DNA of 64,000 nucleotides. Source: Micropruina glycogenica (GTDB lineage Bacteria; Actinomycetota; Actinomycetes; Propionibacteriales; Propionibacteriaceae). Location of the stretch: assembly GCF_900289045.1 (NCBI RefSeq), contig NZ_LT985188.1:1736001-1800000 (forward strand). The letters are read 5' to 3'. Numbering within the stretch: the first letter of the stretch is position 1; each line of letters starts with the position of its first letter. The notes under the pieces are model-generated. The model did not search any database, was not told where the DNA came from, and was given only the letters and a program-made list of their open reading frames with translations. Positions 1-64,000 of this stretch are shown here, in pieces. Both the position numbers and the translations under genes were made by a program.

Positions 1-881
1 TCAACGGTGTCCGAAACAGCCCGCTGCCGGGTGTGTGTGGCGACGTCCAGGGCCGGGTAGGACTTTCCGGCGCCGCGCTGGTCCCAACCCACCACCAGGA
101 AGTCGCGGGTCAACGGCTCCAGCAGCACCCGTGAGAAGGCCAGGTCACTCTGGCCCGGTCCGCCGCTGAGGTAGAGCAGAACCGGCAGGTCGGCGCTGGC
201 TCCCCGGACCTGGATCCACTGTTGCTCGCCGCCGAGGTCCACCGTGATCAGCTCGCTGACCGAGCCCGGGATCGGCCGCCCGTCGGCGGTGGTCAGAGCA
301 GGGGACGATGCCTGGAGCGCCAACGATCCAGCCACCAGCGCGAGCGCCGCGGTGACCGCGGTCAGGCCGATCGGGCGACGTGATCGGGACCGTGTGGCCC
401 AGGCCGCACCCACCGCGATCGCGGTGCCGCCCAGTAGCCATGGCAGCACCCGGCCCAGGACGTAGGCGAGGGGACCGAAGGCGGAACCGAGCTCGAGCGG
501 GCCGGTGGACGGCAGGCCGGCGCGGGTCCGGATGAGCTCGAAGGCGACCAGATAGCCGGCCGGCGCGGCCAGCATCGACCACCGGGATCGGCTGACGACG
601 CCGGTGAGGATGCCGATCGCGACCCCACCCGCGATCAAGGCCAGGCTCCCGGAGGCGGTCACCGGCCCGCGCGGCTGCAGCACACCGACGGCCAGCCCGG
701 CGACACCGCCGCCGGCAAGGGCCACCAAGGCCCTGACCCAGGCGTGAGCGGTGGTACGCGTCCTCGCGACAGGTACCGTTCCGGGACTGCGTCCGGCCGA
801 GGTGCCCGGCCGGGGCGACGGATCGTCCATGGGCGCCGTCGAAGCGCTCGGACGTTGCGGTTGGTTCGGTTTGATGCTCAT
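1..881 (-). CDS. alpha/beta hydrolase with N-terminal membrane segments (3' end outside window)
   Basis: The reading frame is open from an ATG at 881 to the window edge, so the C-terminus is missing. About 45 polar, Pro/Ser-rich residues are followed by several hydrophobic segments (roughly residues 48-165) and then an extracytoplasmic hydrolase domain. That domain shows LSGGPGQSD (oxyanion-hole region, like HGGPG of S33 prolyl aminopeptidases) and GWDQRGAGKS. The nucleophile and catalytic histidine lie beyond the edge. It is divergent from the adjacent two-component system and may be its target. The family is clear; the substrate is unknown. Confidence 0.75.
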   Translation of the reverse strand, partial: MSIKPNQPQRPSASTAPMDDPSPRPGTSAGRSPGTVPVARTRTTAHAWVRALVALAGGGVAGLAVGVLQPRGPVTASGSLALIAGGVAIGILTGVVSRSRWSMLAAPAGYLVAFELIRTRAGLPSTGPLELGSAFGPLAYVLGRVLPWLLGGTAIAVGAAWATRSRSRRPIGLTAVTAALALVAGSLALQASSPALTTADGRPIPGSVSELITVDLGGEQQWIQVRGASADLPVLLYLSGGPGQSDLAFSRVLLEPLTRDFLVVGWDQRGAGKSYPALDVATHTRQRAVSDTV

Positions 882-1045
882 GACTTCAGGGTGCGCCGCA
901 GGTCGGCCGTACCGCGTCGGGCCGGCGCCCGGTTCCTGGCGCCATACCCGGGTCGCACCCGGGTGCAGAGGTCATTCCCGGGATGGACGCCGCTGTCATT
1001 CCGCAGATCGTTGTGAGGTCCGTACAGCCCGGATAGCTTGCCAGG

Positions 1046-2182
1046 ATGAGGACCTGGCACGACCTGCAGCAGTTGGACGCCGAGCGTCCTTGGCTGCTGG
1101 ATTGCGGGCTCGCCCTCGGCATCGCCTCCGCCGCCATGCTCTCGGCCGGCACGGCCGCCACGCCGCTGCAGCTGGGCCTGATCGTCGCCATCTCAGCCGG
1201 CTACGCGCTGCGCCGCAGAGCGCCGCTGCCCGTGCTGGTCGTCTCCGGGGCGCTGGTGGCAACGATGATCGCGCTGGGCTACACCACCGCGGTGATCGGC
1301 GCCGGGCTCTTCCTCGCCGCCTACACGGTGGCCGCGCACCGCCCGCTGCGGACGACGCTGATCGGCGCCGGCTACTGTCTCACCGTGCTCGTGGCGATCG
1401 CCGCGGCCTTTCCGGAACGGATGCCGTGGGAGGGGTTCGGCACCAACGTCGCCCTGTTCGTCGGTGCGTTCACGCTGGGCCGCGCCGGCCAACTGCACCG
1501 CCGCACCGCCCGGTTGGAGGCGGAGCGGGCCGAACTGGCGTCATGGAAGCAACAGGAGGAGACCCGGCACGCCGTCACCCAGGAGCGGTTGCGCATCGCC
1601 CGGGAGCTGCACGACGTGGTGGGTCACTCGCTCGGCGTGATCGCCCTGCAGGCCGGCGTCTGCGCCCGGATCGTGGACTCCGATCCCGCAGAGGCGCGTT
1701 CGGGACTGCTGGCCATCGCCGAGCGCAGTCGCAGCTCGCTGCGCGAGGTGCGACACATCCTCAGCGCCATTCGCGAGACGGACGAGCCCGACTGCCCGGC
1801 GCCGGGGCTGGCCGACACCCACACCCTGTTCTCCGGGTTCTCCGACGCCGGCCTGCGGCTCGAGGTGGAACGTCTCGGCGAGCCGTGGCCGCTGCCCACC
1901 GCTCTCGACCACACCGCCTACCGGGTGGTGCAGGAGGCGCTCACGAACGTGGTCCGGCACGCCGGCACCGACCGCGCCTGGGTGCGGATCCGGTTCGAAC
2001 CTGACCGGCTCGAGTTGCGGATCCGTGACCACGGTGTGGGTGCCGCGGGGCCGGAGGCCGCCGGTCTGGCCGGCATGCGCGAGCGGGTGGGTGCCTGGGG
2101 CGGGCGGCTGACGGCCGGCCCGATCGAGGGCGGCGGGTACGAGGTGGTTGCGATGCTGCCGAGAGATGGGGACGACCGGTGA
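1046..2182 (+). CDS. sensor histidine kinase, NarL/DesK type (HisKA_3)
   Basis: A 378-residue protein with about four to five hydrophobic segments in residues 15-145, then a coiled-coil linker, a HisKA_3 dimerisation helix with the phospho-acceptor His189 in RELHDVVGHSL, and a HATPase domain (N-box QEALTNVVRHA about 296-306, DHGVG about 328-332, GLAGMRERV about 340). There is no obvious sensor domain, so it probably senses membrane state or a ligand within the membrane. It overlaps the response regulator by 4 bp (GTGA), so the two are translationally coupled. The signal cannot be inferred; the divergent membrane hydrolase and the downstream MFS gene are candidate regulon members. Confidence 0.92.
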   Translation: MRTWHDLQQLDAERPWLLDCGLALGIASAAMLSAGTAATPLQLGLIVAISAGYALRRRAPLPVLVVSGALVATMIALGYTTAVIGAGLFLAAYTVAAHRPLRTTLIGAGYCLTVLVAIAAAFPERMPWEGFGTNVALFVGAFTLGRAGQLHRRTARLEAERAELASWKQQEETRHAVTQERLRIARELHDVVGHSLGVIALQAGVCARIVDSDPAEARSGLLAIAERSRSSLREVRHILSAIRETDEPDCPAPGLADTHTLFSGFSDAGLRLEVERLGEPWPLPTALDHTAYRVVQEALTNVVRHAGTDRAWVRIRFEPDRLELRIRDHGVGAAGPEAAGLAGMRERVGAWGGRLTAGPIEGGGYEVVAMLPRDGDDR

Positions 2183-2844
2183 TCCGGGTGCTGCTGGCCG
2201 ATGATGAAGCGCTCATCCGCAGCGGACTGGCCGTGCTGTTGCGACACGAGCCCGGGTTCGAGGTGGTGGGCTCGGCCGCGGACGGGCTCAGCGCCGTCCG
2301 ACTGGCGCACGAGCAGCGCCCCGATGTGGTGCTGATGGACGTCCGGATGCCGGGCATCGACGGCATCGAGGCGACCCGGCGGCTGGTCGCCGACCCGGCG
2401 ACGGCATCGGTCCGGGTCCTGATCCTGACCACCTTCGACCACGACGCGAACGTGTTCGCCGCGCTGCACGCCGGAGCAAGCGGCTTTCTGCCCAAGGACA
2501 CCGAGCCGGATCGGCTGCTGGAGGCCATCCGGGTCGTCGCCGGTGGTGAGGCGCTGCTGGCGCCGCGGGCCACGCGCCGGCTGATCGAGCAGTTCCGCCG
2601 GACCACTCCCCCGGCGACGCCTTCGGTCGCACTGGACGAGGCGCTCACTCCGCGCGAACTCGAGGTCCTTCCAGCGATCGCCGCCGGGTTGTCGAATGCA
2701 GAGATCGCCGACCGGTTCAGCATCAGCTACGCCACCGCGAAGACGCACGTCAGCCGGCTGCTGACCAAGCTGGATGTGCGGGATCGCGCCCAATTGGTGA
2801 TCATCGCCTACGAGTACGGCGTGGTGCGGCCGGGAGCTGGGTGA
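2179..2844 (+). CDS. LuxR/NarL-family response regulator
   Basis: A 221-residue response regulator. The receiver domain spans about residues 1-120, with acidic pocket DD at 8-9, phospho-acceptor Asp54 in LMDVRMPG, and the conserved Thr (LTTFD) and Lys (LPKDT). A C-terminal LuxR helix-turn-helix begins LTPRELEVLPAIAAGLSN. It starts with GTG overlapping the kinase stop, so it is the partner of the upstream kinase. Length and domain order are normal. Confidence 0.95.
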   Translation: MIRVLLADDEALIRSGLAVLLRHEPGFEVVGSAADGLSAVRLAHEQRPDVVLMDVRMPGIDGIEATRRLVADPATASVRVLILTTFDHDANVFAALHAGASGFLPKDTEPDRLLEAIRVVAGGEALLAPRATRRLIEQFRRTTPPATPSVALDEALTPRELEVLPAIAAGLSNAEIADRFSISYATAKTHVSRLLTKLDVRDRAQLVIIAYEYGVVRPGAG

Positions 2845-2865
2845 GCACGAACGTCGCACCGCACC

Positions 2866-2932
2866 ACGTTGCACGGGTTTGGATTCGTTGCTCGTGTTTG
2901 AACGGTGCAACGAATCCAAAGGTGTGCAACGT
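2866..2932. repeat. long two-tier inverted repeat after the response regulator
   Basis: Two nested perfect stems are separated by a 3-nt mismatch: ACGTTGCAC (2866-2874) with GTGCAACGT (2924-2932), and TTTGGATTCGTTGC (2878-2891) with GCAACGAATCCAAA (2907-2920), with a 15-nt loop. That is 23 paired positions. No T-run follows, so it is not a canonical intrinsic terminator. It could act as a bidirectional terminator, an operator for the MFS gene starting 49 bp downstream, or a mobile palindrome. Confidence 0.85.
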
Positions 2933-2980
2933 CCCGGACGGCCGTGAATAGCGAGGATGCCCGCTGGATAGGGTGACGCG

Positions 2981-4180
2981 GTGACCGATCTGAGCGCCGT
3001 GCAGCGCCGCACCATCGCCGTTTTGTCGGTGGGTCAGGTGCTGGGCGGAATCAGTTTCGGCGCCACGGTTTCGCTCGGTGCGGTGCTGGCTGCGCACCTG
3101 TCGGGCAGCGACGCGTTGTCGGGCCTCGCCACCGCGGCGATCACGCTCGGCACGGCGCTCACGGCGGTGCCGCTGGCGGCGCTGGCCAGGCGATGGGGTC
3201 GGCGGCCCGCGCTCGCCACCGGCATGACGGTGGCCCTGGTGGGCGTGGGGCTGGTGATCGCCGCGGTCGCGGGGCACGCGTTCCCCCTGCTGTTGACCGG
3301 ATTCGTGCTGATCGGAGCGGGGCAGGCGGCCAACTTGCAGTCCCGCTTCGCGGCCGCCGACCTGGCCACGGACGCCTCGCGCGGCCGCGACCTGTCGATC
3401 GTGGTGTGGACGACCACCATCGGTGCCGTGTTGGGCCCCAACCTGGTGGGCCCGGGCGAAGTTGTGGGAGCTGCGGTGGGCATGCCGCCGCTCACCGGGG
3501 CATATGTGTTCACGGTCGTGGCCCAGCTCGCGGGCATCGTGTTGTACCTGGTGGCGCTGCGGCCCGACCCGCTGCTGCTGGCGCAGCGGGTGGTGGCGGC
3601 GCATGACGCGGCGGCGGCACGAATCGCATGCGCGGATCGTCCGGTGGCGGCCCGCTACGCGACGGTGGCGATCGTGGGTGCGCACGGCGTGATGGTGTCG
3701 ATCATGGCGATGACGCCGGTGCATCTGCTGCACCACGGGGCCACGCTCACCATCGTGGGGCTGACGATCAGCCTGCACATCGCGGGCATGTACGGGTTGT
3801 CGCCGGTGTTCGGGCTGCTCGCCGATCGCTGGGGTCGGGTGCCGACGATCGTGCTGGGGTACGCGATTCTGGCCGGGTGCATGGCGGTGATCGCCTTCGG
3901 GCAGCACGACACGGCGGCGGTGACCATCGCCCTCGTGCTGCTGGGTCTGGGTTGGAGCGCGGCGACCGTGGCGGGGTCCACGTTACTGACCGAAGCGTCG
4001 GCCGAAGCCGTCCGAACCCAGCGGCAGGGGCGCAACGATTTCATGATGAGCCTGGTCGCGGCAGTGGGCGCCACCGGCGCTGGCGCCGTGTTGAACTCGA
4101 TCGGATTCGCCGGGTTGGCGCTGACCACCGTGCCGATTCTGCTGGCGGTCGTGGTGTTGGCGCCGCTGGGACGGCGGTGA
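2981..4180 (+). CDS. MFS transporter
   Basis: A 399-residue, strongly hydrophobic protein with about 12 predicted membrane segments. It carries the MFS loop 2-3 signature (LARRWGRRPALATG, about residues 67-80) and the homologous loop 8-9 motif (LADRWGRVPT, about 280). It starts at GTG; no nearer in-frame ATG fits the first helix. The family suggests a proton-driven exporter for drugs or metabolites. The substrate is unknown. It may belong to the regulon of the two-component system just upstream. Confidence 0.88.
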   Translation: MTDLSAVQRRTIAVLSVGQVLGGISFGATVSLGAVLAAHLSGSDALSGLATAAITLGTALTAVPLAALARRWGRRPALATGMTVALVGVGLVIAAVAGHAFPLLLTGFVLIGAGQAANLQSRFAAADLATDASRGRDLSIVVWTTTIGAVLGPNLVGPGEVVGAAVGMPPLTGAYVFTVVAQLAGIVLYLVALRPDPLLLAQRVVAAHDAAAARIACADRPVAARYATVAIVGAHGVMVSIMAMTPVHLLHHGATLTIVGLTISLHIAGMYGLSPVFGLLADRWGRVPTIVLGYAILAGCMAVIAFGQHDTAAVTIALVLLGLGWSAATVAGSTLLTEASAEAVRTQRQGRNDFMMSLVAAVGATGAGAVLNSIGFAGLALTTVPILLAVVVLAPLGRR

Positions 4181-4392
4181 GAACGTCCGCGGCCCTCCTG
4201 AGTCGGCAACCGATGCCGGCATCGGTGCTTGCTGCCCTGATGAGTCTGAGGTGCCACGTTATTTCCCGGCACCAGAAAGCTGACCCGGCGCCACTGATCG
4301 ATGCCGGCATCGGTTCCGGTCACGCCAGAGATTCCGGCGTCCGCCGGCATAACGGAAGTGCCCGCCGCACTGACGAGCGGTCGCCCGCCGCC
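4181..4392. repeat. intergenic cluster of palindromic repeats between convergent genes
   Basis: No gene is visible. The stretch holds an 18-bp perfect palindrome, ACCGATGCCGGCATCGGT (4209-4226), a second CGATGCCGGCATCG copy (4299-4312), and a REP-like hairpin CCGGCG-TC-CGCCGG (4334-4347) followed by ATAACGG. The MFS gene and argH converge here, so these stems may serve as terminators. Confidence 0.75.
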
Positions 4393-6396
<2,004 letters not shown>

Positions 6397-6400
<4 letters not shown>

Positions 6401-7602
6401 ACCGAGTCCAGCAGGCCGGGCAGCGCAGCGACGAACCGGTCGAGTTCGGCGTCGGGAACGATCAAGGGTGGCGCCAGCCGCACCACGGTGGGCCGCGGGG
6501 CGTTGATCACGAAACCGGCGGCCAACGCGGCGTCGGCCACCGCGGGCGCGATCGGTTCGGTGAGCACCACGCCGCGCAGCAGCCCGCGGCCGCGCACGTG
6601 GTCGATGCGCGGGTGGCCGAGTGCCGTGATCGAAGCGGCGAGCCGCTCCCCCGCCTCGTGGACGCGCTGCAGCAGCCCGTCGCGCTCGATGATGCCGAGC
6701 ACGGCCAGCCCGGCGGCCGCGCCCACCGGGTTGCCGCCGAACGTGGTGCCGTGCGAGCCGGGGCCGAGCAGGGTGGCCGCCGGGCCGGTGGCCACGCAGG
6801 CGCCGATCGGAAACCCGTTGCCGAGACCCTTGGCGAAGGTGACGATGTCACCGGTCACCCCGGACGCGCTGCTGGCCAGCCAGTCGCCGCAGCGCCCGAT
6901 GCCGGTCTGCACCTCGTCGATCCACAGCAGCGCGCCGACCGCGCTGGTCAGTTCACGCACCTTCGCCAGGTAGCCCGCCGGTGGTTCGACGACCCCGTTC
7001 TCGCCCTGGATCGGTTCGAGAATGACGGCTGCCACGGTGTCGTCCAAGACCTCGGCGAGGGCGGCCTCGTCGCCGTAGGGTACGAACGTGACGTCGCCGG
7101 GCAGCGGTTCGAACGGCTCGCGATAGGCGGGGTTGCTGGTCAGCGCCAGCGCGCCGAGGCTGCGGCCGTGAAACGAGCCGTCCATGGCGATCAGCCGGGT
7201 GCGGCCGGTGCGGCGGGTGATCTTGAACCCGGCCTCGTTGGCCTCGGTGCCCGAGTTGGTGAAGAACACCCGGGCGGGCAGGCCGGGGGCGTTGGCGGTG
7301 ACCAGGGCGTCCAGCTTCTCGGCGAGCGCGATCTGGGTGGGTGTGGCGAAGAAGTTCGACACGTGGCCCAGCGTCGACAACTGCGCCGAGATGGCGCCGA
7401 TCACCTGCGGGTGCGCGTGGCCGAGCGAGTTGACCGCCAGCCCGGCGAGCAGGTCGAGGTAGCGGTTGCCGTCGGCGTCCCACAGGTGCACACCCTCGCC
7501 GCGCACGAACACGCGCTTGGGTGGGCCGAAGGTGTTCATGACCGACCCGGTGTACTGGCTGGTGAGCTCGGCCTGCGCGCCGACCGGCGGCGTGAGGGTC
7601 AT
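6397..7602 (-). CDS. argD: acetylornithine aminotransferase
   Basis: A 401-residue class-III PLP aminotransferase converting N-acetylglutamate semialdehyde to N-acetylornithine. [14 protein letters not shown] (about 114-127) binds the PLP phosphate, [11 protein letters not shown] (about 227-237) supplies the conserved Asp, and Lys258 in [11 protein letters not shown] forms the Schiff base. Overlaps of 4 bp with argB (upstream) and argR (downstream) show tight translational coupling. Confidence 0.96.
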
Positions 7603-8591
7603 GAGTCAGCTCCGGCAGACTCGGCCGGCGGGGTCTCGACAGGCTCGACCAACGGAGCGGGGGTCTCGACACGCTCGACCGACTGCGTGTCGTCGTCCGG
7701 CACGATCATCGTGCCCAGCCCCTCGCTGGTGAAGATCTCGAGCAGCAGGCTGTGCGGCACCCGTCCGTCGATGATCGTGGCCCGGTCGACGCCACCCTGC
7801 ACGGCCTGCAGGCAGGCCTCCATCTTGGGGATCATGCCCGCCTCGAGGCTGGGCAGCAGCGCCTTGAGTTCGGTGCTGGAGATGCGGGCGATGACCTCGG
7901 AACTGGCCGGCCAGTCGGCGTACAACCCCTCGACATCGGTGAGCACCACCAACCGCTCGGCGTTCAGCGCCACCGCGAGCGCCCCGGCGGCGGTGTCGGC
8001 GTTCACGTTGTGCACGTTGCCGTCTTCGTCGGGAGCGACGGTGGCGATCACCGGAATGCGGCCGGCGTCGATCAGGTCGAGCACCGTCTCGGGACGCACC
8101 TGGGTGACCTCGCCGACCAGGCCGATGTCGTGCTCCTCGCCGTCGATGGTGACGCCCCGGCGGGTGGCGGTGAACAGCCCGGCGTCTTCACCCGACAGGC
8201 CGACCGCGAGGGGGCCGTGGGCGTTGAGCAGGCCGACGAGTTCGCGTCCCACCTGCCCCACGAGCACCATGCGCACCACGTCCATGGCCTCGGGCGAGGT
8301 GACTCGCAGCCCGCCCTTGAACTCGGACGTGATGCCCAGCCGGCCCAGCATCGACGAGATCTGCGGCCCGCCGCCGTGCACCACCACTGGCTTCAGCCCG
8401 CAGCGGCGTAGGAACACGATGTCGTCGGCGAAGGCGCGCTTGAGGCCGTCGTTGATCATCGCGTTGCCGCCGTACTTGACCACGATCACGCTGCCGACGT
8501 ACCGCTCGAGCCACGGCAGCGCCTCGATCAGGGTTTCGGCCTTGGCGATGACCCGCGCCGCGGTCTCCCGCGAGCGGGTGGTGGGGGTCAT
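7599..8591 (-). CDS. argB: acetylglutamate kinase with repeat-derived C-terminal tail
   Basis: Amino-acid-kinase fold phosphorylating N-acetylglutamate. VVKYGGNAM (about 37-45) and VHGGGPQI (about 71-78) are the nucleotide and substrate loops. The protein is 330 residues against about 295-300 normally. The extra C-terminal residues (rich in VETP, from about 300) are encoded by two tandem copies of a dispersed 23-bp repeat (7630-7652 and 7659-7682). The kinase core looks intact, so the tail is probably tolerated. Arginine-feedback properties cannot be read from sequence. Confidence 0.95.
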
Positions 8592-9742
8592 GTGGAGTAC
8601 TCCGCGTTCTCTTTGACGTAGTCGTAGGTGAGATCGTTAGTCCAGATGGTGGCCGTCGCCTCGCCCGCATGCAGGTTGACGTCGACCACCACGTCGCGGC
8701 CCGTGAGGTCGACTTCGGCGCGGTCGGCGCCGAGCTGTCCGTCCACGAAGACACCGATTCCGTTGAACGAGACGTCGACATGGTCGGGATCGAACTCGGC
8801 GGCCACGGTGCCGGCGGCGGCCAGCACCCGACCCCAGTTGGGGTCGTTGCCGAACACGGCGCACTTGAACAGGTTGCTGCGAGCGATCGCGCGGGCCACC
8901 GCCAGCGCGTCGGCCTCGGACGCGGCCCCGGCCACGGTGACCTCGATGTCGTGCGAACTGCCCTCGGAGTCGGCCAGCAGTTGCATGGCGAGCGAGTGAC
9001 AGACGCCGGTGAGCGCCTCGGTGAACTCCTCGGGGTCGGCGGCCTCGCCGGACGCCCCGCTGGCCAGCAGCATCACCGTGTCGTTGGTCGACATGCAGCC
9101 GTCGGAGTCGGTGCGGTCGAAGGTGAACGAGGTGGCGGTGGTGAGGGCGCTCGCCAGGTCGTCGGCCGCGACCACGGCGTCGGTGGTGATCACCACGAGC
9201 ATGGTGGCCAGGGCGGGGGCGAGCATGCCCGCGCCCTTCGCCATGCCGCCGATCGCCCAGTGGTGCGGCGAGTGGTACTCGGCCGTCTTGGGCACGGTGT
9301 CGGTGGTCATGATCGCCTCGGCGGCGGCCGGGCCGCCCTCGTCGGACAGGTCCTGGGTGGCGAGCTCGATGCCGGCCAGCACCCTATCCATGGGCAGTCG
9401 GACGCCGATCAGCCCGGTGGAGCAGACCGCCACGTCGGTGACGTCGGCGCCGATCGCCTCGGCCGTCCATTCGGCCATCTGCCGGGCGTCTGCCAGGCCG
9501 GCGCGTCCGGTGCAGGCGTTGGCGCCGCCCGAGTTGAGCACGACGGCGGCGAGCCGTCCGTCGGCGGCGGCGTCGCGCGACCACAGCACTGGGGCGGCCT
9601 TGAACGCGTTGCTGGTGAACACGGCGGCGGCGTGGGCGTCGGGGCCGTTGTTGACCACGAGGGCCAGGTCGGGGCGTCCGGACGCCTTGATGCCGGCGGT
9701 GACGCCGGCCGCGGTGAAGCCCTTGGGGGTGGTGACGCTCAC
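8588..9742 (-). CDS. argJ: bifunctional ornithine acetyltransferase / N-acetylglutamate synthase
   Basis: A 384-residue Ntn-type enzyme that recycles the acetyl group from N-acetylornithine to glutamate. The self-cleavage site is the Ala-Thr pair in [10 protein letters not shown], with Thr180 as the new nucleophile. STGLIG and [11 protein letters not shown] fit the family. The frame is open further upstream, but the GTG at 9742 overlaps the argC stop by 4 bp and gives the normal family N-terminus (SVTTPKGF), so it is the start chosen here. Confidence 0.96.
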
Positions 9743-10794
9743 GGTGCTACTCCGATCGTGGTGAGGCCGGTGTGTTCGGGCAGGCCGCGGGCCAGGTTCA
9801 TCGACTGAACGGCCGCGCCCGCGGTGCCCTTGACCAGATTGTCGATCGCGCAGATCGCGACCAGGCGTTCGGCACGCTGGTCGACGGTGACCTGCACCAG
9901 AGCGGTGTTGGCGCCCAGGGTGGCGGCCGTGCTCGGCCACTGGCCCTCGGGCAGCAGGTGGACGAACGCCTCGTGGGCGTAGGCCTGTTGCCAGGCCTCG
10001 CGGATGGTCGCGGGATCGGTACCGGGAGCCAGCCGGGCCGTGCAGGTGGCGAGAATGCCGCGGGCCATCGGCACCAGGGTGGGGGTGAAGCTAATCCGAA
10101 TCTGGTCGCCGCGGCTCTTGCCGAGGTTCTGCTCGATCTCGGGAATATGCCGGTGCACGCCGCCGACGCCGTACGGGCTGGCCGACCCGTGGATCTCGGA
10201 GGCCAGCAGGTGCGGCTTGAGCGATTTGCCGGCCCCGCTGACGCCGTTGGCCAGCACCGCGACCAGGTCGGTGGGCTCGATCAGGCCGGCCGCGATGCCG
10301 GGCGCGAGCGCGAACGTGACCGCGGTGACGTTACAGCCGGGCACTGCGATGCGGGTGGCGGTGCGCAGGTGGTCGCGCTGTTTGGCGCCCTCGGCCAGGA
10401 GCAGTTCGGGCATGCCGTAGGTCCAGGTGCCGGGGTGCTCGCCCCCGTAGTAGGTCGTCCAGGCCTCCGCGGATTCGAGCCGGTGGTCGGCGCCCAGATC
10501 GATCAACATCGAATCGGGCGAGGCTTCGGCCAGTTGTGCGGCGATCTCGCCCGAGGTGCCGTGCGGCAGCGCGAGAACGATCACGTCGTGGCCGGCCAGG
10601 CTGTCAACGGTGGTGTCGAGTACGTCCGCGTCGGCCAGCGGCAGCAGGTGCGGCTGGTGTTGGCCCAGCTTCGAACCGGCGCTCGACTTGGCGGTGAGGT
10701 TGCCGATCGTGACGCCCGGGTGCTGCAGGAGCAGCCGGAGCACCTCGCCCCCGGCGTACCCGGTGCAGCCCGACACGGCGATCCGAAGGGTCAT
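9739..10794 (-). CDS. argC: N-acetyl-gamma-glutamyl-phosphate reductase
   Basis: NADPH-dependent reduction of acetylglutamyl phosphate. The Rossmann motif SGCTGYAGGEVLRLL lies at the N-terminus (about 8-22) and the catalytic Cys154 in VPGCNVTAV. About 351 residues, as is usual. The ATG at 10794 (MTLRIAVSGC) was chosen; ATGs at 10800 and 10815 would add two or seven residues. First gene of the argCJBDRH cluster. Confidence 0.95.
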   Translation of the reverse strand: MTLRIAVSGCTGYAGGEVLRLLLQHPGVTIGNLTAKSSAGSKLGQHQPHLLPLADADVLDTTVDSLAGHDVIVLALPHGTSGEIAAQLAEASPDSMLIDLGADHRLESAEAWTTYYGGEHPGTWTYGMPELLLAEGAKQRDHLRTATRIAVPGCNVTAVTFALAPGIAAGLIEPTDLVAVLANGVSGAGKSLKPHLLASEIHGSASPYGVGGVHRHIPEIEQNLGKSRGDQIRISFTPTLVPMARGILATCTARLAPGTDPATIREAWQQAYAHEAFVHLLPEGQWPSTAATLGANTALVQVTVDQRAERLVAICAIDNLVKGTAGAAVQSMNLARGLPEHTGLTTIGVAP

Positions 10795-10815
10795 GGGCAT
10801 TACTATGCCGCACAA

Positions 10816-10829
10816 GGAATGATTATTCC
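10816..10829. promoter_or_regulatory. putative ArgR operator (ARG box) upstream of argC
   Basis: GGAAT-GATT-ATTCC is a 5-bp inverted repeat in an AT-rich patch 22 bp upstream of the argC start. It resembles the 18-bp ARG-box consensus of ArgR/AhrC regulators, which is built on TGAAT and ATTCA half-sites. Only one box is clear. The argR gene in the same operon makes autoregulation likely. Confidence 0.6.
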
Positions 10830-11009
10830 ATTCGGAACCGGTCGCCGAGACTCAGCCCGTGATCGACTTTGGAGCTCGTGCGGATCTGCGACAACGTGGC
10901 GTACACCGGCTTTCGCCGGAATGACGGCGTCCCAGCCGGCCGGTGTACTGCTCAGCTCAGCATTCTGTTGCGCTGTCGCCGGCATGACGGCGTCGCCCGC
11001 TGGCCGTAC
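10830..11009. repeat. intergenic region with REP-like hairpins
   Basis: No gene is visible. The stretch holds CCGGC-TTTC-GCCGG followed by AATGACG (10906-10927) and a related CGCCGGCATGACGG near 10978. Both belong to the dispersed GCCGG(G)ATGAC repeat family of this window. They lie beyond the 3' end of the HAD gene and upstream of argC. Confidence 0.6.
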
Positions 11010-11789
11010 TCAGATCTGGTCGACCAGTTCGTGCACGCCGTTGAGGATTTGGTTGGGACGGAAGGGGTACGTCGCCACGTCGGCCTCGGTGGTCAGCCCG
11101 GTGAGCACCAGCACGGTGTGCAGGCCCGCCTCCATGCCGGCCACGATGTCGGTGTCCATACGGTCGCCGATCATCGCGGTGGTCTCGGAGTGCGCCTCGA
11201 TGCGACGCATCGCCGAGCGGAACATCATCGGGTTCGGCTTGCCCACCACGTAGGGCTGGCGGTTGGTCGCCGCGGTGATCATCGCCGCCACGGCACCGGC
11301 CGCGGGCAGCAGCCCGTCCTTGCTGGGGCCGGTGGTGTCGGGGTTGGTCACGATGAACCGCGACCCGTTGCTGATCAGCCGGATCGCCTTGGTGATCGCC
11401 TCGAACGAGAAGGTGCGGGTCTCGCCCAGCACCACGAAGTCGGGGTCGTCGTCGGTGAGCACGAAGCCCGCGTCGTGCAACGCGAACGTCAGCCCCGCCT
11501 CGCCGATCACGTAGGCGGTCTTGTCGCCCGGCTGGGTCTTCAGAAACGCGCCGGTGGCCATGGCTGAGGTCCAGATGTTGTCTTGCGGAATGCGCAGGCC
11601 CGACCGCTTCAACCGCGCCGACAGGTCACGCGGCGTGAACAGGGAGTTGTTGGTGAGCACCAGGAACCGTTTCGAGGTGTCGACCCAGCGCTGGATCAGT
11701 TCGGCCGCCCCGGGCAGCGCCTGTTCTTCATGAACCAGCACGCCGTCCATGTCGGTCAGCCAGCATTCAATGTTACGAGCTTTGCTCAT
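11010..11789 (-). CDS. HAD-superfamily IIA hydrolase (NagD-like)
   Basis: A 259-residue phosphatase. The nucleophile Asp13 and acid Asp15 lie in DMDGVL, motif II is VLTNNS (about 44-49), and motif III/IV are GKPNP and GDRMDTDI. The NagD/PNPase-like cap lies between motifs II and III. Family members dephosphorylate nucleotide monophosphates, pyridoxal phosphate or sugar phosphates; the substrate here is not decidable. Transcribed away from the hem operon. Confidence 0.9.
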   Translation of the reverse strand: MSKARNIECWLTDMDGVLVHEEQALPGAAELIQRWVDTSKRFLVLTNNSLFTPRDLSARLKRSGLRIPQDNIWTSAMATGAFLKTQPGDKTAYVIGEAGLTFALHDAGFVLTDDDPDFVVLGETRTFSFEAITKAIRLISNGSRFIVTNPDTTGPSKDGLLPAAGAVAAMITAATNRQPYVVGKPNPMMFRSAMRRIEAHSETTAMIGDRMDTDIVAGMEAGLHTVLVLTGLTTEADVATYPFRPNQILNGVHELVDQI

Positions 11790-11915
11790 ACCACCATTCT
11801 GCCTTATTAGTTGAAATGACTACAAAATTTGGACGCGTGCTCCCTGCGTCCGCTCCGTCGAGTCACCGAGTCGCCCAGCGAACCCGTGCTCACGGGTGAT
11901 GACGCTGGATGCCAA

Positions 11916-11981
11916 CGTAGCTGCCTTTCTGACACATCGCTGCCTGCGTGCGGGCAGCGACGTGTCACAGGGGCAGTTACG
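11916..11981. repeat. large imperfect inverted repeat in the hem/HAD intergenic region
   Basis: A 29-nt left arm (11916-11944, starting CGTAGCTGCC) pairs with a 29-nt right arm (11953-11981, ending GGCAGTTACG) at 24 of 29 positions around an 8-nt loop. A smaller perfect stem, CCCGTG-CT-CACGGG, sits just before it (11883-11896). The rest of 11790-12058 holds no gene. The position 78 bp before hemC suggests a leader structure or operator, but no known riboswitch is recognised. Confidence 0.75.
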
Positions 11982-12058
11982 TCGCGAGTAGCGCCTCATT
12001 CGGCTCACCCGACGGATCTGGCACATGCCCACGGTGCTGGTAAGGCAAGATCGGATGA

Positions 12059-13630
12059 GTGCAGATCAGGCTGGCGACCCGCGGCTCACGACTGGCGTTG
12101 GCGCAGTCGGGACTGATCGCGGACGCCCTGCGCAACCTGGGTGCCGAGGTCGAACTCGTGCGCGTGCGGACCTTGGGCGATGTGAGCACCGCTCCCTTGT
12201 CGAGCCTCGGCGGGGTCGGGGTGTTCGTGGCGGCCGTGCGCGAGGCGGTACTGGCCGGCGACTGCGATCTGGCGGTGCACTCGCTGAAAGACCTGCCCAC
12301 CAGGCCTGCTGAGGGCCTCACCATCGCCGCCATTCCCGAGCGCGAGGACGCCCGCGACGCCCTGTGCGCCCGCAACAACTTCACCCTCGACGCCCTGCCC
12401 GCCGGCTCGTGGGTGGGCACCGGGTCACCTCGCCGGGCGGCGCAACTGGCACTGACCCGTCCAGACCTGCGGGTGGCCGACATTCGCGGCAACGTCGATA
12501 CCCGGCTGGCTCGCGTCGGCAAGGATTTGGACGCAGTGGTGCTGGCGGCCGCCGGCCTGCACCGACTCGGCCTGGCCGGGGCGATCACCCAGTACCTCGG
12601 CACGCTCGACATGATGCCTGCGCCGGCTCAGGGCGCCCTGGCGATCGAATGCCGCAGCGACGACCTGCCGATGATCGAGCTGCTGGCGCGGCTGGACGAC
12701 CCCGGCACCCGGGCCGCCGTCGAGCTCGAACGGGCGGCGATGCGGGCGGTCGAAGCGGGGTGCGCCGCGCCGTTCGGTGCGCTGGCCCGAGCCAACCTCG
12801 GTGACCTGAGCATTCACGCCGTGTTGGCAACCGGCGCGGGGGCGCGTCGCTCGATCGTCGTAGGACCGATCGCTTCGGCCGACGAGCTCGCCCTGCGGGT
12901 GGCCGCCGAGGTCGCGCCGCTGCGCGGGCTTCGGGTGCTGATCCCGCCGTCCGGGCTGGCGGACGTGCTCGAGGCCGAACGCACGACCGTCAACACGCAG
13001 GCCTTCACCGTCACCGAACCGCTCGCTGTGCGGCCGTTCGTGCAGGCGCTCACCGAGGCCCCCGACGTGATCGCGTTCACCTCGGCCCGCACCGTTCGGG
13101 TGCTCACCGAGGGTGGGGTCGACCTGGCAACCGAGATTCCGCTGGGCACGACGATCGCCGCGGTGGGTGACGCCACCGCCGCGGCCCTACGAGAGGCCGG
13201 ACTAAGGGTGGGGCTGAAGCCCACGAACGGTTCGGGGGGCGCCGCGCTGGCCGGCGTCTTCGCCGACGGCCCCGGCACGGTGCTGATTCCCGGTGCGGCC
13301 GACCCGGCCCCCGACCTGGCCGAGGCGCTCGCTGCCCGCGGCTGGAACGTCGTGCCCGTGCCGGTGTATCGAACCATGCCGGTGACGTCCGTGGACGCGA
13401 CGATCGCAGACGCCTGGCCCGACTACGACGTCTTCGTGGTGACGGCTCCGTCCGTGGCACGCGCGGCCAGCGAACTGCTCGATATGCCTGGTCCGCCGGT
13501 GGTTGCGCTGGGCGCGACCAGTGCCGCCGCCGCGGCTGCCCTCGGGTTCGACGTCGTAGGCACGGCGACCGAAGCGACCGCTGCGGGCCTGGTCGACGCG
13601 CTGGTGGCGCTGCGAAAGGAACAATCATGA
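12059..13630 (+). CDS. hemC-hemD: hydroxymethylbilane synthase / uroporphyrinogen-III synthase fusion
   Basis: A 523-residue fusion carrying out two consecutive steps. Residues 1 to about 275 are HemC: ATRGSRLA substrate loop, LPTRP, RGNVDTRL, and Cys235 in VEAGCAAPFGA as attachment point of the dipyrromethane cofactor. Residues from about 280 are a HemD Rossmann-like two-domain synthase with the usual low conservation (IAFTSARTV, VTAPSVARA). The GTG at 12059 begins directly with the family N-terminus (QIRLATRGS). It overlaps hemB by 4 bp. Confidence 0.94.
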   Translation: MQIRLATRGSRLALAQSGLIADALRNLGAEVELVRVRTLGDVSTAPLSSLGGVGVFVAAVREAVLAGDCDLAVHSLKDLPTRPAEGLTIAAIPEREDARDALCARNNFTLDALPAGSWVGTGSPRRAAQLALTRPDLRVADIRGNVDTRLARVGKDLDAVVLAAAGLHRLGLAGAITQYLGTLDMMPAPAQGALAIECRSDDLPMIELLARLDDPGTRAAVELERAAMRAVEAGCAAPFGALARANLGDLSIHAVLATGAGARRSIVVGPIASADELALRVAAEVAPLRGLRVLIPPSGLADVLEAERTTVNTQAFTVTEPLAVRPFVQALTEAPDVIAFTSARTVRVLTEGGVDLATEIPLGTTIAAVGDATAAALREAGLRVGLKPTNGSGGAALAGVFADGPGTVLIPGAADPAPDLAEALAARGWNVVPVPVYRTMPVTSVDATIADAWPDYDVFVVTAPSVARAASELLDMPGPPVVALGATSAAAAAALGFDVVGTATEATAAGLVDALVALRKEQS

Positions 13631-14598
13631 TCATTCGCCCTCGCCGGTTGAGAACGACGTCCGCCATGCGATCGCTGGTGGCCGAAACCCGGGTGCACCC
13701 TGCACAACTGGTGCTGCCGGTGTTCGTCGCCGACGGGCTGACCGAGCCCGCGCCCATCACCTCGCTGCCGGGCGTGGTGCAGCACACGTTGCGCTCGGTG
13801 GCCGACGAGGCCCGCCTGGCCGTGGACGCCGGGCTGAAGGGCATCATGCTGTTCGGCGTTCCCAAGCCGGAAGACAAGGACGCCTACGGCTCGATGGGTT
13901 GGGCACCCGACGGCATTCTGAACCGGGGGTTGAGCGCCGTGCGCGACGCGGTGGGCGACGACCTGGTGGTGATGGCCGACACGTGCCTCGACGAGTTCAC
14001 CGATCACGGCCACTGCGGCGTGCTCGATCAGGTCGGACGGGTCGACAACGACGCCACCCTTGAGCGGTACGTCGAGTTGGCGGTCAGCCAGGCCGTGGCG
14101 GGGGCGCACGTGGTGGGGCCGTCGGGAATGATGGACGGCCAGGTGCTTGCGATTCGCACCGGCCTCGACGCGGCCGGATTCGACGACGTGGCGATTCTCG
14201 CCTACGCCGCCAAGTACGCCTCGGCGTTCTACGGGCCGTTCCGCGAGGCCGTGAACTCCTCTCTGTCCGGCGACCGGCGCACCTACCAGCAAGATCCGGC
14301 GAATCGGCGTGAGGGCGTCCGCGAGGCCGCGCTCGACGAAGCCGAGGGTGCCGACCTGCTGATGGTGAAGCCGGCCGGCTACTACCTCGATGTGCTGGCC
14401 GACGTGGCCGCCCAGTCGTCGGTGCCGGTGGCGGCCTACCACGTGTCGGGCGAGTACGCGATGGTGTGGGCGGCGGCCGAGCGGGGCTGGATCGACCGCG
14501 ACCGCGCGTTGGCCGAGGCCGTCACGGCGATCGTGCGCGCGGGTGCGCACATCGTGCTCACCTACGCGGCGATCGAACTGGCGAAGGGCCTGTCATGA
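13627..14598 (+). CDS. hemB: delta-aminolevulinic acid dehydratase (porphobilinogen synthase)
   Basis: Condenses two 5-aminolevulinate to porphobilinogen. About 323 residues. The Schiff-base lysines lie in ILAYAAKYASAFYGPF and MVKPAGYYLDVL. The metal segment reads DTCLDEFTDHGHCG: the first and last Cys of the zinc-type CxCx7C motif are present but the middle position is Asp, so metal dependence may be mixed or Mg-type. ATG overlaps the hemC-hemD stop. Confidence 0.96.
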   Translation: MIIRPRRLRTTSAMRSLVAETRVHPAQLVLPVFVADGLTEPAPITSLPGVVQHTLRSVADEARLAVDAGLKGIMLFGVPKPEDKDAYGSMGWAPDGILNRGLSAVRDAVGDDLVVMADTCLDEFTDHGHCGVLDQVGRVDNDATLERYVELAVSQAVAGAHVVGPSGMMDGQVLAIRTGLDAAGFDDVAILAYAAKYASAFYGPFREAVNSSLSGDRRTYQQDPANRREGVREAALDEAEGADLLMVKPAGYYLDVLADVAAQSSVPVAAYHVSGEYAMVWAAAERGWIDRDRALAEAVTAIVRAGAHIVLTYAAIELAKGLS

Positions 14599-14611
14599 GT
14601 GAGGCAGAACG

Positions 14612-15991
14612 ATGAGCTTGTACCAACGCGCGTGCAGGGTGATCCCCGGCGGCGTCGACTCCCCCGTGCGGGCGTTCGGCTCGGTGGGTGGCGACCCGGT
14701 GTTCATCGCTCGGGCGTCGGGGCCCTACCTGTACGACACCGACGGCCGCGAATACGTCGACGCGGTGGGCTCGTGGGGGCCGGCGCTGCTCGGCCACGCG
14801 CACCCCGAGGTGGTGCGCGCGGTGCAAGAGGCCGCCGCCCGCGGACTGTCGTTCGGAGCGCCGACCGAGGCCGAGGTGGAACTGGCCGAGGCCGTCCGGG
14901 CGCGGGTGCCCGAGGCGGCCAAGGTGCGCTTCGTGTCGACCGGCACCGAGGCGTGCATGACCGCGATTCGGCTGGCCCGTGGCGCCACCGGACGCGACCT
15001 GATCGTCAAGTTCGCCGGCTGCTACCACGGCCATTCGGACGGCCTGCTGGCCGCGGCCGGCTCGGGGGTGGCGACGCAGGGGTTGCCGGGGTCTGCCGGG
15101 GTGACCGCGGCGACGGCCGGGCAGACGATCGTGGTGCCGTACAACGACGAGGCCGCGCTTGAGGCGGTGTTCGACGCCTACCCCGACCAGATCGCGGCGG
15201 TGATCACCGAACCGGCACCGGCGAACATGGGCGTGGTGCCGCCGGCGGTCGGCTTCAACGCCTTTCTGCGCGCGATCACCGCACGGCACGGCGCATTGTT
15301 GATCTTCGACGAGGTGCTCACCGGTTTTCGCGTGCATCGAAGCGGTTGGTGGGGGCTGGAGCGTTCTGCGGTCGAGACCCCACCGCTGGTCGAGACACCA
15401 CCCTTGGTCGAGCTTGTCGAGACCACCGCCCCCGCCCCCAAGGCCTCGACGGGCTCGCCCAACGCGGCTCCCGACCTGTTCACCTTCGGCAAGGTGGTCG
15501 GCGGCGGCATGCCGCTGGCCGCGATCGGCGGACGCGCCGACGTGATGGACCTGCTGGCGCCGCTCGGGCCGGTGTACCAGGCGGGCACCCTGTCGGGTAA
15601 TCCGCTGGCCACCGCGGCCGGCATCGCCACGCTGCGACTGGCCGACATCAACGTCTACGCGGCCGTGGACGCGGTGTCGAGCGACCTGCAGGCCGCGGTG
15701 AACGAGGCCCTGTTCGAGGTTGGAGTGCCGCATCTGGTTCAGTCCGCGGGCTCTTTGTTCACGGTGTTCTTCGGTGACTTCGACCGCCCCATCACCGACT
15801 ACGCCGCCGCTCAGCGGCAGGATTCGGCAGCCTTCGCCCGCTTCTTCCACGCGATGCTCGACGCGGGGGTGGCGCTGCCGCCGTCGGGCTACGAGGCGTG
15901 GTTCTTGTCGGCCGCGCACGACGACGCGGCGCTGAATCGCATCGTCGAGGCTCTACCGGGTGCGGCGCGGGCCGCCCTGGGCGCAGCATGA
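14612..15991 (+). CDS. hemL: glutamate-1-semialdehyde 2,1-aminomutase with a repeat-derived insertion
   Basis: Makes 5-aminolevulinate from glutamate-1-semialdehyde. PLP fold type [17 protein letters not shown] (about 109-124), [11 protein letters not shown] (about 231-241), and Schiff-base Lys294 in [10 protein letters not shown]. Length is 459 residues against about 430. The excess is an in-frame block at about residues 251-286, rich in VETPPLVE and VELVETT, encoded by several copies of the window's GTCGAGACC repeat (about 15362-15469). It falls between the DEVLTGFR and PDLFTFGK blocks, close to the active site. No hemA is visible in the window. Confidence 0.95.
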
Positions 15992-17223
15992 CCGGCCGGG
16001 TGACCCTGGTGGGCGGCGGGCCCGGCGACCCGGGGCTGCTCACCGTCGCGGGCCTGGACGCCCTGCGCTCGGCCGACGTGGTGCTCTACGACCATCTGGT
16101 GCCGCTGGCGAGCCTGGACGAGTGCCGCGCAGGCGTGCTGCTGATCGACGTGGGCAAGCTGCCCGGCGGGCGAAGCACGTCGCAGCAGCGCATCAACGAA
16201 CTGCTCATCGAACATGCCCGCGCCGGACGCCATGTGGTGCGGTTCAAGGGCGGCGACCCGTTCGTGTTCGGCCGGGGTGGCGAAGAGGTGATCGCCTGCG
16301 CGGAGGCAGGCATTGCGGTCGAAGTGATACCCGGGGTGTCGTCGTCGATCGCAGGGCCGGCGCTGGCCGGCATTCCGATCACGCATCGTGGCGTCGTGCA
16401 GGCGTTCACCGTCGTGTCGGGGCACGTGCCGCCCGGGCACGCCGCCTCGACCACCAACTGGGGTGCGCTGGCGAGGGCCGGGCACACCATCGTCGTGCTG
16501 ATGGGGGTGGCGAACCTGGCCGCGATCTGCGCCGAACTGGTGGCGCACGGCTCGCCGGCGACCACGCCGGCGGCGGTCGTGGCGGACGCCTGGCTGCCGA
16601 CCATGACCACAGTGCGCGGCACGGTGGGCGACATCGCGCGGGTCGCAGCGGGGGTGCGTCCGCCGGCGATCGTGGTGATCGGTGACGTCGCGGGGCTGGA
16701 ACTGGCGGTGACGAGGCCGGTGGCGGAGTCATCCTCGCAATCGCCGGCGGTGACCGAGGAGTTGCGCCCCGCCCGCGAGTCGGACGCCGGCGAACTGCTG
16801 GTGCTGCAACGCGCGTGCTGGATGCAGGAGGCCCTCGACAACGACAGCATGGACATACCGGCCCTGCACGAAGATCTGGCGGCGGTGCTGACCGACCTCG
16901 CTCAATGGGAGACCTGGGTGCTGCGCCGCGACGGCCGGCTGATCGCCTCGGTGCGAGCGCGCGCGCACGAGACCGACTGGGACATCGGTCGGCTGATGGT
17001 GGCCGCCGACCAGTCCGGTCAGGGCATCGGACGCCGGCTGCTGGAACACATCGAGGCCCAGGCACCCTCGTCGGTGACGCGGTTCGCCCTGTTCACCGGT
17101 CACCACAGCTACCGAAACCAGCGGCTGTACGCGGCGGCGGGTTACACGGTGGTGGACGGGGCCGACCCGCTTCTGCCACAGATTCCGATCACCGTGCGCA
17201 TGGTGAAGCCGCGTGGTGGGTAA
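15988..17223 (+). CDS. cobA: uroporphyrinogen-III C-methyltransferase fused to a GNAT acetyltransferase
   Basis: The ATG at 15988 overlaps the hemL stop (ATGA), giving 411 residues. Residues 1 to about 243 are a complete [18 protein letters not shown] loop, [34 protein letters not shown], and a final [12 protein letters not shown]. Residues from about 253 form a GNAT domain with the acetyl-CoA loop [12 protein letters not shown] and a C-terminal [12 protein letters not shown] segment. SUMT makes precorrin-2, the branch to siroheme and cobalamin. The role of the GNAT part is unknown. The stop codon lies inside a dispersed repeat, so the original C-terminus may have been altered. Confidence 0.9.
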
Positions 17224-17295
17224 TGGGGACGGTTCCGATTACCGTTCACAGGGATTGCTTGGTGGGTAATGGGGACGGTTCCGATTACCGTTCAC
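17215..17295 (+). repeat. two tandem copies of a GGGGACGGTTCC repeat
   Basis: Copies at 17215-17249 and 17261-17295 read GGTGGGTAAT-GGGGACGGTTCC-GATTACCGTTCAC and differ by no base over 35 nt. GGTAATcGGAACCgt complementarity lets each fold. The type resembles REP sequences served by RAYT (Y1) transposases, but no such gene is in the window. The first copy provides the TAA stop of the cobA fusion. Confidence 0.85.
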
Positions 17296-17307
17296 GACCG
17301 GGATGGA

Positions 17308-17871
17308 TCACTCTCCGTCGGGCAGGTCCTCGGTCAGCATGCCCACCACGCGGTAGCGCGCGCACACGAAGTCCACATTGCGCCCGGTGTCTAACAACTG
17401 CAGGTCGAACCGTCCCGACAGCAGCGGACGTCCAGCGCCCAGGGTGACCGGCGCGATGCTGACCACGATCTCGTCGAGCAGGCCCGCCCGGGCGAAGTCG
17501 GCGGCCAGCGCTCCCCCGCCGACGATCCAGACGTCCGTGCCATCAGCGGCCCTGGTCAAGTCGGCGTGCACCCGATCGACGGCTCCGTTGGTCAACCGGA
17601 CGTCCGCCCCATCGATCAACGGCAGGTCGCGATGGGTGAACACCCAGGTCGGTTGCTTGTAGGGCCACGGCTCACCTGACGCGGCCAGGTGTGAGCGTAC
17701 CCACTCGTAGGTGGTCGCCCCCATGGCGATGGCACCCACGTTGGCGATGAACGCCTCGTAGCCGAACGGGCCGCCGTCTTCTTGGTTCTGTCGAAACAGC
17801 CAGTCGAGCGAGTCGTCGGGGTCGGCCAGAAAGCCGTCCAAGGTCGTCGCGGTGTAATAGATCGTGCTCAC
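17308..17871 (-). CDS. dihydrofolate reductase/RibD-C family protein
   Basis: A 187-residue protein with the RibD C-terminal/DHFR fold: an N-terminal YYTATTLDGFLAD strand and loop, MGATTYEWV, and the NADPH-binding VWIVGGGALAADFARAGLLDEI (about 115-136). Similar proteins are usually called DHFR-like reductases; the substrate is unknown. Flanked on both sides by the GGGGACGGTTCC repeat, which suggests it may have been carried or bounded by those elements. Confidence 0.88.
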   Translation of the reverse strand: MSTIYYTATTLDGFLADPDDSLDWLFRQNQEDGGPFGYEAFIANVGAIAMGATTYEWVRSHLAASGEPWPYKQPTWVFTHRDLPLIDGADVRLTNGAVDRVHADLTRAADGTDVWIVGGGALAADFARAGLLDEIVVSIAPVTLGAGRPLLSGRFDLQLLDTGRNVDFVCARYRVVGMLTEDLPDGE

Positions 17872-17956
17872 CGCTCACCTCCAATCAAGGGGCACCTGCG
17901 CCAGAATGCGGTGGCTGCTGTGGTCACGGACGATTTCGCCAGTCATCGGACCACCC

Positions 17957-18032
17957 TGAACGGTAATCGGAACCGTCCCCAATACCCACCACGCAACCCT
18001 GTGAACGGTAATGGGAACCGTCCCCATTACCG
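17957..18032 (-). repeat. two inverted-orientation GGGGACGGTTCC repeats
   Basis: Copies at about 17957-17990 and 18000-18032 match the 17215 repeats on the opposite strand. Together with those at 17215-17295 they bracket the DHFR-like gene as a large inverted pair. The last copy ends 2 bp from the pheT stop. Confidence 0.82.
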
Positions 18033-18033
18033 G

Positions 18034-20568
18034 TCAGGCGCGCTGAACCGCCCCGAACTGCCGGACGGCCTCGGCCACCGCCGCGTCACGGGCCGCCGCG
18101 ATCTCGGCGTCCTTCAACGTGCGGTCGGGGGCGCGGAAGCGCAGCGCGTAGGCCAACGACTTCGAACCGTCCGCGATCTGGGAGCCGCGGTAGATGTCGA
18201 ACAGCCGTATCGACTCCAGCAACTCGCCCGCGCCGGCCACCAGGGCGGCCTGCAACTCACCTGCGCTGACCGTCTCGTCGACGACCAGTGCCACGTCTTC
18301 TTTGGCTACGGGGTGCGGCGACAACTGCCCGATCGTGCCGCCGCCCGGCGCCACGGCGATCAGCACGTCGAGGCTCACCTCGGCGGCAGCCGTGCGGGCC
18401 GGCAGCCCGAACGCCCGGCACACCAGCGGGTGCAGTTCACCGGCGTGGCCGAACAGCACCTCGGTGCCGTCCGCGGCCGTGACCAGCAGTTTCGCGCACC
18501 GGCCCGGATGGAACGGCGCATGGTCGTCGGCCTCACGCCGAACCTCCACGCCCGCCGCCCCGGCCGCCACGTCGGCGAACGCCAACGCCTGCCGCCACGA
18601 CGCCGGCTCCGCCGGGCCCGTCCAGCCCGCCGGCTTCCAGTCGCCGGTCAGCACCGCGGCCAGATGCCACGGCTGCGGCGGAATCGCCGCCTCGATCGCG
18701 GCCAGCTCGGCATCGGACGGCCGCTGCTCGACCCCCGGCATCGGAGCCGCCGCGCCCGAACCGGCCCGGAACACCGCCCCGGCCTCGAACAGCGCCAGGT
18801 CGTCGTTGCCGCGCGAGGTGTTGCGCTGCACCGCGACGAACAACCCGGGCAGCAGCATGGTGCGCAGGTACGGGCTCGTTTCGGCCAGCGGGTTGGCCAG
18901 CCGCACGGTGGCCCGCCGGCGGTCGTCGGCGGGCAGGCCCAGCTTGTCGAGGTCGTCACCCGAGGCGAACGGCAACTGCAGCACCTGCACGAACCCGGCG
19001 TCGGCCAGCGCATGCGTCACCGCCCGACGAATCACCTGGGCCCTGGTCAGCCCGCGCCCGGCGGGCGGGGTGGGCACGATCGACGGAATCTCGTCGAAGC
19101 CGATCTTGCGGCCCACCTCTTCGACGTAGTCGTAGGGGTCGCGCAGGTCGCGCCGCCAGGTGGGCGGCAGCAACTCGACGGCGCCGTTTGCCTCGGTGAC
19201 CTCGACCCCGCTGGCGCGCAGAATCTCGACCACGCGAGCGGCGGGCACCTCAAGCCCCAGGATCTTGCTCGGCAGGTCGGTCGCCATCGTCTGCGACGGC
19301 ATGGCCGGCACCGCACCCGCGACGGTCTCGGCGCTCGCCAGCACACCCCCACCCAGTTCGACCAGCAGCCGCGCGGCCAGGTGTGCCGCGGCGTAGGTGG
19401 CGGCCGGGTCGGTGCCCCGCTCGAATCGCTTGGACGCCTCGGACGGCAGCCCGTGCCGGCGCATCGCCCGCGACACCGTGGCCGGGTCGAAGGCGGCCGC
19501 CTCGAGCACGATGTCGGTCGTGTTCGGGTCGCATTCGGTGGTCGCGCCACCCATCACGCCCGCGATGCCGATCGGGCCCGAGTCGTCGGTGATCAGCAGG
19601 TCGTCGGCCGACAACGTCCGCTTGACGTCGTCGAGCGTCACGATGGTCTCGCCCTCGACCGCCTTGCGCACCACGATCGGCCCGCGCAGCTTGCTCGCGT
19701 CGTAGGCGTGCAACGGCTGCCCCACTTCGAGCATCACGTAGTTGGTGACGTCCACGGGCAGCGAGATGGGCCGCATGCCGGCCATGGTCAGCCGGCGCTG
19801 CAGCCAGCGCGGCGATTGCGCCGAGGGGTCGATGCCCGATACGCCCACCGCCACGAACAACGCACAGGCCGGGTCGTCGAGCAGCACCGGGTAGCCGTCG
19901 GCCACCGGCGCGGGCACCGACCGGTCGACCACGTCAGTGAACGGCACGCCGAGCGCTTGGCCGGCCTCACGGGCCAGCCCGCGAATCGACATGCAGTAGG
20001 CCATGTCGGGTGACACGTTGATGTCGAGCACCTCGTCGCCGAGCCCCAAGAAGGCCGCCGGGTCATCACCCGGCACCAAACCCGACGACTCGGGCAGCAC
20101 GATGATGCCGCTGTGGTCGACGCCGATGCCCAGCTCGTCCTCGGCGCAGATCATGCCGTCTGAAATGTGCCCGTAGGTCTTGCGCGAGCTGAGCGTGAAC
20201 CCGCCGGCCAGCACGGTGCCGGGCAGCCCGACCACAACGAGGTCACCAACGGCGAAGTTGTGCGCACCACAGATGATGCCCCGCACCCCCGCGGTGACCG
20301 GACGACCCTCGACCGGCGCCGGCGGCACGTCAGGAGCCTGCGCGGCACCCACGTCGAGATGGCACCAGCGAATGATCTTGCCGTTCTTCTGCGGCTCGTC
20401 GACGAAGTCGACCACGCGGCCGACCACCAGCGGGCCCACGCCGCCGCCGACGCTCTCGACGGTTTCGACCTCGAGGCCGGCGCGCACCAGGGCCTGCGCC
20501 AACTCGTCGCCGGTCACGGTCTGCGGCAGCGCGACCCAGTCGCGCAGCCAGCTCATCGGCGCCCTCAT
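18034..20568 (-). CDS. pheT: phenylalanine--tRNA ligase beta subunit
   Basis: An 844-residue PheT: N-terminal EMAP-like tRNA-binding region (GVRGIICGAHNFAVGD, about 92-107), B3/B5 domains, the inactive synthetase-like core, and a C-terminal ferredoxin-like anticodon-binding domain (HPVAKEDVALVVDE; SLAYALRFRAPDRTL). It forms the alpha2-beta2 enzyme with PheS. Start overlaps the pheS stop by 4 bp; ATG at 20556 (MSWLRDW) is an alternative. Confidence 0.97.
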   Translation of the reverse strand: MRAPMSWLRDWVALPQTVTGDELAQALVRAGLEVETVESVGGGVGPLVVGRVVDFVDEPQKNGKIIRWCHLDVGAAQAPDVPPAPVEGRPVTAGVRGIICGAHNFAVGDLVVVGLPGTVLAGGFTLSSRKTYGHISDGMICAEDELGIGVDHSGIIVLPESSGLVPGDDPAAFLGLGDEVLDINVSPDMAYCMSIRGLAREAGQALGVPFTDVVDRSVPAPVADGYPVLLDDPACALFVAVGVSGIDPSAQSPRWLQRRLTMAGMRPISLPVDVTNYVMLEVGQPLHAYDASKLRGPIVVRKAVEGETIVTLDDVKRTLSADDLLITDDSGPIGIAGVMGGATTECDPNTTDIVLEAAAFDPATVSRAMRRHGLPSEASKRFERGTDPAATYAAAHLAARLLVELGGGVLASAETVAGAVPAMPSQTMATDLPSKILGLEVPAARVVEILRASGVEVTEANGAVELLPPTWRRDLRDPYDYVEEVGRKIGFDEIPSIVPTPPAGRGLTRAQVIRRAVTHALADAGFVQVLQLPFASGDDLDKLGLPADDRRRATVRLANPLAETSPYLRTMLLPGLFVAVQRNTSRGNDDLALFEAGAVFRAGSGAAAPMPGVEQRPSDAELAAIEAAIPPQPWHLAAVLTGDWKPAGWTGPAEPASWRQALAFADVAAGAAGVEVRREADDHAPFHPGRCAKLLVTAADGTEVLFGHAGELHPLVCRAFGLPARTAAAEVSLDVLIAVAPGGGTIGQLSPHPVAKEDVALVVDETVSAGELQAALVAGAGELLESIRLFDIYRGSQIADGSKSLAYALRFRAPDRTLKDAEIAAARDAAVAEAVRQFGAVQRA

Positions 20569-21665
20569 CGAGCGACCCCCTTCAAAGTGCGGCTGAAGCG
20601 CACGTCACCCTCGACCAGATCACGCATGTCGCTCAGGTTGTTGCGAAACATCAGCGTGCGTTCGATGCCCATGCCGAACGCGAACCCCGAGTACACGTCG
20701 GTGTCGACTCCGCAGGCGCGCAGCACCCGCGGGTTCACCACGCCGCAGCCGCCCCACTCGATCCAGCCTTCCGACTTGCACGTGCGGCACGGACGATCGG
20801 GGTTGCCCACCGATTCGCCACGGCAGACGAAGCACTGCAGGTCGACCTCGGCGCTCGGCTCGGTGAACGGAAAGTAGTGCGGCCGCATGCGGGTGCGAAT
20901 GCCGTCGCCGAACATGGCCGACGCGAAGTGGTCGAGCGTGCCGCGCAGGTGCGCCAGCGACAGCCCCTTGTCGACCGCCAGCCCTTCGACCTGGTGGAAC
21001 ACCGGCAGGTGGGTGGCGTCGTACTCGTCGGCCCGGTAAGTACGGCCGGGGCAGATCACGTACACGGGCAGGTCGCTGCTCAGCAGCGTGCGGGCCTGCA
21101 CCGGCGAGGTGTGGGTGCGCATCACCAGGTGGTTGCTCGGCGGGTCGACGAACAGCGTGTCGGTTTCGCCGCGGCTGGGGTGGTCGGGGCCGATGTTGAG
21201 GGCGTCGAAGTTGAGCCATTCGGCTTCGAGTTCGGGGCCCTCGGCGACCTCCCAGCCCATCGCGACGAACTCGTCACAGATCAGGTCGATCATGCCCGTC
21301 ACCGGGTGAATCGCGCCCTGCGGCGCCAGCTCGACCGGCAGCGTGACGTCCACGGCCTCGTCGACCAGCACCCGGGCCAGTTCGGCGGCCTCGATCACCT
21401 CGGCCCGCTCGGCCAAGGCCTGCTGCACCCGGCCGCGGGCCGCGCCCAGCAGCCGTCCGGCTTCTTTACGATCGGCGGGTGGAATCGCTCCGATGGCGCG
21501 GTTGGCCAGGGCCAGCGGCGACTTGTCCCCGGCGTGGGCGAGCCGGGCCTGCTTCAGCGCGGCCACCGAATCGGCGGCCGCGATGGCTGCCAACGCGGCG
21601 TCGACCGCCGCCTCGATGGCCTCGGGACGCAGGGCGTCCGCCGGCTGGTTGTCGTGCGGTGACAT
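20565..21665 (-). CDS. pheS: phenylalanine--tRNA ligase alpha subunit
   Basis: A 366-residue class-II catalytic subunit: N-terminal coiled coil (about 20-110), motif 2 region TYRADEYDATHLPVFHQVEGL (about 222-242), motif 3 FAFGMGIERTLMF near the C-terminus, and a cysteine cluster (CFVCRG, CRTCKSEGW, GGCGV). ATG 21665 is preceded by GGAGAACGT; the frame stays open further upstream, but that stretch lies in the TrmH-like gene and has no family match. Confidence 0.97.
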   Translation of the reverse strand: MSPHDNQPADALRPEAIEAAVDAALAAIAAADSVAALKQARLAHAGDKSPLALANRAIGAIPPADRKEAGRLLGAARGRVQQALAERAEVIEAAELARVLVDEAVDVTLPVELAPQGAIHPVTGMIDLICDEFVAMGWEVAEGPELEAEWLNFDALNIGPDHPSRGETDTLFVDPPSNHLVMRTHTSPVQARTLLSSDLPVYVICPGRTYRADEYDATHLPVFHQVEGLAVDKGLSLAHLRGTLDHFASAMFGDGIRTRMRPHYFPFTEPSAEVDLQCFVCRGESVGNPDRPCRTCKSEGWIEWGGCGVVNPRVLRACGVDTDVYSGFAFGMGIERTLMFRNNLSDMRDLVEGDVRFSRTLKGVAR

Positions 21666-21733
21666 ACGTTCTCCGTTGTCTCGCTGGTGCCGCTGCGCGG
21701 CCCGGTTGTGCAGTTGTGGGGTGAGTTGACCGG

Positions 21734-22555
21734 TCAGTCGGACGCGGTGTGCTGGGCGCTGGCGCTCGCGTAGAGGCAGACGGCCGCTGCGGTGGCCAGG
21801 TTGAGGCTCTCGGCGGCACCGTAGATCGGCACCGCGACCGTGGTGTCGGCCAGTTGCAGGTGTTCGGTGGGCAGGCCCCACGACTCGTTGCCCATCACCC
21901 ACGCGGTGGGTTGGGCGAGCCGGTCGGTGAGGTCTGTGAGTTCGGTGCCCGATTCGCCGTCGGTGGCGAACACCTGCAGGCCCGCGGCCCGGCAGGCGTC
22001 GATGGCTTCGGCCAGGTCGACCCCCTCCACGAGCGGCAGGTGAAAGATGCTGCCCACGCTGGCCCGCACGGTCTTGGGGTTGTACACCTCGACCGAGTCC
22101 GACGACAGAATCACCGCGTCGGCACCGAACGCGTCGGCGCACCGAATCACCGTGCCGGCGTTGCCGGGGTCACGAATCTGGGCGCAGATCACGACCAGTT
22201 GCGGGTCGTCGGCCAGCGCATCTGCCAGCGCAACGTCGACCGTGCGGCAGACCGCGACCACACCTTGTGGCGTGACGGTGTCCGACACGGTGATCAGGTT
22301 CTGCTCGCTGACCGCGTAGTGCGGCACGTCGGCGGCCCGGGCGGCGTCCAACAGGTCGACGTGGTCGTGCACCGCTCCCCAGCGGAAGAACACCGACTCG
22401 ACGGCGTTCGGCACCTTGAGCGCTTCACGCACCGCCTGTGGACCCTCGGCCAGAAACCGTCCGGTCGCCTTGCGTTCCTTCCTGCGCAGCAGAGCCCGGG
22501 CGGCGCGCAGCACCGCCTGTGAGGGCTCAGGCAGTTCGAGACGTTCGGTGGACAT
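21734..22555 (-). CDS. TrmH-family (SpoU) RNA 2'-O-methyltransferase
   Basis: A 273-residue protein with an N-terminal substrate-binding domain (about 15-100) and a C-terminal SPOUT trefoil knot: IRDPGNAGTVIRCADAFG, VMGNESWGLP and VPIYGAAESLNLATAAAVCLY are the three TrmH motifs. SAM-dependent ribose methylation of rRNA or tRNA; the position modified is not decidable. It lies between rplT and pheS, a common gram-positive arrangement. Confidence 0.92.
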   Translation of the reverse strand: MSTERLELPEPSQAVLRAARALLRRKERKATGRFLAEGPQAVREALKVPNAVESVFFRWGAVHDHVDLLDAARAADVPHYAVSEQNLITVSDTVTPQGVVAVCRTVDVALADALADDPQLVVICAQIRDPGNAGTVIRCADAFGADAVILSSDSVEVYNPKTVRASVGSIFHLPLVEGVDLAEAIDACRAAGLQVFATDGESGTELTDLTDRLAQPTAWVMGNESWGLPTEHLQLADTTVAVPIYGAAESLNLATAAAVCLYASASAQHTASD

Positions 22556-22653
22556 GGCTGAAACGGCTTTCTAACGTGGGTGTGCCGGTGGGGTGGCTCA
22601 GCGCGACGCGCGGAACGTCCGCAGCGTTGCGCCGACCCCGTGCCAGCAGATGA

Positions 22654-23019
22654 TCAGGCGGTCGCGCCGACGTTGGCCTTGGCCAACTCGACCAGTTGGG
22701 CGAACGCCGGGGCGTCGCTGACGGCCAGCTCGGCCAGCATCTTGCGGTCGACCTCGACGCCGGCAGCCTTCAGGCCGCTGATGAAACGGTTGTAGGTCAT
22801 GCCCTCTTCACGCGCGGCGGCGTTGATGCGCTGGATCCACAGCGAGCGGAAGTCGCCCTTGCGGTCTTTGCGGTGCGCGTAGTTGTAGGTGGCGCTGTGG
22901 AGCAGTTGCTCCTTGGCCTTGCGGTACAGCCGGGACCGCTGACCGCGGTAGCCGGACGCGGCCTCGAGGACTTCGCGGCGCTTCTTCTGGGCGTTCACGG
23001 AGCGCTTGACGCGTGCCAT
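22654..23019 (-). CDS. rplT: 50S ribosomal protein L20
   Basis: A 121-residue basic protein with the L20 N-terminal extension ([21 protein letters not shown]) and C-terminal globular domain. It binds 23S rRNA domain II and in other bacteria also represses its own operon. Third gene of infC-rpmI-rplT. Confidence 0.98.
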
Positions 23020-23090
23020 GGTGGGTACTCCTTGTTTTGATCGTCTCGGGTTCTAGCCCGAAACTCGCGCGGTGGCGCGGGTGGTCTGGG

Positions 23091-23297
23091 TCAGCGGGCC
23101 TTGTACGAGCCGAGCAGCTTGCGGGCCTTCTTGGCGTCGCCTTTGGCGACGATCTTGTCGCCGTCGAGGCGGCGGGTCTGCTTGGTGGGCTTGTGCTCGT
23201 TGAGGTGCATCTTGCCGGCCTGGCGGTGCATCAGCTTGCCCGTGCCGGTCAGCCGGAACCGCTTCTTGGCGCCCGAGTGCGTCTTCATCTTCGGCAT
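23091..23297 (-). CDS. rpmI: 50S ribosomal protein L35
   Basis: ATG at 23297 gives 68 residues beginning [20 protein letters not shown], the standard L35 N-terminus. A start at 23309 would add four atypical residues. Very basic; typical length 64-67. Confidence 0.97.
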
Positions 23298-23325
23298 GGT
23301 GCCGCTCACTTTCTTTTCGTGGGTC

Positions 23326-24012
23326 TCACAGGTCGATGTCGGGGTCCATGTTGTCGGCCGGACCCCGGCGCTTCTTGGTCTGGGTGGTGCTCTGGTGGGA
23401 CGCCCGGTGCTCGGCCTCGGCCTTCGCCTCGGCTTCGGCGTCGGCGACGCGCTGGGCCATGCGGGCCTGCTTCTGCGCCTCGGCGTCGACCCGCGCTTCG
23501 GACTTCTTCTTCGTGGGCGAGAGCACCATGAGCATGTTGCGGCCGTCCTGCTTGGGCGCGGACTCGACGAAACCGTCTTCGGCGACGTCGTCGGCCAGCT
23601 TCTTCAGCAGGTTGAAGCCGAGTTCGGGGCGGCTCTGCTCACGGCCGCGGAACATGATGGTGATCTTGACCTTGTCGCCGGCCTTGAGAAAGCGCACGAC
23701 GTGACCCTTCTTGGTCTCGTAGTCGTGGCTGTCGATCTTGGGCCGCAGCTTCATTTCTTTGATCACGGTGTTGGTCTGGTTACGGCGGCTTTCACGGGCC
23801 TTCTGGGCGGCCTCGTACTTGAACTTGCCGTAGTCCATGAGCTTGGCGACCGGCGGGCGGGCCATCGGTGCCACCTCGACCAGGTCGAGGTCGGCCTCAC
23901 GGGCAAGCCGCAGGGCGTCCTCGAGACGGACGATGCCGACCTGCTCACCGGCAGGCCCGACCAAGCGCACCTCGTTTGCGTGGATGCGCTCGTTGATCCG
24001 TGGTTCGCTGAT
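23326..24012 (-). CDS. infC: translation initiation factor IF-3 (probable AUC start)
   Basis: Homology begins [10 protein letters not shown] at codon 24012-24010, which is ATC, 4 nt after a perfect GGAGG (24017-24021 on the complement). There is no ATG/GTG at the family start; the next in-frame ATG is at 24168, inside the leader upstream of the attenuator, and would add 52 unrelated residues. Non-AUG starts (AUU, AUC) are characteristic of infC and underlie IF-3 autoregulation. With this start it has 228 residues: N-domain to about 75, [16 protein letters not shown] linker, C-domain to about 175, then a charged Ala/Glu/Lys tail of about 50. Confidence 0.93.
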
Positions 24013-24051
24013 GTTTCCTCCAAGGTGTTGCAGCGGATGTGGTCGACCAAC

Positions 24052-24080
24052 AAAAAGGGCCCCCGCGAATGCGGAGGCCC
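24052..24080 (-). terminator. intrinsic terminator/attenuator in the infC leader
   Basis: On the minus strand GGGCCTCCGC-ATTC-GCGGGGGCCC (one G-U pair) is followed by TTTTTG, a classic intrinsic terminator. It ends 40 nt before the infC start and lies within the transcript leader, so it probably attenuates infC-rpmI-rplT, as L20/IF-3 leaders do in other phyla. Confidence 0.88.
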
Positions 24081-24230
24081 ACGTGAACTGGTGGCCTGGC
24101 TGCACGAAGCAGCGGCCTGGTTCGACCCGCCGGCCAGGGGCTGGACGGGTGGGAGTGCGGGACTCCACTTCGGCGGACCAGCCTTCACGGCCGGTCGACG
24201 GCGTCCACTCTAGCTTGTTGGGCCTACGGA
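24081..24230 (-). promoter_or_regulatory. structured 5' leader of infC-rpmI-rplT
   Basis: Upstream of the attenuator the minus strand contains further stems (GCTGC-TTCGT-GCAGC; GTGGAGT...ACTCCCAC) that could form alternative pairings. A possible -10 (TAGAGT) lies near 24213. No named ribosomal leader family is recognised with certainty. Confidence 0.45.
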
Positions 24231-24255
24231 CGCCGAATCGAGGAGGCGGTGTCCC

Positions 24256-24759
24256 TCAGGCTGGGGCGCCGGCCGAGAGCCAACCCCAGCCGTCGGTGAG
24301 AGCGATCAGCCGGTTGCCGGTGGCCAGCGGGCCGATCAGCGACTCGTCGATGACGAGCTGATGGGGGCCGGCGACGTCCACGACGATGGCCTGGGCGCCC
24401 ACCTCGATGGCGGTGGCGGCCACGACATCGAGCGTGCAGGGCACCGGACGGGCGTGGGCGTCGAAGGCCAGCAGGGCGTCCAGACCGGTGAAGGCCAGTG
24501 CTCCGGTCTGGCCGGTGGCGGAGGTCATCAGCACCGCGGCCATCTCGGCGTGCCGGGTGGGGTCGGGGCCGTCACCGGCCTCGTCACCGTCGGCGACGAT
24601 GGGCAGCAAGAGTCGCGCCGCACACAAGGCCGCGACCGCCGACAGGTAGTCGTCGGTGGATCGGCCGACCGCGGCAGCGGCGAGGGCCGCGCGTACCGCG
24701 TCGTCGGGGTCGCCGCGATCGCCCGCCCAGGCGGCGTTCGGCTGGCCAAGAGTGCTCAC
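24256..24759 (-). CDS. SseB-family protein
   Basis: GTG at 24759 gives 167 residues. Sequence features match the SseB N-terminal domain: a D(D)AVRAALAAA opening, LLLPIVADG, MAAVLMTSATGQTGALAFTGLDALLAFD, and ALTDGWGWLSAGAP at the end. The function of actinobacterial members is unknown. A longer frame upstream reads antisense through the next membrane gene and is rejected. Confidence 0.8.
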   Translation of the reverse strand: MSTLGQPNAAWAGDRGDPDDAVRAALAAAAVGRSTDDYLSAVAALCAARLLLPIVADGDEAGDGPDPTRHAEMAAVLMTSATGQTGALAFTGLDALLAFDAHARPVPCTLDVVAATAIEVGAQAIVVDVAGPHQLVIDESLIGPLATGNRLIALTDGWGWLSAGAPA

Positions 24760-24835
24760 CCCCCCTAGCCAATCACACCGCGGACACCCCCGTTCGGCGC
24801 TAGTGGAACCCCGGTTTTGCTGGCACGCTGACCCC

Positions 24836-25288
24836 ATGGATCTCTCCACGTGGGTGATGGTCGTGGTGCTGGCGTGGACCGTTCTCGGTCTCGTGCTGGT
24901 GGCCTCGATCTGGAGTCGGGCGCCATGGAAGGCCGTCATGGCCTGGCTCGGCATCGCGCTGGTGCCGGTGGGCCTGTGGCTGGCGGGTCTGAGCCAGCAG
25001 GCGATCGACGGTTGGAACACACTCGCGCTGTGGTGGCAGAACCTCACCTTCACGATTCCGGTGATCATCGGGCTGAGCGTGCTCGGGTTGGCGGCGGTGC
25101 TGTTGCTGGGCTCTCGCCTGGTGCCCACCCGTAAGCGCACACGCAAGCCCAAGCCGACCACCGGGCCGTCGACGGGGCCCTCGAGCGTTCCGCCGGCCAG
25201 CTCGCCGCCGAGCTACCGGCAGCCGCCGGCGTCGGGCACTCAGGCCGAGCAGACCCTGATTCTGCCCGAGAACCGCACGGGCACCTGA
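24836..25288 (+). CDS. small membrane protein of unknown function
   Basis: ATG at 24836 gives 150 residues with three hydrophobic stretches (about 5-25, 35-52 and 75-96), then a basic patch (RKRTRKPKP) and a Pro/Ser-rich C-terminus that should be cytoplasmic. Divergent from the SseB gene. No family recognised. Confidence 0.7.
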   Translation: MDLSTWVMVVVLAWTVLGLVLVASIWSRAPWKAVMAWLGIALVPVGLWLAGLSQQAIDGWNTLALWWQNLTFTIPVIIGLSVLGLAAVLLLGSRLVPTRKRTRKPKPTTGPSTGPSSVPPASSPPSYRQPPASGTQAEQTLILPENRTGT

Positions 25289-25374
25289 GGGGTCACCGAC
25301 AGAGATCCCGGCAGGCCGGATGACTGGGTTGGGTGTCGGTCCCCGGCGCTCGCGGGGCTGGCGCTCAGGTGCCT

Positions 25375-25857
25375 TCAGTCGGACTGCGGCGGCTCGGTGC
25401 CGTAGGCGGCCGCCAACCGGTGCCGCAGGTCGTCCACACATCGGTCGGCGTAGTCACGGTCGCTGCGTTGAATGCCGATCAGGGCGCGCTGCTCGACCTC
25501 GGTGCGCAGCAACACGAACGGCCACGCGTCACCGTCGCGGTAGCGAATCGCCTTCACCTCGCTCCAGGGCACCTCATAGGTCTTCAGGCCGTTGCGAAAG
25601 CGCAGCCCGTCGGCGTCGGCGTGCACGTAGCACAGCCCGATGCCCATGGCGAGGGCCACCACGATCGCCAGAAAGAACAGCAGGGTGATGATCTGCACGG
25701 GGGTGAACTGGTCTTGCACCTGGGCCGGGGTCATCAACCAACCCAGAATGGACGCCAGCACCAGGGTCAGCGACAGCGACAACCCCATGCGCAGGGCCGC
25801 TCTCGGGCGGTACGTGACGGGGGTCACCGGGCTGCCGCCGGCTGGTGCCGTGCTCAC
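25375..25857 (-). CDS. membrane-anchored PH-domain protein
   Basis: GTG start, 160 residues. Two membrane helices (about 22-44 and 57-77) are followed by a bacterial PH-like domain (HADADGLRFRNGLKTYEVPWSEVKAIRY; WPFVLLRTEVE). It starts 10 bp after hisG, so it is probably cotranscribed. Role unknown. Confidence 0.8.
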   Translation of the reverse strand: MSTAPAGGSPVTPVTYRPRAALRMGLSLSLTLVLASILGWLMTPAQVQDQFTPVQIITLLFFLAIVVALAMGIGLCYVHADADGLRFRNGLKTYEVPWSEVKAIRYRDGDAWPFVLLRTEVEQRALIGIQRSDRDYADRCVDDLRHRLAAAYGTEPPQSD

Positions 25858-25867
25858 CGTCGCCGCC

Positions 25868-26728
25868 TCACAGCCGGCAGGCGACGATGTTCGTCACCAG
25901 AATCGCGTCGGCACCCACGTCGTAGAGCCGGTCCATGATCTGGGGGGCGTCCTGCCGCGGAATCATCGCCCTGACGGCCAGCCATCCGGCTTTGGCCAGG
26001 GGCGACATGGTGGGCGCGTCCAGGCCGGGGGTGATCGCGCAGGCCGCGTCGAGCTTCTGCTCGGGCACGTTGTACTCGACCATGTAGTAGTTGCGGGCCG
26101 TCAGCACACCGGTGAGCCGGCGCACCAGCCGGCCGAGGCCGGCGGGCTCGGGGGCGTCCGCGCGTTGAATGAGAATGGCTTCGGAGGTCATGATCGCCTC
26201 GCCGAAGAGCTCGAGCCCGGCCCGCTTCAGGGTGCTGCCGGTCTCGACCACGTCGGCCACCGCGTCTGCCACGCCGAGTCGCACCGACGATTCGACGGCG
26301 CCGTCGAGCTTGATCAACCGGGCGCCGATGCCGTGGCCGTCCAAGTACTCGCGCACCAGACCGGCGTACGAGGTGGCGATGCGCTTGCCGGCCAGGTTTG
26401 CGACGGTCCAGGACGCTCCCCCGGGTGCGGCGAAGCGAAACCGGGTGCCCCCGAAGCCCAGCGGCAGCACCTCGACCGCCGCGGCCGCTGAGTCGATCAG
26501 CATGTCGCGGCCGGTGATGCCCAGATCGAGGGTGCCCTCGCCGACGTACACCGCGATGTCGCGCGGGCGCAGGTAGTAGAACTCGACCCCGTTGTCTTCG
26601 TCGAGCAGCACCAGGTCTTTGGTGTCGTGGCGCTGTCGGTAGCCCGCCTCGCGCAGCATCTCGGTGGACGCCTCAGACAGGGAGCCCTTGTTGGGCACGG
26701 CGATTTTCAGCAGCGGACGCTCGGACAC
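25868..26728 (-). CDS. hisG: ATP phosphoribosyltransferase (long form)
   Basis: First enzyme of histidine synthesis. 286 residues, the long HisG type: catalytic domains 1-2 (KIAVPNKGSLSEA at the N-terminus, DLGITGRDML about 68-77, and EVLPLGFGGTRFRFA) plus a C-terminal ACT-like regulatory domain (about 215-286) for histidine feedback. HisE lies upstream on the same strand with a 168-bp gap. Confidence 0.96.
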   Translation of the reverse strand: MSERPLLKIAVPNKGSLSEASTEMLREAGYRQRHDTKDLVLLDEDNGVEFYYLRPRDIAVYVGEGTLDLGITGRDMLIDSAAAAVEVLPLGFGGTRFRFAAPGGASWTVANLAGKRIATSYAGLVREYLDGHGIGARLIKLDGAVESSVRLGVADAVADVVETGSTLKRAGLELFGEAIMTSEAILIQRADAPEPAGLGRLVRRLTGVLTARNYYMVEYNVPEQKLDAACAITPGLDAPTMSPLAKAGWLAVRAMIPRQDAPQIMDRLYDVGADAILVTNIVACRL

Positions 26729-26804
26729 CCGGCTGACTTTACCCAGTTCAGCGGGGTTCGCTCGCCGCGGCAGCCGCCATGGTCATAGGGCACGAAAGAG
26801 AGAG

Positions 26805-26842
26805 TGTGAATCCGAGCACCTCAGACGGGGGTCGGATTCACA
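26805..26842. repeat. stem-loop between hisE and hisG
   Basis: GTGAATCCGA (26806-26815) pairs perfectly with TCGGATTCAC (26832-26841), extended by one pair on the outside, with a 16-nt loop. It lies in the 168-bp hisE-hisG gap, which holds no gene. Could be a partial terminator/processing site or an operator. Confidence 0.75.
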
Positions 26843-26896
26843 TCGTCTTTTGGCCGCCCGGTTCTGCGGCGGCGTCAACCAGTTGCGACAGCCCGG

Positions 26897-27163
26897 TCAG
26901 AGGCGCGCATAGACCTCGTCGAGGTCGATGCCGAGCGCGATCATCATCACCTGCGTGTGGTAGAGCAACTGGCTGATCTCGAGCGCAGCGTCATCCCGTG
27001 ACTGGTATTCCGCCGCCATCCAGACCTCGGCGGCCTCTTCGACGATCTTCTTGCCGATCGCGTGCACGCCTGCATCGAGCGCGCGTACGGTGCCCGAGCC
27101 CTCGGGGCGCTCCTGTGCGCGGCGGTTGAGTTCGGCGAACAGTTCTTCGAAGGTCTTGCTCAC
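26897..27163 (-). CDS. hisE: phosphoribosyl-ATP pyrophosphatase
   Basis: GTG at 27163 gives 88 residues: [30 protein letters not shown] (metal-binding MazG-like EExxE) and the C-terminal [23 protein letters not shown]. Second step of histidine synthesis. A stand-alone HisE, as in other actinobacteria. Confidence 0.95.
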
Positions 27164-27414
27164 GGCGTGTGAGTCTAGACCGTGCGACACCGGCTCTGGC
27201 CGCCGACCGCAGGGGCGCGCGAGCAGAAACGGGTGCCGGCATCGGTTACCGATGCCGGCACGTGTGGTTGGTGCCGGGTCTCTGGTGCCGTGATCTTTCC
27301 GGCATCAGTTCAGCGACCCGGGAGCATTGATCGATGCCCACAGGTGCGCGGTGTCCGGCGCGTCGACTCGCCGCGGCCCTGACGTTGGCGAGGTACGTCG
27401 GGCATGCTGTGCTG
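27164..27414. repeat. intergenic region with a 29-bp perfect palindrome
   Basis: GTGCCGGCATCGGT-T-ACCGATGCCGGCAC at 27233-27261 is perfectly palindromic and shares the GATGCCGGCATC core, in split form, with the elements at 4209 and 4299. It lies between divergent hisE and the GNAT gene. No gene is visible in this stretch. Confidence 0.75.
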
Positions 27415-28236
27415 ATGAACGCTGACCAGCCCGACGTGCGCATCGCTGAGGTGACCGGCCACGCCGACCGGGCGGCCGCGGCGGCACTGCTGGCCGAGAT
27501 CTGGGGCGTGCCGGTGGCCGAGACGCCGGTTCCGATCGACCTGATGGTGGCGTTCACCCACGCCGGTGGGTGCGTGCTGGGGGCGTGGGTGGACGATGCC
27601 CTGATCGGCGTGACGGTCGGGTTCGCCGGCGCGCCCGGATCGGATCGCATCTACTCGTATATCGCGGGGGTGACCAGGGGTTTCGCGGGCGCAGGCGTGG
27701 GGCGGCAGCTGAAGCTTGCGCAGCGCGACTGGGCGTTGCAGCACGCCGCGCGCTACTTGGTGTGGACCTACGATCCGCTGATTCGGCGCAACGCGCACTT
27801 CAACCTCAACCGGCTGGGCGGCCGGGTGGTCGATTTCGTTCCCGACTTCTACCCCGAGATGAGCGACGCGGTCAACGCCGGCGATCTGCCCGACCGGTTC
27901 GTGGTCGAGTGGACGCTCACCGAACCGGTCGGCGGGCGTCCATTGCCCGACTCGCCTGCGGGCGCCCCCGTGCTGCTGGCGCCCACCGCCAAGGCTGAGC
28001 CCGGGGTGAACCGAGAGGTGCTCGCGTCGCTGGGCGACGAATCGTCCGAAACGGCACCCCCGGCGCTACGGGTGTGGGTGCCGTCCGACATCGAGGGTTT
28101 GCGGACGTCCGACCCGGCGATGGGACGCCGCTGGCGATTGGCGGCCCGCGAGGTGTTCACCGCCCTGTTCGAGGCCGGCTACCGCACCCGCGCCGTCGAT
28201 CGCGATGGTCACTACGTGTTCACCAGAGAGGCCTGA
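27415..28236 (+). CDS. GNAT-family acyltransferase (COG3375-like), partner of the racemase
   Basis: ATG at 27415 gives 273 residues. GNAT features: AALLAEIWGVP, GCVLGAWVDDALIGVTVGFAG, the acyl-CoA loop RGFAGAGVGRQLKLAQRDWAL, and YDPLIRRNAHFNLNRLGG. This subfamily typically neighbours OSBS/NSAR enolase-superfamily genes, where it has been described as an amino-acid N-succinyltransferase. Stop lies 6 bp before the racemase gene. Confidence 0.85.
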   Translation: MNADQPDVRIAEVTGHADRAAAAALLAEIWGVPVAETPVPIDLMVAFTHAGGCVLGAWVDDALIGVTVGFAGAPGSDRIYSYIAGVTRGFAGAGVGRQLKLAQRDWALQHAARYLVWTYDPLIRRNAHFNLNRLGGRVVDFVPDFYPEMSDAVNAGDLPDRFVVEWTLTEPVGGRPLPDSPAGAPVLLAPTAKAEPGVNREVLASLGDESSETAPPALRVWVPSDIEGLRTSDPAMGRRWRLAAREVFTALFEAGYRTRAVDRDGHYVFTREA

Positions 28237-28242
28237 TCGACC

Positions 28243-29358
28243 ATGCCGCAACCCACCTTCGAGGTGTTTCGCCTGGCCATGCCGTTGGTGCGTCCTTTTC
28301 GCACCAGCCGGGGGGTCGAAACCGTGCGTGACGTGCTGGTGGCGCGATTCACGGACGCCGACGGCGCGACCGGCTGGGCCGAGTCGGCGGCTGACCCCGA
28401 ACCGACATACTTTCCCGAGTACATCGACTCGGTGCTGCTGACCATCGACAGGATTCTGCTGCCGCTGCTGGGCGGCGACGACGTGCTCACAGCAGGGAGT
28501 GTGCGGCGCGCCTTCGCCGACGTGCCCGGCAACCCGCTGGCGAAAGGCCTGGTCGAAACCGCAGTGCTCGATGCGCAGTTGCGGCGGCACGACATGCCGA
28601 TGGTCGACTACCTTGTCTCGGCCCGCCGTCCGATCGCGGTAGGGGTGTCGGTGGGCATTCCGGACGACCTCGACACGCTGCTGGCCTGGGTGTCGGGCTA
28701 TCTCGACGACGGCTATCGCCGGGTGAAGCTGAAGATTCAGCCGGGGTGGGACCTGGCGCCGGTGCGGGCCGTGCGTGAGGCGTTCGGCCCCGATCTGCCG
28801 CTGCAGGTGGACGCCAACCAGGCCTACTCCCCCGCCGACGTGCCGCTGCTGTCACGCCTCGACGAGTTCGGCCTGCTGCTGCTCGAACAGCCGTTCGCGC
28901 GGCACGAACTGCTGGCCCACGCGGCGCTGTCCGCTCGGCACGGCACCCCGGTGTGCCTGGACGAGTCGGTGTTGTCGCTCGACGACGCCATGACGGCGAT
29001 TCGACTCGGCGCCGCCGACGTGATCAACATCAAACCCAGCCGGGTGGGCGGCTACCTGACGGCGCGCTCGATTCACGACGTGTGCCTGGCCAACGGGGTG
29101 CCGGTGTTCTGCGGCGGCACCCTCGAAACCGCCGTCGGAAGGGCCGCCAACCTGGCGCTGGCCACCCTGCCGGGCTTCACGCTGCCCGGCGACATCTCGG
29201 CCACGAGCCGGTACTACGCCCGCGACATCGGCCCGTCGTTCGAACTGGACGCCGACGGCTGCCTGATCGCGCCGTCGGGCGCGGGGTGCGGGGTTGAGGT
29301 GGACGACGCTGCGGTCGAGGCGTTCGCGGTGGCGAAGCACAGCTTCACGCTGGGCTGA
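28243..29358 (+). CDS. menC: N-succinylamino-acid racemase / o-succinylbenzoate synthase
   Basis: A 371-residue enolase-superfamily enzyme. Catalytic set: KxK (Lys162, Lys164), metal ligands Asp190, Glu215 and Asp240, and opposite-face Lys264 in INIKPSR. This is the NSAR/OSBS subfamily. No other men gene is present and a GNAT sits upstream, so racemisation of N-succinyl amino acids is at least as likely as a menaquinone role. An M20 hydrolase at 32976-34292 could complete a D-to-L amino acid route, but it is not contiguous. Confidence 0.85.
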   Translation: MPQPTFEVFRLAMPLVRPFRTSRGVETVRDVLVARFTDADGATGWAESAADPEPTYFPEYIDSVLLTIDRILLPLLGGDDVLTAGSVRRAFADVPGNPLAKGLVETAVLDAQLRRHDMPMVDYLVSARRPIAVGVSVGIPDDLDTLLAWVSGYLDDGYRRVKLKIQPGWDLAPVRAVREAFGPDLPLQVDANQAYSPADVPLLSRLDEFGLLLLEQPFARHELLAHAALSARHGTPVCLDESVLSLDDAMTAIRLGAADVINIKPSRVGGYLTARSIHDVCLANGVPVFCGGTLETAVGRAANLALATLPGFTLPGDISATSRYYARDIGPSFELDADGCLIAPSGAGCGVEVDDAAVEAFAVAKHSFTLG

Positions 29359-29393
29359 CCCGGGCGATCGGGCTTAAGGACCACGGGAGAGAT

Positions 29394-29470
29394 CCCGGCG
29401 TCCGCCGGGATGACGAGTGGCGGCGGATTGAACCGAAGGAACCGTCCCTTGAACCAAAGGAACCGTCCCC
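29394..29470. repeat. REP hairpin plus two GGGACGGTTCC-type repeats
   Basis: CCCGGCG-TC-CGCCGGG followed by ATGACGAG (29394-29417) belongs to the GATCCCGGCGT family. From about 29430, a tandem unit of GAACC(G/A)AAGGAACCGTCCC occurs twice on this strand, the reverse complement of the GGGGACGGTTCC family. They lie between convergent menC and mshC and may act as terminators. Confidence 0.8.
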
Positions 29471-29476
29471 GGTGAC

Positions 29477-30703
29477 CTACAGCCGCACGCCCAGCAGCGC
29501 GTCCACAGCCTGGGCGACCTCGGCAGCTGCGGCGCTGTCGTCGCCCTCGGACGCGGCCCACTCATCCACCCGATCGAGCACGGCCGGAGCGTTCAGGTCG
29601 GCGCGCAGCGCCTCGCGCATCGCCGCGATCAGCGGTGCCGCGTCAGGGGCGGACGACCGCACCACCGCAGCCCGCCAGGCGTCCAACCGAGCCTGTGCAC
29701 GGGGCAGGTCGGCAGCCGTCCATTCCCAGTCGGAGCGGTAGTGGTGTGCCAGTAGCGCCAGCCGGATCGCCATCGGGTCGGCCCCCGAGGCGCGCAGCCG
29801 GCTGACCAGCACGAGGTTGCCCTTCGACTTGCTCATCTTCTCGCCGTGCAGGCCGACCATTCCGGCGTGCACGTACACCTTCGCGAACGGCTGCCGGGTG
29901 GCCACGGCCCCCTCGGCCGCGCACATCTCGTGGTGCGGAAACACCAGGTCCGACCCGCCGCCCTGTACGTCGAAGTCTGCGCCCAGGTGCTGCAGGGCGA
30001 TCGCCGTGCATTCGATGTGCCAGCCCGGACGCCCCCGGCCGAGCCGGCTGTCCCACGCAGGTTCGCCTGGACGGGCCATGCGCCACACCAGGCAGTCGAG
30101 CGGGTCACGCTTGCCGGGACGATCGGGGTCGCCGCCGCGCTCGGCGAACACCTCGCGCGCCTCGGCGTCGCTCAGCTTCGACAGCCGTCCGAAACCCGGC
30201 GCGCGGTGCACTTCGAAGTACCAGTCGGGGTAGTCGGGGTCGTCCACCTGGTAGATGGCCCCGGTGAGTTTGAGCGATTCGATCAGGTCGACCACCGCCG
30301 GAATCGACTCGACCGCGCCCACGTAGTGCTGCGGCGGAATGACCCGCAGTGCTGTCATGTCGTCGCGGAACAACTGCACCTGGTCGTCGGCCAGTTCGCG
30401 CCAGTCGACCCCGGTGGCTTCGGCACGCTCCAGTAGCGGGTCGTCGACGTCGGTGACGTTCTGGGTGAAGGTCACCCGGTAGCCGCAGTCGAGCAGGGCC
30501 CGCTGCAGCAGGTCGAAGGCCAGGTAGGTGTTGGCGTGGCCGAGATGCGTGGCGTCGTAGGGGGTGATTCCGCACACGTACAGCCGCGCCTCGTCGGCGT
30601 CGGGCAGCACGGGCACCAGGTCGTCGAGGGCGGTGTCGTGCACCAGCAGCCGTCCGCCCGGGTGAGGCAGCGTGGGCACGTCGGTCGCCGTCCAGGCTTT
30701 CAC
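29477..30703 (-). CDS. mshC: cysteine:1D-myo-inosityl 2-amino-2-deoxy-D-glucopyranoside ligase
   Basis: Third stage of mycothiol synthesis: ATP-dependent ligation of cysteine to GlcN-Ins. 408 residues, paralogous to cysteinyl-tRNA synthetase but lacking the anticodon domain. HIGH-type motif [15 protein letters not shown] (about 46-60), zinc-site His/Cys ([17 protein letters not shown]) and KMSKS-type [10 protein letters not shown] (about 288-297). The N-terminus [13 protein letters not shown] is typical of MshC rather than CysS. Marks the organism as an actinobacterium. Confidence 0.95.
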
Positions 30704-30806
30704 GGATCCTCCTCGGTGACGCGAGCCTCACGCCGTAGGCAAGCGTAAAGGGTGCTCCGCCGGGGCGGTTAAGCTGTCCGGCGGCAACTCGCCCGGAAGG
30801 AATCCG

Positions 30807-31643
30807 ATGATCAACTGGTGGCAATCGATCGTGCTCGGCATCGTCGAGGGCATCACCGAGTTTCTGCCCATCTCGTCGACCGGCCACCTCACCGTCACCG
30901 AGAAGCTTATGGGGCTGCCGATCGACGACCCCAGCGTCACCGCGTACACCGCCGTCATTCAGGTGGGCGCGATGATCGCCTCGATCATCTACTTCTGGGG
31001 CGACATCGTGCGATTCGCGACGGCCTGGTTCGCGGGCCTGCGCAACGCCGACAAGCGCGGTTCGGACTACCGCATGGGCTGGGCCATCATCGCGGGCTTC
31101 ATTCCGACGGCGGTGATCGCGCTGCTGGCTGAGAACCTGATCACCGGCGTGCTGCGCAGCCTGTGGGCGGTGGTGGTGGGCCTGGTGGTGTGGTCGATCG
31201 CGATGTTCATCGGCGACCGCGTCGGCAAGCAGAACCGCGGCGAAGACTCGATCACCGTGCGTGACAGCGTGATTCTGGGCACGTTGCAGTCGCTCGCGCT
31301 CGTGCCGGGCGTGTCACGCTCGGGCGCGACCATCACCGGCGGCCTGCTGCTGGGGCTTGATCGGGTGGCGGCAACCCGCATGAGCTTCTTTCTGGGCATT
31401 CCCACCTTGATCGCCTCGGGGCTGTACCAAGCGGTGAAAGAGGCCAAACACATCGCGGACGGCGTGGGCTGGGGTTCGACCCTGTTGGGCACCGCAGTGT
31501 CGGGTGTGGTGGCGTACGTGTCGATCGCGTGGCTGCTGCGGTACGTGTCGAAGAACGACTTCACCGGCTTCATCATCTACCGGCTCGCGCTGGCGTTGGT
31601 GATCGTGGCGCTGCTGGTCACCCAGGTGATCAGCGCGGTCTAG
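30807..31643 (+). CDS. uppP: undecaprenyl-diphosphatase
   Basis: A 278-residue BacA/UppP membrane phosphatase recycling undecaprenyl pyrophosphate for cell-wall synthesis. Motif 1 GIVEGITEFLPISSTGHL (about 11-28) and motif 2 VPGVSRSGATITGGL (about 166-180), with about 8 membrane helices. Divergent from mshC; GGAAGGA precedes the ATG. Confidence 0.96.
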   Translation: MINWWQSIVLGIVEGITEFLPISSTGHLTVTEKLMGLPIDDPSVTAYTAVIQVGAMIASIIYFWGDIVRFATAWFAGLRNADKRGSDYRMGWAIIAGFIPTAVIALLAENLITGVLRSLWAVVVGLVVWSIAMFIGDRVGKQNRGEDSITVRDSVILGTLQSLALVPGVSRSGATITGGLLLGLDRVAATRMSFFLGIPTLIASGLYQAVKEAKHIADGVGWGSTLLGTAVSGVVAYVSIAWLLRYVSKNDFTGFIIYRLALALVIVALLVTQVISAV

Positions 31644-31671
31644 GGGATCGGACGGCGTCAGGCCTCGCCCT

Positions 31672-31702
31672 TGGTGGGTATTGGGGACGGTTCCGATTAC
31701 CA
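31672..31702 (+). repeat. GGGGACGGTTCC repeat copy
   Basis: TTGGTGGGTATTGGGGACGG continues into TTCCGATTACCAG, near-identical to the 17215 repeats. It overlaps the 3' end of the aldo/keto reductase, whose TAA stop is the complement of the repeat's TTA. Confidence 0.8.
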
Positions 31703-32662
31703 GTTGCGAGCGGCGTTCGGGCCGCCGCTGACGTCGTCCAGGGCCGCCGTGATCTCGGCCGGCAGGGTGAGTTCCTCGGTCTGCAGCAGCTGGTCGAGCT
31801 GTTCGGTGGTGCGCGGGCCGATCAGCGGGGCGGTCACGGCCGGGGCGTCCCTGGTCCAGAGCAGGGCCACCTGGGCGCAGCTGAGGTCGAGACCGTCCGC
31901 GGCCGTCGCCACCGCCTCGACCACCGAACGCGAACGGGCCTCGAGGTAAGGCTCCACGAACCAGGCGAAGTGCTGCTGCCCCCCGCGTGAGTCGCGTGGA
32001 CGACCCGTGCGGTACCGTCCGGCCAGCACTCCGCGGCCGAGCGGTGACCAGGGGAAGAGCCCCAACCCGAACGCCCGGACGGCGGGAATCACCTCGACCT
32101 CGGCACGCCGCGCGAGCAGCGAGTACTCCACCTGGGCGCTGGTGATGCGCGCCCGTCCAGGGAACGCCGACTGCCAGGTGGCGGCCTGCGCGGTCTGCCA
32201 GCCGACGAAGTTCGACACCCCTGCGTACCGCACCATGCCGGCGTTGACCGCTTGGTCGATGGCGGCCAGGGACTCCTCAAGCGGCGCCCCACCCCACGCG
32301 TGCAACTGCCACAGATCGACGTGATCGGTGTGCAGCCGGCGCAACGAGCCGGCGAGGTCGTCCAGCAGCGCGGTGCGCGAGGTGTCGACGACACGTTTGC
32401 CGTCGCGGACGCCGAAGCCGGCTTTGGTGGCGATCACGACATCGTCGCGGGCGAGGTCGGTGTGAATCAGTCGTCCGATGATGCGTTCGGCCTCGCCGTT
32501 GCCGTAGGCCGCGGCGGTGTCGACCAAGGTGCCGCCCGCCTCGACGAATCGACGCAGCAAGCCCTTGGCCTGAGGTGCGGGGACGTCGCGTCCCCAGGTG
32601 AGCGTGCCCAGACCGAGCCGCGAAACCTGCAGGCCGCTGCTGCCCACCGAGCGTCGTTTCAC
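31697..32662 (-). CDS. aldo/keto reductase
   Basis: A 321-residue TIM-barrel NADPH reductase (AKR). VDTAAAYGNGEAERIIG (about 46-62) holds the catalytic Asp and Tyr, IATKAGFG the Lys, and VDLWQLHAWG the His. The C-terminal LIGPRTTEQLDQLL binds the cofactor. Substrate unknown. The stop codon lies in the dispersed repeat at 31672-31702. Confidence 0.9.
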   Translation of the reverse strand: MKRRSVGSSGLQVSRLGLGTLTWGRDVPAPQAKGLLRRFVEAGGTLVDTAAAYGNGEAERIIGRLIHTDLARDDVVIATKAGFGVRDGKRVVDTSRTALLDDLAGSLRRLHTDHVDLWQLHAWGGAPLEESLAAIDQAVNAGMVRYAGVSNFVGWQTAQAATWQSAFPGRARITSAQVEYSLLARRAEVEVIPAVRAFGLGLFPWSPLGRGVLAGRYRTGRPRDSRGGQQHFAWFVEPYLEARSRSVVEAVATAADGLDLSCAQVALLWTRDAPAVTAPLIGPRTTEQLDQLLQTEELTLPAEITAALDDVSGGPNAARNW

Positions 32663-32721
32663 GTCGACACCCTAATGGTGAGAGACGCCGATCAGACTCA
32701 GGGCATCAACCCCAGCAGCCT

Positions 32722-32919
32722 TCACTCGCCGCCGGACGAAGCCGACGTCTGCCCCGCCTTGGCGACGGTTGGCGAGGCGGGCGCCGAGGGCGCCTGAATG
32801 ATCGTGATCGCCTCTTCATCCTCTGACAGCTCATACTCGCCCAGCGCGTTGTCTTTGCGCAGCTGGTCGTTGCTGTACGACATGAACGCGCCAGTGCCGA
32901 AGCTTCCGCCAACCGTCAT
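32722..32919 (-). CDS. small acidic protein of unknown function
   Basis: ATG at 32919 follows a good ribosome site (GGAAGGGAGC). The 65-residue product has a Gly/Ser N-terminus, a central ELSEDEEAITIIQ patch and an Ala/Pro/Ser/Gly-rich tail, with no Cys, signal peptide or membrane helix. It sits between the aldo/keto reductase and M20 genes. No family recognised; could be a small regulatory or scaffold protein. Confidence 0.55.
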   Translation of the reverse strand: MTVGGSFGTGAFMSYSNDQLRKDNALGEYELSEDEEAITIIQAPSAPASPTVAKAGQTSASSGGE

Positions 32920-32975
32920 GGGGTGCTCCCTTCCAGAGACCGTCACTGTAGCCCGTGACTAGGTCAAACCCTGGT

Positions 32976-34292
32976 TCAGGCCTGGTCGAGGAACCGGTCG
33001 AGCACGCGGGCACCGAATTCGAGTGACGCGGTGGGCACACGCTCGTCGACGCCGTGGAACATGGCCACGAAGTCGAGGTCGGGCGGCAGCTGCAACGGCG
33101 CGAATCCGAAGCAGCGCACCCCCAGCGTCGACCAGCCTTTGGCGTCGGTGCCGCCGCTCATCAGGAACGGCACGGCCTTGGCCTGCGCGTCCTCGGCCTG
33201 CAGGCAGGCTTGCATGGCTTCGACCAGGGCGCCGGAGAACTCGGTCTCGACCGCGATGTGCCGGTTCGCGATCTCGTAACGCACCTTGTCGCCGAGCAGT
33301 TCGGTGATCGTGTCGAAGAACTCCTCCTCGTAACCGGGAATGAAGCGTCCGTCGAGCCCGGCGACGGCCTGGCCCGGAATGACGTTGACCTTGTAGCCGG
33401 CCCTGAGCATGGTGGGGTTGGCGGTGTTGCTCATGGTGGCGCCGACCATGCGGGCCACGGTGCCGAGCCGGGCCAACGACTCCTCCACCGAATCGGCGTT
33501 GATCTCGATGCCGAGGGCGTCCTCGACGGCGTCCAGGAACGCTTGCTGAGCAGGGTGAATGCGGTGCGGCCAGTCGTAGGCGCCGATGCGCGCCACGGCC
33601 CCGGCCAGCGCGGTGACCGCGTTGTCGGGGTTGCGCATCGAGCCGTGCCCGGCCGTGCCGTCGGCGATCAGGTTGAGCCAGGCCAGGCCCTTTTCGGCGA
33701 CCTGCACCAGATAGAGCCGCAGGTCGTCGCGCACGGTGAGCGAGAAGCCGCCCACTTCGCCGATCGCCTCGGTGCAGTCGGCGATCAGGTCGGGGTGGTG
33801 CTCGACCAGCCAGTGCGCGCCGACTTCGCTGCCGGCCTCTTCGTCGGCGGTCATGATCAGCCGAATCGGACGGCGGGGGGCCCGGCCGGAGCGAACCCGG
33901 TCGCGGACCACCGACAGCACGATGGCGTCGAAGTCCTTCATGTCGACCGCGCCGCGACCCCAGACGCAGCCGTCTTTGACCTCACCGGCGAACGGGTCGA
34001 CCTGCCAGTCGGACGCCTGCGCGGGCACGACATCGAGGTGGCCGTGGATCAGCAGCGGCGGCAGCGAGGCGTCGCAGCCGTCCGGCTGCCAATGCGCCAC
34101 CAGGTTGGTTCTGTTGGGTGCCGCCTCGAACAGTTGCGACTCGATGCCCACCTCGGCCAGCTTCTCGGCGTAGTACTCGGACGCCGGGCGCTCGCCGCTG
34201 CTGCCGTCGGGGCCGTAGTTGGAGGTATCGATGCGGATCAGCTCACTGCACAGCTGGACGACTTCGGCGGCGGGGTTGCTCCGGTCGGTCAT
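32976..34292 (-). CDS. M20-family metallopeptidase
   Basis: ATG at 34292 gives 438 residues. Di-zinc motifs: HGHLDVVPA (His, catalytic Asp), GRGAVDMKD (bridging Asp), TADEEAGSEVGA (catalytic Glu-Glu) and a C-terminal FHGVDERV metal His. The lid/dimerisation domain lies at about 190-310. Family members act as dipeptidases, acetylornithine deacetylases or N-acyl-amino-acid hydrolases; it could be the desuccinylase for the racemase at 28243, which is an inference from content, not linkage. Confidence 0.9.
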   Translation of the reverse strand: MTDRSNPAAEVVQLCSELIRIDTSNYGPDGSSGERPASEYYAEKLAEVGIESQLFEAAPNRTNLVAHWQPDGCDASLPPLLIHGHLDVVPAQASDWQVDPFAGEVKDGCVWGRGAVDMKDFDAIVLSVVRDRVRSGRAPRRPIRLIMTADEEAGSEVGAHWLVEHHPDLIADCTEAIGEVGGFSLTVRDDLRLYLVQVAEKGLAWLNLIADGTAGHGSMRNPDNAVTALAGAVARIGAYDWPHRIHPAQQAFLDAVEDALGIEINADSVEESLARLGTVARMVGATMSNTANPTMLRAGYKVNVIPGQAVAGLDGRFIPGYEEEFFDTITELLGDKVRYEIANRHIAVETEFSGALVEAMQACLQAEDAQAKAVPFLMSGGTDAKGWSTLGVRCFGFAPLQLPPDLDFVAMFHGVDERVPTASLEFGARVLDRFLDQA

Positions 34293-34497
34293 GACGCCAT
34301 CTTGCCGCACGGTTCGGACGGATACGTCGCTGGGGAGGCCCACCCAGGCCGGGCGGTCGTGAAATGACGACGGATCTGACGGTCGTCCGCGCCTTGGCAG
34401 GCGGCAGCTGGCACAAATGGGTCGTCATTTCACGACGAGGCGACTCCGAAAGACAGAAGAATCGGCCGGGACGGTTCCGTCCCGGCCGCTCGGAGGT
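34293..34497. repeat. intergenic region with 16-bp inverted repeats
   Basis: GTCGTGAAATGACGAC (34356-34371) and its exact reverse complement (34421-34436) flank a 49-nt spacer. Each arm is itself a small hairpin (GTCGT/ACGAC). It separates two minus-strand genes. No gene is visible. A terminator, operator or miniature mobile element are all possible. Confidence 0.8.
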
Positions 34498-35076
34498 TCA
34501 GCGGACGACTGCGAAACCTGCGTTCCAGCCGACCTGGCCGCCGACCGCGAGGGTGAGCTGCAGGAAGCCCAGCGCCTCGAGTTCGCGAGCCCGTGACAGT
34601 GCGCCCGCGTCGATGGCACCCACCCCACCGGCCTGCAGGGCGGCGACGAGTTCGGTCTTGGCCTCCACAGCGTCACCGGCGATCAGCACGGTGGCCTGGT
34701 TCTCGCCGACCTTCTTGGCCGCCAGAGTGGCGGCGAAGTTGGTGTTGAAGGCCTTGAGCACCGTGCTGTTCGGCAGCTTGGCCGCGATTTCGGCTGCAGC
34801 AGAGGAATCGGCCGGCACGACCAGCGAGTCGAAGGTCTCAAAGTTCAGCGGGTTCGAAATGTCGATCACGGTCTTGCCGTCGAACTGGTCGCCGTAGGCG
34901 TCGATGATGCCGTTGACGGCCGGGTACGGCACGGCCAGTACGACGAAGTCGCCGGTGAGCGGGGCGGTTCCGACCGCGTCGTGCGAGACGTGCTCGACGG
35001 CACTACCTCCGTCGGCGAGCACCCCGCCGATGGCGGTGCCCATGTTGCCGGTGCCGATGATGGTGAAGCTGGACAT
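34498..35076 (-). CDS. NADPH-dependent F420 reductase-like oxidoreductase (NAD(P)-binding)
   Basis: ATG at 35076 (after AAAGGAATCAC) gives 192 residues with a Rossmann start, SFTIIGTGNMGTAIGGVLAD, then FVVLAVPYPAVNGIID, VIDISNPLNFET and VLKAFNTNFA, typical of the F420-oxidoreductase/6PGDH-like family. The substrate is not predictable. Divergent from a MarR regulator with operator-like palindromes between them, so likely its target. Confidence 0.87.
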   Translation of the reverse strand: MSSFTIIGTGNMGTAIGGVLADGGSAVEHVSHDAVGTAPLTGDFVVLAVPYPAVNGIIDAYGDQFDGKTVIDISNPLNFETFDSLVVPADSSAAAEIAAKLPNSTVLKAFNTNFAATLAAKKVGENQATVLIAGDAVEAKTELVAALQAGGVGAIDAGALSRARELEALGFLQLTLAVGGQVGWNAGFAVVR

Positions 35077-35115
35077 CTGTGATTCCTTTCGCGGCGTGGG
35101 ATCGTCCACACCTTT

Positions 35116-35166
35116 AGTTGTATCTACAACTACAACTCTAGCGCGCGCTTAGTTGTAGATGCAAGT
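35116..35166. promoter_or_regulatory. MarR-type operator pair between divergent genes
   Basis: AGTTGTA-TC-TACAACT (35116-35131) is a perfect 7-bp inverted repeat. A second, imperfect copy AGTTGTA-GA-TGCAAGT lies at 35151-35166. They sit in the AT-rich gap between the oxidoreductase and the MarR gene, where both promoters must lie, as expected for repression of both by MarR. Confidence 0.78.
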
Positions 35167-35179
35167 AACTGATACAGTG

Positions 35180-35794
35180 ATGCACATGAACGCCACCGGG
35201 CTCAGCTACGACCAGCGGGTTGCGCTGGCACGACTGGCGGCTCTGTTGGAGTTGCTGCCCACGTCGCTCGACAAGCAACTCGCCCCGGTCGGGCTGACCG
35301 CATTCGAGTTCGGGCTGCTCAGCGCCCTCGCCGACGCGCCCGATCACCGGCTGCGGCTGAGCGCGCTGGCGTCGCGCACGAACGCGACACTCCCCCGGCT
35401 GTCGCGGGTGGTGACCGGCCTTGAGGCCAAAGGCCTGGTGGTGCGTGCCGCCTGCCCCATGGACGGACGCGCCACGAACGCAGTGCTCACCGAGGCCGGC
35501 GAGCTGCGTTACCGCCAGGGGCTGCCCGCGTATGAAGGAGCCGTGCAGTCGTTGGTGCTGGCCGATCTGAGCGAGGCGGACGTCAGCGAGCTGGCCCGGC
35601 TGAGCTACCTGATTCTGGCTCGCCTCGACCCCGACCGGCGGATGGCCGTGACGACCGAGGGTGCGGCGATCTGTCCGGCCGACCCCGCTGGGGCGGCGAG
35701 CCTCGCCGGGGAGGCGGTGCCGCCATGCCCTGCCGATCCTCCCGTCAGGATGGTGGACGACCCACCGACCTGCCCCGCAGACCCGTCCCGGTGA
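35180..35794 (+). CDS. MarR-family transcriptional regulator with atypical C-terminal tail
   Basis: Winged-helix regulator: LTAFEFGLLSALADAP, LRLSALASRTNATLPRLSRVVTGLEAKGLV (recognition helix and wing). The domain ends about residue 150; the rest is a Pro/Ala/Asp-rich tail in which CPADP occurs three times. ATG 35180 or 35186 is preferred over 35159 because 35159 lies inside the second operator copy. Presumably autoregulated. Confidence 0.85.
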   Translation: MHMNATGLSYDQRVALARLAALLELLPTSLDKQLAPVGLTAFEFGLLSALADAPDHRLRLSALASRTNATLPRLSRVVTGLEAKGLVVRAACPMDGRATNAVLTEAGELRYRQGLPAYEGAVQSLVLADLSEADVSELARLSYLILARLDPDRRMAVTTEGAAICPADPAGAASLAGEAVPPCPADPPVRMVDDPPTCPADPSR

Positions 35795-35807
35795 CGCTGC
35801 GGCCAAG

Positions 35808-37181
35808 CCTGTGGACTCATGTCAAGATGCCCGCTTGGGTTGGGTCGTTGACTCATTTCGTTTTGCCCGCGTCATTTTTGTTCGGGATAGGTAGACGTGG
35901 TTGCGTTTGGCTGCTTTGAGGATGGTGCCGCGGCGGCGGGCGAGTTCGAGCAGGTTGCGTTGGATGAGGTCGATGTCTCGGCGTAGTTGGGCCGGGTTGG
36001 CCTGGGTGATGCGACTGTCAAGGTGTCGCCGGTCCTGGTCGTCGAGGACGGTGGGGTGGTCACGGAGCAGCCGGCCGGCCGGGGTGGTGGCGGTGTCGTA
36101 GGTCTTGGTGACTTTCGCTCCGGTGCGGGTCTTGGTTTTCAGCTTCTGTTGCGGGGTGAACAGGTTGGACAGTTCAGCGGCCAGGGGCCATAGCTGGTTG
36201 AGCAGGTCGAGTTCCCGGCTGGTGTCGTAGCGGTAGTAGCCGACGTTGCGGCGGACTCTGGTCCAGTTCTTCTGTTCGATGTGGGCTTGGTCGTTGGAAT
36301 GGTTCGGGCGGCCGCGGGTGAACGTGATCTCACGGGTGTTGCACCAGCTCATCAGGTGGTGGTTAATGAACTCGGAGCCGTTGTCAGAGTGGACGCCCAC
36401 GATCGCGAACGGGAACCGGAGGGCGAGTTGCTCCAGCCCGGTGGCCACGATCCTTTCGCCCTTGGACTTCACGGTGATGGTTTCGGTCCAACCGGTAGCC
36501 ACGTCGACAGCGTCCAGGCTGTAGTGGAAGTGGCCGTTGTTGTCGCCGCCGTCGTGACCGACCAGATCGATCTCGATGAACCCTGGCTGGGTGTCGTCCC
36601 ACTCGTGCCAGGTCTTCAGCGGGATCGACGATTTCAACAGCGATCCGGGGCGGGTCAAGGACCGGCCCTTGAGGTTGCCGACCAGCCCGAGCCGGTAGGG
36701 CCGCAATCGGCGATCGATGGTCGCCGCCGACATGGCCAGCAGTGCGTCGATGACTTCGGGTGTCGCGTTCAGCTCGCCCTTGGCGACCAGGCTCGCGACC
36801 AGGACCGGCAGCGCTGGGCGCACGATCTTGCCGCTGGGTCCGTCCAGCACCGCCCAGCACACCGCCAAGGCGTCGATCACCTCAGGTCCGTAGCGGAACA
36901 CAGGCTCGCGGGGCCTGCGTGGCCGGTTCACGTCCACACCGGCGACCGCTGCCCGGATCATCTTGCGGGCATGGTCTCGATGCCAGCCGTTGACCGCGAC
37001 CAGATGATCCAAAATGGTCGACTTCTCAGCCTTGGTCGCCTTCGGCCACGCCTTGACCTGGCTCGCCAGCACAGCCTTCCGTTGCCTCATCGTCAGCCCC
37101 ATCCCCGCAGCCTGACCCACGCGGGCATTCTCAGATGAGTCAACGACCCCACCCACGCGGGCATTCAGCACGAGTCAACTC
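35808..37181 (-). mobile_element. insertion sequence with long terminal inverted repeats (DDE integrase-type)
   Basis: The two ends carry related inverted sequences of about 45-50 bp. The left end (from 35811, GTGGACTCATG...ATGCCCGC...GGGTCGTTGACTCAT) matches the right end read on the complement (from 37179), each with two GACTC motifs and one ATGCCCGC. GCCAAG flanks both sides (35802-35807, 37182-37187), a possible 6-bp target duplication. A single transposase fills it. It lies between marR and tRNA-Leu. Confidence 0.82.
35822..37102 (-). CDS. transposase, integrase-core (rve-like DDE)
   Basis: With ATG 37102 about 426 residues: N-terminal helix-turn-helix region (about 1-130), then an RNase H-like core with IEIDLVGHDGG (first Asp), VHSDNGSEFIN (second Asp) and AHIEQKNW (Glu), and a C-terminal basic domain. 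The frame continues upstream to 37171, but that part encodes the terminal repeat (NARVGGVVDSSENARVG) and is probably not translated. Family exact name uncertain (IS481/ISNCY-like). Appears intact. Confidence 0.88.
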   Translation of the reverse strand: MGLTMRQRKAVLASQVKAWPKATKAEKSTILDHLVAVNGWHRDHARKMIRAAVAGVDVNRPRRPREPVFRYGPEVIDALAVCWAVLDGPSGKIVRPALPVLVASLVAKGELNATPEVIDALLAMSAATIDRRLRPYRLGLVGNLKGRSLTRPGSLLKSSIPLKTWHEWDDTQPGFIEIDLVGHDGGDNNGHFHYSLDAVDVATGWTETITVKSKGERIVATGLEQLALRFPFAIVGVHSDNGSEFINHHLMSWCNTREITFTRGRPNHSNDQAHIEQKNWTRVRRNVGYYRYDTSRELDLLNQLWPLAAELSNLFTPQQKLKTKTRTGAKVTKTYDTATTPAGRLLRDHPTVLDDQDRRHLDSRITQANPAQLRRDIDLIQRNLLELARRRGTILKAAKRNHVYLSRTKMTRAKRNESTTQPKRAS

Positions 37182-37250
37182 GCCAAGTTGAGCAGCCCCG
37201 AGCGGGTCGATATGCTGGCCAGGTTGCCCGGCGCGCCGGGTCAGCACCCT

Positions 37251-37336
37251 GTCCGGGTGGCGGAATAGGTAGACGCGCTAGCTTGAGGTGCTAGTGCCCT
37301 TTATCGGGCGTGGAGGTTCAAGTCCTCTCTCGGACA
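37251..37336 (+). tRNA. tRNA-Leu (anticodon GAG)
   Basis: An 86-nt cloverleaf with class-II variable arm: acceptor GTCCGGG/CTCGGAC, anticodon stem CTAGC/GCTAG around loop TTGAGGT (anticodon GAG), variable stem GCCC...GGGC, and T-arm GGAGG-TTCAAGT-CCTCT. CCA is not encoded. Its 3' end is the attachment site of the downstream island. Confidence 0.96.
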
Positions 37337-37337
37337 C
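37312..37337 (+). other. attL core site (tRNA-Leu 3' end)
   Basis: Begins GGAGGTTCAAG and ends CTCGGACAC; identical over 26 bp to 47752-47777, and with one mismatch over 30 bp. Confidence 0.92.
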
Positions 37338-37563
37338 AAATTCACAGGTCGCTCTGACCAGGCCGAGTATCGCCTGACTAGGCGTTTCGCCTCCACCGCT
37401 GGTGGACAGGTGTGGACACAAGAAGCCATTTGGGGGCGTTCATTCCCCACGTATTCCCCACGACACGCCGGTCGTGGGGAACGCGGAGGATCGTTTTCCT
37501 GCCCTGGCTGTCCGAAACCGGAGTGCCTCCACTCGGTAAGTGGGGCATGCGAAGCGGCACGCC
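37338..37563. other. attL-side region with integrase arm-site-like repeats
   Basis: No gene. ATTCCCCACG occurs twice in tandem (37442-37451, 37453-37462), followed by an 11-bp stem TTCCCCACGAC (37454-37464) / GTCGTGGGGAA (37471-37481). The same tandem decamer lies near attR. Likely arm-type integrase sites. Confidence 0.7.
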
Positions 37564-38623
37564 ATGACTAGCCGGCGGCGGTCGGCGAAGCGGACCTTCG
37601 GCGAGATTTCGAAGTTGCCCAGCGGACGGTTCCGGGCCCGGTTCACTGGTCCCGACCTGAACCTGCACTTGGCACCCACCACCTTCGTGGCCCGGATCGA
37701 CGCCGAGGCATGGCTGGTCGCCCAGGAGCGGGGTGATGGCCAGCCGCAGTGACCGTCAGCCGTCCGAGATCTCGGTGGCGGAGGTGACCGCCTGGTACCG
37801 ATCGATGAACGCGACACCGACCCAGCAGGCCAACGCCTACGGGTTGCTGAAGTCGATCCTGAAGGACGCCGTCGAGGACGGCCTCATCGCCACCAATCCG
37901 TGCCGGGTGAAGGCCGGCGGGCAGAAGACCCGTGCCCGAGAGATCGAGGTGCTGAGCGTCGAGCAGCTGACCGCCTACCTGGCAGCAGTACCCGAGGCTC
38001 GGCGGGTGCCGCTGCTGCTGGCCGGCTGGTGCGGTCTGCGTTCCGGTGAGGTGCGGGCGTTGCGCGTGCGTGATCTCGACCTGGACGCCGGCGTGGTGCG
38101 GGTACGCCAAGGTGTCGTCCGGCTCGCGGGTCAGTTGCTAATCGGGCCGCCGAAGACCGCCGCCGGCGTCTGGGACGTGACCATTCCGCCGCACCTGGTG
38201 CCGTCGCTGCGCGAGTGGCAACGGCGGCAGCCCACACGCGGCAGGGACGCCCTGCTGTTCCCCGCCGGCGACGGCGTCTCACCGTTGAACGACAGCGTGC
38301 TGCGCGAGGCCCACGACAAGGGCAAGGCAGCCATCGGCATGCCCGGGCTGACCATTCACGGTCTGCGGCACACCAGCGCCACCCTGGCCGCCCAGCTCGG
38401 TGCGACCGTGGCCGAGCTGCAGGCCAGGATCGGGCACTCCACCCCCAACATGGCGATGCGCTACCAGCACGTCGCGGCCGATCGCGACGCCCAACTGGCG
38501 GCCCGCATGTCCCAGCTCGCGACCGGCAACGATTGGACGCCGCAATCGCCGCCGCGTGCACGGCGACCTCGGGAGTCCAGCAGGAAGCGTGAGCAGTCGG
38601 AACTGCCGGGAATGGACGACTAG
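37564..38623 (+). pseudogene. int: tyrosine site-specific integrase, internal deletion and frameshift
   Basis: A first fragment (ATG 37564 to stop 37752) encodes the N-terminal arm-binding region (RTFGEISKLPSGRFRARFTGP, then APTTFVARIDAEAWLVAQ). The rest, in another frame from about 37745 to 38623, encodes EISVAEVTAWYRSM and the full catalytic domain: CGLRSGEVRAL (Arg), HGLRHTSAT (His-x-x-Arg), RIGHSTPNMAMRYQH (His, Tyr). About 70-90 residues of the core-binding domain are missing between them. The catalytic part could still be translated from an ATG near 37733, but site recognition should be lost. Confidence 0.88.
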
Positions 38624-38654
38624 GCAGGCGCACCCGGCGGATCGGGGGTGGCGC

Positions 38655-38852
38655 TCAGCCGACCATCAGGCCCTGGATGACGGGCTTCATCATCCGGTCG
38701 ACGTCCTCGACCTTCAGCCGGATCGTCAGGCGCCCGGACACGAACGCCGGCAGCAGACCGGCGGCGATGCGGCGACGCAGGGTACGGGTGCTTAAACCCG
38801 TCCGTTGCGCCGCCTGAGCCAGGGACTCGTACTGCTGTGTGGTCACCGCCAT
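38655..38852 (-). CDS. helix-turn-helix protein, putative excisionase
   Basis: 65 residues with an AlpA/MerR-like HTH: YESLAQAAQRTGLSTRTLRRRIAAGLLPAF followed by a strand-rich end (TIRLKVEDVDRMM). Size, fold and place next to the integrase fit an excisionase/recombination directionality factor. Its start overlaps the upstream gene by 10 bp. Confidence 0.75.
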   Translation of the reverse strand: MAVTTQQYESLAQAAQRTGLSTRTLRRRIAAGLLPAFVSGRLTIRLKVEDVDRMMKPVIQGLMVG

Positions 38853-39409
38853 CTCCTTCCACCCGCCAATGCCTGGGATCGGCTACTGCGCCGCTGAAAC
38901 GCCTCCAGGACGCCGCCCAGGGGCTCGACCAGCTGCACCAGTTCGCGGTCGTAGATCGCACCCGCGGCCAGGGCGTGGCGAAACCTGCCCAGCATGTCCG
39001 CCCACTCCCCCACCGTCAGCCGCTTGGAGACCGAAGTCGGCTCCGCCTTGGGACCGACCGCCGCCCGGACAACACGCACGACGCGCGGCTCCACCCCGAC
39101 CATGCGATTGCCGCGCCGTTCGATGGACGCCTGCGTCCGGCACCGTGCCGAGCACCAGATCGGTCGCCGTCCCCGGCCTGCGTAGCGAACCGGCTCGCCG
39201 CATCTGGGACAGACGGACGACTCATCGCCCGGAGCAGTCGCAGCGCCGCCCTCGGCCAGGTCGGCGGTGCGAGTGCGCGGTCGGCGCGACGCCATCGACT
39301 CGATAACGCGCCGCCGCGCTGCCTGCCGAGCCGCCTGCCTCGTCACTGCCCCACCGCCTTCCGATTCGGTCGCCTCCTTACCGACCCGAGGCACCCCGGT
39401 TTCGGACAT
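38843..39409 (-). CDS. zinc-ribbon protein of unknown function
   Basis: With ATG 39409, 188 residues. An N-terminal Arg/Ala-rich part precedes CPRCGEPVRYAGRGRRPIWC then SARC, a four-cysteine ribbon, and a helical C-terminus (LTVGEWADMLGRFRHALAAGAI). Similar small proteins occur beside integrases of actinobacterial elements. The start is uncertain because the frame extends to 39517. Confidence 0.6.
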   Translation of the reverse strand: MSETGVPRVGKEATESEGGGAVTRQAARQAARRRVIESMASRRPRTRTADLAEGGAATAPGDESSVCPRCGEPVRYAGRGRRPIWCSARCRTQASIERRGNRMVGVEPRVVRVVRAAVGPKAEPTSVSKRLTVGEWADMLGRFRHALAAGAIYDRELVQLVEPLGGVLEAFQRRSSRSQALAGGRRWR

Positions 39410-39857
39410 ATTGAGTGATTGACCATGCGGGCTGGCTGGCTCAAGCCGTCGCCTCGACTCCGCAGCCTGATCCCGCACCACCCCACCCTCGAGCCCACCA
39501 AGACCGTCCGACCGCATTCCTCACCTCTGCGAGCCGAGCCACCCGAGCCCAGGTGACTTCGCTTCCCCGCGTCACCGGTTTGTCGTTCTCAAGAGCCACA
39601 CACCTTCTGCATTCACCTCGAACGTTTCGCTGACATGAAATGTCTTGGTCGCAGCACGCCAGGCCGGTACCAAGTCCATCGCGGCATCGCCGGGGACGCA
39701 CAGGAGACCGCGTTGTGCGCCGACCTAGACCGGCCGTGACCGTGGCACCACCGCGAGAATCCTGCACGCGGCACAAGGGGCCCGACCAGCGTCCAAGCGG
39801 ACCGCGGCAGATCCGACAAGGCCACTGCGGTAGCTGTTGCGGTACTACCATGGTGGC
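39410..39857. other. intergenic region with a cassette-type repeat
   Basis: No convincing gene on either strand. Contains a GCGGCAGA repeat core at 39804-39811 (context GACCGCGGCAGATCCGAC) and a short palindrome GACAT-GAA-ATGTC near 39633. The mazEF-like promoter should lie near 39800-39850. Confidence 0.6.
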
Positions 39858-40085
39858 ATGAGTCAAGTGAAGTTGAGTGTGAGCCTCTCGCCGAGCGAGG
39901 TCGAAACGCTGGACAAGTACGCCAGGGCGGCAGGTCTGAAGTCTCGGTCGGCGGCAATCCAGCAGGCGATCAAGTTGCTCGGAGATCCCGAGTTGGAGGA
40001 CGCCTATGCCGCGGCGTGGCAGGAGTGGGAGGACTCCGGGGAATCTGAGGCGTGGGCGGGCACCGTCGCTGACGGGCTTGGCTGA
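39858..40085 (+). CDS. ribbon-helix-helix antitoxin (MazE-like)
   Basis: 75 residues: VKLSVSLSPSEVETLDKYARAAGLKSRSAAIQQAIKLL is a ribbon-helix-helix DNA-binding domain, followed by an acidic, Trp-containing C-terminus (AWQEWEDSGESEAW) of the type that wraps a MazF toxin. Its stop overlaps the toxin start (TGATG). Confidence 0.88.
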   Translation: MSQVKLSVSLSPSEVETLDKYARAAGLKSRSAAIQQAIKLLGDPELEDAYAAAWQEWEDSGESEAWAGTVADGLG

Positions 40086-40432
40086 TGCTGCGAGGTGAGA
40101 TCCGCCTGACTGACCTGGACCCCGCCAGGGCCGCGGAGGCCGACACGCGACGGCCCGCGATCATCGTCAGCAACGACCGCGCCAACGCGACCGCTGCCAG
40201 GTTGGGCCGAGGGGTGGTCACGGTTGTGCCGATCACTAGCAACATCTCCCGCGTCTTCCCGTTCCAGGTATTGCTGCCCGCTGATGACGTCGGGATCCGG
40301 GTGGACTCCAAGGCTCAGGCCGAACAGGTCCGCTCGGTGTCGATCGAACGCATCGGCCCGGTGATCGGCCGCCTGCCCACGCACCTGATCAGCAAGCTCG
40401 ACGACGCCCTGCGGCTCCATCTCCAGCTCTGA
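40085..40432 (+). CDS. MazF/PemK-family mRNA interferase toxin
   Basis: 115 residues: LRGEIRLTDLDPARAAEADTRRPAIIVSND (conserved Arg and RPAIIVS), VTVVPITSN, and QAEQVRSVSIERIG. Endoribonuclease toxin paired with the preceding antitoxin. Probably stabilises the island. Confidence 0.92.
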   Translation: MLRGEIRLTDLDPARAAEADTRRPAIIVSNDRANATAARLGRGVVTVVPITSNISRVFPFQVLLPADDVGIRVDSKAQAEQVRSVSIERIGPVIGRLPTHLISKLDDALRLHLQL

Positions 40433-40454
40433 CACACACTCTGGGCGGTCAGGA

Positions 40455-40516
40455 GCGGTCGTATGCACTCGGGAACCGAAGCCGAAGGCCACCCTCACAA
40501 ACCCCGCGCGGCAGAT
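40455..40516 (+). repeat. cassette-type repeat R1
   Basis: GCGGTCGTATGCACTCGGGA then CCGAAGCCGAAGGCCACCCTC and GCGGCAGA (40508-40515). Diverged copy of the R2/R3 unit, between mazF and the next small gene. Confidence 0.75.
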
Positions 40517-40565
40517 CAGTGCGTTCTGGAAGGGGCTGTCAGCCCCAAGATGCAAGACTGGTCTA

Positions 40566-40922
40566 GTGAATCGAGCGGAGTCGCGGCCAACGCGCCCACG
40601 TTGGTTGTGGACCGCCGCAGGGTCAAAGCTCTTCGGTGTCGGCGGCATCGAATACAGCCTCGTGAGCACCCTCACGCGAGGCGAGGTCGAGCGACTACTT
40701 ACCCTCGGCGAACTCGACGCAGTCCAGGTCGAATGCGGGGCTGGGATTACCGAGTGGGCAGGTCCATCCGAAGCGCGTCGCCTGTGGTTGGGCGTCGAGC
40801 AAGACCTGCAGGACGTCGAAGGGAGGCGGCCGCCACCCGGAGCGAGAGGGATGCTTCAATACGAAGCTCAACTATGGAGGTCGGCCGACGGCCACCACGT
40901 CATCGTTTTCGAGAACGAATAG
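40566..40922 (+). CDS. hypothetical protein, cassette gene
   Basis: GTG start, 118 residues, soluble: YSLVSTLTRGEVERLLTLGELDAVQVECGAGITEWAG in the middle, WLGVEQDLQ, and a C-terminal EAQLWRSADGHHVIVFENE. No family recognised. It fits exactly between repeats R1 and R2 with little spare sequence. Confidence 0.65.
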   Translation: MNRAESRPTRPRWLWTAAGSKLFGVGGIEYSLVSTLTRGEVERLLTLGELDAVQVECGAGITEWAGPSEARRLWLGVEQDLQDVEGRRPPPGARGMLQYEAQLWRSADGHHVIVFENE

Positions 40923-40941
40923 CCGAGAGCCGCTCGAGCGA

Positions 40942-41018
40942 TCGGAGGCAGAAGAGGGCGGTCGTGCTCGGGAGGCCGAAGCCGAAGGCTACCCTCGCAC
41001 ACCGCGGCAGAAGCGGAT
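40942..41018 (+). repeat. cassette-type repeat R2
   Basis: GAGGCAGAAGAGGGCGGTCG...CTCGGGAG...CCGAAGCCGAAGGCTACCC...CACACCGCGGCAGAAGCGGATG. About 76 bp; nearly identical to R3 at 44257. Confidence 0.85.
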
Positions 41019-41023
41019 GGGTG

Positions 41024-41362
41024 CTAGCGGCCCAACTCGGCGCGAAGAGCCGCCGGCCAGAACGTGAGGAACGAGACCGGTTCGTTCGGCCCGGAGCCGT
41101 AGCCCTCAACAAAGGAGACCTTTACGGCATTCGTCACGTACTCGTCGCCCTCAGCCAGGCATCGATCGACGAAGAGCAGCGTTCGGAGAGCCTCATCCGT
41201 CCTGGCGCTCTCGAAAGCCGTGACTCCGAATCTCAGCAGGTCGGCCATCAGGAGGTGGAGAAGCAGCTCGCCCCGTTGATCGTCCAGATGCTCACGAACC
41301 ACCTCGTTACCCTCTGGCAGGGCTGACAGAAGGTCGTCAACGAAAGTCGCGGCAGTTATCAC
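41024..41362 (-). CDS. DUF7674-like protein, cassette gene
   Basis: 112 residues: EVVREHLDDQRGELLLHLLMADLLRFGV, then LLFVDRCLAEGDEYVTNAVKVSFVEGYG. The pattern (acidic helix, L-H-L-x-x-A-D, repeated helix, VSFVE) resembles DUF7674/immunity-type all-helical proteins. Read opposite to its neighbours; its stop lies 6 bp from R2 and its start 38 bp from repeat R8. Inference: a small antitoxin- or immunity-like cassette gene. Confidence 0.7.
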   Translation of the reverse strand: MITAATFVDDLLSALPEGNEVVREHLDDQRGELLLHLLMADLLRFGVTAFESARTDEALRTLLFVDRCLAEGDEYVTNAVKVSFVEGYGSGPNEPVSFLTFWPAALRAELGR

Positions 41363-41390
41363 AAAAACGATCCTCCCACCAAGAACGAGG

Positions 41391-41412
41391 AGAGCGGACG
41401 GCGGCAGATCCG
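41391..41412 (+). repeat. cassette-type repeat core R8
   Basis: GAGCGGACGGCGGCAGATCC at 41391-41410; only the GCGGCAGAT part of the unit (41401-41409) is kept, in the same context as 39804. Confidence 0.55.
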
Positions 41413-41486
41413 GACGTTCACACTGAAGCGATCGGCTCGGTTTCCCGGTTGGTGGGGGAGCCGGTCACCGGGGTGATGGTGGGCTG

Positions 41487-42434
41487 CTACGGGATCGACT
41501 TCTCGATCCGGTCGGCGCCGAGGGTCTTGATGATGTCGTCGGGGAGGCTCTTGACGATCCGCCGCTCGGTGTAGATGCAGGTGTAGTAGGGCTGCCCGTT
41601 TTGGGTCCCGAGTTCGGCAACAAGCTGGGTGGTGGCCGGGTCGAGGTAGATGGCGTTGACGACCCCTGGCCGGTGCTGCTCGTCGACCAAGGCGACCTTG
41701 GTGGCGGGGCGTCCCTTTGGGTCGGTCGTATTTTCGGTGACGGTCACTCCGGGCACGCGTGCGAGCATCCGGATCGAGGCGGCTCGGGTCGCGGCAGGGG
41801 TCGGGGTGAAGATGAGGGTTTCCTTCACGGCTTCGAACAGTGCTTCCTCGACCGAGGATGAGCCCGTCACCCTGGCCCGTAGGTAGGTCTCCATCACGGC
41901 TGGATCGGCCGTGACCGCGTTGAGGTCATAGTTCCTGGGTGCGGGGCTGAAGATGTAGTAGGCGGGTTCGTCGCCGGTTTGGTGGGCCCACGCCCATCCG
42001 TCGGCGGCGGTCCAGGTGCTGCGGGTGGTGGCGTAGGCGTCGGGGCCGTTGTCGGACTCGGCGATGCCCGCGTCCTCGTACACGGTCAGCTCGTAGGACC
42101 CGTTGGGGATCACTGGGGTGGCAGGGACAGCGGCGGCGAGCCGGTCGAGTGCTTGGGCGGCCTGCGGGCTACCGGGATTTCCGATGGGCGCCAGCACCTG
42201 GGCGAACAGCCCGACAGCAGCGAGCAGCGCCGCGGCGGCGGCGACTAGACCCCACCGGGTGGCGCGCGGCGGACGGGCGGGGGCGGCGGGCTGGTTGACG
42301 TGGGGGGTGGCGAGCACGCGGCGCAGGACCTGCTCGCGGCGGCCGACGTACCAGGCGTTGTCGATGGCGTCGGTCTCGGGACGGGAGGCGACCACGGCGT
42401 CCATGGCCTGGTCGTCAGAGATGTGGAGAGTCAT
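41487..42434 (-). CDS. CU044_5270-family protein (putative anti-sigma/sensor partner)
   Basis: 315 residues: cytoplasmic N-terminus (about 1-60), one membrane helix (about 62-85, GLVAAAAALLAAVGLFAQVL), and an extracytoplasmic domain with YFIFSPAPRNYDLN-like and PKGRPATKVALVDEQHRPGV segments. Such proteins are encoded right after ECF sigma factors in actinobacteria. Starts 1 bp after the sigma stop. Confidence 0.85.
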   Translation of the reverse strand: MTLHISDDQAMDAVVASRPETDAIDNAWYVGRREQVLRRVLATPHVNQPAAPARPPRATRWGLVAAAAALLAAVGLFAQVLAPIGNPGSPQAAQALDRLAAAVPATPVIPNGSYELTVYEDAGIAESDNGPDAYATTRSTWTAADGWAWAHQTGDEPAYYIFSPAPRNYDLNAVTADPAVMETYLRARVTGSSSVEEALFEAVKETLIFTPTPAATRAASIRMLARVPGVTVTENTTDPKGRPATKVALVDEQHRPGVVNAIYLDPATTQLVAELGTQNGQPYYTCIYTERRIVKSLPDDIIKTLGADRIEKSIP

Positions 42435-42435
42435 G

Positions 42436-42981
42436 TCAGTTCACTTCCGGGACGAGACGAAGAAGGGGGGAACGGGCGTCGAGGGATGCATTCAGGCGGC
42501 CGGCGAGGCGACGCCGGGCGCGGCTCAGCCGGGTACGTGCCGCCGCAACCGAGCAGCCAAGGACGGCGGCGATGCCGGAGGAGTCCAGACCGTCCCACCC
42601 AGCCAGCAGCAACACCTCCTGGTCGTCGGCGCTGAGCTGGCTGATCGCGCGGAGCAGGTCGGTTCGCTCGACGGCTAGGCCTGCAGGGTCAGCTGCAGCG
42701 AGGTCGTTGATATCGGCCCACTTTGCGGCCAGCTGTTGGCGCCTGCCGCGGGCCCGCCATGAGTTCGCCAGCACGTTGCGGGCGGTCCCGATCAGCCACG
42801 GCACCGCGTCGGCAGGCAACTCGGCCAGCCGGGTCCACGCGACCAGGTACACCTCCGCGATAACGTCATCGCAGTCATCATCGGAGCAGTAGCGGCGCAC
42901 ATAGGCATAAACCCGGGGACTGGTGCGCTGGTACCAGGCCCGGAACTCAGCCTCATCCGCCACCGCGTTGTCGGTATCCAT
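42436..42981 (-). CDS. ECF-type RNA polymerase sigma factor
   Basis: 181 residues. Region 2: FRAWYQRTSPRVYAYVRRYC and DDVIAEVYLVAWTRLAELP; region 4: LSADDQEVLLLAGWDGLDSSGIAAVLGCSVAAARTRLSRARRRL. It directs transcription under control of the membrane partner encoded downstream. Probably part of the island's larger segment between R4 and R8. Confidence 0.92.
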   Translation of the reverse strand: MDTDNAVADEAEFRAWYQRTSPRVYAYVRRYCSDDDCDDVIAEVYLVAWTRLAELPADAVPWLIGTARNVLANSWRARGRRQQLAAKWADINDLAAADPAGLAVERTDLLRAISQLSADDQEVLLLAGWDGLDSSGIAAVLGCSVAAARTRLSRARRRLAGRLNASLDARSPLLRLVPEVN

Positions 42982-43478
42982 GCCCCAGTAGTGTCCGCTC
43001 GTGCCCGATCATGACATCCAGACCTGATCCCGACGCTACCGCTACCCAGAACCACCGGCACGCCGCCGCGAAACCAGCGCAGCGTCCGGCGGTCCGCGCC
43101 CCGGCGGTCCACGCAGCGACGCCAGATCCAGCGTCCAGCCAATCAACGGGGACTCCGCCCATCCTCACCCCGGCGGGATGCCGCCCCTGATGCGGCAGAT
43201 GAGGTCGCGGCCGGGCAGCCGGGAGGCTACCGTCCGCGGCGCGGCATGTGCGCGCGTCTCGAGGGCCGTCAGTTCGATGGTCTCGATCGCGACGGCGGGG
43301 CCGGCTACCTGGCGGAGTGCGGCTCAGAATCGCCATCCCTGTACCTGCATTAGGGCCCGGCGTTGATCGAAGTCGCCGGGCCGTGTCTGCCGTGAAAGCC
43401 CGCCTCGGCAACGTGCGGCTCGTACGGCTCTCGGCCAGCCGTCCCGAACTCGTCCCGAGTGGGGTGCACCATCGATCC
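42982..43478. repeat. intergenic region containing cassette-type repeat R4
   Basis: No convincing gene. R4 (about 43188-43245) reads GCGGCAGATGAGGTCGCGG...GGGAGGCTACCGTCCGCGGCGCGGCA and matches R5 at 44738 in the order of blocks. The remaining sequence has only low-complexity Arg/Pro-rich frames. Confidence 0.7.
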
Positions 43479-44231
43479 ATGGCCAATGGCAGGGTACGAT
43501 GCCTGTTCTGCTACGAAGATAGCGGAGACAACCTGGTTGCGAGCAGCGAGCACTTGCTCAGCCGACCGGTCGCAGCCGCCTTCGGGATTGATCGCAGGTC
43601 CTCCGTCGCGCGAGTGGATGGCGATGTGGAGGAGATCAGGTGGATGCAACTGAACGGAATCAAGCGTCGATGTGTCTGCACGAGATGCAACAACGGTTGG
43701 ATGAATCGCCTTGAGCACAGCATGGCCGGAATCGCCACTTGGATCTCGGGCCCGATCGGCGAGCCAATCGGAGCCGCGAGAGCGCTTGATCTCCGCAATT
43801 GGGCACTCAAGACCCACATGCTTCTCTGCTTCATTGAGGGAAACGCGGGCCGCTTCGGGGAGGACACCTTCACCGGCGAGTACGTGGTTCCTCCGGTCAC
43901 GCCGGCAAAAGCTCTGTACAAGGGCGATCACAACGCGCTCGCACACTGCGTTGTCGGAGTAACGCGATCAACCTCGAGAACGGATTTCGCTTGGTCCTTC
44001 GGTACTCCGTCGGTCACGGCGCCTGGCGGCGTCAAAGGACATCCAAGGTTCGCACCGGTATCGATCGTGACCGTGGGTAGCCTCCAGCTCTGGGTTGTCG
44101 TCCCACTCCTGCCAGCACGGGTCACCATGCCGGCAGGAGTTCAAGTCTGCCGAGCCGGACTACGTCCTGATGAACTCGCCCGCACTGGCCATCCAATGAA
44201 CCTAGGGCTCGTACGCGTGGACTTCGAGTAG
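43479..44231 (+). CDS. HNH-like zinc-finger protein (putative endonuclease), cassette gene
   Basis: ATG 43479 gives 250 residues. N-terminal CLFC, then SSEHLLSRPVAAAF, then CTRCNNGWMNRLE: the C-x2-C / E-H / C-x2-C-N-N-G-W pattern of HNH-type domains annotated in small mobile genes. The remainder is an unrecognised beta-rich domain with HMLLCFIEGNAGRF. Endonuclease activity is inferred from motif only. Confidence 0.7.
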   Translation: MANGRVRCLFCYEDSGDNLVASSEHLLSRPVAAAFGIDRRSSVARVDGDVEEIRWMQLNGIKRRCVCTRCNNGWMNRLEHSMAGIATWISGPIGEPIGAARALDLRNWALKTHMLLCFIEGNAGRFGEDTFTGEYVVPPVTPAKALYKGDHNALAHCVVGVTRSTSRTDFAWSFGTPSVTAPGGVKGHPRFAPVSIVTVGSLQLWVVVPLLPARVTMPAGVQVCRAGLRPDELARTGHPMNLGLVRVDFE

Positions 44232-44256
44232 AGCGACGCCGGCATTAGTCACGGTG

Positions 44257-44330
44257 CGCGGCAGAAGAAGGCGGTCGTGCTCGGGAGTCCGAAGCCGAAG
44301 GCTACCCTCACACACCGCGGCAGATGCGGA
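44257..44330 (+). repeat. cassette-type repeat R3
   Basis: GCGGCAGAAGAAGGCGGTCG...CTCGGGAG...CCGAAGCCGAAGGCTACCC...CACACCGCGGCAGATGCGGATG; near-identical to R2 over about 70 bp. Confidence 0.85.
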
Positions 44331-44372
44331 TGGTTTACGCTCCGGTCGACCAGCATTGAGTACCTTCTTGGA

Positions 44373-44687
44373 GTGCGCACGTTTCATGTCACGTCCAGCC
44401 TCAATCGCGAGTCGATCACGAGGGCTGGCCTGGACTGGAACCTCATGGCGGCCAGCCCTGGCATCGCTGGCAGCCTCGGCCCGGAGGTGGCCGGAGTCTT
44501 CTTGTGCCGAGACCAGTTCGAGGTTGATTGGTTCGTCCGGATGAACAACACCGGCGGTCCGGTCGACGTATGGTCGGTGGACGAGGTCGACGCCGAGTCG
44601 CTCATCGACAACGGCAGCGGATTCCACTACGTGAACGAGCCAATCCCACCCGACCGACTGAGCCTGGTGCATCGCGACCTCAGATAG
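44373..44687 (+). CDS. ADP-ribosyltransferase/DarT-like small protein, cassette gene
   Basis: GTG start, 104 residues: RTFHVTSSLNRESITRAGLDW resembles the opening of DarT/Tpt1-type folds (Y/F-H-x-T-S...SI...GL), followed by GVFLCRDQFEVDWFVRMNN, VDVWSVDEVDAESLIDNGSG and a closing PPDRLSLVHRDL. Short homologues of this type occur in actinobacterial mobile regions. Activity not demonstrated. Lies between R3 and R5. Confidence 0.6.
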   Translation: MRTFHVTSSLNRESITRAGLDWNLMAASPGIAGSLGPEVAGVFLCRDQFEVDWFVRMNNTGGPVDVWSVDEVDAESLIDNGSGFHYVNEPIPPDRLSLVHRDLR

Positions 44688-45504
44688 ACGTCGGCTGCTC
44701 CTCGGCGTGCACGGGCACATGCCCAAGCAGACTCCGCGCGGCAGATGAGGTCGTGGGCGGCAGCTGTGAGGCTACCGTCCGCGGCGCGGCAGTTGAGGGC
44801 GCGAGGTGGTGGCTGTTAGTTCGCTGCGCTCTCCGGCGGGCCTTCCGTGCATCCCTCATGGGGCGCTTCTGCTCAGGCTGCACGTACAGGACCAACACAG
44901 CTTCTTCGATCAGCTTGGCCACATCCTCCACCTCCTCGGCCGAGCATGTGATCCCCGCGTGGATGCTGTCATTGCCTAGCATTCGCGCCTCATGAAGGTC
45001 CTGCACTAACTCATCGGACAGCTTGCCCTTGAGGCTCTCGATCTTGTCGAAGAGGGTGTCCCCGCTCGCCTTCTGGTCCTTGGTTAGCTCCTCAACCGTT
45101 GCCCGGTACATCACGCCCGCTGCCCGGAAGGCCTTCGACTTCTCACAGGTGCTCGCTTCGGCAAATAGGCTCCGCGCGGCAGCCGGGGCAGACTCGTGCA
45201 GCGTCCTCGGAGACTCATGCGGCGAGACCATGGTGCGCCACGTCTTCACCTCCTCTTCCCCGCCCGCCTCCGCCGCTGGGAGTGGCACCGCAGTCTCGAG
45301 AAGAACCACGGACTTTCTACAGTGCAGACATTCCATGATCACCACCCCAGTGCGCACATGCTCATCAGGTGGGTCTTGGTCCAGAATCCGGCTCGAGCTT
45401 GGCGACCGGAAGCGCGGCGTCGCGTACTTGATTGAATGGACGACGCGGAATGAACTGTCCCGCTTGTGCCAGGGGCAGAAGCCCGTCCCGTCTTCGAACA
45501 GCAT
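44680..45504 (-). CDS. DUF4145-like protein reading through a cassette repeat
   Basis: 274 residues. Cys/His residues (FCPWHKRD, CLHCRKS) suggest an N-terminal zinc-binding region. Residues about 125-205 form the DUF4145 helical domain: KSKAFRAAGVMYRATVEELTK, LHEARMLGNDSIHAG and LIEEAVLVLYV. The last 60 residues are encoded by repeat R5 and the 3' end of the opposite gene (8-bp overlap), so the natural stop was probably lost. DUF4145 occurs with restriction and defence genes; role here unknown. Confidence 0.72.
   Translation of the reverse strand: MLFEDGTGFCPWHKRDSSFRVVHSIKYATPRFRSPSSSRILDQDPPDEHVRTGVVIMECLHCRKSVVLLETAVPLPAAEAGGEEEVKTWRTMVSPHESPRTLHESAPAAARSLFAEASTCEKSKAFRAAGVMYRATVEELTKDQKASGDTLFDKIESLKGKLSDELVQDLHEARMLGNDSIHAGITCSAEEVEDVAKLIEEAVLVLYVQPEQKRPMRDARKARRRAQRTNSHHLAPSTAAPRTVASQLPPTTSSAARSLLGHVPVHAEEQPTSI
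44737..44800 (+). repeat. cassette-type repeat R5
   Basis: GCGGCAGATGAGGTCGTGGG...GAGGCTACCGTCCGCGGCGCGGCAG. Same block order as R4. It is translated on the minus strand as the tail of the DUF4145-like protein. Confidence 0.8.
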
Positions 45505-45688
45505 GCCCGTGACTCTAGTTGTGAGCGGCTACACAGCCGACAACCGTTCCGCGACACTGGCCGAGATTGCCAACCCAGGGCACCAGCGCCCTGCGGCATC
45601 CTGCCCCCCAGCTCTCGCGCGAGGGTCACTAACCAGCCCGACGGCCTCACGCACGACTCTCGGCAAAATCGACCGCGCAGGATGCGGC
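45505..45688. other. intergenic region between divergent cassette genes
   Basis: No gene. A GCGGCAT fragment lies near 45595 and another just before the next start (45685), possibly eroded repeat cores. Confidence 0.4.
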
Positions 45689-46462
45689 ATGACCGGATGT
45701 GTTGTGGTTGGCCGCTGTTGGGTGGTGGAGGATGTGACAGTGGGCGATGATCTCGTGTGGGTCGGGTGGACGTTGATCCGTCCAGTGGTCTCGCCGGTGG
45801 AGCTCGGAACGAGCCTGCCGGCCTTGTTGACCACCATCAGCCAGTGCATCCAGGATGACCTCCCACGACCAGAATGGGCCGACTGGACTATCGACAGGGC
45901 CGTTCTGGAGGGTGCGCGACGCGGGGCCGCGCCGGACTCGACCGTCATGGCTGTCGCGCTGCCGTCCTTCGAGGTGGACGCGCTTCTCAGCCAACTCCGA
46001 ATCCCGCGAGACTCGTCGCTTGACCTGATGCGACGGCGTGAGGCTGCCCATGGTGAGCCTGTTGGGTTTGAGGTGGTCGGGATTGAGTCCGACCTGGCTC
46101 TGCATTCCTGGCACTGTCACGGCTATGCCGACCAGGCGCTGGCCGAGCTTTCACTCACCCTCAATGAACGCGGACTCCTCGCCAACGCAGAAGACGCACA
46201 AGCAGTGAGAGATTGGATGCTGCAACTGCCGAGCGACCAAACGCCCAAGGAAATCCCTTGGACGTTCATCGCCCTGATACCCGACTGGACCGCACTCACA
46301 GTCCGCCGCAGCCGAGGTCTGGTACCCGCCATCGCGCACCGCGGCAAAGTCGGATGCTCAGTGGCGCGACACGGGGCCCAGTTTCAGCCCTACTCGAATC
46401 CCGTGCCGGCCAGGCATGTGTTTCACGCAGAGCACCCGCGCGGAGCGCTCTGTCCGCACTAG
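45689..46462 (+). CDS. hypothetical protein with repeat-derived C-terminus
   Basis: ATG 45689 gives 257 residues; the frame is open upstream but runs antisense through the DUF4145 gene. Soluble alpha/beta protein: VGWTLIRPVVSPVELGTSLPALLTTI, FEVVGIESDLALHSWHCHGY, LNERGLLANAEDAQAVRDW, IPWTFIALIPDWTAL. The last 45 or so residues are encoded by and beyond repeat R7, so the original C-terminus probably ended near residue 215. No family recognised; immunity-like by size and place. Confidence 0.6.
   Translation: MTGCVVVGRCWVVEDVTVGDDLVWVGWTLIRPVVSPVELGTSLPALLTTISQCIQDDLPRPEWADWTIDRAVLEGARRGAAPDSTVMAVALPSFEVDALLSQLRIPRDSSLDLMRRREAAHGEPVGFEVVGIESDLALHSWHCHGYADQALAELSLTLNERGLLANAEDAQAVRDWMLQLPSDQTPKEIPWTFIALIPDWTALTVRRSRGLVPAIAHRGKVGCSVARHGAQFQPYSNPVPARHVFHAEHPRGALCPH
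46322..46356 (+). repeat. cassette-type repeat R7 (diverged)
   Basis: GCGCACCGCGGCAAAGTCGG continuing ATGC (46335-46358) matches CACACCGCGGCAGA(A/T)GCGGATG of R2/R3; preceding AGCCGAGGTCTGGTACCC recalls AGCCGAAGGCTACCC. Confidence 0.55.
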
Positions 46463-46471
46463 CGTTCCACC

Positions 46472-46804
46472 ATGGGACCAGGGTTGCGCGTGCGGACAGC
46501 TGCGTTGCTCGGGGTGGCGGGCTTCCTGCTCGCTGGGTGCGTCGCGTACGACCCGTTAGTGCCGAGATTTGAGGTCAAGAACCTCACGGGTCAGCACCTC
46601 AACGTCACGCCCGCGAATCGTGCGAAGGCCACGTTTCAAGCGACACCTGGAGAGCGTAGGTTCCTCCCGGTGCTGGAGGCGGGTTGCGAGTCGTTCGGCT
46701 GGGTGGCGACCTTCGACTCCGGAACCATCGTGGCAAAGATCCCCGGCGGCTGCCTTGGACATCTGTGGACGATACGCGGAGTCAACGACTCCACCTACGA
46801 GTGA
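46472..46804 (+). CDS. putative lipoprotein
   Basis: 110 residues: signal peptide with Arg-rich start, hydrophobic core and lipobox LLAGC (Cys about 23). Mature part has FEVKNLTGQHLNVTP and two later Cys (GCESFGW, GGCLGHLW). Anchored outside the membrane; function unknown. Confidence 0.72.
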   Translation: MGPGLRVRTAALLGVAGFLLAGCVAYDPLVPRFEVKNLTGQHLNVTPANRAKATFQATPGERRFLPVLEAGCESFGWVATFDSGTIVAKIPGGCLGHLWTIRGVNDSTYE

Positions 46805-46971
46805 GCCTTGGTCGACGGCGGAACCCGAAACTTGTCGCCTCACATCGACGATCGAGACTTGCACGACCTCAGTTAATCGAACGCACGGACCGCGGCTACG
46901 GTCGAGTTCTGATCCGGCCGCTGAACCCCGTCCTGATCGTCTGCGTGTTGGCCAGGCCAGTCGAATGGCGC

Positions 46972-47454
46972 CTACGCCCGCCATGAAGTGGCGAGCTTGG
47001 CCAACTCCGCCTCAAGCGCGGATCGCAGTGAGTCATGAAACGCGCTAAGCGCGTACTGCTTATCGCGCCAGTTGTCCGGCGGATACAGCCAGACTGGCTT
47101 CCCGACAAGCGCTTCTGGCTCCCACCCATATCGCGGCCACACGTGAGCGTGCAGGAACGCGTCGGTATTGCCCAGAATCTCGACGTTGACTCGCCGATAG
47201 CTGCCGTCACGTGCCGAGCACACGTTTTCCACAGCGGTTGCGAGCAGGTCGACGTCGCCGAGATAGCGGATTCGCTCGGCTCGGGGCAGATCCGAGAGGC
47301 GATCGACGCCCCTGACCTTCGTAAGCGCCACGCAGTACCCCGGCAAGAACTGCACATCGCCGATCACCGCGAAGGAAGCGTCCAACTCCCAAAGCACAGT
47401 CGGATTTCTACCCTCAATTGCGGCTCCTACACGGTCCGAACGCCAGTCATGCAT
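46972..47454 (-). CDS. HIT-family hydrolase
   Basis: ATG 47454 gives 160 residues: FAVIGDVQFLPGYCVALTK, then VNVEILGNTDAFLHAHVWPRY, where LHAHVWPRY carries a HxHx histidine-triad motif. HIT proteins cleave nucleotide phosphoesters (Ap4A-type or adenylylated substrates). It is the last island gene before attR and is read towards the island interior. Confidence 0.82.
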   Translation of the reverse strand: MHDWRSDRVGAAIEGRNPTVLWELDASFAVIGDVQFLPGYCVALTKVRGVDRLSDLPRAERIRYLGDVDLLATAVENVCSARDGSYRRVNVEILGNTDAFLHAHVWPRYGWEPEALVGKPVWLYPPDNWRDKQYALSAFHDSLRSALEAELAKLATSWRA

Positions 47455-47751
47455 AACGGCGACATTAACAGTCACGCACGCACTGCCCGTCGACTGGCAG
47501 GACGGCTCGGGGTGCAGATTCCCCCACCGAGACGAATCAAGCCGTCTAGCGCTCATCGGCATGAGCGGATGCTCAACCGCTGCTCTACCGGGCAGGCACG
47601 GGTCGCCTGCTGGGTAGGCTCACTGGCAACGAATCACATGGGGCCTTCACTTGGAGCAACCATTCCCCACGCATTCCCCACGACAAGGAGTCCACGATGG
47701 CGATCAGCAACCATCACACCTTGTCAGAAGCCACTTGCATCAGCCGAGCGC
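47455..47751. other. attR-side region with arm-site-like repeats
   Basis: No gene. ATTCCCCACG occurs twice (47662-47671, 47673-47682), matching the pair near attL. The repeats lie 70 bp inside attR. Confidence 0.7.
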
Positions 47752-47777
47752 GGAGGTTCAAGTCCTCTCTCGGACAC
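47752..47777 (+). other. attR core site
   Basis: 26-bp copy of the tRNA-Leu 3' end identical to 37312-37337. No tRNA is complete here. Confidence 0.92.
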
Positions 47778-47787
47778 GAGAACCAGA

Positions 47788-47826
47788 GGTCTCTGACTAG
47801 GTTAAAAGCCTAGACAGAGGCCTTTT
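47788..47826 (+). terminator. intrinsic terminator, probable original terminator of tRNA-Leu
   Basis: GGTCTCTGACTAGG (47788-47801) pairs with CCTAGACAGAGGCC (47809-47822) at 12 of 14 positions around a short A/T loop and is followed by TTTT. It lies just beyond attR, where the sequence downstream of the unoccupied tRNA would be. Confidence 0.8.
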
Positions 47827-47905
47827 GACATTTTCACCGTTGCGTCACGCGCGCCACGCGCCGAGCGCACGTGGAGTGCCAGCATTGCGATCAGAGGAGG
47901 CCATC

Positions 47906-48142
47906 GTGAGCACCCTGACCAGTCGACAGCTGGACGAACGCACCCACGCGCGCCTGCGTGGCAGAGCAGCGGAACACGGCCGCTCGGTTGAAGCCGAGGT
48001 TCGCGCGATTCTTGACGCCGCCGTCGGCCTGCCCGAACAGAACTTTCTACTCGCTCTGCACACAGCGATGGCCGAAGCCGGCGGGGTTGAGTTGGAGTTG
48101 CCGCCGCGAACCGAGTCAGCTCGAACCGTGGATCTGTCGTGA
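47906..48142 (+). CDS. FitA/VapB-type antitoxin
   Basis: GTG 47906 after GAGGAGG gives 78 residues: STLTSRQLDERTHARLRGRAAEHGRSVEAEVRAIL is a ribbon-helix-helix typical of FitA-like antitoxins. The C-terminus overlaps the PIN toxin start by 4 bp. Confidence 0.88.
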   Translation: MSTLTSRQLDERTHARLRGRAAEHGRSVEAEVRAILDAAVGLPEQNFLLALHTAMAEAGGVELELPPRTESARTVDLS

Positions 48143-48579
48143 TCATCGCTGACACCAACGTGGTGTCGGAGTTGATGAAACAGGCACCGGACGCCGCGGT
48201 TCTTGCCTGGGCGCGGAGACAGCCGGTCGCGGCCTTGTCGATCTGCGTCGTGACTGTCGAGGAGATTGAGCGCGGCCTCAGCCGACTTCCGCAGGGTAAA
48301 CGTCGTCGCGACCTGACCCAACGTTCGAACGGCCTCGTGGACGCCTTCGCCGACACGATCGCCATCTACGACGTGACAGCCGCCAGAACGACCGGCGCGA
48401 ATTCTGGTCGCCGGCGAGCAGCCGGGCGTCCGTTCAGCCTGGCGGACGCCCAGATCGCCGGCATCTGCCTCGCCGGAGGGCATGAACTAACGTCATCATC
48501 AACAAGATCACCGCCGCCCCGGTGCCGCTGGGTGGCAGGGTCAAGGTGGCACCCAATGTCTCGGGTGTCGGTGCGGTGA
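48139..48579 (+). CDS. PIN-domain toxin (FitB/VapC type) with replaced C-terminus
   Basis: Residues 1-119 are a normal PIN nuclease: IIADTNVVSEL (Asp), SICVVTVEEIERGL (Glu) and FSLADAQIAGICLAGGHEL (Asp). Family members then continue with a T-R-N-x-x-D-F block; here that is replaced by a low-complexity Ser/Pro/Arg tail read from a foreign sequence in another frame, starting about 48490. One conserved acidic residue is therefore missing and activity is doubtful. Confidence 0.8.
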   Translation: MIIADTNVVSELMKQAPDAAVLAWARRQPVAALSICVVTVEEIERGLSRLPQGKRRRDLTQRSNGLVDAFADTIAIYDVTAARTTGANSGRRRAAGRPFSLADAQIAGICLAGGHELTSSSTRSPPPRCRWVAGSRWHPMSRVSVR

Positions 48580-48983
48580 CGATCACCAGCAAGTACTTCA
48601 CCATCTGGAAGTCCTCAGGCACGAAGATCGTGAGCAAGAAGACGTCCGCCTGGCTGTCGGCCGGCAGCTACAAGGTGACGACCACGGTGACCTGGAAAGT
48701 GAAGAAGCGCAGCGGCGGCTACTACCCGTCGAAGACCACCACGCGCACCCAGCCCCTGGTCGTGGCAATCAGCACCGCCACCTGCGCCACCACGGACGAC
48801 GCCAAGCGGGTCAAGACCGGCGACTCCAAGACGGTCGTGTCATGGAAGCTGTACTCGGCCGGCAGCCTCGACTACGCCGACGGCAACCATGAGGACTGGC
48901 GCTACGCACTGTGCGGCAGCGACACCCAATGGGTCTGGGTCACCTACACCGACGGCACGGTCACCGACACCTGGGCGGAGTGA
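48486..48983 (+). pseudogene. 3' remnant of a secreted or surface protein gene
   Basis: An open frame with no proper start: VIINKITAAPVPLGGRVKVAPNVSG..., Lys/Thr/Tyr-rich beta-type sequence (GSYKVTTTVTWKVKKRSGGYY) ending in DGTVTDTWAE. It resembles the C-terminal repeats of extracellular Ig-like/PKD proteins. The 5' part is gone and the join lies inside the PIN gene. Confidence 0.7.
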
Positions 48984-49145
48984 GCGTAACGGCGACGAGC
49001 GCCATCGCCGCCACGACCGCCACAGTCAAGTCGCGCGGTGTGGCTGCACGTACCTGCACGTGTTCACGGCCGGTGACTGTTACGAGCGCGTCACTACTCC
49101 GCAAACGGCTAGTAGGCCGCCCGGGCCGGTCGCATAATCTCATCC

Positions 49146-49361
49146 ATGAGTGCAACCCGCGATCAAGAGGTGCTGGAGGACCTCAGCGATGAGGCCATCA
49201 TCGAGCAGGTGGTGGAACGTCTCTCGGTCACGCACCGCAGCGCCGACCCGCAAGACCTCGAAGCCCGCGTCAAGGCCGCTCCGGTGCCGTTCGCCGGGGC
49301 TCCGATTCGACACTTCCTGCCCGTGCTGCTCGAGCGTCGGGTCGCAGCACAGTTGAGCTGA
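49146..49361 (+). CDS. three-helix-bundle dimerisation domain protein
   Basis: 71 residues: EAIIEQVVERLSVTHRSADPQDLEARVKAAPVPFAGAPIRHFLPVLLERR. This short helical pattern is common in actinobacteria as an uncharacterised three-helix-bundle family. Convergent with the UPF0158 gene 6 bp away. Confidence 0.7.
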   Translation: MSATRDQEVLEDLSDEAIIEQVVERLSVTHRSADPQDLEARVKAAPVPFAGAPIRHFLPVLLERRVAAQLS

Positions 49362-49367
49362 ACCGGC

Positions 49368-49871
49368 TCAGCCGACCGAGTCGATCCCCTTCGGAACGGC
49401 GGCGTACCCCTCGCCGGCCAGCCATTCGCTGGCCCGTCCACGCAGTCGCTCGTCACTGAAGCCGTGCCACTGGGTCAAGCGCTCGTCCGAGCGCGCCAAA
49501 GCGTCGTGGAACCGGCGAAACGCTCCGCGGCCTTGAATCGCTGTGTCGAGGCGGTCGGCGAGGGGATCGCCCGCGATGTCGCCGATGAAGATCTGCATGT
49601 CGCGGTAGGCCTGCCTCGAACCCTCGCACGAGACGTAAAGCCATCGGTCGTCGTCTTCGTCTTCGTCGTCGTCCATGTCGTCGGAGTTCTCAAACACCAC
49701 CTCCGGCCACACCTCACCGGTGCGCAGTTCGATGCGTCCGCCGCCCTGCGTCATGTCACCCTCGAGCACCTCCGCGAGCTCGTCGAGGCCCACGGCGAGA
49801 GGACGAAGCGTCGAAGCCGGGCCCCAGCCGAACGCTCCGTCGAGCTGGTCGGCACATTCTGCTCGTTCCAC
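49368..49871 (-). CDS. UPF0158-family protein, probably 5'-shortened
   Basis: GTG 49871 gives 167 residues: [26 protein letters not shown], an acidic stretch ([12 protein letters not shown]), [21 protein letters not shown] and [38 protein letters not shown], which define UPF0158. It begins [13 protein letters not shown], a segment that in longer homologues is preceded by about 50 residues (compare the fragment at 58138-58374). Function unknown. Confidence 0.82.
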
Positions 49872-49964
49872 GTCCCAAGATTCACTGAAGTTATTGCTCG
49901 ACGGCCGGCGGGCCGGGCCGGCCGATGTTATTCTCGACCTGACCCGACAACACCGAGGTTGACC

Positions 49965-51308
49965 ATGGGCGTATCGATGTCTGACCAGCTACGACGTGCG
50001 ATTTCGGAACTGATGCCCGAGATCATCGACGAGTTGAAGGCGATGGTGGCGATTCCGTCCGTCGCGTTTCCGGCCTTTCCGTCCGAACCGGTGCTGGCGA
50101 TGGCCAACCGCGCCGTCGACGCGTTCGCCCGCTACGGCGTGAGCGCGCATCTCGAAGAGATTCCCGGGGGCTACCCGGCGGTCTGGGCCGAGATCGCCGG
50201 ACCACCGGGCGCACTTACTGTGCTGCTATACGGGCACTACGACGTGCAGCCGGCGCCGACCGAGGGCTGGCACAGCGACCCCTGGGTGCCCACCGAACGC
50301 GACGGACGCATCTTCGGCCGCGGTGCCGCCGACGACAAGTCGGGCATCGCGATTCACCTGGCTACCCTGGCCGCGTTCGAGGGCCGTCCGCCGGTGAACG
50401 TGAAGCTGGTGCTCGAGGGCGAGGAGGAGACGGTCTCGCACCTGGAGGCCTTCGTGGCCGCGCACCCCGAGCGGTTCGCGGCCGACGTGATGCTGATCGC
50501 CGACATGGGCAACCTGACCGTGGGCGAGCCGGTGCTGTCGGTGGGGCTGCGCGGCCACGTGAAGGCGATCGTCGAGGTCGAGACGCTGGACGACCCGGTG
50601 CATTCGGGGCTGTTCGGGGGCGCCGCGCCCGACGCCCTGATGGCGCTGATCAAGCTGCTCGCCAAGGTGTCGGACGACCACGGGTCGTCCGCCATTCCCG
50701 GCATCGGCAACTTCGAGTGGCAGGGCGCGGACTACAGCGAGCAGATGCTGCGGGCCAACGCCGGCGTGTTGGAAGGCGTCGACCTGGTCGGCTCGGGCCC
50801 GATCGCGTCGCGGCTGTGGAGCAGGCCGGCGATCTCGGTGCTGGGCATCGACGCACCGAGCGTCGACGAGGGCGGAAACGTGCTGCAGCCGCGGGCTCGC
50901 GCGGTGGTGGCGCTGCGCATTCCGCCTGGTCAAGACCCCGACGACGCGATGGGCAAGCTGGTCGCCTTCCTCGAACAGAACGTGCCCTGGCACGCGAAGG
51001 TCACGGTGACGCCCAACAAGAAGTCGCCCGCGTTCAGCCAGGGCACCGACGGCGTCGCGTTCGCGGCCATGCGCGAGGCGTTGGCCGAGGCGTACGGCAC
51101 CGATGTGGGCCAGGTCGGCTCGGGTGGGTCGATCCCGCTGCTGGACGAACTGCGCAAGGCCAGCCCCGCCGCCGACTTCGTGCTGATCGGGGCAGAGGAC
51201 GCCGAACTGTCGCGCATTCACGGGCCCAACGAGAGCGTCGACCCGTCCGAGATCGAGCACATGGCGCTGGCCCAGGCGCTGTTGCTTACCAAGCTCGGTC
51301 AGGGTTGA
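49965..51308 (+). CDS. M20-family dipeptidase
   Basis: ATG 49965 after GAGG gives 447 residues. Zinc motifs: [29 protein letters not shown] and EGEEETVS; C-terminal [10 protein letters not shown] and a metal His in RIHGPNESV. The CNDP/PepV-like dipeptidase branch, cytoplasmic. It starts 1 bp before the Dcu carrier stop-start (TGAG ATG) and is probably cotranscribed with it, which suggests feeding of amino acids such as aspartate to fumarate metabolism. Confidence 0.92.
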
Positions 51309-51309
51309 G

Positions 51310-52656
51310 ATGACCACCCTGCAGGTCGTCGTGCTGATCGCCGAGGCCCTGGTCGTCGTCGGCTCGATCTACCTGGGCGTGCGCACCGGCGGGGTCGGGC
51401 TCGGCCTGTGGGGTGCGGTCGGCGTGCTCGTGCTGGTGTTCGTGTTTCGCGCCCAGCCCGGCTCAATACCGTCCAGCGCGATTCTGATCATCATCGCGGT
51501 GATCACCGCCGCTGCGGCCATGCAGGCCGCCGGGGGCATCGACTACCTGGTCAGCGTGGCCGAAAAGCTGATTCGGTCTCAGCCGAAGCTGGTGAACTTT
51601 CTGGCCCCGCTCACCGCGCTGCTGTTCTGCGTCGCCGCCGGCACGGGCAACATCATCTTTCCGCTGCTGCCGGTGATCTACGAAGTGGCCTACGGGCGCG
51701 GCATCCGTCCAGAACGGGTGCTCGGCCCGGCGGTCGCGTCGTCGGGCGTGGCGCTGGCCGCCAGCCCGGTGTCGGCCGCCATGGCGGCCTTTCTCGGCCT
51801 CACCGCCAACGCCGACGGTGCACTCTCGCTCGGCCAGATCATCGTGATCACGCTGCCCGCGGTGATCGTCGGCACCCTGGTGTCGGCGCTGGTCTTCGTC
51901 AAGTGGGGCCCCGAGCTGGCCGACGATCCGGTCTACCAGGCCCGGCTGGCCGCCGGCGACCTGGACGCCCCGACGGCCGCCGAGAGCGGCGACACCCCGC
52001 TGCCCGAGCGGGCCAAGCCGGCGGCGCTGGTGTTTCTCGGCGGCGTGCTGCTGGTGGTGCTGCTGGGCGCGTTCGGCTCACTGCTGCCGAGCTGGCAGGT
52101 CGACGGCCAGACCGTCCGGCTCGACATGACCAGCCTGCTGATCATGGTGATGCTGGCAGTGGCGCTGGCGGTGATGCTGGTCGGTCGGATCAAGCCCGCC
52201 GACATACTGGACGCTCCGCTGACCAAGTCGGGGCTCACCGCGATCATCGCGCTGCTCGGCATCGCGTGGCTGGCCAACACGTTCATCGGCGCCAACAGCG
52301 ACTTCATCATCGGCGGCCTCAGCGACTTGACCGAGCACGCGCCGTGGTTCCTGGCCGTCGGGGTGTTCCTGGTCGCGGCGATGACCACCAGCCAGTCCGC
52401 GGCGGTGAACTCGATGATTCCGCTTGGTCTCGGCCTTGGCATTCCGGTCGGCTTTCTGGCCGCCTACCTGCCCGCGATGGGCGGCGTGATGACGCTGCCG
52501 GCCAACGGTTCGCAGCTGGCCGCGGTCGAGATCGACCGCACGGGCAGCACCAGAATCGGCAAGTACGTGGTGAACCACTCGTTCATCATTCCCACGGTGG
52601 TCAACGTGGTGGTGTCGGTGGTGGTGGCCATCGGCATCGCGTCGGTGGTGCGCTGA
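51310..52656 (+). CDS. anaerobic C4-dicarboxylate transporter (DcuA/DcuB type)
   Basis: 448 residues, about 10-12 membrane helices: GVGLGLWGAVGVLVLVFVF at the start, LTALLFCVAAGTGNIIFPLLPVIYEVAY, GVALAASPVSAAMAAFLGL and a C-terminal LPAMGGVMTLPANGSQLAAVEIDRTGSTRIGKYVVNHSF. Exchanges fumarate/aspartate for succinate in anaerobes, which fits a succinate-propionate fermentation and the downstream methylmalonyl-CoA decarboxylase. Confidence 0.93.
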   Translation: MTTLQVVVLIAEALVVVGSIYLGVRTGGVGLGLWGAVGVLVLVFVFRAQPGSIPSSAILIIIAVITAAAAMQAAGGIDYLVSVAEKLIRSQPKLVNFLAPLTALLFCVAAGTGNIIFPLLPVIYEVAYGRGIRPERVLGPAVASSGVALAASPVSAAMAAFLGLTANADGALSLGQIIVITLPAVIVGTLVSALVFVKWGPELADDPVYQARLAAGDLDAPTAAESGDTPLPERAKPAALVFLGGVLLVVLLGAFGSLLPSWQVDGQTVRLDMTSLLIMVMLAVALAVMLVGRIKPADILDAPLTKSGLTAIIALLGIAWLANTFIGANSDFIIGGLSDLTEHAPWFLAVGVFLVAAMTTSQSAAVNSMIPLGLGLGIPVGFLAAYLPAMGGVMTLPANGSQLAAVEIDRTGSTRIGKYVVNHSFIIPTVVNVVVSVVVAIGIASVVR

Positions 52657-52790
52657 TTTGGTTGGTCGAGCCTGTCGAGACCCATCGCGGTGGCGTTGGG
52701 AGATCCCGGCGTCCGCCGGGATGACGAAGGCCGGCGAGATGAGAAGGTCAGGCCTCTCTGACGGGGGCCGCCGGGATGACGAGAGCCGGG
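52657..52790. repeat. dispersed-repeat cluster after the Dcu gene
   Basis: TTGGTTGGTCGAGCCTGTCG...AGACCC (52658-52683) is a copy of the TCGACAAGCTCGACC family on the complement. GATCCCGGCGTCCGCCGGGA (52703-52722) followed by TGACGA is a REP hairpin, with a half copy near 52768. No gene. Confidence 0.8.
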
Positions 52791-52968
52791 TCAGTCGCGA
52801 GGCAAGCCGCCCACGCGGGTGATCAGGGCGTCGTACTGCCGATCGCTCAACACCTTGCGGACGGCGATCAGCGGCTTGGCGCCGAAGCCCACCGCGTAGC
52901 GCGTCTTGGGCCGCTCGGCGGTGACCGCCTTGGCGATGGCGTCGGCGATCACCGACGGCGGCGAGGCT
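52791..52968 (-). pseudogene. 3' remnant of a short-chain dehydrogenase gene
   Basis: On the minus strand VIADAIAKAVTAERPKTRYA continues VGFGAKPLIAVRKVLSDRQYDALITRVGG to a stop at 52791. This is the C-terminal end of SDRs of the PKTRYAVG type; the cofactor and catalytic parts are absent. It ends abruptly where the NRAMP remnant begins. Confidence 0.75.
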
Positions 52969-53662
52969 GATCCCGACGATTCCGGACGGCTCGATGACGG
53001 TCGTGATCGCGCTGATCGGTACCTGCCTGTCGGCCAACGCGGCGTTCTTCACCTCCTACGGCACCCAGGAGCGCAAGCGCACCGAGGCCGACTACCGCGA
53101 CATCACCGTGGTCGACACCATCCCCGGCATCGTCGCACCGGGTGTCATGACAGCCCTGGTCATCCTGGTCGCCGCCAAGGTCTTCAACGGCCCGCTCGGC
53201 CCCGAGGGCATGGTCGCCACCATCTCCGGCCTCTCGAAGGTGTTCGAGCCGGTGGCCGGCCCGGTCGGCAACTGGATCTTCGCGCTCGGCTACTTCGCCG
53301 CCGCCTTCTCGGCGATGACGGCGAACGCCACCGCCGGCGGCATCATGCTCTCCGACGCACTCGGCAAGGGCGCCTCGGCCAAGTCCCGAACCGCCCGCAT
53401 CTTCTCCGGCGTGATCCTGGTGTGGGGCATCGCGATCACCGCCATCTTCGGCGGCGGCTCGCCCGTCCAGCTGATCGTGCTCGCTCAGTCCCTGACCGTG
53501 CTGACCGCGCCGGTGTTGGCCTTCCTGCTGGTCTACCTGTCCGCCAAGGGTGACTTCATGGGCACCCTGCGCAACAAGTGGTGGCAGCTGGCCCTGGGTG
53601 CGATCGCCTTCGGCGTCGTGCTGTGGTTCTGGATTCAGCTGATCATCAGCTTCTTCCAGTGA
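52967..53662 (+). pseudogene. 3' half of an NRAMP-family metal ion transporter
   Basis: The frame begins LIPTIPDGSMTVVIALIGTC without a start codon for the full protein and continues for about 230 residues with 6-7 membrane helices, the C-terminal half of NRAMP/MntH-type carriers (normal about 410-440). The helix 1 metal-binding DPG motif is missing, so transport is unlikely even if translated from ATG 52994. Confidence 0.78.
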
Positions 53663-53722
53663 GATCGACGGCGAGGGTGCACGATCAATAGTGACCGTGC
53701 AGCACAGAACAGGACAGGACAC

Positions 53723-55267
53723 GTGAACGACAGGCTGAGCACGCTACGTGGCAAACGTGAAGCGGCCCTTTCCGGTGGTGGCCAGAAGCGGATCGACGCC
53801 CAGCACGCCAAGGGCAAGCTGACGGCCCGGGAGCGCCTCGCGATACTGCTCGACGAGGCGTCCTTTCAGGAACTCGGAGCGCTGGCCACCCACCAGACCA
53901 CCGACTTCGGCATGGCGAGCCAACGGTTCCCCGGCGACGGGGTGATCACTGGGTTCGGCAAGATCCAGGGCCGCCGGGTCGCCGTCTACGCCCAGGACTT
54001 CACCGTGCTGGGCGGATCGTTCTCAGAGGTGCAGTCGAACAAGATCAGTCGCATTCTCGATCTGGCCATCGAGGCCGGCATTCCGATGATCGGGTTGAAC
54101 GACTCCGGCGGTGCGCGCGTGCAAGAGGGCGTCCGCTCACTGGCCGCCTACGGCGAGGTGTTCGTGCGCAACGTGAAGGCGTCGGGGGTGATTCCGCAGA
54201 TCTCGCTGATTCTGGGCCCCTGCGCGGGTGGCGCCGTGTACAGCCCGGCGCTCACCGACGTCACGATCATGGTGGACGGCACGTCGAACATGTTCTTGAC
54301 CGGCCCCGACATCATCAAGACCGTCACCGGTGAGGACGTGTCGGCGGAGGAACTCGGCGGAGCGGCCGTGCACAACTCACTGTCGGGCGTGGCCCAGGTG
54401 ACCGCGACCAGCGATCAGCACGCGCTCAGCATCGCCAAGGAGCTGCTGAGTTACCTGCCGCAGAACAACGCCGAGGATCCGCCGGCGCTCGAGCCGTACG
54501 ACCCCGCCGACCGCATGGAAGAGGCCCTCAACACCATCGTTCCCGACGACGACGGCCTGGCCTACGACATGCGCGACGTGCTGGCCCTGGTGCTCGACCA
54601 CGATTCGGTCTTCGAGCTGCACAAGGACTACGCGGGCAACGCGCTGGTCGGTTTCGGACGACTGGACGGCCAATCGGTGGGCTTCATCGCCAACCAGCCG
54701 CTGGTGATGTCGGGCTGCCTCGACATCAACGCCTCCGACAAGATCGCCCGGCACATCACCCTGTGCGACCAGTTCAACATTCCGCTCATCACGTTCGTCG
54801 ACTGCCCCGGCTACCTGCCGGGCGTCGAACAGGAATACAACGGCGTGATCAGGCACGGCGCCAAGATCATCTACGCCTACTGCCAGGCCACCGTGCCCAA
54901 GATCTCACTGGTGACCCGCAAGGCCTACGGCGGCTCGTACGTGGCGCTCAGTTCGCGGCAGATGAACAACGACGTCGCCTTCGCCTGGCCCAGCGCACAG
55001 ATCGCGGTGATGGGCGCCGAGGGTGCCGCCCGGCTGCTCAACCGGCGGGCGATCATGGCAGCAGACGACCCCAAGGCCGAAGAAGCCAGGTTCATCGCCG
55101 ACTACAAGGAGAAGTTCTTCAACCCCTACCAGGCGGCCGACGTCGGCCAGATCGACGAAGTGATCGAGCCCCGCGAAACCCGGGCCCGGCTGGTGCGTTC
55201 GCTTGAGGTGCTGCGCACCAAGGTCACCCACTCGATTCCCAAGAAGCACGGACTCTTTCCGGTCTAG
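53723..55267 (+). CDS. mmdA: methylmalonyl-CoA decarboxylase alpha subunit (carboxyltransferase, 12S-like)
   Basis: 514-residue acyl-CoA carboxyltransferase: LTARERLAILLDEASF, LNDSGGARVQEGVRSLAAYGEVF (N-domain oxyanion hole), and the C-domain TFVDCPGYLPGVEQEYNGVIRHGAK and KAYGGSYVALSSR. Transfers CO2 from methylmalonyl-CoA to biotin. The three genes that follow make the assignment to the sodium-pumping decarboxylase rather than the soluble transcarboxylase. GTG start. Confidence 0.94.
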   Translation: MNDRLSTLRGKREAALSGGGQKRIDAQHAKGKLTARERLAILLDEASFQELGALATHQTTDFGMASQRFPGDGVITGFGKIQGRRVAVYAQDFTVLGGSFSEVQSNKISRILDLAIEAGIPMIGLNDSGGARVQEGVRSLAAYGEVFVRNVKASGVIPQISLILGPCAGGAVYSPALTDVTIMVDGTSNMFLTGPDIIKTVTGEDVSAEELGGAAVHNSLSGVAQVTATSDQHALSIAKELLSYLPQNNAEDPPALEPYDPADRMEEALNTIVPDDDGLAYDMRDVLALVLDHDSVFELHKDYAGNALVGFGRLDGQSVGFIANQPLVMSGCLDINASDKIARHITLCDQFNIPLITFVDCPGYLPGVEQEYNGVIRHGAKIIYAYCQATVPKISLVTRKAYGGSYVALSSRQMNNDVAFAWPSAQIAVMGAEGAARLLNRRAIMAADDPKAEEARFIADYKEKFFNPYQAADVGQIDEVIEPRETRARLVRSLEVLRTKVTHSIPKKHGLFPV

Positions 55268-55279
55268 AAGGCGACGAAC

Positions 55280-55678
55280 ATGTGGACTGATCTAGCCTGG
55301 GGGCTGCAGATGATGCTCGTCGGCATGGGCGCCGTGTTCGCCCTGCTGCTGTTGCTGATGGTGGTGCTGCGACTGACCGCACGACTCGACCGCACCGATC
55401 GCGACGGGGAGGCCGACCAACCGGGCGGCGAGCCCACCGCGGCGCCGATGACCGTTCAGACGGGGCCGGACGGCAGCACCCGGATCCTGGTGGACGACAC
55501 CGGCCTCGATGTGGACACGGTGGCGGCCATCGCGGTCGCGGTGATGACCCATGCCGAGCACCGCCGCCGGCTCGCCGGGCCCGAGGTGCGGGCCCACGCC
55601 CCAGGCAGCCAGCTGTTCGCCAGCCGGTGGGTGTCGGTCGGACGCACCCAGCAGACCCAACCATTCCGAAAGAGCTGA
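55280..55678 (+). CDS. OadG-family small subunit (delta) of the decarboxylase
   Basis: 132 residues: one N-terminal membrane helix (about 8-30, GLQMMLVGMGAVFALLLLLM), a charged linker, and a cytoplasmic part with VDTVAAIAVAVMTHAEHRRRL. OadG/MmdD subunits hold the decarboxylase complex together. 12 bp after mmdA and 3 bp before the biotin carrier gene. Confidence 0.85.
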   Translation: MWTDLAWGLQMMLVGMGAVFALLLLLMVVLRLTARLDRTDRDGEADQPGGEPTAAPMTVQTGPDGSTRILVDDTGLDVDTVAAIAVAVMTHAEHRRRLAGPEVRAHAPGSQLFASRWVSVGRTQQTQPFRKS

Positions 55679-55681
55679 ACG

Positions 55682-56215
55682 ATGCGTCGCTACACACTCA
55701 CCGTCAACGACTCCACCAAGGTCATCGAAATCGAGGCCGTCGAGGCGAACCTGTTTCGCGTTCAGATCGACGGACGCCTGGTCGACGTCACGCTGGAGGA
55801 TCACCGCGACCTGGCCCACTCGGCGATCACCCCGGCGATCACCCCGCGCGCCGTCGCGAGCGCCGGAGCGTCCGCCCTTGCCGCAGAGCCGGCACGGCAA
55901 CCGTCCGCAGCCGCCGTCGACACCACCTCAACCACCCGCCAGGCGTCCCCCCGGCCCGCTGAGACCTGCGCGGCCGCAGCGGCGGGCGGCGCAGGGCGCA
56001 GCAAGATGACCGCCCCGATGCCGGGCGTGATTCTCAGCATCGACGTCGCAGCAGGGGCCGGCGTGCACCGTGGCGACACCGTGATGGTGCTCGAGGCCAT
56101 GAAGATGAAGAACGAACTCAAAGCACCACGCGACGGACGGATCGCCGAGATCTATGTGGTGGCCGGCCAACAGGTCAAGTTCGGCGAGACGCTGATTCGC
56201 TTCGAGGAGAACTGA
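55682..56215 (+). CDS. mmdC: biotin carrier protein of methylmalonyl-CoA decarboxylase (gamma, 1.3S-like)
   Basis: 177 residues: N-terminal assembly region (RYTLTVNDSTKVIEIEAVE), an Ala/Pro/Thr-rich flexible linker (about 50-105), and a biotinyl domain with Lys141 in EAMKMKN. Carries CO2-biotin from MmdA to the membrane subunit. The linker is unusually long and Ala-rich. Confidence 0.95.
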   Translation: MRRYTLTVNDSTKVIEIEAVEANLFRVQIDGRLVDVTLEDHRDLAHSAITPAITPRAVASAGASALAAEPARQPSAAAVDTTSTTRQASPRPAETCAAAAAGGAGRSKMTAPMPGVILSIDVAAGAGVHRGDTVMVLEAMKMKNELKAPRDGRIAEIYVVAGQQVKFGETLIRFEEN

Positions 56216-56218
56216 GCG

Positions 56219-57340
56219 ATGAACGCCGACACCATGCACTACCTGCTGCAGGGGGTGCAGAACGTCACCTGGCAATCGCTCACCATGGTGGCGATCGGGC
56301 TGCTACTGATCTGGCTGGCCATCGTGAAAGAGTACGAGCCGCTGCTCCTGATTCCGATCGGCGCCGGGGCGGTGCTGGCCAACATGCCCCTGTCGCCGCT
56401 GGTCGGCCCCGAGGGTGCGCTCACCGTGCTGTACAACATGGGCGTCGCCAACGAGCTGTTCCCGCTGCTGATCTTCGTGGGCATCGGCGCGATGACCGAC
56501 TTCGGCCCCCTGCTAGAGAACCCGCGCATGGTGCTGCTCGGGGCGGCAGGACAGTTCGGCATCTTTCTCACCCTGATTCTGGCCCTGGTGCTCGGGTTCA
56601 GCCACAACCAGGCCGCCTCGATCGGCATCATCGGCGCCATCGACGGCCCGACGTCGATCTACGTGTCGAACAAGCTGGCTCCCGAGCTGGTCGCGCCGAT
56701 CACCGTGGCCGCCTACAGCTACATGTCGCTGGTGCCGATCATCATGCCGCCCATCATGCGGCTGCTCACCACCCGCAAAGAGCGGGCGATCCGCATGCCG
56801 TACAGCTCGCGCGAGATCAGCCAGCGCACCCGCATTCTGTTCCCCATCATCGTCACCATCGTGGTGGGCACCCTGGTGCCTTTCGCCACCCCGCTGATCG
56901 GCATGCTCATGCTGGGCAACCTGATGCGCGAGTCGAAGGTCGTCGAACGCCTGACCGGGGCGGCGTCCAACGAACTCGCCAACGTCGTGACGCTCTTCCT
57001 GGGCCTGGCCATCGGCGCCACCATGGTGGGCGAGAAGTTTCTGCAGCTCTCGACCCTGTTCATCCTCGCCCTGGGCCTGGTCGCGTTCTGCCTCGACACC
57101 GTGATGGGTGTGGTGTTCGGCAAGATCCTCAATGCCTTCAGCGGGGGCAAGTTCAACCCGTTGATCGGCGCCGCCGGCATCTCGGCCTTTCCCATGGCCG
57201 CCCGGGTTGTGCAGCGCGAAGCCCAGAAAGAGAACTTTGACAACTTCATTCTGATGCACGCCATGGGGGCCAACGCCGCCGGCCAGGTGGCGTCGGTGGT
57301 AGCCGGCGGTGTGCTGCTCGCCCTCATGGGTGCCGCGTGA
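56219..57340 (+). CDS. mmdB: sodium-pumping decarboxylase beta subunit
   Basis: 373 residues, about 9-11 membrane helices. The signature GIIGAIDGPTSIYVSNKLAP (about 137-156) contains the Asp essential for carboxybiotin decarboxylation and Na+ movement in OadB/MmdB; GNLMRESKVVERL (about 238-250) and AMGANAAGQVASVVAGGVLLA near the end are also conserved. Completes mmdA-oadG-mmdC-mmdB, 3 bp after mmdC. Confidence 0.95.
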   Translation: MNADTMHYLLQGVQNVTWQSLTMVAIGLLLIWLAIVKEYEPLLLIPIGAGAVLANMPLSPLVGPEGALTVLYNMGVANELFPLLIFVGIGAMTDFGPLLENPRMVLLGAAGQFGIFLTLILALVLGFSHNQAASIGIIGAIDGPTSIYVSNKLAPELVAPITVAAYSYMSLVPIIMPPIMRLLTTRKERAIRMPYSSREISQRTRILFPIIVTIVVGTLVPFATPLIGMLMLGNLMRESKVVERLTGAASNELANVVTLFLGLAIGATMVGEKFLQLSTLFILALGLVAFCLDTVMGVVFGKILNAFSGGKFNPLIGAAGISAFPMAARVVQREAQKENFDNFILMHAMGANAAGQVASVVAGGVLLALMGAA

Positions 57341-57579
57341 ACCTGTAGCGGCGCTCACGCAACCTGTCGAAACACCTGGCCAGAGGCCCGCCTGCGCCCC
57401 TGCTTGCGTCCCAACCGCACCACGCGCCGGCCAGGGTGGTGACGGCGGTACCTGTCTGCCTCTGCCCGGTGTGGCTAGCGTGACGAACGTGACGTTCTGC
57501 CGGACGGCTGCCTTCGCGTCGTCTCGGCAGGCGTTGGTGAGAACACGCCATCGCTACCACCAGAAGGGGCCCACGACTG
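57341..57579. other. intergenic region
   Basis: No gene or clear element seen. A GAAGGGGCC ribosome-site-like patch precedes the cupin start. Confidence 0.5.
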
Positions 57580-58006
57580 ATGCAACAACAACCCCCACCC
57601 GCCACCGGCAAGGGCAAAGCTGACTGGTTCATCGGCGACGTCCACGTCGACATGATCGTCGACCATCCCGATGCCCGATTCAGCGTCGGCTCGGTGCATT
57701 TCGCTCCTGGCTCGCGCAACGCCTGGCACTCCCACGCGGCCGGCCAGATGCTGCACTGCACCGACGGTGTCGGCCTGGTCGTCACCGACGACGACGTGAT
57801 CGTGCTGCGTCCGGGCGTGACGGTGTGGACGCCGCCCAACCAGCGACACTGGCACGGAGCAGCCCCCGATCGGCAGATGACGCACCTGGCCATGAGTGGC
57901 GTGGGTGGAGCTGGCCGAGGGCGAACCGGCCGCCACCTGGGGCGAACACATCAGCGAGGCCGACTACCTCGCGGCCGCACGCGCGATCACCGAGAACAAG
58001 GGCTGA
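57580..58006 (+). pseudogene. cupin-domain protein with a frameshift
   Basis: The first frame encodes a small cupin: FSVGSVHFAPGSRNAWHSHAAGQMLHCTDG, then VTVWTPPNQRHWHGAAPDRQMTHLAMS, with metal-binding histidines. At about 57895-57905 the family continuation (VELAEGEPAATWGEHISEADYLAA, ending 58006) lies in another frame. Either a true frameshift or a sequencing error. 58007-58137 holds only a short truncated frame (MSISAAARHNHDQLFVYQAV). Confidence 0.75.
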
Positions 58007-58137
58007 GTCGATGTCGATCAGTGCGGCGGCCCGGCACAACCACGATCAACTGTTCGTCTACCAGGCGGTCGCCTGGTCGATGCGTCCCCCGCCCGATGAC
58101 ATGTCACCTGTGAGCACCCCCGCGAGATCTTGAAGGC

Positions 58138-58374
58138 TCAGCGCGAGCCGACGAGGCGCAGGGCCGACGGCGGCCCCCACGCGAGAGCCGCGTCGATCTG
58201 GTCGGCCAGTTCGGCGTCGCCGCCCCAGTCACGCTCGCGTAACTCGGTGGCGCAGCGGCGTGCGGCCGGCTCGATCTGATGCGCCAGGCGGGCAGCCACC
58301 ACGAGCGCCGCCTCGCCGAGAAGCTGCAGGGCGTCAGCGGGCCACGTGGCGTCGGCAACCCGGCGCACGCCGGG
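58138..58374 (-). pseudogene. fragment resembling the N-terminal extension of UPF0158 proteins
   Basis: Minus-strand frame ADATWPADALQLLGEAALVV, then ARLAHQIEPAARRCATELRERDWGGDAELADQIDAALAWGPPSALRL to a stop. The last part parallels [21 protein letters not shown] at the start of the protein at 49368-49871. It has no start codon of its own; its 5' side runs into a REP hairpin (58359-58374) and the IS110 element. Confidence 0.6.
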
Positions 58375-58459
58375 ATCTCCACCGCCGCGTCTCGACAAGC
58401 TGTGAGAGTTGGTGGTGGCTGGCCTGGGGCTAGCTGGCAGGGTGGTGGGACCGGTTGTT

Positions 58460-58670
58460 CGTGTGCGGGTCGTGACCCTTCGACAAGCTGACCGTCCGCA
58501 ATTGTGCGGGGTGTCTTGGTCGAGATCTGTCCGGCTCGTGCACGGAGAACCGGCCGACCATCCCGGCCCACTCGTTGGCCTGATAGAAGCCCGTCCCACC
58601 GCTTTGGCGGGGTGACCGATCACAGTAACGCCACGGGTGACTCTTTCCCCGGGATGGCCGCGCCGGTTCG
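58460..58670 (+). ncRNA. predicted bridge RNA of the IS110 element
   Basis: Non-coding left end upstream of the transposase. TCGACAAGCT (58480-58489) is identical to the left half of the target including core CT; TGGTCGAG (58517-58524) is the reverse complement of core plus right half (CTCGACCA). Between them lies a stem CCGCA-ATTG-TGCGG (58496-58509), giving a guide-bearing loop. A second stem-loop (CCGC-TTTG-GCGG, 58599-58610) follows TAGAAGC (58584-58590), which repeats TAGAAGC of the element's right end (59785-59791), a candidate donor guide. RNA borders are approximate. Confidence 0.8.
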
Positions 58671-58716
58671 ACCGGCTCGATGCCCAACATCCCGAAAACA
58701 GGAGGCTCAGACACCG

Positions 58717-59787
58717 ATGGCCATCGTTGCAGATACCTACACCTATGTGGTGGGTGTGGACACCCACGCCGCCACTCATCATTACGCGATCGTGGAGACC
58801 CGTAGCGGCGGCCAGATCACCCACGGGAAGTTCCCCACCCATGCCGCGGGCTTGTTGCGGGCCGTGGATTGGATCAGCCGCCGCACCAGTGTTGACGACA
58901 ACCCAGCTGTCGACCAGGTGCTGATCAGCATGGAAGGCACCGGCAGTTACGGCGCCCAGGCAGCCGAGCTGCTCGCCGCACGCGGTTACCGGGTCGTCGA
59001 CGCACCCTCGCCGAAACGGGCTCGTGGCAGCGGCAAGAACGACCACATCGATGCCCTGGTCGCTGCCCGCGGCGCGTTACCCAAGGACAGCGAACGGCTC
59101 GCCGACCGACGCGCCGGCCATACCCGTGCCGCGCTGCAGATCCTGCTCACCGCCCGCGACAGCATGCGACGCGACCGGACCCGTTCCAAGAACCAGCTCA
59201 CCGCGCTGCTACGCACCCACAACCTCGACATCGATGCCCGCAAGGGAATCAACAAGGTCCACATCAGCCTCATTGCGGGCTGGCGCAAGCGGCCCACCGA
59301 CACCACCCTGGCCCGGATCGCCCGCACCGAAGCGCACCGCCTCGCCACCCGCATCCACACCCTGGACGCCGACCTCGACAGCAACGAGAAAGCCATCAAC
59401 GCCCTCGTGCGTGAACTCGAACCAACCCTGCTCGACCTGCCCGGCCTCGGACCCATCAACGCCGCCATTGTGCTCGCCGTCTGGTCTCACCCCGGCCGCA
59501 TCCATGACGAAGCCGGCTTCGCCAAGATCGGCGGCGTCTGCCCCCTGGAGATCTCCTCGGGCAACTCCAAGGATCATCGCCTCAACCGCACCGGCGACCG
59601 ACAACTCAACTCAGCCCTGAACTCCATCGCGAACACCCGCATGCGACACGACGAAACCACCAAGGCCTACGTCAAGAAACGCAAACAGCAAGGCCAAACC
59701 AAACCCCGAATCCGACGCTGCCTCAAGCGCTACATCGCCCGCCAAATCTTCCGACACCTCAACACGACCACCCTTGACAAGACATAG
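58717..59787 (+). CDS. IS110-family transposase (DEDD)
   Basis: ATG 58717 after AGGAGG gives 356 residues. RuvC-like N-domain: VVGVDTHAATHHYAIVE (Asp), ISMEGTGSYG (Glu), and GKNDHIDALVAARG (Asp-Asp). C-terminal Tnp domain: LDLPGLGPINAAIVLA helix-hairpin-helix and TGDRQLNSALNSIANTRM with the catalytic serine region, ending in a basic tail. Intact; acts with the bridge RNA. Confidence 0.94.
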   Translation: MAIVADTYTYVVGVDTHAATHHYAIVETRSGGQITHGKFPTHAAGLLRAVDWISRRTSVDDNPAVDQVLISMEGTGSYGAQAAELLAARGYRVVDAPSPKRARGSGKNDHIDALVAARGALPKDSERLADRRAGHTRAALQILLTARDSMRRDRTRSKNQLTALLRTHNLDIDARKGINKVHISLIAGWRKRPTDTTLARIARTEAHRLATRIHTLDADLDSNEKAINALVRELEPTLLDLPGLGPINAAIVLAVWSHPGRIHDEAGFAKIGGVCPLEISSGNSKDHRLNRTGDRQLNSALNSIANTRMRHDETTKAYVKKRKQQGQTKPRIRRCLKRYIARQIFRHLNTTTLDKT

Positions 59788-59861
59788 AAGCGTCTCGACC
59801 AGCGGACACCTCTTCTCGGCGAACGGCTGGGGTCTCACCGGGCGAGGACTAGGGTCGTTGC

Positions 59862-60728
59862 ATGGATTCTTACCACGTGGGCGAGCTGCCGGTACGACGC
59901 ATCGGCTTCGGCGCCATGCAACTGCCCGGTCCGGGGGTGATGGGCCCGCCCCGCGACCGCGACGAGGCCATCGCCGTGCTGCGCCGGGCGGTCGAACGCG
60001 GCGTCAACCACATCGACACCGCGCAGTACTACGGGCCGGACGTCAGCAACGAGCTGATCCGGGCGGCCCTGCACCCCTACCCCGACGACCTGGTGCTGGT
60101 GTCGAAGGTCGGTGCAGTGCGTGACGCAGCCGGTGGTTGGCCGCCCGCGCAGCGTCCGAACGAGTTGCGTGCCGGGGTCGAAGACAACCTGCGCACCCTC
60201 GGTGTCGAACGGTTGGGCGCGGTGAACCTGCGGCTGCTCGATCACGAGGTGTCGCCCGAACAGCAGGTGCCGCTGCAGGACCAGTTGGCCGAGATGGTCG
60301 CCCTGCGTGACGAGGGCAAGATCGCCGGCGTCGGCATCTCGACCGCCCACCACGAGCAGGTGCAGCAGGCGATCGAGCTCGCCCAGATCGTGTGCGTGCA
60401 GAACGCGTTCAGCCTGGTCGACACCTCAGACCGGGCGGTGCTCGAGCTGTGTCGAGACCAGGGCATCGCCTACGTGCCGTACTTTCCGCTCGGCTCGGCC
60501 TTTCCCGGCTTGCCGAAGGTCACCGAACAGCCGTCCGTACTGGCGGTGGCGCAGCGTCTCGGCGTGACCCCGGCCCAGGTCGGCCTGGCCTGGCTGTTGG
60601 CCCAGGCCGTGAACGTGCTGCTCATTCCCGGCACGTCACGGCTGTCGCACCTGGAGCAGAACCTCGCGGTCGCCGAGGTTCACCTCAGTGCGGAGGACCT
60701 GGCCGAGTTGTCGAGCCCCGCTGGTTGA
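59862..60728 (+). CDS. aldo/keto reductase
   Basis: 288 residues: IGFGAMQLPGPG, VNHIDTAQYYGPDVSNELIR (Asp, Tyr), LVSKVGAV (Lys), NLRLLDHEV, and cofactor-binding LLIPGTSRLSHLEQNL. A YdjG/AKR-like NADPH reductase of unknown substrate. Its stop codon TGA lies within a dispersed repeat copy (60719-60742). Confidence 0.9.
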   Translation: MDSYHVGELPVRRIGFGAMQLPGPGVMGPPRDRDEAIAVLRRAVERGVNHIDTAQYYGPDVSNELIRAALHPYPDDLVLVSKVGAVRDAAGGWPPAQRPNELRAGVEDNLRTLGVERLGAVNLRLLDHEVSPEQQVPLQDQLAEMVALRDEGKIAGVGISTAHHEQVQQAIELAQIVCVQNAFSLVDTSDRAVLELCRDQGIAYVPYFPLGSAFPGLPKVTEQPSVLAVAQRLGVTPAQVGLAWLLAQAVNVLLIPGTSRLSHLEQNLAVAEVHLSAEDLAELSSPAG

Positions 60729-60777
60729 GCTTGTCGAAACCCCTAGCCGCAACGGGTCTCGACAAGCTCGACCAGCG
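60719..60777. repeat. inverted pair of TCGACAAGCTCGACC-family repeats
   Basis: Copy 1 (60719-60742, CGCTGGTTGAGCTTGTCGAA) and copy 2 (60754-60777, TCTCGACAAGCTCGACCAGC within it) can form a 24-bp stem with two G-U-compatible mismatches and an 11-nt loop. The arrangement is like a paired REP element. Copy 2 equals the reconstructed IS110 target. Confidence 0.85.
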
Positions 60778-60791
60778 AAAACAGCGCTTCC

Positions 60792-61400
60792 TCAGTCGAA
60801 CACGTTCCAGCACAGTGCGTTGCGCTGCCGCTGGTCGACCAGCACCAGAGCGCGCACCTCATCGGGCAATTGTTCGCGCTGCCAGCGGCACTCAGCGCGT
60901 CCGGCAGCCTCGGCGTCGGCCGGCGCGACGGAAGCCCGGACGGCTTTGATCGCGTACGCCGCCGCCCCCAGATCGTGCGCCGCCACGTGCGCCACGCACG
61001 ACGCCTGCGCTGCGGCGTAGGCGGCGAAGCGGGGGGCTCCGGTCAGGTCACGAGCGGCTCCCATTGCGTGGCCGCCCAACGCTCGCGTGGTCATCATGCC
61101 GAGTTCGCCGCGGGCCCAGGCCCGACCCCCCTCGATCGCCTCTCTTGGACGGCGGTCCTCGGGCCGAACCGCCTCGAACAACCCCAACACGTGCTCGGCG
61201 CAATGGGCCGCCCACAGCGCCAGCAGGTGGTGATCGGCGTCGCTCAGCGTGCCGCCCCGACGCACCGTGACCAGGTGCGGGTCGGCCACCGACGGCAGAA
61301 TCACCGCAGAACCCCAACTGTTGCCGACACCCGTGCCCGACCCCTCTTCGCCCGTGACGCCTGGGTGCCCATGGTGCCACCGGCCGATCACCAGGCGCAT
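60792..61400 (-). CDS. putative immunity-protein-like (Imm-5-like) protein
   Basis: 202 residues from ATG 61400: LALWAAHCAEHVLGLFEAVRPEDRRPREAIEGGRAWARGE, then GHAMGAARDLTGAPRFAAYAAAQASCVAHVAAHDLGAAAYAIKAVRA, an all-helical domain found in proteins named putative immunity proteins. A start at 61445 would overlap the divergent gene. No toxin partner is adjacent, so a real immunity role is not established. Confidence 0.75.
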   Translation of the reverse strand: MRLVIGRWHHGHPGVTGEEGSGTGVGNSWGSAVILPSVADPHLVTVRRGGTLSDADHHLLALWAAHCAEHVLGLFEAVRPEDRRPREAIEGGRAWARGELGMMTTRALGGHAMGAARDLTGAPRFAAYAAAQASCVAHVAAHDLGAAAYAIKAVRASVAPADAEAAGRAECRWQREQLPDEVRALVLVDQRQRNALCWNVFD

Positions 61401-61439
61401 TCGGTTTCTCGATCGACGCGCGGCCAGCAGAATGGGGCG

Positions 61440-62168
61440 ATGCAACTGCGTGCGGGCACGATTCGCGTCGGCGTCGTCGCCGCCGTCGTGCTGGTGCTGC
61501 TGGGCGCCGCATCGGCCACCCCCTGGGTGGTCACGCTGTCGCTGCCGGACATCGATCCCGACGCCGAGATGCCGTCGCCCGAGCCGCGGGTCAGCGGCAC
61601 CCCCGACGCGGTGTTACCGCCCGACCAGTTCCCCACCATTGCTCTCGGCAGTTGGGTGACGCCCACGCTGATCGTGCTGGCGATCAGCATCGTGGCCTAC
61701 CTGACCTACCGGGTGATCCGGCGGCTGCGCAACGCCTGGCGCCCGACCGACGAGCCGGTGCCGGCCGACCGAATGGCCCAGGGCACGGTGCTCGCCGGGG
61801 TACCGGTCGTCGACCTCGAAGCGCTGGTCAACGCGGTGCAACGGGCCGAGGCGCAACTGGCCGGCATCACCGAACCCGGCGACGCGGTGGTTGCGGCGTG
61901 GGTGGCGCTCGAGCACGAAGCGTCGCTGCAGGGCGCCGCGCGTGGGCCCGCGCAGACCAGCACCGAGTTCACCACCGACCTGCTCGCCGCCACCCCCGCG
62001 CCACCCGAGGCCGTCGTCACGCTCCGCGGCCTCTACCAGCGGGCCCGGTTCACCCGGCGTCCGGTGAGTGCGGCCGACGTCGACGCGGCCCGCACCGCGC
62101 TGGCCGCCATCGCCGCCGCCCTCGACGCCGCCGCGCCGGCCGAACCCACCCCCGAGGGCCGGCCGTGA
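61440..62168 (+). CDS. DUF4129-domain membrane protein
   Basis: 242 residues: signal-anchor helix (about 8-32), short exterior loop, a second helix (about 75-95), and a cytoplasmic C-terminal DUF4129 region (VVAAWVALEHEASLQG, TSTEFTTDLLAA, LRGLYQRARFT). First gene of a DUF4129-membrane protein-MoxR-DUF58 operon; overlaps the next gene by 4 bp. Confidence 0.87.
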   Translation: MQLRAGTIRVGVVAAVVLVLLGAASATPWVVTLSLPDIDPDAEMPSPEPRVSGTPDAVLPPDQFPTIALGSWVTPTLIVLAISIVAYLTYRVIRRLRNAWRPTDEPVPADRMAQGTVLAGVPVVDLEALVNAVQRAEAQLAGITEPGDAVVAAWVALEHEASLQGAARGPAQTSTEFTTDLLAATPAPPEAVVTLRGLYQRARFTRRPVSAADVDAARTALAAIAAALDAAAPAEPTPEGRP

Positions 62169-62638
62169 CCGGCAAGGCTCTGGTGCTGCGCGTGGTGGGC
62201 AGCGTCGCGCTCGGCACCGTGCTGGCCATCACCGGCGTTCTGGACGCCACCCACGCGGCCCTGCTCGCCCTGCTGCTGCTCGCCGCGCTGCTGCTGAGCG
62301 CCCGGATGATCGACGACTACGAACCCGTCTGGCCCGCTCGGCAGAGCCCGATGCGGGCCGGCGGCCGCGCCGTGGTGAGCGACCTCTCGTGGCAGGTGTT
62401 CGACCACAGCCGGCGGGTGGACGCCGCCGTCGCCGACCGTGTGCACCGCCTCGCGGTCGCCCGGCTGGCCGTGCTGGGCATCGACGCCACCGACCCCGCG
62501 CAATGGCCGGAGGTCGAACGGCGACTGGGCCCCGCGATCGCGTCCGGCCTGGCCCACGACGAGCGCCCCACGGCGCGCACCCTGCAACTCTGGCTCGACG
62601 CGATCGACCGGCTGAGCGACGAAAGGACCACGCGATGA
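62165..62638 (+). CDS. membrane protein of the MoxR operon
   Basis: 157 residues, GTG start: two adjacent hydrophobic segments (about 8-25 and 28-45), then a soluble helical part (FDHSRRVDAAVADRVHRLAVARL). Such a gene between DUF4129 and MoxR is usual in actinobacteria; function unknown. Overlaps moxR by 4 bp. Confidence 0.75.
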   Translation: MTGKALVLRVVGSVALGTVLAITGVLDATHAALLALLLLAALLLSARMIDDYEPVWPARQSPMRAGGRAVVSDLSWQVFDHSRRVDAAVADRVHRLAVARLAVLGIDATDPAQWPEVERRLGPAIASGLAHDERPTARTLQLWLDAIDRLSDERTTR

Positions 62639-63609
62639 CGCACGACCCCCTCACTGTTGCCGAGGTGGCTCGACTCGGCGACGCGATTCTGGCCGAGGTC
62701 GGCACCGCGGTGGTGGGCATGGACGACCCGCTGCGCATCGCCCTGGCCACCGTGCTGGCCGGTGGCCACGTGTTGTTCGAAGATGTGCCGGGCACCGGCA
62801 AGACCCTGGCCGCCCGCAGCCTCGCCACCACCCTGGGCCTCGATTTCGCCAGGCTGCAATGCACCCCCGACCTGCTGCCCAGCGACGTCACCGGGTCGAG
62901 CGTGTGGGATCCGGAGCGCCGTGATTTCGTGTTTCGGCCCGGCCCGGTGTTCACCGGCCTGTTCCTGGCCGACGAAATCAACCGCACCGCCCCCAAGACC
63001 CAATCGGCGCTCCTCGAAGCGATGGCCGAACGGCAGGTCACCGTCGAGGGCGTCAGCCGTGCGCTGCCGCAACCGTTTCACGTGATGGCGACCTCGAACC
63101 CCGTCGAGTACGAGGGCACCTACCCGTTGCCTGAAGCCCAACTCGACCGGTTCATGGTGCGGCTCGCGGTCGGCTACCCCACCGGCGCCGGCGAGCGCGA
63201 GGTGCTCACCCGGCGAATCGCCCGGCAGCAGGAGGCTGCGCCGGTGCGTCAGGTAGTCGAGGCGAGCACCGTGCTGGCCATGCAGGGCGGCGTCGAAGCC
63301 CTTGACGTCGACCCCGACGTGGTCGGCTACTGCGTCGACCTGGTGGCCGCGACCCGCAACCATCCGGCGCTCGAGGTCGGCGCTTCGCCGCGTGGTTCGC
63401 AGAACCTGATGCTGCTGGCCCGTGCCGTCGCCGTGCTCGAGGGCCGCGAACTGGTGCTGCCCGAAGACGTCAAGCAGGTCGCGGTGCCGGTGTTGGCCCA
63501 CCGGCTGACCCTGACCGCGACGTCGTGGGCGTCCGGGCGCCGCCCCGAAGATGTGGTCACCGGGCTACTGGCCTCGGTGCCGACGCCGTCCACCGTTCGG
63601 CAGGGCTGA
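62635..63609 (+). CDS. MoxR-family AAA+ ATPase
   Basis: 324 residues: Walker A EDVPGTGKT (about 49-57), Walker B LFLADEINRTAPKTQSALLEAMAER (about 104-128), sensor 1 ATSNPVEYEGTYPLPEAQLDRF and a C-terminal lid with SPRGSQNLMLLARA. A chaperone-like ATPase that with DUF58 (and often VWA) partners matures or inserts cofactors in client proteins. TGATG coupling to the DUF58 gene. Confidence 0.93.
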   Translation: MTHDPLTVAEVARLGDAILAEVGTAVVGMDDPLRIALATVLAGGHVLFEDVPGTGKTLAARSLATTLGLDFARLQCTPDLLPSDVTGSSVWDPERRDFVFRPGPVFTGLFLADEINRTAPKTQSALLEAMAERQVTVEGVSRALPQPFHVMATSNPVEYEGTYPLPEAQLDRFMVRLAVGYPTGAGEREVLTRRIARQQEAAPVRQVVEASTVLAMQGGVEALDVDPDVVGYCVDLVAATRNHPALEVGASPRGSQNLMLLARAVAVLEGRELVLPEDVKQVAVPVLAHRLTLTATSWASGRRPEDVVTGLLASVPTPSTVRQG

Positions 63610-64000
63610 TGGCCGCCGTCCGCCGGGCCTGGCACGAGGCCGGCCGGCACGAGGCGGCGCTGGTGGCCGGCATCGTGCTGCTGCTGGCCGGGCTGGCGTT
63701 CGGACGGGCCGACGTGGCGCTGCTCGGCCTGCCGGCCATGCTCGGTGCCGTGTTCGCCCGCACCCGGCCCGCCCCGGCACCGCTGCTGGTCGGCGAACAG
63801 CCCGCCGCCGACGAGTCGCTCGACGGCATCACGTCGGCGATTCGCGTCTCGGGCGGCGAGTTGGCCCACGTGCGCGTCACCGCCCCGGGTCACCGCACCA
63901 CCGAGTTCGTCGCCCGGCTGCCGACGCAGGGCGGGCGCACGTTCACCCTCGAACTGGCCTCGCGCCGCACCGGCCCTCAGCGCACCGCCCTGGCAGATGT
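63609..64000 (+). CDS. DUF58-type protein (3' end outside window)
   Basis: 131 residues visible: two closely spaced membrane helices (about 18-50, ALVAGIVLLLAGLAFGRADV) and the start of an exterior domain (IRVSGGELAHVRVTAPGH). The DUF58 signature would lie beyond the edge; the assignment rests on membrane layout and position after moxR. Confidence 0.72.
   Translation, partial: MAAVRRAWHEAGRHEAALVAGIVLLLAGLAFGRADVALLGLPAMLGAVFARTRPAPAPLLVGEQPAADESLDGITSAIRVSGGELAHVRVTAPGHRTTEFVARLPTQGGRTFTLELASRRTGPQRTALAD

Follow-up and report, generated by a model that had tools for sequence, protein, structure and literature searches.

The methylmalonyl-CoA decarboxylase of Propionigenium modestum is encoded in the gene order mmdADCB, that of Veillonella has an MmdE subunit, and transcarboxylase is known to be soluble, with no Na+ pumping. 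The subunit set A, D, C, B of P. modestum and Veillonella is also that of the Micropruina glycogenica locus described here, whose intergenic gaps hold no ORF for MmdE. A pump of this kind in a propionibacterium is already published: in the account given in PMC7650540, Propionibacterium (Acidipropionibacterium) acidipropionici possesses and transcribes a sodium-pumping methylmalonyl-CoA decarboxylase together with a complete Wood-Werkman cycle, and transcarboxylase is called a defining trait. This related propionibacterium is likened to M. glycogenica by that description. Its pump is described as co-located with an ADP-dependent acetyl-CoA synthetase (PMC7650540), unlike that of M. glycogenica, which is surrounded by an Nramp remnant, a Dcu carrier, a dipeptidase, a cupin protein, an IS110 element and an aldo/keto reductase. 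In Salmonella OadABG (6iva/6iww), OadB aligns with MmdB of M. glycogenica and the Na+-binding residues are common to both, whereas the carboxyltransferase of M. glycogenica is of the 12S/PCC type, not the 5S/OadA type, and its biotin carrier is encoded by a separate gene. Propionibacterial transcarboxylase, finally, shares with the pump the 12S-like subunit and the biotin carrier, as well as, in the operons examined here, a gene for a small protein that separates the two, but it has 5S and lacks MmdB.

The probable product of the M. glycogenica operon is a complete biotin-dependent Na+-translocating methylmalonyl-CoA decarboxylase, which would offer a second, energy-conserving exit for methylmalonyl-CoA beside the soluble transcarboxylase.

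Gene content, conservation and substrate of the operon

The window, i.e., the whole stretch of 64,000 nucleotides analysed, lies at 1.736-1.800 Mb of the chromosome of M. glycogenica, a species from sewage sludge. Four + strand ORFs stand head to tail in the order mmdA-mmdD-mmdC-mmdB, separated by 12, 3 and 3 bases (Table 1), and all four Pfam scores exceed their curated cut-offs. The preliminary description had announced one tight operon of mmdA, an OadG-type subunit, a biotin carrier and an OadB-type subunit, which ORFs and Pfam bear out; it was also right in placing a decarboxylase operon of the Na+-pump type, intact by sequence, in an actinobacterium. MmdB, the product of the sole OAD_beta gene found in the host genome, passes TIGR01109, the NCBIfam model of Na+-pump decarboxylases (451.6 vs. 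a cut-off of 190.6). The other subunits score below the NCBIfam cut-offs: MmdA with its best match, TIGR01117 (727.5 bits vs. 998.8, a cut-off that the transcarboxylase 12S of the host, at 764.7, likewise misses), MmdC with the MmdC equivalog NF047903 (83.8 vs. 200) and MmdD with TIGR01195 (30.2 vs. 36.05). MmdD consists of a hydrophobic N-terminal helix, recognised by eye, and a conserved C-terminal region, and matches the OadG chain of 6iva weakly (E 0.14); the biotin site of MmdC was read from the translation.

Table 1. Features of the window in and around the mmdADCB operon.
Feature	Position	Strand	Evidence
M20-family dipeptidase-like protein, neighbour	49464..51308	+	PF01546, PF07687; NF005914 over cut-off
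DcuA/DcuB-type C4-dicarboxylate carrier, upstream neighbour	51310..52656	+	PF03605 384 bits; NF006927, TIGR00770 over cut-off
Nramp-family transporter 3' remnant, 222 aa, directly upstream of mmdA	52994..53662	+	PF01566 105 bits
mmdA, carboxyltransferase (12S-like) subunit, 514 aa, GTG start	53723..55267	+	PF01039 Carboxyl_trans 618 bits
mmdD (OadG-type), 132 aa	55280..55678	+	PF04277 OAD_gamma 46 bits vs 27
mmdC, biotin carrier, 177 aa	55682..56215	+	PF00364 Biotin_lipoyl 60 bits; EAMKMKNE
mmdB, OadB-type membrane subunit, 373 aa	56219..57340	+	PF03977 OAD_beta 508 bits
IS110-family insertion element, downstream of operon	58389..59805	+	PF01548/PF02371, NF033542 over cut-off
IS110 transposase ORF	58504-59787	+	within IS110-family element

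As the models for MmdA, MmdD and MmdC were missed, the label "methylmalonyl-CoA" is drawn from the operon content and the genome context. MmdA is 53% identical to the PCC-beta-like protein of the host and 52% identical to its transcarboxylase 12S, and its best PDB matches are PCC beta chains (632 bits), with 12S at 582 bits; the residue that follows AYGGSY is V in MmdA, D in the PCC-beta-like protein and I in 12S. Since no model separates MmdA, about equally near to PCC beta and 12S, from propionyl-CoA carboxylase beta, and no family model pins the substrate, another CoA ester such as malonyl-, ethylmalonyl- or glutaconyl-CoA might be used. We consider this improbable: glutaconyl-CoA decarboxylase alpha chains in the PDB reach at most 90 bits with MmdA, and both the mmdADCB content and the methylmalonyl-CoA mutase pair of the host agree with methylmalonyl-CoA, which we infer to be the substrate.

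MmdB aligns to Salmonella OadB with an E of 1.7e-105, and D203, S382 and N412 (OadB numbering) correspond to identical residues at positions 142, 322 and 352. Alanine changes at D203 and S382 are reported to have abolished Na+ binding, with a milder effect of the N412 change (eLife PMC7274780). All three residues are kept in 100 of 100 MmdB-like rows (94 distinct, the window included), a 101st locus tried, L125, having yielded no row. The order A-D-C-B was found in each of the 62 loci from which all four subunits could be extracted; at least one subunit was not extracted from the remaining 38, many of them owing to contig ends, and one of these incomplete loci, L123, has the order B-A-D-C. Both mmdA (dN/dS 0.11-0.15) and mmdB (0.15-0.16), compared with three relatives, are under purifying selection, and MmdB shows, as far as its sequence tells, no sign of decay.

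The transcarboxylase of the same genome

The absence of a 5S gene near the pump, mentioned in the preliminary description, was confirmed for the pump operon and the window; for the genome it did not hold. About 1.86 Mb away on the same chromosome lies the full set of transcarboxylase genes in one operon (5S, 12S, small ORF, 1.3S), whose 5S scores 963 bits with the equivalog model NF008984, above the cut-off of 827. PYC_OADA has just two matches in the genome, at 3.16 and 3.65 Mb, and both are outside the window; a pyruvate-carboxylase-like frame of 1281 codons carries PYC_OADA and biotinyl domains. The host genome further holds three methylmalonyl-CoA mutase matches, two of them adjacent, and a carboxyltransferase gene adjoining a frame of 601 codons that carries a biotinyl domain; judged by eye, the two form a PCC-type beta/alpha pair. 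The contrast that had been implied with transcarboxylase-using propionibacteria thus disappears. Nor does the 5S subunit seem to borrow the 12S/1.3S pair of a pump that has lost MmdB function, a scenario raised at the same time, because the 5S operon has a 12S and a 1.3S biotin carrier of its own and MmdB shows no decay.

Co-occurrence of the two systems is the usual state among the pump carriers of the Propionibacteriaceae. OAD_beta exceeds its cut-off in 52 genomes of the family, and 45 of these also have 5S at the match limit of E 1e-120, which draft 5S genes split over contigs can miss; some of the OAD_beta genes matched, those of G072 and G159, lie in other gene contexts and might encode different decarboxylases. 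At a completeness of at least 95%, the proportion is 33/35. A Fisher test relating the pump to 5S over the whole family gave p 0.04; it ignores kinship and was not taken as evidence of linkage. That the pump replaces transcarboxylase in M. glycogenica would fit the window, with its lack of 5S, and the seven OAD_beta genomes of the family with no 5S match at this limit, two of which (G130 and G183) are 99% complete drafts. Such a replacement is nevertheless contradicted by the gene content of the host, save where its 5S operon is silent, and appears very improbable to us. Because the usual soluble enzyme for this step is kept as well, the pump is apparently an extra route and no replacement, and the picture of a pump instead of transcarboxylase is to be corrected: where Propionibacteriaceae have the pump, it usually accompanies transcarboxylase.

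The order 5S, 12S, small ORF, 1.3S was found in the transcarboxylase operons examined (n = 21), with the small gene, for a protein of 70-105 residues, between 12S and 1.3S in 21 of 21. In M. glycogenica the small ORF stands as a gene of its own, and the second half of its product resembles the C-terminal half of MmdD in a weak profile match, the profile comparison being the whole of the link between the two proteins; the place of the MmdD membrane helix is taken by a segment that resembles a coiled coil by eye. Searches of the small protein against NCBIfam, Pfam and the PDB gave no convincing match. The transcarboxylase operon may be read as the A-D-C order of the pump with 5S gained and MmdB missing, and the small protein could be a soluble docking subunit joining the carboxyltransferase to the biotin carrier. 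Transcarboxylase would then be a rebuilt decarboxylase pump with an overlooked fourth subunit, a tentative reading to which we give slightly less than an even chance. McCubbin suggested that transcarboxylase is younger than the pump. Should the small product be found in the complex, the accepted picture of a three-subunit transcarboxylase would change. The P. freudenreichii counterpart of the small gene has been described as a C-terminal piece of 12S.

Sodium use and direction of the reaction

In the proposed decarboxylase, MmdA would transfer the carboxyl group from methylmalonyl-CoA onto the biotin of MmdC, MmdB would decarboxylate carboxybiotin in the membrane with export of Na+, the ion inferred here, and MmdD would hold the complex together. 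Transcarboxylase requires pyruvate as acceptor and returns the carboxyl group to oxaloacetate, while the pump would convert methylmalonyl-CoA, formed from succinate or from oxaloacetate supplied by other carboxylases, to propionyl-CoA and CO2, with Na+ charging the membrane. Whichever route would be in use at a given time, a testable question is raised, namely what decides whether the carboxyl group is returned to pyruvate or spent on a Na+ gradient.

The gradient could be spent by Na+ symporters or swapped for H+. A single ATP synthase c-subunit was found in the host genome, with a carboxylate site that we take to be an H+-type motif. A Na+-type ATP synthase, which the preliminary description had proposed to look for, is thus unsupported, and the c-subunit would differ in this respect from P. 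modestum, whose ATP synthase is of the Na+ type according to the title of Laubinger and Dimroth (1988). Two SSF-family symporter genes were found in the host genome; Rnf/Nqr gave no match. As the c-subunit looks H+-type and Rnf/Nqr were not found, symport or antiport is probably the use of the Na+ gradient.

The M. glycogenica paper describes propionate as formed only in smaller fractions, which does not point to a main route in the condition studied there. The complex might also run mainly in reverse for propionate assimilation, with a Na+ gradient in place of ATP driving the carboxylation of propionyl-CoA or another acyl-CoA. The title of Dimroth and Hilpert (1984), cited in PMC7274780, shows that reversal has been reported for pumps of this kind, and the genome paper on M. 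glycogenica lends support to aerobic respiration and cites a report of aerobic propionate use by strain Lg2. Against this, the host already has the PCC-type gene pair, and the M. glycogenica paper reports no propionate uptake by Micropruina cells in situ, so that we hold reversal to be quite unlikely and decarboxylation to be the probable direction.

Distribution, mobility and gene neighbourhood

The pump is patchy in Propionibacteriaceae, with matches in 12 of 29 genera, and a class-wide sample of 394 yielded no other pump-positive genome over the cut-off. A quick MmdB tree, computed with no bootstrap and inspected for transfer between phyla, has a branch (SH-aLRT 97) that sets the 23 rows labelled Actinomycetes apart; their neighbours are Betaproteobacteria and Chloroflexia, and two divergent Propionibacteriaceae rows (L116, L123) form long branches outside this group. 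Pump and transcarboxylase trees were compared in 15 genomes, obtained from 20 fetched pump loci plus the window by filtering for all four proteins in both trees; G033 (transcarboxylase stretch missing), G153 and G195 (cut loci) and G183 (no 5S match) were left out, as were G072 and G159, judged by the author to have divergent gene surroundings. Monophyly of three pump operons from the same genus (G000, G111, G112) was rejected (AU p 1.8e-6), whereas the transcarboxylase tree unites these three genomes, if only weakly (78/67). Since the G112 assembly shows 89% completeness and 6% contamination, the contig that bears its operon might be of foreign origin, and the grouping of G000 and G111 alone in the pump tree was not rejected (p 0.146). 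For these two reasons, mobility of the pump operon within Propionibacteriaceae is rated as likely only.

The Dcu and dipeptidase genes are not conserved beside the operon. A Dcu-like gene was found near the pump in 1/80 named related loci (L035, Rhodoferax, 36%), an M20-like gene in 1/80 (L062, 34%) and an Nramp-like gene in 0/80, many of these loci being short and full ones extending about 2.5-3.5 kb upstream of mmdA; neither Dcu nor dipeptidase stood beside the operon in 39 other loci, some shared with the former set. The carrier and the dipeptidase were thus rejected as operon partners, and the suggestion that they fit the same fermentation is weakened. The Nramp remnant spans only positions 160-356 of the 357 of the model, and its N-terminal half was not seen by eye in the three + frames upstream. 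No Rfam match reached the gathering threshold for a regulatory RNA at 44000-64000. The G+C content of the operon genes (65-71%) resembles that of the window (68.6%) and of the 5S and 12S genes (66-68%), and hence gives no sign of recent foreign origin. Besides the IS110 element downstream, the host chromosome carries 11 or more additional copies that are nearly identical to it.

Pump and transcarboxylase in one genome and across the family

Genes of both enzymes are found in the Micropruina glycogenica genome, since a complete 5S-12S-small ORF-1.3S transcarboxylase operon exists alongside the operon of the predicted Na+-translocating methylmalonyl-CoA decarboxylase (pump). The four pump genes (53723-57340, plus strand) form one operon with intergenic gaps of 12, 3 and 3 bases. 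All four subunits passed Pfam cut-offs; in NCBIfam, only the membrane subunit passed a curated cut-off (TIGR01109), MmdA, MmdD and MmdC matching the expected models with scores below theirs. The assembly, one contig of 3,844,677 bases, yielded a single OAD_beta match; strain Lg2 was described as a closed genome of 3.84 Mbp with 68.3% G+C (PMC5974061), and the window has 68.6%. PYC_OADA gave two matches, a 1281-codon frame of the pyruvate-carboxylase type and a 508-codon frame at 3.65 Mb, which encodes a 5S protein of 498 aa (NF008984, 963 bits vs. a cut-off of 827). Each operon has its own 12S-like subunit and its own biotin carrier. The preliminary description saw no 5S gene nearby, which is correct for the window, and set the pump in contrast to transcarboxylase; for the genome as a whole, this 5S operon speaks against that contrast.

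Features of the pump region (window coordinates) and of the transcarboxylase operon
Feature	Position	Strand	Size	Remark
Nramp-family gene	52994-53662			without N-terminal half; directly upstream of mmdA
mmdA, carboxyltransferase	first gene of pump operon	+	514 aa	
mmdD, OadG-type subunit	second gene of pump operon	+	132 aa	
mmdC, biotin carrier	third gene of pump operon	+	177 aa	
mmdB, OadB-type membrane subunit	fourth gene of pump operon	+	373 aa	
IS110 element	58389-59805			the chromosome has at least 11 other copies, near-identical to this one
12S	after 5S gene, ~3.65 Mb		521 aa	
Small ORF	between 12S and 1.3S; 6417-6683 of the extracted stretch (L101), genome about 3,654,416-3,654,682		88 aa	
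1.3S	after small ORF, ~3.65 Mb		119 aa	motif EAMKMETE

A Na+-pumping methylmalonyl-CoA decarboxylase has already been reported for P. acidipropionici (PMC7650540), and the present pump is thus a further case of a known kind. No further title dealing with this pump in the family turned up in our literature search, mention within papers being possible; the words decarboxylase and transcarboxylase occur 0 times in the main text of the M. glycogenica genome paper (PMC5974061).

Within the Propionibacteriaceae, OAD_beta exceeded the cut-off in 52 of 198 genomes (53 including one weak match), with matches in 12 of 29 genera, and 5S was found in 149 of the 198 (E 1e-120 or better). Both were present in 45 of the 52 OAD_beta genomes, and in 33 of the 35 with a completeness of 95% or more. 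As these counts indicate, the pump is a patchy trait of the family, usually additional to transcarboxylase. OAD_beta without a 5S match was seen in G130, G131, G144, G147, G183, G195 and G197; G130 and G183 (pump locus L124), both rated 99% complete, are candidates for genomes in which the pump has truly taken the place of transcarboxylase. Across the class, a sample of 394 genomes had OAD_beta above the cut-off in the window's own genome only, although Austwickia and a Micrococcales bin are among the sources of named loci.

A small ORF in the transcarboxylase operons

All 21 transcarboxylase operons examined, namely that of M. glycogenica and 20 (L126-L145) hand-picked from the 149 genomes with 5S, have an ORF of 71 to 104 codons separating the 12S gene from the 1.3S gene. 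BLAST with the M. glycogenica ORF and a motif scan each detected it in 20 of 21, the ORF of L145 being missed by both and read by eye. Every operon has a stop codon at the end of 12S, and the frame of the ORF relative to 12S varies among the 20 scanned (frame 0, n=5; frame 1, n=5; frame 2, n=10), with an uncertain start in L142. The P. freudenreichii genome paper likewise lists four coding sequences in this operon, and describes PFREUD_18850, at the place of the small ORF, as the C-terminal part of 12S; against a separate gene stands the Swiss-Prot entry of another strain, cited there, in which this part is joined to 12S, a difference taken as strain-dependent (PMC2909200).

When profiles of 20 small proteins and 46 MmdD were compared, the second half of the former aligned with the C-terminal half of the latter, at a score of 23.3 and a single-comparison E of 0.0021; the probability given by HH-suite was only 13.5%. 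None of 200 column shuffles reached this score (best 20.3; reversed 12.2). Addition of L145 gave 25.3, E 0.00094 and a probability of 22%, the shuffles coming from the set without it. This is suggestive, not proof, that the second half of the small protein may be akin to the MmdD C-terminus. No title found in our search names a fourth transcarboxylase subunit, the texts looked into being PMC2909200 and PMC7650540.

Integrity and history of the pump genes

Among 100 MmdB loci including the window (94 distinct), the order A-D-C-B was found in all 62 from which four subunits were extracted; in the other 38 at least one was not, often since the contig ends. One of these 38, L123, is ordered B-A-D-C. 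The OAD_beta genes of L116 (G072) and L123 (G159) lie on long branches, with differing gene order or partners, and are possibly other decarboxylases.

Residues D203, S382 and N412 of Salmonella OadB matter for Na+ binding (PMC7274780); their equivalents are kept in the window MmdB and in 100/100 MmdB-like rows (94 distinct), a 101st locus, L125, yielding no row. Against three relatives, dN/dS was 0.11-0.15 for mmdA, 0.15-0.16 for mmdB and 0.30-0.53 for mmdD, and against two relatives 0.29-0.37 for mmdC. Loss of MmdB function, raised earlier as a possibility, is therefore unsupported, given the conserved Na+-site residues and low dN/dS.

The MmdB tree was built by a quick method, with SH-aLRT as its only measure of support, from the 94 rows left once 6 duplicates had been taken out. 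In it, a branch with a support of 97 has all 23 labelled Actinomycetes on one side, close to Betaproteobacteria (Propionivibrio, Accumulibacter) and Chloroflexus. Pump and transcarboxylase trees of 15 genomes agreed broadly, their distances having a rank correlation of 0.75. The pump tree nevertheless rejected the window's genus as a single clade (AU p 1.8e-6), a result to be taken with caution since one member, G112, is a draft with 6% contamination. The strong DNA match of G111 and G112, both of this genus, is the operon alone (53.7-57.3 kb) among the matches listed. The MmdB of G111 is identical to that of 'Micropruina sp. isolate SSC1' (L008) across the last 300 residues.

Possible use of the Na+ gradient, and operon surroundings

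The sole ATP-synthase c-subunit found in the genome reads ...GIGVAMVFAAVINGTARQPEARGALLSTAWIGFAVVEALAIIG..., without Gln and without a Glu-Ser/Thr pair, which we take to be the Na+-type motif; the Na+-coupled ATP synthase proposed as a check is thus not what this c-subunit indicates. A search of the genome for Rnf/Nqr gave no match, and SSF symporter genes number two. Given these three observations, the gradient would serve symport or exchange for H+.

The operon is preceded by a dipeptidase gene, a Dcu carrier gene and the 3' remnant of an Nramp gene, and followed by a cupin protein gene and the IS110 element. Conserved neighbourship of the remnant, carrier or dipeptidase was not found at the related pump loci compared, which speaks against Dcu and dipeptidase as operon partners; a link of Dcu to succinate use is attractive, its basis being location beside the operon only. 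The truncated Nramp gene is a sign of rearrangement at the operon edge, and the near-identical IS110 copies suggest recent spread. A minus-strand frame adjoining the remnant (52791-52991) resembles, by eye, the C-terminal tail of a short-chain dehydrogenase. Short dispersed repeats at 52650-52797 and 60718-60800 have many matches in this and sibling genomes.
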